From the NCBI GenBank assembly GCA_009746045.1, contig RPFO01000050.1:2973216-3037215 (forward strand): a stretch of 64,000 nucleotides of DNA, given 5' to 3'. Positions within the stretch are counted from its first letter, which is position 1. Each line of letters begins with the position of its first letter. This DNA is from Mesostigma viride. Its lineage: Eukaryota; Streptophyta; Mesostigmatophyceae; Mesostigmatales; Mesostigmataceae. The translations under genes were made by a program, and so were the position numbers. Under the pieces are notes generated by a model. It did not search any database. It was given only the letters and a program-made list of their open reading frames with translations, and was not told the DNA's origin. Positions 1-64,000 of the stretch are shown one piece after another.

Positions 1-1362
1 ACGGTACCAGCGCCACGCTCCGCGGTACTGGACATGTTTGGTGGCGGCAGCAGTAAAGCAAGCCAGCCCGGTGTCGGCGGTATCAAGGCAAGTGGGTCTG
101 GTGGCGGCGGCAGTATCAAGACGGCCACGGTCCCACAGAAGCGCCTCTCAAGCCATGTGGATGGGAGCGGCCATGATGACGATGATGCTGTGGATTTGAG
201 CAGCCCGATGCGAGCGGATCCGGATGCCGGCATTGAACACTCCGCCGCCACCAAGGGCACCGCTGTCCACCAAGCCAAACCATCTCAAGCGCCGCCCATT
301 GCCCGGAGGTCCCCCGCCAAGAAAGCAGCCACAAGCGCTACATCTACCGCAAACACCTGGACAGCTGCCAAGAAAGCAGCCGTGGCTGGGACAACCGGGG
401 CGGCAGCGGCGGCTGCTGCTCCTGCTGCTGCTGCCACGGGTGGCGGCTCCAAGCCCGGCCATGGCCCGGCCATGGTGCTGATGAGCGCGTTCGCCAGCTG
501 TTATGGGTACGGTGCACGCGGGTGCGCGGGGGGGTCCTCTAGCTCGCCAGAAGCGGCCACTGTCCGGCCCGACATGCACAAGGGCCTCCCTTCCTCCCCC
601 CTAACGAGAGGCCCCGCGGCGGAGCGGGCGGGTGCTCGGCGACAACACGTTGCGGATTATGGTTGGGTTGCGAGGGAGGAGGAAGGGTGTGATCTGGGCA
701 GGGAGGACGTGGGGGATTGCGTCACAGGGCGTCCCGATGACCTTGACGAACCCAGCTCGGCGCACCCACCAATGACCTCAACGCATCCACAGCAGATAGA
801 CGGTGGCGACCATTCACGTGACTTTGACGGTGACAATCAACAGGATCATACATATGGGGATGACGATGATGGGGATGACCCTGCGCGCAGATTGCAGGAT
901 GTTAGCGCGGCAGGAATTTATCGCTCAGGGCAGCTGTATCCCGGCTCTCACCCACACCTTCAACCCCAGCCCCGCCCCCACCACCACCCGCAGCAAGCTC
1001 CACCCCTTGCCGACCCTAGTACGGGTCCTGTGCTCGCATCCGGCACGGCTCAGCAAGCTTTGTTTAGCGCTGCCAAGCCGCCGTGCTCTTCCTCGCCGTC
1101 GCCTCGGAAGCTGCGTCGGCTGGCCCAGCAGCGCTCTGATCACTGTGCCGCTGACTGCTACAGTGCACCTCCGGAGCAGCCGAGTGGTCGCCATGATGTT
1201 CGGGGAGGTGACATCGGCGGAATTGGTGGGGATGGTGGCAGAAGTGGTGGGGATGGTGGTGGCGATGGGGATGGGGCAACAATGGTTGAGGAGGGTGGGA
1301 GCGGCCTCACGTTGCGGCGGCAGCTGGCGCCGTCTCCTCGGAAAAAGCGCGCGACTCCCCAG
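1..1362 (+). CDS. Low-complexity nuclear-type protein, exon open at the window's left edge
   Basis: The frame is open from base 1; the first ATG is at 34, but the exon probably continues upstream of the window. The translation is disordered: Gly/Ser runs, an Ala-rich stretch with AKK repeats (about residues 90-140), an acidic DDDD patch, His/Pro-rich and Gly/Asp-rich segments, and a basic end (RKKRATPQ). I recognise no domain. The reading meets a stop just after a consensus-like splice donor (CCCCAG|GTATGAG), so the exon most likely ends in phase 0 at 1,362. A phase-0 acceptor (TTGATTTTAG) precedes the open frame at 1,691. Composition suggests a nuclear or chromatin-associated protein; that is inference from composition only. 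Confidence 0.45.
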
Positions 1363-1690
1363 GTATGAGATAGTTCTATTTTTATCTCATTACTTTTTGG
1401 GTATGTGGGATAGCCAATGCCGTGACCCTGTGACAAACAAAAAAAAATTAATGCGCCCACTGCTACAGATTCCCTGGGCTGCTTTCTGCAAATCGCCAAA
1501 CCATATGATTGACTTAAGCGGGTACTACTACATGATTTCGATCAGCCACGTGACCGCTCCATTTGCAGGGTGCGGGCACTTAATTTGAGTGCATGATCTA
1601 AACTGGCGATCTCTTACTGGGCAGCTATCAAGTTGATTACTGCGGTTGATGCCATGGCAGTAATAGTTGTAGCATAAGTATTGATTTTAG

Positions 1691-2773
1691 GTGTATTTGC
1701 CGGCTGGTCTATCTGAAAACTTATCCACCTGTCCACCTGCATTCATGCTCACCCGCCCAACCACCTATTTGCCCAACTACCCGCCTGCCCACCTATTTGC
1801 CCAACTACCCGCCTGCCCACCTATTTGCCCAACTACCCGCCTGCCCACCTATTTGCCCAACTACCCGCCTGCCCACCTATTTGCCCAACTACCCGCCTGC
1901 CCACCTATTTGCCCAACTACCCGCCTGCCCACCTATTTGCCCAACTACCCGCCTGCCCACCTATTTGCCCAACTACCCGCCTGCCCACCTATTTGCCCAA
2001 CTACCCGCATACCCACCTATTTGCCCAACTACCCGCATGCCCACCTATTTGCCCAACTACCCGCATGCCCACCTATTTGCCCAACTACCCGCATGCCCAC
2101 CCACCAACCCGCTAAGATCCGCCAATGTCCTTGCCCTGGCTTTCAACTGAACGTGGAGACAAGTCATTGTGTGGTTCGGTTTCCTGTTCCTATCTCCTGG
2201 TCGCCACAGCTGGACGTAACAAACATGGCTGCTAGGTTCACCAGCAGTGCCCAGGATCTACCAGGGGATTCCGCTTTGCAAGGCTACCACTTTTCGACCC
2301 GATTACAGGACGCAGCTGGTCACCACCAGCCTTGCTTGTCTGGTCCGCGCAATGATGCTTGCCAGACACCAATTATGCTGGCCACGAATCCTTTCTCCGT
2401 GCCCATGGCGTACAACCTCGACTCCCACCGGCCGCAGCCGACCCACAGCCATGCGGGTGATAGAAGTAGTGATCCCGGGGGCGACCTTGTGGCCGACGGT
2501 GAGGAGGAAAACAAATGGGATGAAACCGTGGAAAAGTACACCGTGACGACCGCAAGAGCCGCTGATGATGTGGGTGTGACGTTTGAGGAACTTGCTGGCA
2601 GCAGTCACACACGCAAGGTGGCCACCAGTGGGCAGATTATTGGGAAGCCGAAGTCGCGGGGGGCTCCAGGCTCAACAGGAGGGGCTAGGGCAACCACCAA
2701 GAAGACGGCAACTGGTATCAAGTTTACGGGGATTAGTTCGATACGGCACTATTTCAAACCCAAGTCAGGGTAG
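1691..2773 (+). CDS. Probable 3' exon of the same gene, C-terminus with a PIP-box-like motif
   Basis: The frame opens right after an AG acceptor at 1,690, in phase 0 with the preceding exon, and runs to a stop at 2,771-2,773. Its first part crosses the 28-bp minisatellite, which has no stop in any forward frame, so openness there proves little. The true exon may start nearer 2,150. The last 180 residues look more protein-like: an acidic stretch (DGEEENKWDE), then a Lys/Thr/Gly-rich tail ending in SIRHYFKPKSG. That tail resembles the PCNA-interacting pattern (hydrophobic-x-x-aromatic-aromatic, then basic), but the usual first Gln is absent. The function is unknown; a nuclear DNA-associated role is only a guess. 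Confidence 0.4.
   Translation: MYLPAGLSENLSTCPPAFMLTRPTTYLPNYPPAHLFAQLPACPPICPTTRLPTYLPNYPPAHLFAQLPACPPICPTTRLPTYLPNYPPAHLFAQLPACPPICPTTRIPTYLPNYPHAHLFAQLPACPPICPTTRMPTHQPAKIRQCPCPGFQLNVETSHCVVRFPVPISWSPQLDVTNMAARFTSSAQDLPGDSALQGYHFSTRLQDAAGHHQPCLSGPRNDACQTPIMLATNPFSVPMAYNLDSHRPQPTHSHAGDRSSDPGGDLVADGEEENKWDETVEKYTVTTARAADDVGVTFEELAGSSHTRKVATSGQIIGKPKSRGAPGSTGGARATTKKTATGIKFTGISSIRHYFKPKSG
1757..2104 (+). repeat. 28-bp minisatellite, about 12 copies
   Basis: The unit CCAACTACCCGCCTGCCCAC + CTATTTGC repeats head to tail about 12 times. The last four copies carry the CGCAT variant instead of CGCCT. The unit is not a multiple of three, so all frames read through it as Pro/Tyr/Leu-rich peptide. 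It may be intronic. Confidence 0.9.
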
Positions 2774-3822
2774 GCCATATTGTCATGTATGTGTGCAGGG
2801 GCAGTCGTGCTGATATCCCACTTTTTGCGTATACCTTGTTTTCCTTATATCGTGGGGCTGTGATAGACCCTGACAACCTAAGTAAAGATGTACTTGCGTG
2901 CCATGTTCAGAGGATGCACGGAGTACTATGTAGTTATCAAGAAGACAACCAGAGTTATGCTTATTTCATTATTATAACACAAAATTTAAAAGCAAAGATC
3001 ATCTTGCCAACCCAGGTACTTCTTTTTTGGGCAAAGTGACCCTAACTCTTGAGAAAGCAAGTCTAGGGAAATATAGTAAAATTTCAGTAGTGTAGACTAG
3101 TCAGGCTTAGCTTAGCTAGCATGTGGACAGGCTTGGCACGCCTATGCATGCATCGGCACATGCGCCTACGATGGGACTCCCCCATAATGATGCATTAAGA
3201 ATTTAGCTCCAAGCTTTGCCTATGCAGAGAGCCACTCTCTGCTGAGGCGCCATTAATTAATTAATTAATTAATTAATTAATTAATTAATTAATTAGACTC
3301 GTGCTCCCGTTGGGGAGTCACGGAGCATTAACCCCGATGGATGGATGGATGGGTGCAAACAGTCCTACCGGTCTAATCTATCTACATCAGCTACCTACAA
3401 CATCTATCTAACAGCATCACTAACTACAACATCTATCTATACAGCATCACGCTACCCTAGGGGAGCTGTCTGGCGTGCCTCCCGCGGGTTTGCACACGCG
3501 GGCGCTTCCCCACGGGGGGGGGCTCGTTGTCCTCTATGACCTGGGCCCACTTGCCGGCCTTGTCCATCATCTTCTTCCATGCAAATCACAAATTGAGACG
3601 CCATGCCCTAGCTCATTGTTTAGCCATGCTGATCTTCCACCCTATCAAGTAGACATGAACCCTACGTCCGCACCTAGCTGTTGGAATGATGCATAGTGGT
3701 GCAGGTGCACTTTGTGCACCCGGAGCAGGTGTAGTTGACGCCCTACCCTTGCAGGAAGTATATCGACGCGTCTTTCTACGATGCACATGCTGATATAATT
3801 TTCCGAAGCTATTACGCAATAT
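2774..3822. other. Gene-free stretch with dispersed repeat fragments
   Basis: I see no supportable gene. The stretch holds an (AATT)n microsatellite at about 3,252-3,295. Two segments recur inverted inside the MULE further right: 3,180-3,250 resembles the reverse complement of 17,575-17,645, and 3,683-3,740 that of 17,406-17,460. Short GATG and CATCTATCTA runs lie at 3,335-3,440. Confidence 0.6.
3252..3295. repeat. (AATT)n microsatellite
   Basis: A pure tetranucleotide run of about 11 units. The same run type appears at 17,290, 19,050 and 19,210, each next to related flanking sequence, so it seems to be a resident part of a dispersed repeat family. Confidence 0.9.
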
Positions 3823-4966
3823 ATGACGAAACGCAACACGTCCTCGACGCAACGCAGCCTGGCGGCTGCGCTCGGCAATGTAAATACGTCTGCAGCTCCG
3901 GCTGCAGCTTCGCCATCAAGGCCGGAAGGCCGTGGTGACACTAGTCGCGCACTGGTGCTCGCCTCGAACCCTCCCGAGCTTTCCTCGCCCTCTGCCTCGC
4001 CTGACCCAAAGCGCAGTCGCCCAGGCGAACCTGGCTGGTCTGAGCGTGATTTTGACGTTGATCAGCTCTTTGCCGAATTCGACGTCAACAAGCCTGCCTT
4101 TTCGCATTGCCATCCATCAAAATACTGGAGCGCTCGTGTTTTACGGGTCCCACGCCTCATTGCTGGCCCTGTGCCTAGCTGCAATTCCATTCCAGAACCC
4201 ACCTTTTCCACAATGGAGCTGACGGCAAGTTTTCCAACATGCAGCGCATCTGACGCCCCTTCTTCGGCCAACATGGCCGGCTGGTCTCGCCCCCGCCTTC
4301 AGCTCGCAGCTCTCTTTACCCTCACTAAGCGCTCGTCCGCGGACCTCCTGCAACCTGCCCCCATTACCGAATCCACGTACCTTCCTCCGCCACCTCCACG
4401 ACGCCCTCTCACAGCACGTGACGCCCCTTGCTGCAGATGTGGCAGCTGTGGGGCGCACGGCTGGCTGCTGAGCTCCCCACCATCCCCACCGCCACCGCCG
4501 GCCACCCTCCTCGCGGCCTCCCCCCCCCCCCCCTCCGCCTCCACCGACTCCATCACCGCGCCCAGCTCCGCGACATTGACCAGCGTCTTAAGGACAATGC
4601 CATCGCTATCGAGGTCCTGCAGAACACCGCAGGCCTAGCTCACCGCCCAGGCGGTGAAGGATCGACATTGCCGCCAAGCCAGCCCCTGCGCTGGCCTGGC
4701 CGGCGATGCTCCTCCCATCACGACCTGGGTTGCATCGTCAAAAGCCAACCCTGCTGAAGTCGCCGCCGTTGGGACCATGCAGCTGCCTGCAAGCCTCGAG
4801 GCTGAAAGGGCCGCCCGCATTGTTGCTTTGCAGGCCCAAATGCAGGCCCAAATCGACGCAATCAATGCGCAGTTTGACAAGCAGATGAGCGCCGTGCCGG
4901 CACCCACTGTCGTGGCCATGCCACCACCACCACTGCCAGGCTGTCCATCTGCCCCCGTGCTGGAAC
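3823..4966 (+). CDS. Uncertain gene, 5' exon block (Pro/Ser-rich, then coiled-coil-like)
   Basis: An ATG at 3,823 opens a Ser/Ala/Pro-rich frame (an SRPGEPGWSERDFDVDQLF stretch near residue 65) that looks coding for about 95 residues. Protein-like sequence then moves to other frames: QLRDIDQRLKDNAIAIEVLQ around 4,560-4,620, and an Ala/Gln-rich helix (ARIVALQAQMQAQIDAINAQ) around 4,810-4,880. A good donor (CTGGAAC|GTAAGT) ends the block at 4,966. The frame changes imply unseen introns, decay or base errors. No family is recognised. The disordered-plus-coiled-coil layout recalls the plus-strand gene at 59,737-62,075, but I see no sequence identity to it. Confidence 0.3.
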
Positions 4967-5180
4967 GTAAGTTCCCTTTTTTCCCCCTTTGGTATACGGG
5001 CCTTACTGTTGCTTCATGGAAACTTACAAGGTATCAATTTGCCTGTATTTACCCTTCAACTTTGTGCATTATCTTTATGAAGTCCTACACGTGTCTTTTG
5101 TGTATATTGGTTTTCTTTGTGTTTCATTCAAGCTGACTTTTGACTTCTTTAATTGCATGTGTCTTTCCTTTTTCATCCAG

Positions 5181-5523
5181 CCGTGGACCTGGCTGGGACA
5201 TTGACACCGGTGCGCTGGCGCCTGAACAGGTTCCTCTGGTGCCCATCCTGGCACCTGAACCAGGTCTACATGTGAAGCCCCACTATTCGAAGAATTTATC
5301 GCTTCTGCTCGCATATGAGTCTCCATGTATCGATTCAAAGGCCCTGCCCCAGCCCGGCCTGCCGGGTGGATGCATCAGAAGCCCGGTCATTTGAAGCCCG
5401 GCCCAGCCCTGGAATCCATGCTGGTGGCCGGTTGTGCGCCCACTCCGGTGGCTGCTCGTGATGGAGCTGTGACGCTGTTTCCGGTGGTCATCTCTACTTC
5501 GCCCGTGCAGCAGGCCATTCCCT
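5181..5523 (+). CDS. Uncertain gene, middle exon
   Basis: This block is bounded by a good acceptor (TTTTTCATCCAG, ending 5,180) and a good donor (CCCT|GTAAGT, starting 5,524). The last part reads PALESMLVAGCAPTPVAARD and onward in the frame that ends in phase 1, matching the next exon. The first part is convincing only in a different frame (GALAPEQVPLVPILAPEPG). It is therefore either two exons or a frame-damaged one. No domain is seen. Confidence 0.35.
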
Positions 5524-5554
5524 GTAAGTAATATCAGATCACCTCCAATCTGGG

Positions 5555-6291
5555 TTGTTTTATTCTTGTCTCTTTTTGCATTGGCCAGCATACATGTATT
5601 TTACTTAGCAAGTATCTCAGTTTCTGCACTGACTATGCACTCTAATCTTCTTTTCGCTCAACCTTATTAAGACCTTGCTATGTTCGTTTGCCACCATAGC
5701 ATACATAACCCCCATTCACGAGCAGCTTCCCCGTTTCCCATTTAATTGTAAATGCATTCCCTGTTTGTTTATATGATCCCATCAAAGTCTCTCTTTTGCA
5801 ATTGATGTGTGCAGTGCCTTCGCAGGCTACTTCAAAGAGGAAGGGCATGACACCAGCAAAAGTTTCCAAGGCCCGGCGCGGATCAACAGAGACCAAGTCC
5901 CCATCTGCAACAAAGGATCCAGTCCTGCCATCGCCGCAGCCTCTAGAAGAGAACATTGCCATCCTTCCATGCAGCCGCCAACAGCACCTAAGACACGTGC
6001 TCAGTGCCCACCACCTTCAGATCTAGGGTTGATGCACTACATCAAGCAGGTGCTCCCTCAGGCCACCGTGTTGCCTCTTCCAACAAAGGTGACAACGACC
6101 ACCGTACCGGTTGGCACCATCATAGCTCAAAAATGGTTGTTGAAGGCGCGCAAGCTGCTGAGATTGGGGGATGAGTTGGTGTGGGATGTAGGCCGCATTG
6201 CTATGGTCAAGCCACAGTTGTACAAGCCAACGCTTATACTTTTTATGCGCAAACCTTTTAGCTAAGGTTAACGCATATTCTTACATCCTGC
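5555..6291 (+). repeat. Inverted duplication, left arm (737 bp)
   Basis: The reverse complement of this segment is found at 6,292-6,920 joined to 8,623-8,730, with a few base differences near the centre and elsewhere. The arms meet with no spacer: the centre reads ACATCCTGC/GCAGGATGT at 6,291/6,292. Outside the transposon insert the two arms have equal length. This arm retains an uninterrupted TTAA at 5,667-5,670, where the other arm holds an element. Confidence 0.9.
5815..6024 (+). CDS. Uncertain gene, 3' exon (basic tail)
   Basis: An acceptor (TTGATGTGTGCAG) precedes 5,815. In phase 1 with the donor at 5,524, the frame gives a basic nuclear-type stretch (SKRKGMTPAKVSKARRGSTE) and stops at about 6,024. 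A second frame over 5,960-6,220 also looks protein-like (LMHYIKQVLPQATVLPLPTK), so the gene may change frame or have another intron. Both arms of the inverted duplication carry the same frame change, so it predates the duplication and is unlikely to be a random base error. Confidence 0.35.
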
Positions 6292-6321
6292 GCAGGATGT
6301 AAGAATATGCGTTAACCTTAG

Positions 6322-6768
6322 CTAAAAGGTTTCCGCATAAAAAGTATAAGCAGTAGCTTGTACAACGTACTGTGGCTTGACCATAGCAATGCGGCCTACA
6401 TCCCACACCAACTCATCCCCCAATCTCAGCAGCTTGCGCGCCTTCAGCAACCATTTTTGAGCTATGATGGTGCCAACCGGTACGGTGGTCGTTGTCACCT
6501 TTGTTGGAAGAGGCAACACGGTGGCCTGAGGGAGCACCTGCTTGATGTAGTGCATCAACCCTAGATCTGAAGGTGGTGGGCACTGAGCACGTGTCTTAGG
6601 TGCTGTTGGCGGCTGCATGGAAGGATGGCAATGTTCTCTTCTAGAGGCTGCGGCGATGGCAGGACTGGATCCTTTGTTGCAGATGGGGACTTGGTCTCTG
6701 TTGATCCGCGCCGGGCCTTGGAAACTTTTGCTGGTCTCATGCCCTTCCTCTTTGAAGTAGCCTGCGAA
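6322..6768 (-). pseudogene. Inverted duplicate of the 3' exon at 5,815
   Basis: This minus-strand copy of the exon carries the same acceptor context and the same basic SKRKGM stretch, and it lacks the upstream exons. It cannot make the gene's full product and is best seen as a duplicated fragment. Confidence 0.6.
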
Positions 6769-6920
6769 GGCACTGCACACATCAATTGCAAAAGAGAGAC
6801 TTTGATGGGATCATATAAACAAACAGGGAATGCATTTACAATTAAATGGGAAACGGGGAAGCTGCTCGTGAATGGGGGTTATGTATGCTATGGTGGCAAA
6901 CGAACATAGCAAGGTCTTAA

Positions 6921-8618
6921 CCCCTAAATGGGCGGAAATGCTGCCGATAAATCGGCAGTAACTCACCTATTTTGTAAACCAGCCCCTGTACAACCTAGCA
7001 ATATCCAATGGCTGTCCTTGGGGGGCAAGCATGTCCATGAGTTGCCCTAAGCCGTGATATATCACAACCTCACATATATTCATCGTAGGCCATGTATAAC
7101 TGCCGTCAAAGTCAGGGGGGTCAAGACGAGCGTTTTCATTTTTGGTAGAATGTGCATTTTGAATTATGTTGTAAGAGCTAGGCACCTACCACTTCAGGGA
7201 TGATAAACAATTAGTTGCTGAACAGTTTGAGCCATTGGGGTCATCATTTGGGTGGGTATACCAGCAGTTACACCAGTACAGCCCATAGGAGTACCGTTGG
7301 TAAAAAGCAACCAAGGGGGTAGGAGTGGGCATACTACCTACTAATACCTACTAATATGGCCCCCAACCATGCCACACAATACATTTCCCTTCCACAATGA
7401 TGGGGAAACATAACTGCATCATCACACTGCCCTTACATGGCACCTATGTGCAGGTGCCACCTTGTCCATGCACGTAGGTAACGTGGTACGGATACCCTAC
7501 GCAAGGCATGCATTCTAGGAGGCAGCCACCAACAAACTAGTGATTTTAAGCCTATTTCAGTTTGCCCTAGCAAGGATAAACTAGGCCTAAGCTGCTATAG
7601 CTTGCCAGGTGATGGCCAGCACACCTGGTGGCACATGCTGACAATGGGAAGCTTCTACTCACCGGTTACATGCTTGATGATGCCACAGAGACCAGCCAAC
7701 TGCCTCACACTCATGCAATATGTGTGTGGGAAATGTATAACAAACATATATGGAGGTATTCAAACCCATACAGCCTCTAAAACTTATCACCATCACCCTG
7801 TGGCAGGTCAACTGACTGAGGGAAGCATCTAAGAAGGGTGTTTTAGAAAGGGGCCAGGCCAGGGTCAAGAAAGAGCATGAATAATGCAAAAAGAATGTGC
7901 TACACAAGCTAGAACGTATATATAAATGTCAAACATCGATAGGAAAACGATGCTTAAGCTTTACCAGGCATGGATGGCGTTACCTTGGCCCAGGCGGTGG
8001 CCGCAAAATGGCGCATTTCGGCACACCAAAGTTGTGCAGCATGGTCGCTGGATTCGGCGATTTCTGGCCACCCTTGCACGTTTACGACTACAAATCATCA
8101 TAAAAAGTACAAAGAAACCAATATGTCCTTTAAAATACGCCGGAAAGGTATTGCTGTCAACGTTTCTATCGTCCGGCCTGATCGCAGGTTTTTCCAGCAA
8201 GAACGCCGCCGACACCTATCAAATGGCATTCCCGGGAACCAAAAATTGGCCTGTATGATCTTTAGGACGTATAAAATCAATATCCTAAGTTTGGCCAGAA
8301 AATTCGAACGCAAACGTAAATGCCATGCGTGGGCGCAAGCCGCCATGGCCAGGTCGTCGTTTTCCGGAATGCACGTTGTACGTGAAAAAGTACCCTGACC
8401 CCTTGTACTTTGACCGGCCAGAACACCTCTGTAACTTTGTCAAAATATAGCAAACCCTAGTATCATGTTCTGGAGAAACTTATAAACTTTCATTCTTCTC
8501 AGCTAAACGTTTCCTAATTCCCAATGGTATTCTCGCAAACTGGTCCCCCGAGTAGGTGCCGACAAATCGGCTGTAAGTCACTTTTTGGCGGAAAATCGGC
8601 AGCAAGACCATTTAGGGG
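6921..8618. mobile_element. Non-autonomous piggyBac-like element (1,698 bp, TTAA target duplication)
   Basis: The element starts CCCCTAAATGG and ends CCATTTAGGGG, flanked on both sides by TTAA (6,917-6,920 and 8,619-8,622). The paralogous arm at 5,667-5,670 has the same flanks around a single TTAA, which is the empty site. TTAA duplication with C-rich terminal inverted repeats is the hallmark of piggyBac transposons. Subterminal sequences also pair: CTGCCGATAAATCGGCAG at the left and GCCGACAAATCGGC plus AAATCGGCAG at the right. The inside has no long ORF (the best is 142 aa, not transposase-like), so it would depend on a transposase made elsewhere. Confidence 0.85.
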
Positions 8619-8730
8619 TTAATAAGGTTGAGCGAAACGAAGATTAGAGTGCATAGTCAGTGCAGAAACTGAGATACTTGCTAAGTAAAATACATGTATG
8701 CCAATGCAAAAAGAGACAAGAATAAAACAA

Positions 8731-11700
8731 GAAGCGACCAAGAACCGACCAAGAACCGACCAAGAACCGACCAAGAGCCGACCAAGAAGCGACCAAGAAC
8801 CGACCAAGAGCCGACCAAGAACCGACCAAGAACCGACCAAGAACCGACCAAGAACCGACCAAGAAGCGACCAAGAGCCGACCAAGAGCCGACCAAGAAGC
8901 GACCAAGAAGCGACTAAGAAGCGACCGAAAACCGACCAAGAACCGACCAAGAACCGACCAAGAAGCGACCAAGAAGCGACCAAGAAGCGACCAAGAAGCG
9001 ACCAAGAAGCGACCAAGAACCGACCAAGAAGCGACCAAGAAGCGACCAAGAAGCGACCAAGGAGCGACTAAGAAGCGACCAAGAAGCGACCAAGAAGCGA
9101 CCAAGAAGCGACCAAGAAGCGACCAAGAAGCGACCAAGAAGCGACTAAGAAGCGACCAAGAAGCGACCAAGAAGCGACCAAGAGCCGACCAAGAGCCGAC
9201 CAAGAACCGACCAAGAAGCGACCAAGAGCCGACCAAGAGCCGACCAAGAAGCGACCAAGAAGCGACTAAGAGCCGACCAAGAAGCGACCAAGAAGCGACC
9301 AAAAACCGACCAAGAACCGACCAAGAACCGACCAAGAACCGACCAAGAGCCGACCAAGAACCGACCAAGAACCGACCAAGAACCGACCAAGAAGCGACCA
9401 AGAAGCGACCAAGAGCCGACCAAGAGCCGACCAAGAAGCGACCAAGAAGCGACTAAGAGCCGACCAAGAGCCGACCAAGAAGCGACCAAGAAGCGACTAA
9501 GAAGCGACCAAGAAGCGACCAAGAAGCGACTAAGAAGCGACCAAGAAGCGACCAAGAACCGACCAAGAGCCGACCAAGAGCCGACCAAGAGCCGACCAAG
9601 AACCGACCAAGAAGCGACCAAGAAGCGACTAAGAGCCGACCAAGAAGCGACCAAGAACAGACCAAGAACCGGCCAAGAACCGGCCAAGCACCGACCAAGA
9701 ACCGACCAAGAACCGACCAAGAACCGGCCAAGAACCGGCCAAGAACCGACCAAGAACCGACCAAGAGCCGACCAAGAAGCGACCAAGAGCCGGCCAAGCA
9801 CCGACCAAGAACCATGCAACCAAGAACCGACCAAGAACCGACCAAGAACTGGCCAAGAACCGACCAAGAAGCGACCAAGAAGCGACTAAGAAGCGACCGA
9901 AAACCGACCAAGAACCGACCAAGAACCGACCAAGAAGCGACCAAGAAGCGACCAAGAAGCGACCAAGAAGCGACCAAGAAGCGACCAAGAACCGACCAAG
10001 AAGCGACCAAGAAGCGACCAAGAAGCGACCAAGAAGCGACTAAGAAGCGACCAAGAAGCGACCAAGAAGCGACCAAGAAGCGACCAAGAAGCGACCAAGA
10101 AGCGACCAAGAAGCGACTAAGAAGCGACCAAGAAGCGACCAAGAAGCGACCAAGAGCCGACCAAGAGCCGACCAAGAACCGACCAAGAAGCGACCAAGAG
10201 CCGACCAAGAGCCGACCAAGAAGCGACCAAGAAGCGACTAAGAGCCGACCAAGAAGCGACCAAGAAGCGACCAAAAACCGACCAAGAACCGACCAAGAAC
10301 CGACCAAGAACCGACCAAGAGCCGACCAAGAACCGACCAAGAACCGACCAAGAACCGACCAAGAAGCGACCAAGAAGCGACCAAGAGCCGACCAAGAGCC
10401 GACCAAGAAGCGACCAAGAAGCGACTAAGAGCCGACCAAGAGCCGACCAAGAAGCGACCAAGAAGCGACTAAGAAGCGACCAAGAAGCGACCAAGAAGCG
10501 ACTAAGAAGCGACCAAGAAGCGACCAAGAACCGACCAAGAACCGACCAAGAGCCGACCAAGAGCCGACCAAGAACCGACCAAGAAGCGACCAAGAAGCGA
10601 CTAAGAGCCGACCAAGAAGCGACCAAGAACAGACCAAGAACCGGCCAAGAACCGGCCAAGCACCGACCAAGAACCGACCAAGAACCGACCAAGAACCGGC
10701 CAAGAACCGGCCAAGAACCGACCAAGAACCGACCAAGAGCCGACCAAGAAGCGACCAAGAGCCGGCCAAGCACCGACCAAGAACCATGCAACCAAGAACC
10801 GACCAAGAACCGACCAAGAACTGGCCAAGAACCGACCAAGAAGCGACCAAGAAGCGACAAAGAAGCGACCAAGAACTGACCAAGAGCCGACCAAGAGCCG
10901 ACCAAGAACCGACCAAGAACCGACCAAGAACCGACCAAGAACCGACCAAGAGCCGACCAAGAAGCGACCAAGAGCCGACCAAGAGCCGACCAAGAAGCGA
11001 CCAAGAAGCGACTAAGAAGCGACCAAGAAGCGACCAAGAAGCGACCAAGAAGCGACCAAGAAGCGACCAAGAAGCGACCAAGAAGCGACTAAGAAGCGAC
11101 CAAGAAGCGACCAAGAAGCGACCAAGAGCCGACCAAGAGCCGACCAAGAACCGACCAAGAACCGACCAAGAAGCGACCAAGAGCCGACCAAGAGCCGACC
11201 AAGAAGCGACCAAGAAGCGACCAAGAAGCGACCAAGAGCCGACCAAGAAGCGACCAAGAACCGACCAAGAAGCGACCAAGAAGCGACCAAGAAGCGACCA
11301 AGAAGCGAACAAGAAGCGACCAAGAGCCGACCAAGAGCCGACCAAGAAGCGACCAAGAAGCGACTAAGAGCCGACCAAGAGCCGACCAAGAAGCGACCAA
11401 GAAGCGACAAAGAAGCGACAAAGAAGCGACCAAGAAGCGACCAAGAAGCGACCAAGAACCGACCAAGAAGCGACCAAGAAGCGACTAAGAAGCGACCAAG
11501 AAGCGACCAAGAAGTGACCAAGAACCCACCAAGAACCGGCCAAGAACCGACCAAGAACCGACCAAGAGCCGACCAAGAACCGACCAAGCACCGACACAGA
11601 AGCGACCAAGAACCGAGCAAGAAGCGACGAAGAAGCGACCAAGAAGCGACCAAGAACAGACCAAGAACCGGCCAAGAACCGGCCAAGCACCGACCAAGAA

Positions 11701-13406
11701 CCGACCAAGAACCGACCAAGAAGCGACCAAGAGCCGACCAAGAAGCGACCAAGAAGCGACCGAGAGCCGGCCAAGCACCGACCAAGAACCGACCAAGAAC
11801 CGACCAAGAACCGACCAAGAACCGACCAAGAGCCGACCATGAAGCGACCAAGAGCCGACCAAGAAGCGACCAAGAGCCGACCAAGAACCGACCAAGAACC
11901 GACCAAGAACCGACCAAGAAGCGACGAAGAAGCGACCAAGAGCCGACCAAGAGCCGACCAAGAACCGACCAAGAACCGACCAAGAACCGACCAAGAAGCG
12001 ACCAAGAACCGACCAAGAGCCTACCAAGAAGCGACAAAGAAGCGACCAAGAAGCGACCAAGAAGCGACCAAGAAGCGACCAAGAAGCGACCAAGAAGCGA
12101 CCAAGAAGCGACCAAGAAGCGACCAAGAACCGACTTAGAACCGACCAAGAGCCGACCAAGAGCCGACCAAGAACCGACCAAGAACCGACCAAGAACCGAC
12201 CAAGAACCGACAAAGAAGCGACCAAGAAGCGACCAAGAAGCGACCAAGAAGCGACCAAGAACCGACCAAGAAGCGACCAAGAAGCGACCAAGAAGCGACC
12301 AAGAACCGACCAAGAGCCTACCAAGAGCCGACCAAGAACCGACCAAGAACCGACCAAGAAGCGACCAAGAGCCGACCAAGAAGCGACCAAGCACCGACCA
12401 AGAACCGACCAAGAACCGACCAAGAACCGACCAAGAACCGACCAAGAAGCGACCAAGAAGCGACTAAGAAGCGACCAAGAAGCGACCAAGAAGCGACCAA
12501 GAACCGACCAAGAAGCGACCAAGAACCGACCAAGAACCGACCAAGAGCCTACCAAGAGCCGACCAAGAACCGACCAAGAACCGACCAAGAAGCGACCAAG
12601 AGCCGACCAAGAAGCGACCAAGCACCGACCAAGAACCGACCAAGAAGCGACCAAGAGCCGACCAAGAACCGACCAAGAAGCGACCAAGAAGCGACCAAGA
12701 AGCGACCAAGAACCGACCAAGAAGCGACCAAGAAGCGACCAAGAACTGACCAAGAGCCTACCAAGAGCCGACCAAGAACCGACCAAGAACCGACCAAGAA
12801 GCGACAAAGAAGCGACCAAGAACCGACCCAGAGCCGACCAAGAGCTGACCAAGAACCGACCAAGAACCGACCAAGAAGCGACCAAGAGCCGACCAAGAAG
12901 CGACCAAGCACCGACCAAGAACCGACCAAGAAGCGACTAAGAACCGACCAAGAACCGACCAAGAAGCGACCAAGAAGCGACCAAGAAGCGACCAAGAAGC
13001 GACCAAGAAGCGACCAAGAAGCGACCAAGAAGCGACCAAGAACCGACCAAGAAGCGACCAAGAAGCGACTAAGAAGCGACCAAGAGCCGACCAAGAACCG
13101 ACCAAGAGCCTACCAAGAGCCGACCAAGAACCGACCAAGAACCGACCAAGAAGCGACCAAGAGCCGACCAAGAAGCGACCAAGCACCGACCAAGAACCGA
13201 CCAAGAAGCGACCAAGTACCGACCAAGAACCGACCAAGAACCGACCAAGAACCGACCAAGAAGCGACTAAGAACCGACCAAGAACCGACCAAGAAGCGAC
13301 CAAGAAGCGACCAAGAAGCGACCAAGAGCCGACCAAGAACCGACCAAGAACCGACCAAGAAGCGACCAAGAAGCGACCAAGAACCGACCAAGAACCGACC
13401 AAGAAC
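8731..13406. repeat. 11-bp tandem array, about 425 units
   Basis: The array is made almost only of three 11-bp variants: GACCAAGAACC, GACCAAGAAGC and GACCAAGAGCC, with occasional GACTAAGAAGC and GGCCAAG forms. Eleven is not a multiple of three, so each strand reads in every frame as an 11-residue periodic peptide (minus strand: RFLVGSWSVLG types). The long open frames here are a by-product of the repeat. It begins exactly at the end of the inverted duplication. Confidence 0.97.
8905..10845. repeat. Higher-order repeat of 972 bp inside the 11-bp array
   Basis: The order of variants over about 8,905-9,870 repeats almost exactly 972 bp later, including rare marks such as GACCGAAAACC (8,930 and 9,902) and ACCATGCAACC (9,811 and 10,783). 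So a block of about 88 units was duplicated as a whole. Confidence 0.85.
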
Positions 13407-15762
13407 TCTTACTAGGGCCCCTTCCAGCCATGCGGCGCATGCTTTTATTCTGAAGCAGGCGTGTACCTGTGAAAAGCAAGCATTGGCATACCAGGCCGGT
13501 AAAACCCCCCTCAAACGGGAGACATCAAGACAGCGCAGGGTCCAGGGAAGCCCTGGCCGTCTGGGACGCCATCCTGGCGCAGTCATGTCGATGATACACT
13601 TGTCAGTTGAGTTCCTGAGAAGGCACTAGATGACGTGACCATGAGGCGCAAAGGCGGTGGTTTTGATTGGATGCATGGAGTGCTGTGGTCAAGTACGAGC
13701 ATCTTCTCTTCAAAATCCCAGGAAGAAGCAATCTGATCCTTTAGGCCATATAGTGATGTGCACATAGCGATCAGCCAACCTGTTTCCCCGCTCGTTCACT
13801 CAAGAAGTATCCGCACATGCTGGTAGAAGCAGACAATAGTATCATCTTGAAACCCAACGATGAAGGACAAGGCGAAAACAAAGCACAACAAATGTAAGGA
13901 ACAAGGCATGCTAAGAGCAGGTATGCTCATAACATAAGGCATGCTAAGAGCAGGTATGCTCATAACATAAGCCATGCTAAGAGCAGGTATGCTCATAACA
14001 TAAGCCATGCTAAGAGCAGGTGTCAGCGGAAAGAATACGCGCCTGCTCCGTGGCTTGCCAACGGGCGAAAAAGGCGACGTACCTTGCGTTTGCGGTTGCA
14101 ATAGTAGAGGGCTCCACAGACGCATACAACTCCTAGTTCGCGCGGCTTGGCGCACCATTGGCAGTCGCGCATTGAATATGGTATGGCCCGATTGGCCCGT
14201 TACTTCACTTGCAACATGCTTGCCTACCTCCGCCCAGAGCCTGCATGAACGGTCGCGACTTTCGGGATAGATATTTGCCTGGTGCCCGTGGGCATCAAGC
14301 TATTGCTACATGATTCTCCGGAGTACGCACGGATTCTCGAGGATTGAACACGGTCCAAGCCACTGAGTGCATGGCATCTGTCCCAAATTGTCCACACAGC
14401 TTAGACACACTTGTCCCGCATTGTATACATGGCTTGATAGTGGTCGGTGGCTTTGCCAAGGCACGCAAAATAGGTTTCGCAGGCTTCTAATAAATGAATT
14501 ACCAATTTTACAGGATTCTAAGCTCGCCAGTCTCCACTTCTTGGGGAATGCTCCAGCATTAAAATATTTGCTCCGCGAGCAGCAAGAAAAACACGGGTAC
14601 TATGCAGATTGCACGCCTCGCCGCTCTCTATTATACCAGTGGCCAGCGAGTCCAGCGGGATAAAGCATATGCCGTCAAGGTGCAGCAGAAAATGAAGTTC
14701 AGCCCGTTTCCCTCCCCATAGCTAGGCGCACAGGGGTCACCAGAAAAGAAAGGCATCCACACCTACCGAATTAAATTGCAGTGGTTATGTTGACTCAGAT
14801 TTCCACCCAATCTTACTACATCTGTAGCATAGCCAGCCCCGCCCCCCAGCCCCGAGGAACCAGCATTCGTTCTGATCCAACTTGAGAGCTGTTGAGAAAT
14901 ATTGGTCTTGGCCCAGGCTTGGCCAGGTCTTGGCAGGTCTCGCCTGGGTCTCGGTGAAAATTTTGAGACTATATCTGTATTTTTTTTTTGAGAAAATTGC
15001 AGATTAGTAAAGTTGGGGCCCGAAAATTGCAGATTGCCCTTTATACTACGATTATGGTCCGCCAATTGTTCCGCAAACTCTTCCGGCAAACGTTGTCCGT
15101 ACCCGAGTAGCGCAAAAATCCGAACGCACAATTTGTTTCCACAAAATCTTTACGCAGATCCCATCCGTAGGCTTTCTAGCAGCCTGTCACCGCGTAGCGT
15201 CCGGCGCCCAAACTCTTCTAAGACGAGTAGCCAAACAAATACCTGCCAACCGTCAATCGGTAAAAGCGTTTCGAGTAGAAACGGCCGTAACCTCCTCGTA
15301 ACCGTGATTTTTTCCGAGTAGCTAAGCGCCAAAGCCTTGCGTTCCGAGTTGAGCTTGACATTGGCCTAGTTGTTTGGAACGGACGAGGGAAATTGGCAAG
15401 GAAAACGGCGAGGAGAGGACCGATTCAAGGGGTATTTGGAGGTTGCTGGCAACAAGCGAGAAAGCTGACGGACGGATCTGACGTACTGACATACCAGGTT
15501 TAGTTGCGGTTCGGTTCAGCCACCGGCTTCCCAAAATAGGCCAGCAAACCGTTCGGCACCATGAGTTTGCATGGAATCGAGGCGCAATCCAGGGGATCAC
15601 AGGCTGTGGCCGGCCGTACAGGTTCGGCTGTCTTGCTAGTGGGCGGGCTGTGTGAGCGGGAGTGTACGGCTGTGCTCGTACTCGCCGTTGAGGCACAAAA
15701 AGCCGTTGAGGCACAGAATCTGCCAAGTAGCGGGGGTTCGGGGGCGGAGCCCCCGATCTTGT
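13407..15762. other. No supportable gene; one small tandem repeat
   Basis: Open frames here are short and show no family signal. A 33-bp unit (about GCATGCTAAGAGCAGGTATG + CTCATAACATAAG) repeats about 3.5 times at 13,905-14,030. A GC-rich hairpin (GGGGGC-GGA-GCCCCC) lies at about 15,740-15,754, just outside the MULE end. Confidence 0.6.
13905..14030 (+). repeat. 33-bp tandem repeat, about 3.5 copies
   Basis: Near-identical units each contain TAAGAGCAGGTATGCTCATA, ending in a variant that reads TAAGAGCAGGTGTCAGC. Confidence 0.85.
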
Positions 15763-16540
15763 TACCGTAGTGGTTACAATATATGTACGCGTAATTATCG
15801 TACGAATACTTTTAGGAATTTTTGTTACGTGTACGAGAACTTTTGGGAATTATTTTTACTGTACGTACGTATAATGTCAGGGTATATTCAAGGGTGCGCG
15901 AGTACCTAGTAGGTAGTTCAGTTCAGTTTGACTGAACTGCATGTAGGTACTAGGTAGTAGCCATTAGATAGTAGCCAAGGAGGGACGTGGTAGTGCCATC
16001 TGGGGTCAGGAATTTACCCCACAAGCCGTCCAGAGTACGTTGCTTTTTCTCACCCATAGCCACCTAGCTATCCATAACCTAACGAGAGAACACCAACGGA
16101 GCACACCACGAAACGAGGCACCTACCCACATATCAACGCAGATCAAACGAAGTTTGCGCGCGAAAACTCCCTCCGGGCGCCGCGCCACGGGTAGCTAGGC
16201 TTTAAGGTCTGCGCCGCGCTGCGCTGGTGGTACCTAATTTTGAGGTGTACGAGGCCCGGAAGAGGGTTTTTTTGGGGAGTTTTTGTAAACATCAGACACT
16301 GATTTCTTCAGACGATGCACAAGGCTGGGCGCGGCGCAGCGTGCGCAAGGCTGGCGTGCGCAAGGCTGGGGAGTGCGCGAGGCTGGGAGTGCGCAAGGCT
16401 GGGAGTGCATCGTGGCTGGGCGCGGCGCGGCAGCGTGCGCAAGGCTGGCGCGTAAAACTGCAAACGACGTAAATCGTATCGGCTGCCTTTGGACTTAGCC
16501 GAATTTCGTCGTCGATGCGAGTGGTGATGGCCGTTTAGAT
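15763..16540 (+). repeat. MULE left terminal inverted repeat, with an inserted segment
   Basis: This matches the reverse complement of 48,986-49,322. The match includes the outer TACCGTAGTGG block, a core with TTTTTGTAAACATCAGACAC and GCGCAAGGCTGG repeats (about 16,279-16,403), GCGTAAAACT, and an inner CGATGCGA...GGTGATGGCCG block. About 438 bp at 15,808-16,245 have no counterpart on the right. Without it, the two repeats are almost equal in length (about 340 bp). Confidence 0.75.
15808..16245. other. Insert of about 438 bp in the left MULE terminal repeat
   Basis: This segment is absent from the right terminal repeat. It contains an imperfect inverted repeat (AGTACCTAGTAGGTAGTTCAG against GTAGGTACTAGGTAG, 15,898-15,960). 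No ORF of note is seen. It could be a small inserted element or sequence lost from the other end. Confidence 0.5.
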
Positions 16541-17180
16541 CTTAGTTTTTAACCCGACGGGTTTCCTTATGATGCGTTCAAAATGGCAGCTGATGGCATG
16601 ATTACTTAACATGTGGCGCGCGCAAAGAGCCTGTAGTCGTGCAGTTTACCCTCAATAATCAATCAATCTGAGTCTCGAGTCCACGTTGGAGTCCACTGAC
16701 CCCCCGACTAGAATTTCCGACCCCCAATGTTGCACGCAAGCTATGCCTGCCATGCTTTTTCTATTTCCTAACACCCACAGTTGGGGGATCATAGTCATTG
16801 ACAATTTCTCCCCGTTGCTTTTTATGCTGCATATCCAACTATATCTGAGTAAGAGGGGTCGAGCGGATGACGCCGACATGGTTTGCATATACCTTCATAG
16901 TGGCTTCAAATCGTCATATTCTTGAAGCGCGGTCAGTTCAGCCCACAGAACCTTACGTACGTCTTACCAAGGTACATGCACGGTGGGGACGCGGTCGGCC
17001 GGTCGGGGTTTGCCTGCTTTCTTTACCCAACCAGGGACATGTTCGTGATTTTCTTGCAGCGCTGGAAGATCAGTCCCGGGAAGAACCGCCTGCGACCCCT
17101 GGACCGTTCCGTTCCAACGATACCTGTGACTCTTCAGCATCAACGGTACGAATAGCACGAACCCGCCCACGTGCTTGGCC

Positions 17181-17291
17181 GCCATACCCGTTCCTAGTCA
17201 TGCCATGCTCCTTCCTAGTCATGCCATGGTCGTTCCGAGTCATGCCATGGTCGTTCCTAGTCATGTCACTCCCGTTCCTAGTCATGCCATT
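17181..17291. repeat. 21-bp minisatellite, short array (5 copies)
   Basis: The unit GCCATACCCGTTCCTAGTCAT repeats with variants and ends in an (AATT)n run at 17,290. It is repeated at 36,405-36,515 in copy 2. Confidence 0.9.
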
Positions 17292-17739
17292 AATTAATTA
17301 ATTAATTAAAATGATAGCTCCGTTGGGAGCATATGTAACACATAGCCCTGAGAAAAGGGCATCTATGGGTTTGTAATACAATCAGGGCTACAACCTGCAG
17401 GTGGAGGATGTACAACTGTCACCTGCTCTGGGTGCACAAGGTGCACCTGCACCGCCATGATGGTTCATGCCTCCTTAACAAGCACAGGCACCCAGGGGGG
17501 GGCTTGAGGAGAGGGCCTAGAAGGCCTGCATGACATATGGGGTGGAGGGTATGTGGCTAGGCTATAGCTGGTGTACACATGGCATCTCAGCAGAGAGTAA
17601 CTCCCTGCATAGGCATCGCATGGCTAAATTCTTAATGCATCATCCATGGGAGGTCCCATTGTAGGCTGGGCGCGGCTAAATACTGAAAGCATCATCCATG
17701 GGGGCCATTATGGGCGCACATGCGCGTGGGCCACGTCAT

Positions 17740-18550
17740 GCCATACCCGTTCCTAGTCATGCCATGGCCGTTCCTAGTCATGCCATGGTCGTTCCGAGTC
17801 ATGCCATACCCGTTCCTAGTCATGCCATGCCCGTTCCTAGTCATGCCATACTCGTTACTAGTCATGCCATGCCCGTTCCTAGTCATGCCATACCCGTTCC
17901 TAGTCATGCCATACCCGTTCCTAGTCATGCCATACCCGTTCCTAGTCATGCCATGCCCGTTCCTAGTCATGCCATGGCCGTTCCTAGTCATGCCATGCCC
18001 GTTCCTAGTCATGCCACACCCGTTCCTAGTCATGCCATGCCCGTTCCTAGTCATGCCATACCCGTTCCTAGTCATGCCATACCCGTTCCTAGTCATGCCA
18101 TACCCGTTCCTAGTCATGCTGTACACGCTCCTAGTCATGCCACACCCGTTCCTAGTCATGCCATACCCGTTCCTAGTCATGCCATGGTCGTTCCGAGTCA
18201 TGCCATACCCGTTCCGAGTCATGACATACTCATTCCTAGTCATGCCATACCCGTTCCTAGTCATGCTGTACCCGTTCCTAGTCATGCCATGGTCGTTCCG
18301 AGTCATGCCATACCCGTTCCGAGTCATGACATACTCATTCCTAGTCATGCCATACCCGTTCCTAGTCATGTTGTACACGTTCCTAGTCATGCCACACCCG
18401 TTCCTAGTCATGCCATGCCCGTTCCTAGTCATGCCATGCTCTTTCCTAGTCATGCCATACCTGTTCCTACTTCCTAGTCATGCCATACCCGTTCCTAGTC
18501 ATGCTGTACACGTTCCTAGTCATGCCATGCCCGTTCCTACTCATGTCATG
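17740..18550. repeat. 21-bp minisatellite, long array (about 38 copies)
   Basis: Same 21-bp unit as the short array 450 bp to the left. Because 21 is a multiple of three, the minus strand reads as a heptapeptide repeat (MTRNGYG), and plus-strand frames as SHAIPVP and FLVMPYP. No flanking coding signal supports translation. Confidence 0.92.
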
Positions 18551-18879
18551 GTTTTTACCTGTATGTCCTCTGCCCTTGGTGCCAGCGTTCTGTGAGCACC
18601 TCAATGTATGGTCTGTCGTGAGAACAATAATGGCAGTCTAGCCAACGTCGATACGTTCGAGTTGGGCTCATAGTTAGTTGGTTGTTGTCGACCCACACAA
18701 TAGCTGTTGCTTGTGTTAATTGGGAAATGTGTTTTATTGCAGCTGAACATGTATCAAGCTTCATTGCAATCTAGCTGTCGCGAACGATTCCTCTAAATCA
18801 TCTTTAGTGGTGATAGGTACCATTCGAGTGCCAACGGTGGAGACGTACAGGTTCTCACATAGAGGTGGGTTAACTCGTA

Positions 18880-19580
18880 ACAGTGCTATCAATTGCGTGC
18901 GATAAGAACGTGACTGCACCACGTGAACAAGAGACAATTATCAATATTATAATTAACAAACATCACGTGAGCATTATTAAGTTTACATCATTTGCAGGTT
19001 GTTGCTTAGCACGCTTATAGACCATGTACCCCCTCTCACGGACATTTAATTAATTAATTAATACCACGTGACTGCGTGAGCAGTATCCTCATGAAGGGAA
19101 TGGATGACATGCGAAAGAAACTATCTAAGCACGGGTAGCAGGATTGTGGGCCCCGCGGCCGGTGGCACTGTGCCGACCGTAGCGGGTTACCCGAGGTGCC
19201 CCTACCGGACATTAATTAATTAATTAATAGACACGTGACTGCGTCACGTGAGCATAAGTCCTCAGTGGGAGGGGAACATGGGATGGAATGGATGGTATAA
19301 GCTATCTAGGTCCTAGTTACAGGGGTGTGGGCACCGCGGCCCGAATCGCTATGAATGCCATACTTGGTCACACGCGGAGCCCCCACAGACTTGGGGGTGG
19401 TCTCCTTCATCACTACTTGCCATCTATCCTTGCGCACCATCTGCCTTAATATTACAGACTACCGGACATGTGTTACGTGATCTCCCAACGGAGTAACGCT
19501 TCAATTCAATGCAACTAATACGTTAGACAGTATAATATTATCGTGACATGCATCACGTGAGCATAATGAATGCAATATCA
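18880..19580. repeat. Degenerate repeats of about 160 bp with (TTAA)n and CACGTG motifs
   Basis: Two adjacent units (from about 19,046 and 19,207) each begin with an ATTAATTAATTAAT run, then CACGTGACTGCGT, a GGGAATGGATG-like stretch, a CTATCTA block and an ACCGCGGCC-like block. Further palindromic CACGTG sites lie at about 18,920, 18,964 and 19,555. A related piece (CCTGAGGACTAATGCTCACG) occurs inverted at about 51,446-51,470. The block is 3' of the transposase gene; its function is unknown. Confidence 0.65.
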
Positions 19581-20210
19581 AAGCGACTACCGGCGCAGGC
19601 CAGAAATCTGGAGAATATGTCAATATCAACAAGTACTAGGAGCATAGAGTGTACGCATTATGACTGTCCTGGTTAGCCTTGTACTCAGACCCTACGTGGA
19701 TCATGCCACGACAAATGAGGGTCGTACACACAACTCTTGGTTTAGCTCCGAGACCATGCAGTCATTGGCAAACTTTGGAATTACCTCTTTCTCGATACTG
19801 TGCCAAAATTCCAAAACAAAAGAGGTGGTAGCCCAACATTGCATGTGACGACTGAAATCACTTTTTAGGTGTTAAAATTATATGAGTAAATATTTTAATC
19901 CATTAATTCATGCTCCATGCATCACCATCCCACCAGCATTTTGTATTGAAATTCATGACTAAGGTGTAGATGAATTGGAAAACGTTGAGAGCACTGTTTA
20001 TCAAACCCAAATCAATCACAATTGAATTATGAACATGTTATGTTGTCTCTTTGATGTTGCTAAAATGAAAATGCAATTATTTTATCCATGCTTTAATACA
20101 ATAACAACATTTTAACTCATCCGCCGGACATGGCACCACCCAAGGGCAGCTATCTCGTGACCGAGTGGTACAATGGACAAGGCTGGGATGGACTAATTGA
20201 AGGGGATGAA

Positions 20211-28223
<8,013 letters not shown>

Positions 28224-29818
28224 CTGTGATGCCCCTGAAGCTTCAAACGTCTCTCCACCCCATTGGCCGGTTCCGACGACCTTTTTTATGGTTCATTACA
28301 GGGAGGATGCCGGGGGGGAGCAGAGGGGAGGGGCGGGAGGGGGGAGACAAACAATAGAAGAAAAATTTAGAACCAGAAAGTTAAGCAATTTGTGGGTTGT
28401 AATAGTAAAAGAAATCAGTAAACCTATAATGCAGAGTATTGGAGTAATGTCGTATTGCATGGGCTGGACGGGAATTTCAGGGGGGGAAAATGATAGAAAA
28501 AGTTTTGATGGCTTGTCAGAGCTATTGCTCTCGTCTTTTGTACGTCTTATTTAGGCGGAAATATAATAACACAAGGTGTGAGTCAACAAACAAACCAATA
28601 AGGACGCGCAGTCACCACAATGCAGGTGGCAAAGACCCCGTACAGCAAGCACATAAACAATTTTACCACTTTCAGTTGTATAGCCCCGCTAGGCATTGAA
28701 GAAGCCATGCTGAGTTTACCCGGTAAAGATCACATGGCATACTCTACCAGACAACAAATACCGAGTTAAGGGCCAAGGGGCAAGGACCCAGGGATATTGT
28801 ACCTTCATGCACGCACGCATGACTGCACCTTACCTTCCACTCTTGTGTTGACTGCGGTCCGTGAGCATAAGTCTCAGTGGGGGGAACATGGGATGGAATG
28901 ATGGTATTAGCTATCTAGGTCCTAGTTACAGGGGTGTGGCACCGCGGCCCGAATCGCTATGAATGCCATACTTGGTCACACGCGGAGCCCCCACAGACTT
29001 GGGGGTGGTCTCCTTCATCACTACTTGCCATCTATCCTTGCGCCACCATCTGCCTTAATAATTACAGACTACCGGACATGTGTTCGTGATCTCCCAACGG
29101 AGTAACGCTTCAAATTCAATTGCAACTAATACGTTAGACAGTATAATATTATCGTGACATGCATCACGTGAGCATAATGAATGCAATATCAAAGCGACTA
29201 CCGGCGCAGGCCAGAAATCTGGAGAATATGTCAATATCAACAAGTACTAGGAGCATAGAGTGTACGCATTATGACTGTCCCTGGTTAGCCTTGTACTCAG
29301 ACCCTACGTGGATCATCCACGACAAATGAGGGTCGTACACACAACTCTTGGTTTAGCTCCGAGGACCATGCAGTCATGGCAAACTTTGAATTACCTCTTT
29401 CTCGATACTGTGCCAAAATTCCAAACAAAAGAGGGGTAGCCCCAACATTGCATGTGAGACTTGAAATCACTTTTTAGGTGTTAAAATTATATGAGTAAAT
29501 ATTTTTAATCCATTAATTCATGCTCCATGCATCACCATCCCACCAGCATTTTGTATTGAAAATTCATGCTAAGGTGTAGATGAATTGGAAAACGTTGAGA
29601 GCACTGTTTATCAAACCCAAATCAATCACAATTGAATTATGAACATGTTTATGTTGTCTCTTTGATGTTGCTAAAATGAAAATGCAATTATTCTATCCAT
29701 GCTTTAAATACAATAACAACATTTTAACTCATCCGCCGGACATGGCACCACCAAGGGCAGCTATCTCGTGACCGAGTGGTTACAATGGACAAGCTGGGAT
29801 GGACTAATGAAGGGATGA

Positions 29819-32800
29819 CTAGGAGGTAGGGTGGGAGCCACGGAAGAATGGCTTTTTGGAATAGGCCTCTTCACACTGTGCAGTTGCACTACGAGGCTGC
29901 TTGCCTTTGCGACTAGCTGCTCTATCCGGCTCGCAAGCACTGCGGTGCCTCCTAAGCTGAAGCCCGTGGACCTTAGGCCTTCCCCGCGGCTTTGCGATTG
30001 GTGGGTTGCCCATAACAAGGGCTGTTGGGTTGGCGCAGATGTTGCTTGCGCATTGACTGGGAGTGGGTGCTGAGCTACATCGGTTGTGCGGGCCGGGGTT
30101 GTGGCTGGAAGACCGGGGTTTGTCGGAAACACACATCTCAATTCCACGCTCTATATGCTGCATGATTTCCACTTCCTTACGGGACTCGACCGCCAATTGA
30201 ACAAGGCGGCGGCTAAGGGCTATCAAGTTGGCATAGTTTTGGTGTCACCTCCACGTTGGAGGGGGGGTTGGGTCAACAACCAAGTGGGGTGTAGGATGCT
30301 GCGGCCTTGTCATCGCTTTGAAAGACTCATTGCGCATATTTGCCTGATCTAAAGGCAACAACCACTTCTGGTGGACACCTGCAACGGCAGAGCCTTTGCT
30401 TGAAGCCACACAGCAATTAGCTCACAGCAAGCACGTGCCTGCAAGGGAGGCCATGTGGACAAACAATTTGACAACTGCAAGCAATGGGGTGCTTGTCGCT
30501 GCAAGAGTAACATCCTTGACACTTACCGTAGGCTCATCCTCCTTCAGTTGTTCTCGGCGAGCTGGCCCCCAGAGCTTCTGGAGATAACTTTACCTCACCA
30601 GTTGCCATCATACACGGGACCAACTATGTAATGAAACGCCATTTGCTAACTGGATTTTCAGCTGTCAAAGCATATTTGGCTAACTTTGTCTCAGCATCAA
30701 CCAAGACGGTGGGCTAATGGACTGATGCGGTTCAGTGGTGCTTAGATCGACGGTAAAGCTCATCTTCATGTGACTCCGCACGCGTTGCCACAAATCAGCC
30801 AGCAACAACAGGGAGCTCCTCCAACTGCGTGGTTTTGGTCCACAACGGTTTTTTATCGCGTTGTGCGTGACCCTCGGACCTTTGGAAGCTCATCCAAATG
30901 TTAGTCACCCAAGTAAAGCGGCGGGCCCTTTACGCGCGGTGTCATACAGCTTGTCCATGTGAAGACCGCTCACATTGGGCGGGTGGATACAACAAGTCAA
31001 ACACCTGGTTGTAGCCATCACTACCAGCAGCCACAAATCGCGCATCCTCAGCAATCTTTGGCTCTGCAGCTGGGTACAAAGGACGCTGTTTACCACCTTC
31101 GCAAGTTGTGTGTTGAAGATCTATGAAGGAAGTATACCCAGGAAAACGATTCTGAAAGTTCTCCACCGGGCTTTGTTGTAGGTTACGTACTCGTCCCAGA
31201 AGATGTTCGCAATATCAGTCGCTAGCGACAACACTCATCGCTTCGACGCACCTCGCAACACACGCATGCCGTTCTCCATCGTCCAGCTGAGGAGAGGCCA
31301 CAACGCATATCTCCACTTCATTTGCCACTGAAGCTGGGCAAATGGTACATCGCATCTTCTCCAGGGATCGCGTCCCTCCACACAATAGTGCATTGCCTGT
31401 GAAGCGACAACAAGTCACAGAGCGACAACAAGAACATGTACAGAAAAGTTACACCTATGTTGGCGTAATTCATCGATGCACAACAAAAAGCCCCTTGGGC
31501 ACACGACATAGAAAGCGAGTTAGCCAACTGAAACTAAGTGTGTGAGATAAATATCTTGTCAAACTTGTATAATATATAGATAATACTTATATTCTTGACG
31601 TAGCGGTGTATGTAGCTTCTAAAAGGGAGGGAGGGGGGGTGGGAGGGGGTGGAGGAGGGGGAATGTAAGCAACCTGAGGTACTTGGAACTGCAAGGTTAC
31701 TTGCGAAATTCGGCCGAACGAGGCGAAGCAGGCAGCATGTTGGCAAGGCGGCAAGGCCTTGTGTAGCAAGCGGCGGGTGAAGTGAGTAATGGGCTGCTGG
31801 CAACCGGTGTTGCGGCGGTAAACAGGAGCATAGCTTGGATGGCGGGAATGGGCATGTGAGAATATCTCTAGTTGGTTGGGCACAAGCATGACTTGTGTAT
31901 GGCCTATTGACCAATGTGATACTATTCCCCCTGATGAGGGCGGCGAACACGTGCTACCCGGCATGTTGGGGGGCTAAGCCACAGGCAAAACTAGTTGGCG
32001 AGAAAATCAGATATGTAATGAACCTTTGATTGTTTCATGAAAAGGTTGAGAAGGTTTAAGGTTTAGATGCATTTCGGGTGACACATGCATTTGGGCCTAA
32101 AAATGCAATGGTGACACCGCTTTGGTAGACCTTGCATGACACATAAAAAAACGTGGTTTGCATCACTGTTTAAAACTTGTTGTGCTGATGATGCATAATG
32201 GTAAGCCACGGAGGCGAAACACTTGTACACTAATTGCTTGGATAATCAAAGTGTGGCAGAGCTGTGGGTGTCCATCACGCGGCTCTTTACAAGTGTTGCG
32301 GTGGTAAATTGGATTGAACAGTACGTACCGTTCCTCCCCACACGCAAGGTCGGCCCTCCATGATACGTAGGGTGGGTCTTGACTTCAAGTAGGACGCCAC
32401 ATCGTACTTCATGTCTTGTCAGCCATGAAACCCAACCCCTGCACAAAGCATCCGTCGTCGCTGCAAACCGACTGTCGTCTTGTGAGACCGCCGTGGGGCA
32501 TGATGTCATGGTAGCATCCGGAAGCGTCCAGAAAATCTGACTTGGCAGTTGACTCGTGCATGATGCCGTAGCCAAACGCACACGAGTTAATCAGATCTTC
32601 TGTACAGCTAGGCAGACTCGCGGCGCAGGTGCGCAATGCTTCTATCACACGAGCGTGTCCGCATTTGAAACCAAAGTGGCCAGCGACATCGCTTTCAAAC
32701 ATACCAAGACGGCGGCAAGCAGGCTGGCTGTCAACGTCCGAGCGCAACATGTCATCCTTTTCAACGTGCGCATTCAACATGCGAGGATGACGAGGGACAT

Positions 32801-35690
32801 GACCAGCCTGGAGGTAGGGCAGGTTGGACCAATGGGCCAACGTGCGGCATTTGGGGCCCCAATACTTCTGGGGAAGGAGAAAGGACCTGCAAAAAATCTC
32901 TGTCAAGTGCTCACGGCTGCGAAGATCGGTTTGGTTGCGTAGCCGCACAATGCCAGGTAAAACTTCTCCCACGCAGCTTCGTCACCGAAGCAACGCCTCA
33001 TGTTCTTTGTCACATTCATGATGAAAGAGGTGGATATACAAAGATAATGAGTGATTCCTCGCTTTGTAATCGCCAAGCCCATGGCCTGGTCTTTCGTCGG
33101 TGATGGCAACCTTTCGGCAAGTGCCCATCATGCACTCAGCGAACTGGTCCCATATCCAGCCAAATGCCTGCTCGTGCTCCGACCTGTTAGGGCAACTCCA
33201 TAAACATGTCATTTTTCCCGTAAGGAGACACACCCGTGAAGAAGATTAGCTTCATGCCATGATTATTCGTGCCGTGGGTCGCGTCAACAGAAACCGCCTG
33301 GAATCACAAGCCATGGCATAACGATCCCTCATGTCCCCCGTCGCGTTAGAAAAAGAAGGTTTGAGCCGGTTGTTGCCATCAACAGCATGCTTCAGTAGAA
33401 ACGAGGATCGGCATCTTGCTGGGCATAGCAACCAGGAGACCAACTTCGACGCAGACGACAAGTTATCTTCAGGAGACGCCGCAGGAAATTCCTGACATCG
33501 CTATCAATCCACTGCGGTTTTCCCCAAATTCCTTATCGATCATGTCAGGATTGTTGGCAGGTCGACCCCGCTCTTCCTGCACAACAATATCCTTGCTTCA
33601 CCTCATCAGGCAGCTTTCGAAGCATGGGGTCCAAGAGAGCAGCAATGGTCCCGGGACGTCTTAGCTCATGATTGTGGCCAGTGGGAAGGTGCCCTGGCTT
33701 TAAGGCTTGTCACGGCCATGGGTATTTTGTGACATAAAACATCCCATCCTTCCGCTTGCAATCACAACTCGCCACTCACAATTCGTCTTCTTGGATGTTG
33801 TCTGTTTTTTTGCCTTGATGATTAGCTTACACCGCAACCATCGCACAAGAATTTCCGGCGCTCTGTTCTGCTCTGAGCCACGTAGCGGGCGCATAACGCG
33901 AAGGCTCCATGCTCACCATGATCAGCCCATGAATTGATTGCGGCACGAGCGGCGACCCAGGATTCCCAAGGCCCGTCGGCATATTCTTGGCAAGATCGCA
34001 ATCCCCTCCTATGTCCCGTGGAGCGTCCCTGTGCAATGAGACACAATAGCAAGTGTAGTTGTGTGAACAGACTAAGTGAGACAGCAAACAACATGGAATG
34101 AGTTCGAGCAACGTTTATCAACCTTAACCTCGGGACCTAATAAACAACCCATAACCGTAGCCGACCATTAAACCGTTCACCCACTGGGTTACTTGAGACG
34201 GTGAGAGGCTAACTAACCCCTTATTTGATGCATACAACATTAAATTAATAGGTATATTTATACACAAACTAATTTCATGGGGTCATGTTAATCGAGAGGC
34301 GCATCAACACTGATGCGCGCATTCTTCTAACAAACAATTACCTTGCGCACGGGGCAGTCCAGTAAGGCGGCCGTTGGGGGGGGCTGAGGCCCCGGCGCGG
34401 GGCGCGACGCAGCCCCGCTGTTGGGACCGGGGCAGCTCGCAAAGCCGCTGCCGCTGGTGCGCTGCCAGGGATGCGATTGTCAGCGCCGGCACGGATGTGC
34501 CAGGCTCGCTGCTGAGCGGGGACAGTGGCTGCAGGCAAGGCACGCAAACGACGCAGTTTGGTCCACATGGGTGCCTTAGTCCGAAAGCCAAGTGTTTACT
34601 CATACCTAACGCACGCATCATCACACGATGAACATAATGATGTCAGGTTGCATGCCGCGTGCCCAGGGGGGCTGTCTCTTCTAACAAGCAATTACCTTGC
34701 GCACGACAGTCGGTAAGGCGGCCGTTGGGGGGGGCTGAGCCCAGGCGCGGGCGCGACGCCAGCCCCGCTGTTGGGACCGGGCAGCTGCAAGCCGCTGCCG
34801 GTGGTGCGGCTGCCAGGGATGCGATTGTGCAGCGGCCCGGGCACGGGATTGTGCCAGGCTCGCTGTCTGAGCGGGGACAGTGCGCTGCAGGCAAGGCACG
34901 CAAACGACGCAGGTTTGGTCCACATGGGTGCCTTAGTCCGAAAGCCAGGTGCTTACTCCCATACCTAACGCACGCATCATCACAACGATGTAACATAATG
35001 ATGTCAGGGTTGGCATGCCGCGTGGCCCAAGGGGGCTGTCTCTCTAACAAGCATCTATTTGCGACGGGTTCAGGCTCGTAAGGCCTTAGTGTGACCGGGG
35101 CATTGAGAGCAGCCCCGCGGCCACGCGGAGTAAGTGTGGACCGTTGGGCAGGGGGGCTAGCCGGCACGCGCGGCACGAGCCAACCGCTGTTGGGACCGGG
35201 GCAGCTCGCAAAAGCGCCGCTGTTGAGCAGGATGGCGCGGCCAGGCAAATGACGCAGGTTTGATCCGCATAAGAGAGCTCGCAGTGCCGCAGACAGAATG
35301 ATCGAGTCGCGTAACACCTTTACACTAGCACGAGGTTCAGGAGTAGGCTCATAGTAATGCGAAAAAAATTGCTTGGTCAAATCCATAAAAAACCGAGCCA
35401 TCACTGCCTTTCCATTACCTGGTTTCCCTTTCGCCTTGAAGCCGTGGCGCCGGTGTCTTGGCACAATCTGGCAGTAGTACTTCCCTTGTATGCTTTCCAG
35501 ACAAGTCTTGATGGCGCCGAGTTGTCTATTGAGTTAGACCCGCTTGGTGCACCATCGTTTGTTCGTTCGACCCATGCATTTCAACGCCACTGGTCGAGCT
35601 TGTGGGGATGGCGGCGAAGAGGAAGATGGATGCCCATGATTCGCCTTGAAGCTGGAGTCGGAGTGGCTGCTGGTGGTCATCGATCTCGCA
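29819..35690 (-). pseudogene. MULE transposase in the noisy copy, frameshifted throughout
   Basis: Counterparts of three exons can be placed at 35,690-35,419, 34,028-32,329 and 31,396-29,819, each broken many times by 1-2 bp indels. Splice sites and motif fragments are still recognisable (for example MGLPCRH-type and HNHEL-type regions in scattered frames). The damage is spread evenly through coding and non-coding DNA alike, so it looks like base-calling error, not relaxed selection. Confidence 0.75.
34320..35235. repeat. 362-bp tandem repeats, noisy copy
   Basis: The same tandem units as 24,776-25,665, with many small indels. Confidence 0.75.
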
Positions 35691-36404
35691 CTGCCCGGCC
35701 CCCGGTGCACCGAAGAAGACACATAGATCCATACACATACAAGATCATGAATTAAGCGCAACCTTTGTCCTCAAAGGGGACCAGGAAAAAAAAAAAAAAG
35801 GTAACCTCGAGGGGGGCCAAAACAAATGTACTAACTTATTGTAGCCCAACTGGTTAAACGCAAGTCCGCAGAGGAACGGTGCCACATGAAAAGGTGCAAA
35901 TTTGTGGCCACAAGTGCAATACACCCTAGTACAACGAGCGGATAATACGGCAATACCTGAGTTAGCTATGCCTGCCATGCTTTTTCTATTTCCTAACACC
36001 CACAGTTGGGGGATCATAGTCATTGACAATTTCTCCCCGTTGCTTTTTATGCTGCATATCCAACTATATCTGAGTAAGAGGGGTCGAGCGGATGACGCCG
36101 ACATGGTTTGCATATACCTTCATAGTGGCTTCAAATCGTCATATTCTTGAAGCGCGGTCAGTTCAGCCCACAGAACCTTACGTACGTCTTACCAAGGTAC
36201 ATGCACGGTGGGGACGCGGTCGGCCGGTCGGGTTTGCCTGCTTTCTTTACCCAACCAGGGACATGTTCGTGATTTTCTTGCAGCGCTGGAAGATCAGTCC
36301 CGGGAAGAACCGCCTGCGACCCCTGGACCGTTCCGTTCCAACGATACCTGTGACTCTTCAGCATCAACGGTACGAATAGCACGAACCCGCCCACGTGCTT
36401 GGCC

Positions 36405-36515
36405 GCCATACCCGTTCCTAGTCATGCCATGCTCCTTCCTAGTCATGCCATGGTCGTTCCGAGTCATGCCATGGTCGTTCCTAGTCATGTCACTCCCGTT
36501 CCTAGTCATGCCATT
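36405..36515. repeat. 21-bp minisatellite, short array (assembly copy 2)
   Basis: The same sequence as 17,181-17,291. Confidence 0.9.
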
Positions 36516-36963
36516 AATTAATTAATTAATTAAAATGATAGCTCCGTTGGGAGCATATGTAACACATAGCCCTGAGAAAAGGGCATCTATGGGTTTGTAA
36601 TACAATCAGGGCTACAACCTGCAGGTGGAGGATGTACAACTGTCACCTGCTCTGGGTGCACAAGGTGCACCTGCACCGCCATGATGGTTCATGCCTCCTT
36701 AACAAGCACAGGCACCCAGGGGGGGGCTTGAGGAGAGGGCCTAGAAGGCCTGCATGACATATGGGGTGGAGGGTATGTGGCTAGGCTATAGCTGGTGTAC
36801 ACATGGCATCTCAGCAGAGAGTAACTCCCTGCATAGGCATCGCATGGCTAAATTCTTAATGCATCATCCATGGGAGGTCCCATTGTAGGCTGGGCGCGGC
36901 TAAATACTGAAAGCATCATCCATGGGGGCCATTATGGGCGCACATGCGCGTGGGCCACGTCAT

Positions 36964-37774
36964 GCCATACCCGTTCCTAGTCATGCCATGGCCGTTCCTA
37001 GTCATGCCATGGTCGTTCCGAGTCATGCCATACCCGTTCCTAGTCATGCCATGCCCGTTCCTAGTCATGCCATACTCGTTACTAGTCATGCCATGCCCGT
37101 TCCTAGTCATGCCATACCCGTTCCTAGTCATGCCATACCCGTTCCTAGTCATGCCATACCCGTTCCTAGTCATGCCATGCCCGTTCCTAGTCATGCCATG
37201 GCCGTTCCTAGTCATGCCATGCCCGTTCCTAGTCATGCCACACCCGTTCCTAGTCATGCCATGCCCGTTCCTAGTCATGCCATACCCGTTCCTAGTCATG
37301 CCATACCCGTTCCTAGTCATGCCATACCCGTTCCTAGTCATGCTGTACACGCTCCTAGTCATGCCACACCCGTTCCTAGTCATGCCATACCCGTTCCTAG
37401 TCATGCCATGGTCGTTCCGAGTCATGCCATACCCGTTCCGAGTCATGACATACTCATTCCTAGTCATGCCATACCCGTTCCTAGTCATGCTGTACCCGTT
37501 CCTAGTCATGCCATGGTCGTTCCGAGTCATGCCATACCCGTTCCGAGTCATGACATACTCATTCCTAGTCATGCCATACCCGTTCCTAGTCATGTTGTAC
37601 ACGTTCCTAGTCATGCCACACCCGTTCCTAGTCATGCCATGCCCGTTCCTAGTCATGCCATGCTCTTTCCTAGTCATGCCATACCTGTTCCTACTTCCTA
37701 GTCATGCCATACCCGTTCCTAGTCATGCTGTACACGTTCCTAGTCATGCCATGCCCGTTCCTACTCATGTCATG
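36964..37774. repeat. 21-bp minisatellite, long array (assembly copy 2)
   Basis: The same sequence as 17,740-18,550, with no difference that I noticed. Confidence 0.92.
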
Positions 37775-39434
37775 GTTTTTACCTGTATGTCCTCTGCCCT
37801 TGGTGCCAGCGTTCTGTGAGCACCTCAATGTATGGTCTGTCGTGAGAACAATAATGGCAGTCTAGCCAACGTCGATACGTTCGAGTTGGGCTCATAGTTA
37901 GTTGGTTGTTGTCGACCCACACAATAGCTGTTGCTTGTGTTAATTGGGAAATGTGTTTTATTGCAGCTGAACATGTATCAAGCTTCATTGCAATCTAGCT
38001 GTCGCGAACGATTCCTCTAAATCATCTTTAGTGGTGATAGGTACCATTCGAGTGCCAACGGTGGAGACGTACAGGTTCTCACATAGAGGTGGGTTAACTC
38101 GTAACAGTGCTATCAATTGCGTGCGATAAGAACGTGACTGCACCACGTGAACAAGAGACAATTATCAATATTATAATTAACAAACATCACGTGAGCATTA
38201 TTAAGTTTACATCATTTGCAGGTTGTTGCTTAGCACGCTTATAGACCATGTACCCCCTCTCACGGACATTTAATTAATTAATTAATACCACGTGACTGCG
38301 TGAGCAGTATCCTCATGAAGGGAATGGATGACATGCGAAAGAAACTATCTAAGCACGGGTAGCAGGATTGTGGGCCCCGCGGCCGGTGGCACTGTGCCGA
38401 CCGTAGCGGGTTACCCGAGGTGCCCCTACCGGACATTAATTAATTAATTAATAGACACGTGACTGCGTCACGTGAGCATAAGTCCTCAGTGGGAGGGGAA
38501 CATGGGATGGAATGGATGGTATAAGCTATCTAGGTCCTAGTTACAGGGGTGTGGGCACCGCGGCCCGAATCGCTATGAATGCCATACTTGGTCACACGCG
38601 GAGCCCCCACAGACTTGGGGGTGGTCTCCTTCATCACTACTTGCCATCTATCCTTGCGCACCATCTGCCTTAATATTACAGACTACCGGACATGTGTTAC
38701 GTGATCTCCCAACGGAGTAACGCTTCAATTCAATGCAACTAATACGTTAGACAGTATAATATTATCGTGACATGCATCACGTGAGCATAATGAATGCAAT
38801 ATCAAAGCGACTACCGGCGCAGGCCAGAAATCTGGAGAATATGTCAATATCAACAAGTACTAGGAGCATAGAGTGTACGCATTATGACTGTCCTGGTTAG
38901 CCTTGTACTCAGACCCTACGTGGATCATGCCACGACAAATGAGGGTCGTACACACAACTCTTGGTTTAGCTCCGAGACCATGCAGTCATTGGCAAACTTT
39001 GGAATTACCTCTTTCTCGATACTGTGCCAAAATTCCAAAACAAAAGAGGTGGTAGCCCAACATTGCATGTGACGACTGAAATCACTTTTTAGGTGTTAAA
39101 ATTATATGAGTAAATATTTTAATCCATTAATTCATGCTCCATGCATCACCATCCCACCAGCATTTTGTATTGAAATTCATGACTAAGGTGTAGATGAATT
39201 GGAAAACGTTGAGAGCACTGTTTATCAAACCCAAATCAATCACAATTGAATTATGAACATGTTATGTTGTCTCTTTGATGTTGCTAAAATGAAAATGCAA
39301 TTATTTTATCCATGCTTTAATACAATAACAACATTTTAACTCATCCGCCGGACATGGCACCACCCAAGGGCAGCTATCTCGTGACCGAGTGGTACAATGG
39401 ACAAGGCTGGGATGGACTAATTGAAGGGGATGAA

Positions 39435-48917
<9,483 letters not shown>

Positions 48918-48985
48918 GATGATAGTGCCTATGAAATGAAATCGCAAGCCGCGACGTTCTTCACGAGGATTGCAGTCGGCTAGTT

Positions 48986-49322
48986 GCGGCCATGATCACC
49001 AGAGGTCGCATCGGCGAATTTGACCCAAGTCCTGCTTGCTCAAAATTTGGCGCCTTTTGCAAGCCACACTTTTACGTCGGTTGGAGTTTTACGCCGCACC
49101 AGTGGGTAGCTGTCAAGTCGCGCCGCGCCCAGCCTTGCGCACTCCCAGCCTCGCGCACTCCCCAGCCTTGCGCACGCCAGCCTTGCGCACGCTGCGCCGC
49201 GCCCAGCCTTGTGCATCGTCTGAAGAAATCAGTGTCTGATGTTTACAAAAACTCTTTTTTTGGGCCTGTACGAGGTCGATTCGTACATAATTACGCGTAC
49301 ATATATTGTAACCACTACGGTA
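48986..49322 (-). repeat. MULE right terminal inverted repeat
   Basis: This is the reverse complement match to 15,763-16,540 without its insert. About 130 bp of the core (GTTTACAAAAACTC through the CGCGCCCAGCCTTG repeats, about 49,130-49,260) is close to identical; the rest is diverged. Its inner edge is about 70 bp from the start codon at 48,917, so it probably contains the gene's promoter. Confidence 0.75.
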
Positions 49323-51498
49323 GTTTCACTAATTGCAGACAGGTGTTTTTTATTACAGATCAGTCGGGATTCTTAGTTCGATGCGTCAGACCATGGTCAG
49401 ACAGCGGTTTTTCCTATCGAAATCTGATTCGTTTGGTCAGATTCCTGTTTCCGTCACGCCCTTTACGGAACATGATTGTGCGAAATTTTGGCGCGGACAA
49501 GACGTGAACGTCTGTGTAACGTCCGGGGAAAGCGATGCGCGCATTTTTTTTTTCCCTAGCATGGTGGGCATGGCGTCGTGAATTCAGGCTGCTCGGCATG
49601 TCGGAGGACTAGGCCAATAATATGGCGGAAAATTTTCTGTTTCATGAGGTCACTGATTTGTTTTCATGTAATCGGCATGGGCGTTTTCATGTCATTAATC
49701 AGAGCGAATTTTCTGTCCTCTGGAATAATTAATATATATAAGAAAAGGAATTCATGTTGGCGGCAGTGGCTGACAAGTTTTGCGGACTAAACTTATCGTA
49801 GTCATACCGTTAACGTTGCTAGAAGTGGATTGAAAGCTTTGACAACCGGGGGTTGGCACTTTTCCGGTTTGTCTCGGTAAGTAATTACATGATGCATGCG
49901 CGATCGAAGTAACGCTCATCCGCCTGCATGGGAGGCCGGCTTTTCTTGCGTCCCCTGGGCGAAAGATTTACAAGGGTTAGGTACAGTTTGTCGGGCGACG
50001 GTATCTGCTCTGTTTTTTGTGCTGTACGGGCTCCTCGTTGTGAGCTTTTTGCGCCAAACTTTGCAGTTTCGCCTGGTCGTTTGCCCCCTAGCCTGCGCAT
50101 GCTCGAGTAAAGTTCAATATGTCCCTGGCAATTTTAGATTGCTTTCGTTGGCAGGTACGCCAGATTATGGTTCATAAGGACAGTAATAGAGCTTGGTTTT
50201 GAAACGGGCTTTTTGTTAGAATATTGCGCGTATTTCTTGTGCATGACGAGAGACCAAACCTTAGCAGCGGCATGAGCTAGTGCGCCTCGCTAGGAGCTGA
50301 AAATCTGCCTAACGCTTTACATTTTCACACGCAGGAAAGGAAGCGCGATAGTGATCACATGTTTGACATGTTTTGTTAGAGTAAATGTATGTAGGTATCG
50401 GTTACCATGGGTTCATTTCAGTACTCACCCTTGAGGAGGAGACTTGCAGCCTAACATCATATGGCAAGGCAGCCAAGCTAGCCATGGCTGGCAATATGGT
50501 TTACAACAAGCTATACCTTGCATACATGATTTATTGATTGCATTCCATTATCCCTTTGTCTTTGGGCATGTTGGATAGCGTACTGAGGTCATTTTACAAG
50601 GTTTTGTTGCGTTCAGTATTTTCTTTTGTGGCACACAGCTTTCACTTTAACAGCTGGAATAAATATGGGAACCGCTAGATAGTTAGTCATGTGATGCATA
50701 CAACATTATTGCTCTGCAGCCTTTTACAGCACGTCGTGCCATGCCCTAGGGAACGTGAGGGCATACGTTGCCCTGAGAGTCTTGCCACCCCTTTTCGTAC
50801 ACTGACTGAGTTGGCATGGTTGTGGGCGTATTCCATGATGCATGAAGTGATCCTGTGTGCAAACACCGTCTGAAATGAATTAGCATCTGCCCAGATGGTA
50901 ATCTAAACCAATCTAAACCAACTGCCCTTGTTTGTTCTACGTTAGGATCTCCTCAAACTTTCATCATGTCTAGTTTTTCACGCATTTCTTGGTAACTTGT
51001 TCATGCATTTCTTGGTAGCTTGCACACGTGCCTTTCTTGCAAAAGGAGATCCTAATGTGGCCACTGCATGGCCACGTAGAGTAACTAAATAAGCTAGGAA
51101 TTCATCATGGATGTGAAAGAATTAAGTGAGGGTAATAGGTGATTAATTGAGTAACTGGTTGTTCATTGTTGACTAGCTGATGAATGACTAACTTTACACA
51201 TGCAATGCTGGCTTGCTGGCCCATACCACTAATTGCATGCACAATCATGAAACATCGTGAAGAGTCAATGATAGACACTTTACTAGGCACTTACATCGTT
51301 TGCTAGTTTATGGTTCAGGAGCTTATAACTGGAGAGGTTACGCCCTGCTATCAAGTGAGACAACTACATTCAATTGTCTCCTTGATATTCAATCACTATC
51401 GAATCGCTGGCCTGCGCTGGTTGTCTCCTTGATATTCAATATCCCTGAGGACTAATGCTCACGTGACGTAGTTACGTTAAAAGAGTCAAGTATTCTTG
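49323..51498. other. No supportable gene
   Basis: Open frames are short and unremarkable. A small inverted repeat (GTTAGGATCTCC at 50,941 against GGAGATCCTAAT at 51,045) encloses about 90 bp and could be a miniature element. Two copies of TTGTCTCCTTGATATTCAAT lie at 51,375-51,440, followed by the CACGTG-containing fragment shared with 19,230. Confidence 0.5.
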
Positions 51499-52085
51499 TG
51501 TTACGTCCCTGCCCAGACACACCTAGCCTGAGCTACGTAGCGAAAGACCCTTCTCGCCGGAATTAGGAATAATCCAAGATAGCCTAAAGTAGGTTGCGCT
51601 TCACGACGTGAGTCGTGAGATATCTGGCATCACGGCTTAATGCCAAGCTTTAGAATTATACACACTTATATTGGCTAGCAATACCAATTACAAATGGATA
51701 GTGCCCCGGGCTCAATGTGTAGGCGTATTCGCACTTATCATTCATTAAACCAAGAGGACGAGACTCTCGTCCTCGGACCAATTTAACCTAGGTTGGTTGC
51801 GGCGCAGATACACGCCAATTTCCTTAGAACAATCCGAGTCACTCATTCCACGTAGGATCCGGGCCGACATCGACCCTCAACTATAGGATCCACGCCTAGA
51901 ACCACTGACGGACTCAGAACCGGCGCGGCGCCACAGCGCCGGCCCCTAAAAGGACAACCTAGGACCAAAATAACTAGTCCACTTCACACAATAGCCAAGG
52001 TCCATAAAACCCAAGTCCAATAGACCAAACAGCCTTAGTAATTTATTCCATTGTTACGTCCGGCCAAAAGGGCAGGGACGTAACA
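51499..52085 (-). repeat. 3' LTR of a Ty3/gypsy retrotransposon (587 bp)
   Basis: The segment begins TGTTACGTCCCTGCCC and ends GGGCAGGGACGTAACA: a 16-bp perfect inverted terminus with the canonical TG...CA ends of an LTR. It is preceded on the minus strand by a purine-rich tract and by the coding region of a minus-strand element. The matching 5' LTR lies outside the window. Confidence 0.8.
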
Positions 52086-52098
52086 CTCCTCCCCCCCC
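52086..52098 (-). other. Polypurine tract next to the 3' LTR
   Basis: The minus strand reads GGGGGGGGAGGAG directly before the LTR start. This is the expected primer site for plus-strand DNA synthesis, and it fixes the element's orientation. Confidence 0.75.
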
Positions 52099-52359
52099 AT
52101 GGGGGTCGGTAGTCCCTACCGTACAAGTTAGATTTGGAAAAACAACACTACTATAAGAGTACTATGTCCCAACCTCGGTTCACCCGCAGGTTAGTAATGC
52201 CAGTTCCTCTAGAAGTTGATACACAGGCCCAACTCTGACGTAGTAGTAAGACTCTGATGGTGACTGGATCAATCCGCTATTCGTCACGAAAAACTATTCT
52301 AACCACTTTAGCGTCCGCCGCTAGTGGCACGTCGCTGCGACAGGACTTCAGTGAGGGCC

Positions 52360-54131
52360 CTACGCCCCGCGTGGGTCATCTGTGAAGTCATCACCCCAGG
52401 CCTGCGAACACAGGTCAACCTCAAAAGCCACTTGGTAGGGGGACACCTTCTGTCGACCCAGCCGGGACAGCTCCACCCACGACCCTCTGGGCCACAGAGA
52501 CAGGAACCCAGCGAAGTACTGGGGATGGGTGAATAGGAGTGTCAGCGCCGACCGATCCACCACCCCACAACGGTGCTCTCGAACAAAGTGCACCCCCATC
52601 ATGAAAACCTCCATACGCACGTGATCATCGTTGATCGACACCGTCCGGGCCCCTACAATATCGGGCGCCACCAGATTAAGAAAGACACTCCCCTCCGCTG
52701 GAGCCACCTTGGGAGGCGTGACCACGTGCCCCACCCCGTCGACCTGATATCGCCAATCCCACCAGTCTTCGGACCCGAACCGCACAGTATGCCCCACCGC
52801 AAGGGGAAAACGAGGGTCGTCGGGTTGCGGCAGGGGCAGGGGAACCCGGGGCAGAAAGGTGATCTCTACCTGTTCCCAGTAAGCCCCGCGATCCACAGCG
52901 AACCAAGGACCCGCTTGAAACACCAGAGGAGCGGGTAGGTGCGTGCCCGGGGGAACCTGAAAAGCCGGAGGTCCCTCGAATGTCACACACAGCTTCTCCG
53001 TGCGAGGTCCTGGCCCACCATGTCTCACCGCTCTGCCCGGTACCGGTAGTATGAAGTCCCCCAATGACCACTCCTCGTGACCAGGAGCTCTGGAAGCCGC
53101 ATCATAGCCCACTGAGGTGGCCGCAGAATGATCGCCTTGACGACCGTGCTGGACCATCAGGCGCTGTATCAGGTCCTGTCCTGATTGTACCGCAGCTACG
53201 AGCGCTTCCAGGCGCATCACGGGCTCCGCTGGTACCAGAATGTCCGTTCCGCTGGGGCCCTCCGCGACCCGAGGTGGAGTCTCTGCCATGGTGCGTCGGC
53301 ACGGTTCCTCCGCAGAAGGGTGCGAGGGTCGGCCCGACGAAGTGGGCCGGGTGTGACCCTCCGCAGGACGTGGCATTGATGAGCCGGCTGGTGCGGGCCG
53401 GGGACGTGGTTCCAGGGAGACCAAGAAGGTAGGCTCCGGTGGTTCCAATGAGACAAGGAAGGTGGGCTCCTCTTGGCCCACATCCGTCGGAGGACCCACG
53501 GGGGCCGCAACCGGGGGCTCGCCCGGCCCCGGCCGGCTGTTCTGTCCTAGCCGGAACTGCTCCCGTCGTATCCGACCGCGGTCGCCGAGACTCTCGCTCC
53601 AATTCCACCGCCGACCCCCACGTGCGCTCCCAGTGCCGATCAACCGGGCGACGAGGTGGTGGTGACGCGCGGCGAGCAGGGCGTACCTCCGTTCCCGAGT
53701 CCGAACGGGAACGCGAGCGCGATGACGGTGAAGGCGAGCGCCGACGTACAGGCCGGTCTGCAGCACGCCGAGAAACTGGTTGGCTGCCCCCGCCCCAACC
53801 CGTGGACCGCGGGCGAGACCCTCGCCCAGAGGGGCGCCCCCAGCCCATCGCCGGCGGTGGCGCCTCGAAACGCGTCACAGGACGATGTCCTGCGCCGCCC
53901 TCCAAGGAGCCCCCAGAAGGTGGATCCCTTGGAGGAGGACGAGGAAGAGGGCGGGGAGGGTAGTCATCAGAATCGGAGTCGTCACCCTCGCTCCCATCAT
54001 CCTGGTCCTCGTCGTCCATCGCCACGATGCGATCCAGGGCCTGCCGTAACGAGTACTGACCCGCGCGCATACACTTCTCGCCCCGCAACGCCCCGTTCCA
54101 ACGGGAGGTATCGAGGAAAGTAGTTCTCCAG
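52360..54131 (-). CDS. Chromovirus 3' accessory ORF region, downstream part (frame-shifted)
   Basis: Two overlapping minus-strand frames look coding. The first covers about 54,110-53,500: acidic DDEDQDDGSEGDDSDSDD, then Arg/Ser-rich SPSPSSRSRSRSDSGTE. The second runs from about 53,560 to the stop at 52,360 with a globular-looking C-terminal half (WWDWRYQVDGVGHVV, VFLNLVAPDIVGARTVSIND). A short repeat (PEPTFLVSLEP) occurs twice in it. The switch of frame near 53,500-53,560 implies a frameshift, an intron or decay. The region lies between pol and the 3' LTR, where a simple chromovirus has no gene. I do not recognise the family. The upstream part lies beyond the inserted transposon at 63,041-63,796. 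Confidence 0.55.
54129..54131 (+). other. Candidate target-site duplication (CAG), left
   Basis: CAG directly precedes the left terminal repeat and recurs at 63,038-63,040 after the right one. Three bases can match by chance, and one of them could belong to the repeat itself. Confidence 0.4.
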
Positions 54132-54163
54132 CCCTACCAGCCATTTAGAATGTACTCCAGCAC
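54132..54163 (+). repeat. Left terminal inverted repeat (32 bp)
   Basis: Starts CCCTACCAGCCATTTAGAAT and ends CTCCAGCAC. It is the perfect reverse complement of 63,006-63,037. A second AATGTACT motif follows at 54,168-54,175. Confidence 0.9.
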
Positions 54164-54234
54164 GCAAAATGTACTTCGTACCGAAGTTTGTCTTTTTATG
54201 CTGAAAATTGTCATGCATGATGTTTGCAACCAAA

Positions 54235-54960
54235 ATAGACCTCGTACAAAGTTTGGTATCGATCGGACGTCATCTTGGTGACATTTGCTAGCAATAAAGG
54301 TACATTTTTGTCATTTTAAATTAAATTAAATAGTAATAAATAGGAAACAGTACTAAATCACGTCAAACCATCATGGATATTTGCAAGCAACCTAATTACC
54401 ACTAGAATAGACCATGCACAAAGTTTGGGGTCAATCTGAACTCAAAATAGTGACGTTTGCTAGCATAAATACTGCATTTTTTGCCATTTTCAAGCATTTT
54501 GCTCAGTGTAAGCTACTAAACAAAATCAAACTACGTCATAAAGCTATGAAATGTTGAAAGCAACCTAAACACCACTAGATTAGACCATGGGCCAAGTTTG
54601 GGCTCTGTTTGATGTCAAAATAGTGACGTTTGCTAGCATAAATGGTGCATTTTTTGCCATTTTCAAGCATTTTGCTCAGTGTAAGCTACTAAACAATATC
54701 AAACTATGTCAGAAAGCTATGAAATGTTGGAAGCAACCTAAACACCACTAGATTAGACCATGGGCCAAGTTTGGGCCCCGTTTGATCTCAAAATAGTGAC
54801 GTTCGCTAGCATAAATGGTGCAATTTTTGCCTTTTTCAAGCATTTTGGTAAGTATAGTTGCCTCAAACTAAGTCAGAAAACTGTGAATTGTTGTAAATAA
54901 CCTGTTTGCCACTACATTAGACCATCCTCAACTTGTAAGGTCAGGCATAGGTAAAGGTAG
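54235..54960 (+). repeat. 173-bp subterminal tandem repeats, about 4 copies
   Basis: The landmark TAGACCATG recurs at 54,408, 54,581, 54,754 and (diverged) 54,918, spaced 173, 173 and 164 bp, with an older unit before it. Each unit contains GTGACGTTTGCTAGCATAAA. No such array is present at the right end. Confidence 0.88.
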
Positions 54961-55406
54961 TGACACTTGCTAGCACTATATATGAGCATATTATGCCTCT
55001 TTTCGCATATACACATAAAAAATAACAAGACAATATTAAATCATGGCCTTAATACAAGGTGTGCAAATGCAAATCACACCAGATCGGATGACCAATGATG
55101 GGTGGCTGCATGCCAACACATCTACCAGGCTGCAGGGTGAGAGGCCACATCGCTACAAGACAGGAATCCTCGCAATTGCACACCGCTAGTACACTGCATA
55201 CCCCAAGAGGATTTGGCTACAAGCCATAAAAGTTTGGCCATGCTAACACATTCTTCATCCAAGCAAACTGCAGCCTCTCCAAACTCAACTCATTGATTTA
55301 AATGCAACTAGGCCAGGCGTGCATGCTCTACTTGCCGATAACCATGAGTAAACTTGTGTACCACTTCATTCCATGCGCCGGTAGATGGCACCGTCTCATC
55401 TACCAG

Positions 55407-58400
55407 TCATCCCCGGCTCCCATTCCGCATCCTCCTCTCCCTCTCCCTCTCCCTCTTCCTCCTCCTCCTCCCCCTCCCCTCCCATTCTCCCTCCCCCTCT
55501 CCCTCCCCCTCTCCCTCCTCCTCCCCCTCCTCCTCCCCCTCTTCCTCCCCCTCTTCCTCTCCCTCTTCCTCCTCCTCCCCGCCTTCACTGTCACTGTGCA
55601 CAGCAGGGACGGCATCGTCCATGTGGGTGCCATCACCTGCATTCACGGTGCCACCCTCCTGTGGAAAGAAGCGAGCGCGGCCAAATGCCTCGACTGGGTG
55701 TGGGCAGCCGCACACAAACTGAGTCACCTCCTCCAGGGCATGATAGTCCTCATACTGCCCATCAGCCCACATCGCCTTGATGAGCAGGTGACCTCCCCTT
55801 TCCTGAACCTTAGTGACCCAGCCATGGAAGCGCTCCCTCTTCCTCGCTGTCCCCGGAAACAGGGCACACAGGCGCATCCCGATAAGCGCACGTGCTCCAT
55901 GCTCGGCAAAGTAGGCATTGCAGTCATCCTTTGCTGCTGCCCTGGCGGCGGTGGCAGTCTTGTAATGCTCAAAGTCAATCTGCGGGTGCTCTTTCAACGC
56001 CGCCACCGTGGCAGCTGACAGTTTGCCGGTACTGATCAGCTCAGGCTGGTGCACCTCTGCCGTACCGCCCACTGTCCAGTGCTGCAGGTGTACATCAGAA
56101 ATGGGGACCGTCATCCCTGCGCTGCCGCCACCTAATGTCACTCTAGAAAACTGGCCCGTCCACGTCGGTGCGTAGTAAGGAGAGGCGACAATGCTGTCAC
56201 GCTCCGTGCGATCGCCTTCCAGATCAAGGACCTTCACCAGCATGTGTGGTGCCCACGGCATTCCCTGCCCGCAGGTGACGGCTGGCCGCTTAACAACGAG
56301 TAGGTCGCCGCGTCGTATGAGGCTTCCATTCACCTTGAAGGTGTGCCTGCCAGAAATCAGTGTGCGCAAAGCGGGCGTTGCCGTTGATGTGCTCCCTCGC
56401 GCAGCGGGCGCACATGCGCGGTTGATCTGCGCTTGAATCTCGCGGGCAGGGCAAGCGACGTGCGAGATGACTTGGTTTACGGGCAGCCTCAGTGCCCGTG
56501 TTGCCCGCGCAACCGACTGGTCGCCTGCAGATCGCAGCGGCAAGGGTACCGCCTTGTTCGCTTGCAGTTCACGCTGCTCTTTGAGCTTTTGCTCCATGAT
56601 GTCGAACAGATTCTCGTTGTTGGCACGCACATCCTCCACGGACTTTGGCACCTGCTCAAACCATCTGTCCAGCAACTGCTGCTTCTCAGCGGAGACGATG
56701 TCGGGAAAGAGGCCGTGAAGGCTAGCGCAGGTACGTCTCCTGGCACCGCCCTCGTCCCATTCAAAAAGCGGTGCTAGACCGGGACTTCCCTTGGGGGCCT
56801 TGCCACGCTCCATGAGGAGGCACCCATAGACAGGATCTCCCTGCGGGGTGTACCCAATGGGCGTGACCCCGTCACAAGCCTCGCCGTTAGGCCCTGTGGG
56901 CTGCCACTTGTTCACCGGTGCATTTACCAACGTTTCTGATGCGGCTAGGCGCCAGCGGACATACACGTTCATATCCGGCCCTAGAAACACTTCGAGATCG
57001 AACACCTTCGAAGAGCGGTGCCTCTCCCTCTCGGCTTCGGTTGCTGGCTCATCATCCAAGTTGGCGGTGGCGCCCGCGCCCGCGCCTACGCCCGCGCCTT
57101 GGGTGGCGCCCGCGCCCGCACCCGCGCCTTCTCCCCCGCCCCCGCCCCCGCCTGCACCTGCGCCCGCGCCATGGGTGTCGCCCGCGGCTGGCTTCTTCGG
57201 AAATGCGTCCATCGATTTCACCCACCGGCCAAAGTCGCGGTGGATGCACCCATTCAGCCACGTTGTGACATCCAGTGCGGCGTCCACAATCTGCAAGCAA
57301 TAGAACAGTCATGCAATAGGAATAATGCAATATGAATAATCATTAGTATCAACGATGCGTTCATGCAGACGTGAACATGTGAAAAACAACAAGCATGCAA
57401 CAACGACTCCAGCACACTTAGTAAATACTGCTCATAATATCTGTAGCACATGCAACATGGTTAAAACACACATGGATGACCTATATGGCTGCACATGAAG
57501 TGTGCACATAGAGAAGACTAGAAATCCAGCATGATATCAAGAGCCATCCACACTAATATAAGTCTTACCGCAGCTTGGGGCTTCTTCGGGTTGAGTTGGC
57601 GCATCGAGTTTGTCGGGCCCTGCTCGTAGTAATGCTCAAATGCGATGCCAAGGCCCGCCAGCACATCATCAAATGTGATTAGTTTCACAGGTGGCCTGTC
57701 CGTCACCTTGTTCTTTAAGCCATTCATCCACCTGACGAACCAACCGAACCGTTGATCACAATCAATATGAGTGTGACCAACGGGTAGCCTGCAGAAGCGG
57801 ACACGGTCAAACAGTCCTCTCATGATGAGGACGGCGGCGAACCCCAGAACCTCGCGGTTCATGTTGTCGCCGCCACCGTCCACCTGCATGACCAAAATTC
57901 TGGGCAGCCCGTAAGCCCTTATCTCAGGGTCCGTGGCACTGTTCCACGACTGTTGCTCGCAGATTTCAATGATGTGACGAACAAGGATGGTGACAGTTAT
58001 CCTGCCCGAATTACCAGCCACAGCCTTGTTGATCACCCATGGTGCGACCACCCAGAAAAAAGTCCTCAACCCGTGTGCAATCGTACAAATCAGGGTGTAA
58101 GGTACGGTCAGGTCTCGCTTGGAAAGAAAGTCCTTAGGCGCCTCAGCCGCCGCAGGAATGTGAGTCCTCATGTGAGCGATAGCGTCCATGGACATGGAAT
58201 GATAGTGACCGTTCTTACCATTAAAGCGCCTGACAAGAAACCCCTTCCTCTCTACATGAAAAAGCTCTTCGTGGTTGGCGAGTTCCTCCTTCCAATACTC
58301 CCATCGTTTAGTGTCAGTGTGACGGGCAGCATTGATGTTGTTGTTGATGTTGCTGCAAATGTTGCACACGCCCATGATCTTCGTGCGAAACTTCTCCACG

Positions 58401-59230
58401 CGGACATAACTGGTTGCAACAACCTCCTCAAAGATGATCCGGAACAGAGTGAGAGACACGAAGGGAAAGTTGGCTTCCTTCTCGTTCTCCTTCACATAAG
58501 TGGCGAAAAGAGTCTGCTTGCATGGCTCCTCAATGAACGTAGTTCCGTTTGTCGGGTCATTCTGCACCGCGGGCTCCAACCACCGCCGAATCCACTCCTC
58601 CGCAAGCGCCCGTGCTTCCAGCCCCCTCTCCTTGCAGCCCCCGCGAGACTGCTTCTTGCCATGGTGGCCGCTTACATCTATGACGTGCTGTCCCTCGGCT
58701 CGCGCTTGGCGCTCATCAGCCACCTCGTGGACCGACGAGTGCCAAACGTGGTTGCTAATTTTCAGGCAGTGCCTGAATGCCGCCTCGCAAACCTGAAAGT
58801 GAAAAGGGGTCACAGACCCTGTGTTCTTATCCTTGACTCCCCCGTCGAGAACGAACCGGAAACCAGCGTCATGAACGAACTTGTGACGAGTAGATGACGA
58901 CATGGTCGTTATGGCGTCGTACCCCCCCTGGTGCAGCTGCTGCTTTATCGCCGCCTTCCTGTCCTCTTGCTTCCGCCCGGGCGCAAACCAGGCGCTCCGC
59001 AATGCCTGGAGATGTGATGTTTTAATGGGCTTCATGCACTCGTGGCCGCACTTACAGTCGACCGTCTCGTCGGTCACTAGGCTGCCGGCATGGGTGCTGC
59101 CGCTTAGCATTTCAGCTGCGGACTTGCGCTTCCCATGGTGTCCCATCAGCATGATAGCGAAAGCCAGGAAGCAGAGAGCCACGATTATGTCCCAGCAAAG
59201 CCATAGCACACCTTCCGTTTCGACCGCCAT
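55407..59230 (-). CDS. DUF7869-like probable transposase (two exons, 1,181 aa)
   Basis: Exons are 59,230-57,569 and 57,290-55,407, joined in phase 0 (GCTGCG|GTAAGA; CTTGCAG|ATTGTG). Features in order: a Cys cluster (CKCGHEC, about residue 50); a VCEAAFRHCLKIS segment; CNICSNI followed by a His and ERKGF; then the signature VMQVDGGGDNMNREVLGF...LPVGHTHIDCDQRFGWF. That signature matches the motif order I know for DUF7869 proteins. The Asp residues could be part of an RNase-H-like active site (inference). Exon 2 adds a Tudor-like patch (HGWVTKVQ...MWADGQYEDY) and a Glu-rich then Arg-rich tail encoded by simple repeats. The first 30 residues are hydrophobic, so translation may instead start at the later Met before GHHGKRK. 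Confidence 0.72.
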
Positions 59231-59333
59231 GTCGGCCACTAGTCCGGATAGCTCAACGTACACCTGACCTTGACACTAATCGCACAAACAGCCACAATTT
59301 TGCAAGCAAGAAGACATGGCTACCTCGGCATTT

Positions 59334-59660
59334 CATGAAATGTACTTCGTGAAATGCATTTCGTGAAATGTACTAAGGAACGTGATTGGCCGGCGTTCGC
59401 TCGCCAAATCTCGCAAAATGTACTAAGGCACGTGATTGGTCCCGCAAAATGTACTAAGGAACGTGATTGGCCGGCGAAGATTCTGTTTGCAACAATTAAA
59501 ATTCCCTACAGAATCTTCGCCGGCCAATCACGTTCCTTAGTACATTTTGCGGGACCAATCACGTGCCTTAGTACATTTTGCGAGATTTGGCGAGCGAACG
59601 CCGGCCAATCACGTTCCTTAGTACATTTCACGAAATGCATTTCACGAAGTACATTTCATG
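59334..59660. promoter_or_regulatory. Bidirectional promoter region with a 152-bp-arm inverted repeat
   Basis: 59,334-59,485 and 59,509-59,660 are, as far as I can read, perfect reverse complements around a 23-bp loop. The palindrome lies between the starts of the two divergent genes. Each arm holds CCAAT-box-like GGCCAATCACG twice, ACCAATCACGTG once, and several AAATGTACT motifs like those at the element's ends. A shared regulatory role for both genes follows from position and symmetry. Confidence 0.7.
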
Positions 59661-59736
59661 GAAGCTGCGCAGAAGACAGCCTGGAGGCAGAGGGAAAGTT
59701 CCTGTTCATCGTGAGTCGGGGTTAGCAATCACGGCG

Positions 59737-62075
59737 ATGTCGTCTGCCATGGCGGAGGAAGTCGGTAATGGCTGCCCTGCCGCGGTAGAGAACCTGGAGG
59801 AAGTAAAGATCGAAGAAAAAGCTAAGGAAACTAGCGCTGTGGAAGGGGGGGTGTTGGGCGACAACTCCAGACTTCGAAAGAGTTTTGTTCCGTGCCGGGG
59901 GGCTGTCGCTGGGTTGGAGCGCATGGCGCAGGATGCTAGGTCAGCCTCGGGGAGTGGCCTTATTAGCTCGGCCCCCGTGTTCAGCAAATGCCTAGTAAAG
60001 TATGGTGGCCACTTAGGGGTGCGTAGAATGGCTATGAATGCGGTGGCATCGAAGATGACGGCAAACAAAGGTGCCGTCATCAACGTCATTGACGTCGGTG
60101 GGGGGACGCCTGCAGGCGTGAGGCGACAGAATGGTGAGAATCAGCTGTACTTGCTGGATGCCACTATGCTGACAGAGTATACCAGCTTCTCCGAGGCGAT
60201 TCATCTCGACGTGCGCAAGGGGCAGGTAACCGGAAAGCCGGGATATCCCGACATCTTCGTCGCCTGCGAAACTGGGAACGACACATTCGCAATCGGAGAC
60301 TTGGTCACGTTTGATGGCCAGGCAGCTGTCGCTGACATGGCTTCTGCAATGGAGCTTGACGTGGCGACATTCTCCTCGGCCCTAATCGCTGGCCTGGTCC
60401 GTACGGGGGGTAAGAATGATAGAGAGGAGCAGTGGTTCTGCCTGGTAATGCCCCTTTTGAGCGATTCGCAGGGGTTTTACTCGCTGCCGTCCACATCACC
60501 GGGGAAGCAGTTTCCGGCAATGTGGTGTAAGCCGCGGTTGCTGGCAGTGGATCTGGGCGCCCATGGGGCAATTCGAGAAACTTCTCTGGTGGCCCAAGCT
60601 GTGGAAGCCGCCGCGGGAATATTCTATGACCCAAACTCTGCCATCAATGCATTAAAAACTACCTGCACGCAAGAGAAAGGCTGGAGTGTAAGTCTTGCAC
60701 GAATGCTTTCCTCTTTGATATAAGTGCCTTTTCCGTGGATAGATTGGGCTCTTTTTATAATAAATAAATAAACACATGGTAAAATGTCCTTGGGTTGTTT
60801 TGTCCTGTATGCACCTCCTTGCCCAACATCCAGGCTGTCGGCTACAAGGTGCCAGCGTCTACACCCCCTGCCACACTCCCAGCGCCGCCGCCAAGCACAC
60901 CACTTCCTGCCTCACTCCCCTCGGTGCCCCTGCTATGTGCACCCCCTGCCGTATCTTCAAGGGCAGCTGAAGGGACTCAGGACGACGACATGACACCGCA
61001 CAACAGCAGCGGGGATGGCGGTGACAACAGGTCAGACAAGTCTTACGGCTCGCCACCCGAGAAGAAGGGGAGGGTCAAGCAGGAGCATGCACCAGTGAAG
61101 CGCGAGAAGCATGTTCGCACTTGCACCAATGCATCTAAGCATGCCATTCCACCTGTGGTTGCTGATGCTGCCATTCCCATGGTGACTGCTGGTGATGCCG
61201 ACTTATCCGACTTGCGCTCGTCTCTGGATGAGGTCAAGAAGGAGTATGATGGCTTGAGGGAGGCAATGGCCGAGGCTCAAACCGATATCAAAAGCATCCT
61301 CGGGGGCGGTCGCACCAAGCCAAAGCGGGGGAGCCAGGCTGTCGAGTCGCTGCCCGCTCTGGCCAAGAAGCTTGGCTTAGCTGAGGGGAGGCTGGCCAGG
61401 GTGGAGCAGGAGCACGCAGCTATAAATGCAAAGCTGGCCACACTTCAAGGCACAGCTGCAGCACCAGCAACGGTGGGGAGCAGGAAGAAAAAGGGGCAGG
61501 AGGTTGTTGCTGCGCAGCAGTCACCACCAAAAGTTGAGGCGCCCGCTACCCCTGACATGCGAAAGGAGGTCAAGGAGCTGCGGGAGCGGGTGGAGCGACT
61601 GGAGCGCGAGTACCGTACTCCGTTGGTGGTCCCTGGTACTCCAGCCAGTGACTCCAGTCACGGGCTGGAGCAGCAAGGGCATCATTATTCAACACGGTCG
61701 AGTCCCCAGAGGGTGCTGCACTATGATGCAGCCATGGCTCAGCCCAGGGCTGTGACATATGTGGACGATCAGCGGGTGGTGTACACTGCTGCAGGAGGCG
61801 GATACCACAGGCAGGCAGCTCCCGTGACACTTCGCACGGCATTGGACCCTGAGGTTGAATACCACCGGCATGCACCTCCAGTGACAAGCCGCTCGACATA
61901 CAGTAACAGTGGGCAGGGCACTGCTTTCGTGCTAACCCCACCGGCAGGTCACCAGCAGTACTTCGACTCTGAATCAATCACGATGGTGCCTGTCACATCT
62001 CTCGCGCAGAACGTGGTGCACTTGCAGCCCGCTTATCCAGCAGTGGAGTATTCCATGAAGAAGCAACGGCGCTAG
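59737..62075 (+). CDS. Second gene of the transposon: two-exon accessory protein with a coiled coil (730 aa)
   Basis: Exons are 59,737-60,687 and 60,834-62,075, joined in phase 0 (GGCTGGAGT|GTAAGT; CCCAACATCCAG|GCTGTC). Exon 1 encodes a globular-looking 317-residue part (NAVASKMTANKGAVINVIDV, KPGYPDIFVACETGNDTFAI) with no motif I can name. Exon 2 is Pro-rich, then has a nuclear-localisation-like PPEKKGRVKQEHAPVKREK. Heptad-type helices follow (DLRSSLDEVKKEYDGLREAM, LRERVERLERE), then a Tyr/Pro-rich tail ending MKKQRR. An upstream in-frame ATG at 59,578 lies inside the palindrome and is less likely. It faces away from the DUF7869-like gene, suggesting a DNA-binding or partner role like other transposon accessory proteins; that is inference. 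Confidence 0.68.
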
Positions 62076-62799
62076 ATTAGTAGCTTGGCTATCGATGCCA
62101 TGCTTATCAAGGTCTATGAGGCATGGTGGGATGTCTTGTTAAGTGCTGCTCATTAAGGAGCACAGGTGAGCGATATGTTTGCAGGATGCTGTACATTGTC
62201 TTACACCATATGTTTTGTGGCTCATGTTTTCGCGCAGGCATTGATTATACATGTATCATGCATCAAGAATGGCATGACAACTAGGACTATGCATGTGCAA
62301 ACTAAGAGTAAAGCTCACGGGCTCTTTCATCAAGATAGCCATGCATGGAATATGTGTGCCCACAGTCCATCATGGTTGGAAACCGGGTGTTGCAACTTGC
62401 CTTGTTCAAAACTCTCTTAATAAAAGGCAACAATATAATTTGTGGTTGGTGATGTTTGGTGAGTTTCAAGAGTTTTGCCACAATGAAGTTGCTATTTTGC
62501 CATGTGCATGTGTCATGATTGTGAGGCGCTTTCTATGGTCCCTGATTATATAGCTGTCTCACTTAATACTTGCTTATCGCTACAAGATGAATTATGACAA
62601 CACCAGTATGCATGACATGCTTGCTTGATTACATGTGATCGCAAGGCGCAATGGGGGGCAGGATTGCCTCATTAGTCCGGTGGCTGCGACAGTTTTCGTG
62701 TAGCGAATCTGGGCGCGAGCAGGGTCGGGGAGCCGAAAGAGGCGGCAAAACCTGTTTTTCAAGGGTCTGGAACACTAGACAACTGCATAGCAGCCTTAA

Positions 62800-62890
62800 A
62801 ATTTGTTCAAATGTAGTTCAATGTAGTACATTATAGTAAAAATGTAGTACAAAGTAGTACAAACTAGTACAATGTAGTATTTTGTAGCAT
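62800..62890. repeat. TAGTACAA-type short repeats near the right transposon end
   Basis: Variants of ATGTAGTACAA repeat about seven times in 90 bp. They echo the GTACT core seen in the terminal repeats and promoter, but in a looser form. Confidence 0.6.
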
Positions 62891-63005
62891 ATACTAGTTC
62901 AACTACCTCCAGATGAGATCCAGGGGCCATGGGGACACTTTTTTTGCAGAACTGAACTTGAAACAAGCAAAAAAGAGGAAACTTGGAAAAACTCAAAATG
63001 TACTT

Positions 63006-63037
63006 GTGCTGGAGTACATTCTAAATGGCTGGTAGGG
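63006..63037 (-). repeat. Right terminal inverted repeat (32 bp)
   Basis: Reads GTGCTGGAGTACATTCTAAA through GGTAGGG, the mirror of 54,132-54,163. AAAATGTACTT lies just inside at 62,995-63,005. Confidence 0.9.
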
Positions 63038-63040
63038 CAG

Positions 63041-63796
63041 ATGCTTCCGCACCTCGGGTGGAATCAGGAGGAGCAACAGCCGTGGAAATGCCAGACCTGC
63101 ATCCAACGTGTTCATGCACGCATGACACAGGCACTCCCGCTCATGGGTTTCCCAGTCGATACCGACCACCACGCCGTCTCTCTCGGCGGTGCGGGTCTCG
63201 ATCTTGAACCCCACATTTCTTCGCACGAACCATCGAAAATCCTCCAGCTTAGCGGGGCCGACATGCGCCAGAATGGAATCGGCGCGGAGATGTGACGGCA
63301 TCTGGTTACGGCGCCGACGACGCCGCTCCACCAAGTCACCCGCCCGACCATAGTCGCGCACGAACACCCGGGGGTTGAATGTCTCCTCATTCAGCTCCTT
63401 CACTAGCTGCAGCGCGCGCGCGTCCGGAGCTTCGGGTCTGGACGACGTCTCGTGCCGGCCACCACCTCTCGAGCCCCCGGCCCTTAAAGCACCCCCTCGG
63501 ACTGCAGGCTCTCCGCGAGCTGTCTGCATCCTGTCATCCTGTTCTGGTAGAGGGGCCTCCGGGTAATCTGTCGTGTCCATGTCCACCAGATCTTCCTCAC
63601 TCGACTCCCCGTCTACTTCCCGGATTCCTGCCCCTACGGCCTCCGCGGCGCTGGCGGAAGTCTGACCCCTGGGAGGCGCCTCCGCGGCGTCCCCCTGCAC
63701 GGCCCACACACCACAAGCCAAGGCGTTAGTCGGCGTGTACCTGGTACCCGGCTCACACCTCACTCTCACCCTACACCGTACACCGTTATACCGCAT
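63041..63796 (-). CDS. Chromovirus 3' accessory ORF, upstream part, cut by the transposon
   Basis: The frame is open from an ATG at 63,796, eight bases after the pol stop, down to the transposon edge. It encodes an acidic start (SSEEDLVDMDTTDYPEAP), an Arg/Gly-rich linker, and a more globular part (ALQLVKELNEETFNPRVFV, DFRWFVRRNVGFKIETRTAE, ECLCHACMNT). An alternative is splicing in at the AG before GGGACGCC, about 63,694. It reads into the transposon and is interrupted there. The remainder of the region lies at 54,131-52,360, and a frame change is needed to connect the two. No family is recognised. Confidence 0.55.
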
Positions 63797-63804
63797 GTGG
63801 CCTA

Positions 63805-64000
63805 TTAATGCAATTGGTGTGTCTTCTTGTACGCTTCCAATAAGCGGGCGCAACCCGCTAACTCGGTAGAAGTGCGCCAGGAGTCCTCAGACTCATGCTG
63901 CGCGAATCGCCATCGCACACGGTACTGTCGCTGGGTCCCCCGACCTCGTTTGACATCCCGGTGTCCCACGATCGCTGCCACCTCATCCTCCTGTTCCCCC
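63805..64000 (-). CDS. Ty3/gypsy pol C-terminus with chromodomain (partial)
   Basis: The minus strand is open from the window's right edge to a TAA at 63,807-63,805. The 64 residues match a chromodomain: DEVAAIVGHRDVKRGRG, then QYRVRWRFAQHESEDSW, then ELAGCARLLEAYKK. That gives the expected order of hydrophobic-Glu/Ala-Ile, YxVxW, the acidic DSW and the C-terminal helix. A chromodomain at the end of integrase marks the chromovirus branch of Ty3/gypsy, where it guides integration to chromatin marks. The rest of pol lies outside the window. Confidence 0.8.
   Translation of the reverse strand, partial: GEQEDEVAAIVGHRDVKRGRGTQRQYRVRWRFAQHESEDSWRTSTELAGCARLLEAYKKTHQLH

Follow-up and report, generated by a model that had tools for sequence, protein, structure and literature searches.

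A recently active two-gene DNA transposon in Mesostigma viride encodes a DUF7869 protein as its putative transposase

We analysed a 64,000-nucleotide stretch of the Mesostigma viride genome (the window; contig RPFO01000050.1, positions 2,973,216 to 3,037,215) and found that it contains an intact transposon of 8,906 bp at positions 54132-63037. The element is mobile and has been active very recently. It is probably an autonomous DNA transposon of the terminal inverted repeat (TIR) type whose transposase is the DUF7869 protein that it encodes. Inference from the sequences strongly supports this role for the protein, because multi-copy families share the layout or the end code of the element, no other recognisable transposase was found, and acidic residues are conserved.

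The element, its target site and its copies

Perfect TIRs of 32 bp lie at 54132-54163 (forward strand) and 63006-63037 (reverse strand), as the preliminary description of this DNA had claimed. With the neighbouring G and C the match extends to 33 bp; both of these bases belong to the CAG copies that flank the element at 54129-54131 and 63038-63040. A 24-base end word, allowing up to 3 mismatches, had two matches in the window and no match in any of 100 shuffled sequences. The left boundary was sharp among genomic copies: when the left 300 bp was searched against the genome, 38 of the 40 matches scored (of 369 candidates) started no more than 4 bases from 54132; the remaining two were the window itself and one copy that matched 13 bases further out.

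We then compared target sites in the window and 20 fetched copies, 15 of which were readable at both ends. A perfect 3-bp target site duplication (TSD) was present in 14 of these 15 copies, with varying sequence (CAG, AAG, CAA, AGG, TCG, CAC and others); the sole copy without it contains 2,500 N inside. The host sequence at the insertion is a high-copy repeat, and all 40 genomic copies of the repeat that were scored (of 313 candidates) span the joined flanks. Three of these empty sites were read base by base and each carried a single CAG, so the CAG flanks first noticed as possible are a true 3-bp duplication; aligning copies with empty sites, as the preliminary description had proposed, fixed its length. 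The same description held that a retrotransposon gene is interrupted. The interruption of a high-copy repeat was borne out, but no Pfam match was found in the three flanking ORFs scanned. TIRs at sharp boundaries, a TSD of fixed length and empty sites together identify a TIR-type DNA transposon.

Ten further full-length copies with the same ends were fetched from the genome. Across these and the window, 11 copies in all, only 2 positions varied outside one microsatellite, both by substitution. There are also non-autonomous derivatives whose ends are almost identical to these and which multiplied although they had lost the core; in one such core-deleted copy (L025), the three ORFs scanned contained no known transposase. 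The left subterminal region carries degenerate direct repeats (54234-54925, forward strand) at an offset of about 172-175 bp, with self-matches of 71-80% identity. An Rfam search of window positions 53000-64000 returned nothing at the gathering threshold.

Two divergent genes and a set of conserved residues

Two divergent spliced genes had been claimed for the element, and removal of the predicted introns left open frames in both. The DUF7869 gene, on the reverse strand, has a first exon at 57569-59230 (554 aa), which contains both the conserved acidic residues and the region that matches DUF7869, a predicted GT-AG intron of 278 bp at 57291-57568, and a second exon with the stop at 55407-57290 (627 aa), which encodes the C-terminal region and a low-complexity tail. 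The predicted protein is 1,181 aa long. In a second family, F2, the related protein is 44% identical over exon 1 and 38% over exon 2, and a consistent GT-AG intron lies at the corresponding place. Exon 2 of the window copy is one base shorter than in most copies, giving a basic run at the end instead of an acidic one. The assignment of the protein to DUF7869 was upheld by a Pfam HMM search: PF25273 matched at 49.5 bits (curated cut-off 26, E 4.9e-13), the match covering only profile positions 55-119 of 192, and was also matched by all 11 aligned relatives.

The partner gene, on the forward strand, has exons at 59737-60687 (317 aa) and 60834-62075 (413 aa, with the stop), separated by a predicted intron at 60688-60833. 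Its predicted protein of 730 aa is 26% identical to the F2 partner over 257 columns (E 5e-17). The preliminary description had called it an accessory coiled-coil partner. A homologue is present in the second family read, and exon 2 includes a coiled-coil-like segment, but the coiled-coil-type profile matches were weak and all fell below the cut-offs. No recognisable enzyme domain was found in the partner by profile searches.

Between the two genes lies a palindrome (59331-59663) with arms of 156 bp, 99% identical, and a spacer of 21 nt. It holds 8 TGTACT/AGTACA words, and another 6 cluster in the right subterminal region (62825-63018, forward strand). Altogether 16 of the 18 such words were located in the terminal 260 bp or the palindrome, where none of five control word pairs occurred. 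These words are a lead only as candidate binding sites, because inverted repeats count each word twice in this tally and the palindrome of F2 lacks them.

When 11 sequences drawn from several families were aligned, D155, D257, GHTHxDxDQ-FG and CxxC were invariant (core numbering). In DDE/D transposases, as a passage of PMC5718144 describes them, beta strands 1 and 4 carry two Asp or lie close to them, and a further acidic residue is found near a helix downstream. The two Asp and GHTHxDxDQxFG are probably a DD(D/E)-like triad of the putative transposase. Two AlphaFold predictions were both poor (mean pLDDT 38 and 50.5). The second, low-confidence model placed D257 right after a strand at 251-256 and GHTHxDxDQ at a helix at 297-305, and the first Asp, with a pLDDT of 26, off any predicted strand. 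Foldseek gave 0 matches with E <= 0.001 and VIA-align gave only Z scores below 8, in both cases from a query model too poor for the test.

Related families and a shared end code

We searched the genome with the DUF7869 domain. All 150 matches scored (of 275 candidates) passed the family cut-off, and since most of them fall into groups of equal score, DUF7869 is multi-copy throughout the genome. Several families make up this set, all of them with many copies, and some are families with long ORFs. F2 has the same layout as the window family, with two divergent genes and a palindrome at the same place. It is bounded on either side by its own TIR, CCCCATGCACACCTGGATTTGTACT, and the TSD TCC/TCC flanks the single copy for which both ends were read. 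In F6 the DUF7869 core ORF is kept inside a TIR pair. One F6 locus, L031, appeared to start at unrelated sequence and suggested an element without inverted ends. This candidate was rejected. At the six other F6 left junctions read, the shared sequence continues past that point, which makes L031 the exception, and paired ends flanking other F6 copies turned up in the pattern search.

From the window family (F1), F2 and F6 we derived the end code CCCYA-N14-TGTACT-NN-AGCAC, which had 414 exact matches in the genome versus 0 for the reversed control. The termini begin with CCCTA, CCCCA or, at some right ends, CCCTG. Among the DUF7869 places listed, the 20 on contigs C1-C557 were examined with 15 kb on each side: 11 lie inside an inverted end pair, 6 have one end and 3 have none. 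By the code alone, 10 of the 20 lie inside an inverted pair, against a chance of about 5e-5 per place. As the code was built on F1, F2 and F6, only the pairs of F4 and F7 come from families outside its making, and these have F6-type ends. No matching end was found within 15 kb at either F3 place or at the place on contig C369. Copies of the protein lacking these ends had been named as evidence against the proposal. At 12 of 12 checked places of other DUF7869 families in the genome, the ends were absent within 20 kb; therefore, they define a clade and not the whole domain family. Ends carrying a known transposase, named likewise, were not seen in the few copies scanned.

Candidate transposase and place among known superfamilies

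The main ORFs of the element matched no known transposase in Pfam (E up to 1), NCBIfam or PDB, and the Pfam matches of the 11 aligned relatives to other families were single, chance-level ones, with no known transposase among them. A search of PHROGs matched nothing. No DUF7869 relative was found in prokaryote genomes and none was confirmed in viral contigs, in which three pattern matches overlap ORFs that look unrelated by eye; these searches therefore gave no connection to any known insertion-sequence family. The literature searched contained no mention of 'DUF7869', a domain annotated as of unknown function (PF25273) that lies here inside an intact mobile element.

EnSpm/CACTA elements have CACTA termini, 3-bp TSDs, short TIRs, repeated subterminal words and two gene products. 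The element shares all of these features except the termini, which are CCCTA, CCCCA or CCCTG, and its ORFs lack the EnSpm/CACTA transposase profiles in Pfam (E up to 1). Zator also makes 3-bp target duplications; it was compared by description and through Pfam, where the element has no match to a known transposase. PIF/Harbinger duplicates a 3-bp TWA, unlike the varied TSDs found here. The large eukaryotic KDZ (Kyakuja-Dileera-Zisupton) transposons have TSDs of about 8 bp, in contrast to 3 bp in the element, which also lacks a match to the KDZ transposase profile (Pfam, E up to 1). KDZ elements are annotated in Chlamydomonas, as a passage of PMC8226300 records. On sequence comparison with Pfam, NCBIfam and PDB, none of the known superfamilies tested was a match for these elements. 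The unrecognised superfamily suggested in the preliminary description agrees with this result, as far as a comparison with these three databases reaches.

A two-gene element leaves either protein as the possible cutter, and F1 and F2 each have the pair of genes. That the partner is the transposase and DUF7869 an accessory or cargo protein is nevertheless very improbable: the partner is the less conserved of the two (26% identity over 257 columns, DUF7869 exon 1 having 44%) and shows no recognisable enzyme domain, and F6 retains the DUF7869 core ORF between its TIRs. The non-autonomous derivatives could suggest that DUF7869 is a captured host gene in an element moved in trans by another enzyme. 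We regard this as the least probable explanation, since families that have diverged still hold DUF7869 within ends of their own, the domain is multi-copy throughout the genome, and no other transposase accompanied these ends in the copies scanned. It is unlikely, although a serious alternative, that the element belongs to a known superfamily such as EnSpm/CACTA or Zator and has diverged from it very far, with DUF7869 as that superfamily's transposase beyond the reach of sequence search. A 3-bp TSD without fixed sequence and a two-gene layout do recall CACTA, and outside the triad the sequence similarity between superfamilies is negligible, as stated in a section of PMC5718144; the differing termini and the lack of any Pfam or PDB transposase match argue against it. 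The proposal that DUF7869 is the transposase retains the support of the shared layout or end code, the conserved acidic residues and the lack of another transposase, while catalysis is something we infer.

If DUF7869 is the transposase, it would bind the ends (CCCYA...TGTACT..AGCAC and the subterminal GTAC-centred words) and would cut and rejoin DNA through a metal-ion site, presumably in a cut-and-paste mode and with an RNase-H fold. The candidate site comprises Asp-364 (SMSMDA), Asp-466 (LVMQVDGGGDN) and an acidic residue of GHTHIDCDQRFG, numbered on the 585-aa exon-1 ORF. Insertion would occur at 3-bp staggered cuts with no obvious target preference. The partner may be an accessory factor, perhaps binding the ends or bridging the complex, and the palindromic intergenic region may serve as promoter for the divergent genes.

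These results offer a testable function for a domain that has had none so far. Near-identical, apparently intact copies with exact ends, TSD and empty sites provide the material required for an assay of excision or integration. We lean towards the view that the entire DUF7869 family represents the catalytic domain of a eukaryotic DNA-transposon superfamily not recognised before, in which case the numerous DUF7869 genes of genomes would be transposons or would derive from domesticated ones. If its fold is RNase-H-like, one superfamily would be added to the eukaryotic transposases; if otherwise, the case would be stranger still. Annotated DUF7869 genes are best treated as suspected mobile elements unless there is proof to the contrary.

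The element, its copies and its insertion sites

The perfect 32-bp inverted ends claimed in the preliminary description were borne out at both limits of 54132-63037, an 8,906-bp element in a genome of 440 Mb that its introns and transposons mark as eukaryotic; base 33 also pairs on either side, but it belongs to the two CAG copies outside the element. We fetched 20 other copies with 500-bp flanks each, mostly on long contigs, from the 40 scored rows of a genome search with the left end, and 10 of the 20 were full-length like the window copy (8,901-8,913 bp). Outside a microsatellite, the 11 full-length copies (window included) had two variable sites: one copy differed at 54189 and a second copy at 63034. 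The microsatellite (about 55447-55523) codes for the tail of exon 2 of the DUF7869 gene, and its length differs between otherwise identical copies. It is 1 base shorter in the window copy than in most, giving a basic rather than acidic run of C-terminal residues, and the frame at the extreme end of the window exon 2 is shifted relative to copy L010. Exon 1 and both partner exons were identical in all 11 full-length copies; exon 2 was the same as in the window in one other and showed microsatellite differences in the remaining nine.

Both ends were readable in 15 of the 21 copies (window plus 20), the right end being absent from the fetched stretch in L011, L019, L024, L026, L027, and L028. Perfect 3-bp repeats flanked 12 copies in a first reading (CAG, AAG, CAA, AGG, TCG, CAC, GCA, TCA, GGA, ATA, ACT, and GAG), as well as L020 (CAG) and L023 (GCA); L021, with 2,500 N internally, had no 3-bp repeat and carried ACCAT flanks on either side. 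When the joined flanks of the window element were used as a genome query, 313 candidates were obtained, and all 40 that were scored crossed the junction at 97-99% identity. The proposal that the CAG flanks are a duplication was upheld, as each of the three empty sites read carried one CAG only. The flank-spanning matches and the single CAG indicate that the target site duplication is 3 bp, and their number shows that the element is inserted in a high-copy repeat.

Nine fetched copies (L019-L021 and L023-L028) had the left 3 kb in common at about 94-97% identity, lacked the DUF7869 core (element 3563-4596), and diverged in the right half, which was rich in simple repeats in L025. The terminal sequences of those readable at both ends were slight variants of the same terminal inverted repeat, and the 3-bp duplication was present in L020, L023, and L025 and absent in L021. 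No known transposase was found in three ORFs of L025. These core-deleted derivatives look like non-autonomous passengers.

Other repeats also occupy the window. Two direct 12.1-kb stretches (16739-28849 and 35964-48084) are 99.9% identical, with a partial third copy (about 95.9%) between them; the first contains two ORFs, for a MULE transposase (PF10551, E 1.2e-15) and a SWIM zinc-finger protein, and ORFs equal to these in length are present in the second. A long tandem array at 8707-13406 has offsets that seem to be multiples of about 11 bp; its AT skew is strong (0.777 in the interval 8001-12000), and either strand carries long open frames. A near-perfect 1.26-kb palindrome (98.4%) lies at 5667-6920.

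Genes of the element and related families

Predicted exons on both strands agreed with the two divergent spliced genes described earlier. The DUF7869 gene (minus strand, predicted exons 59230-57569 and 57290-55407) has a GT-AG intron and a 1,181-aa product, and the DUF7869 profile (PF25273) matches residues 455-518 of the 585-aa exon-1 ORF. The partner gene (plus strand, predicted exons 59737-60687 and 60834-62075; 730 aa) is separated from it by a palindrome with 156-bp arms. Its product has coiled-coil-type profile matches that are weak and under every cut-off.

A genome search with the exon-1 ORF protein (75 of 1,427 candidates scored) gave 14 copies at 100%, window included, and an N-terminal piece at 91%. 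It also brought up relatives sharing 42-53% identity, of which many occur repeatedly and have open frames. Family F2, read from L029, L030, and end pieces, has a divergent DUF7869 gene and partner with a palindrome in between, and inverted ends of its own. Compared with the window family (F1), its C-terminal exon was 38% identical and its partner 26% (E 5e-17), and its sequence fits an intron at the position corresponding to the F1 intron. An F2 copy on contig C998, where the genes themselves lay outside the reading, had TCC flanks on both sides. The right end of a further family, F6 (L031 and L032), reads CCCTA[AG]CCTAATATGGATTTGTACTAGAGCAC.

The end code CCCYA-N14-TGTACT-NN-AGCAC was built by eye from the F1, F2, and F6 ends and had 414 exact genomic matches, against 0 for the reversed pattern; a second pattern, from F2-like ends, had 188 against 0. 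We assessed 20 DUF7869 places from the exon-1 search (C1-C557, C557:723136 left out), one being the N-terminal piece. With both patterns, among the matches listed and with neighbouring rows entered by hand, 11 of the 20 lay inside an inverted pair; six had one end within 15 kb and three had no end among those matches. The first end code alone enclosed 10/20 among the matches listed. Five further places chosen for having ends were excluded from the 11/20 count. F4 and F7, with F6-type ends, are the only paired families outside the derivation of the code.

Conservation of DUF7869 and its possible role

All 150 scored matches of the Pfam DUF7869 profile to the genome (275 candidates) passed the cut-off and formed several equal-score groups; many of the matches lie in open frames about 750-1,770 aa long. 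Near other DUF7869 groups, the first end code occurred within 20 kb of 0/12 places (covered contigs, among the matches listed). These other families (e.g. C1835:204351-204878) have many copies, and their core fragments were aligned. The alignment, A2 (n = 11), comprised the window, F2, F6, and 8 of 11 fetched core fragments; L059, L061, and L064 were omitted as near-duplicates, shorter or damaged. Its invariant residues include C95, C98, H126, D155, H192, D257, N262, and N264, together with the block GHTHxDxDQ-FG at 291-302. In line with the preliminary assignment, Pfam matched DUF7869 in all 11 members; six other Pfam families each hit a single member, with E values no better than 0.011.

A strongly hydrophobic stretch lies close to the N-terminus of the DUF7869 protein (59200-59144, start codon predicted; 19-residue mean hydropathy 2.54), and the F2 ORF start region reaches 3.05. 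Judged by sequence, this segment would be like a membrane anchor, which is odd in a transposase.

The Repbase Update 2015 DNA-transposon superfamily list (PMC4455052) has no DUF7869 entry, and the comparison of the listed superfamilies with the element covered Pfam profiles and general features only. The name 'DUF7869' gave no match in a literature search of 5.39 million papers, and none of eight papers listed by a further search describes such an element in its title; the search did not extend to Repbase, Dfam, or a large protein database. An earlier description under a different name is possible.

DDE/D transposases need two Asp after hydrophobic stretches, then an acidic cluster before a helix (PMC5718144), an arrangement to which the conserved DUF7869 residues may correspond. 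Of the three sites, a low-quality structure model fits this at the last two and not at the first Asp. DUF7869 would be the cutting and joining enzyme, its cuts would produce the 3-bp staggered insertion, and the partner protein would help it. Given the evidence of mobility and the DDE/D-like residues, the simplest account is that DUF7869 probably cuts and joins with its partner's help.
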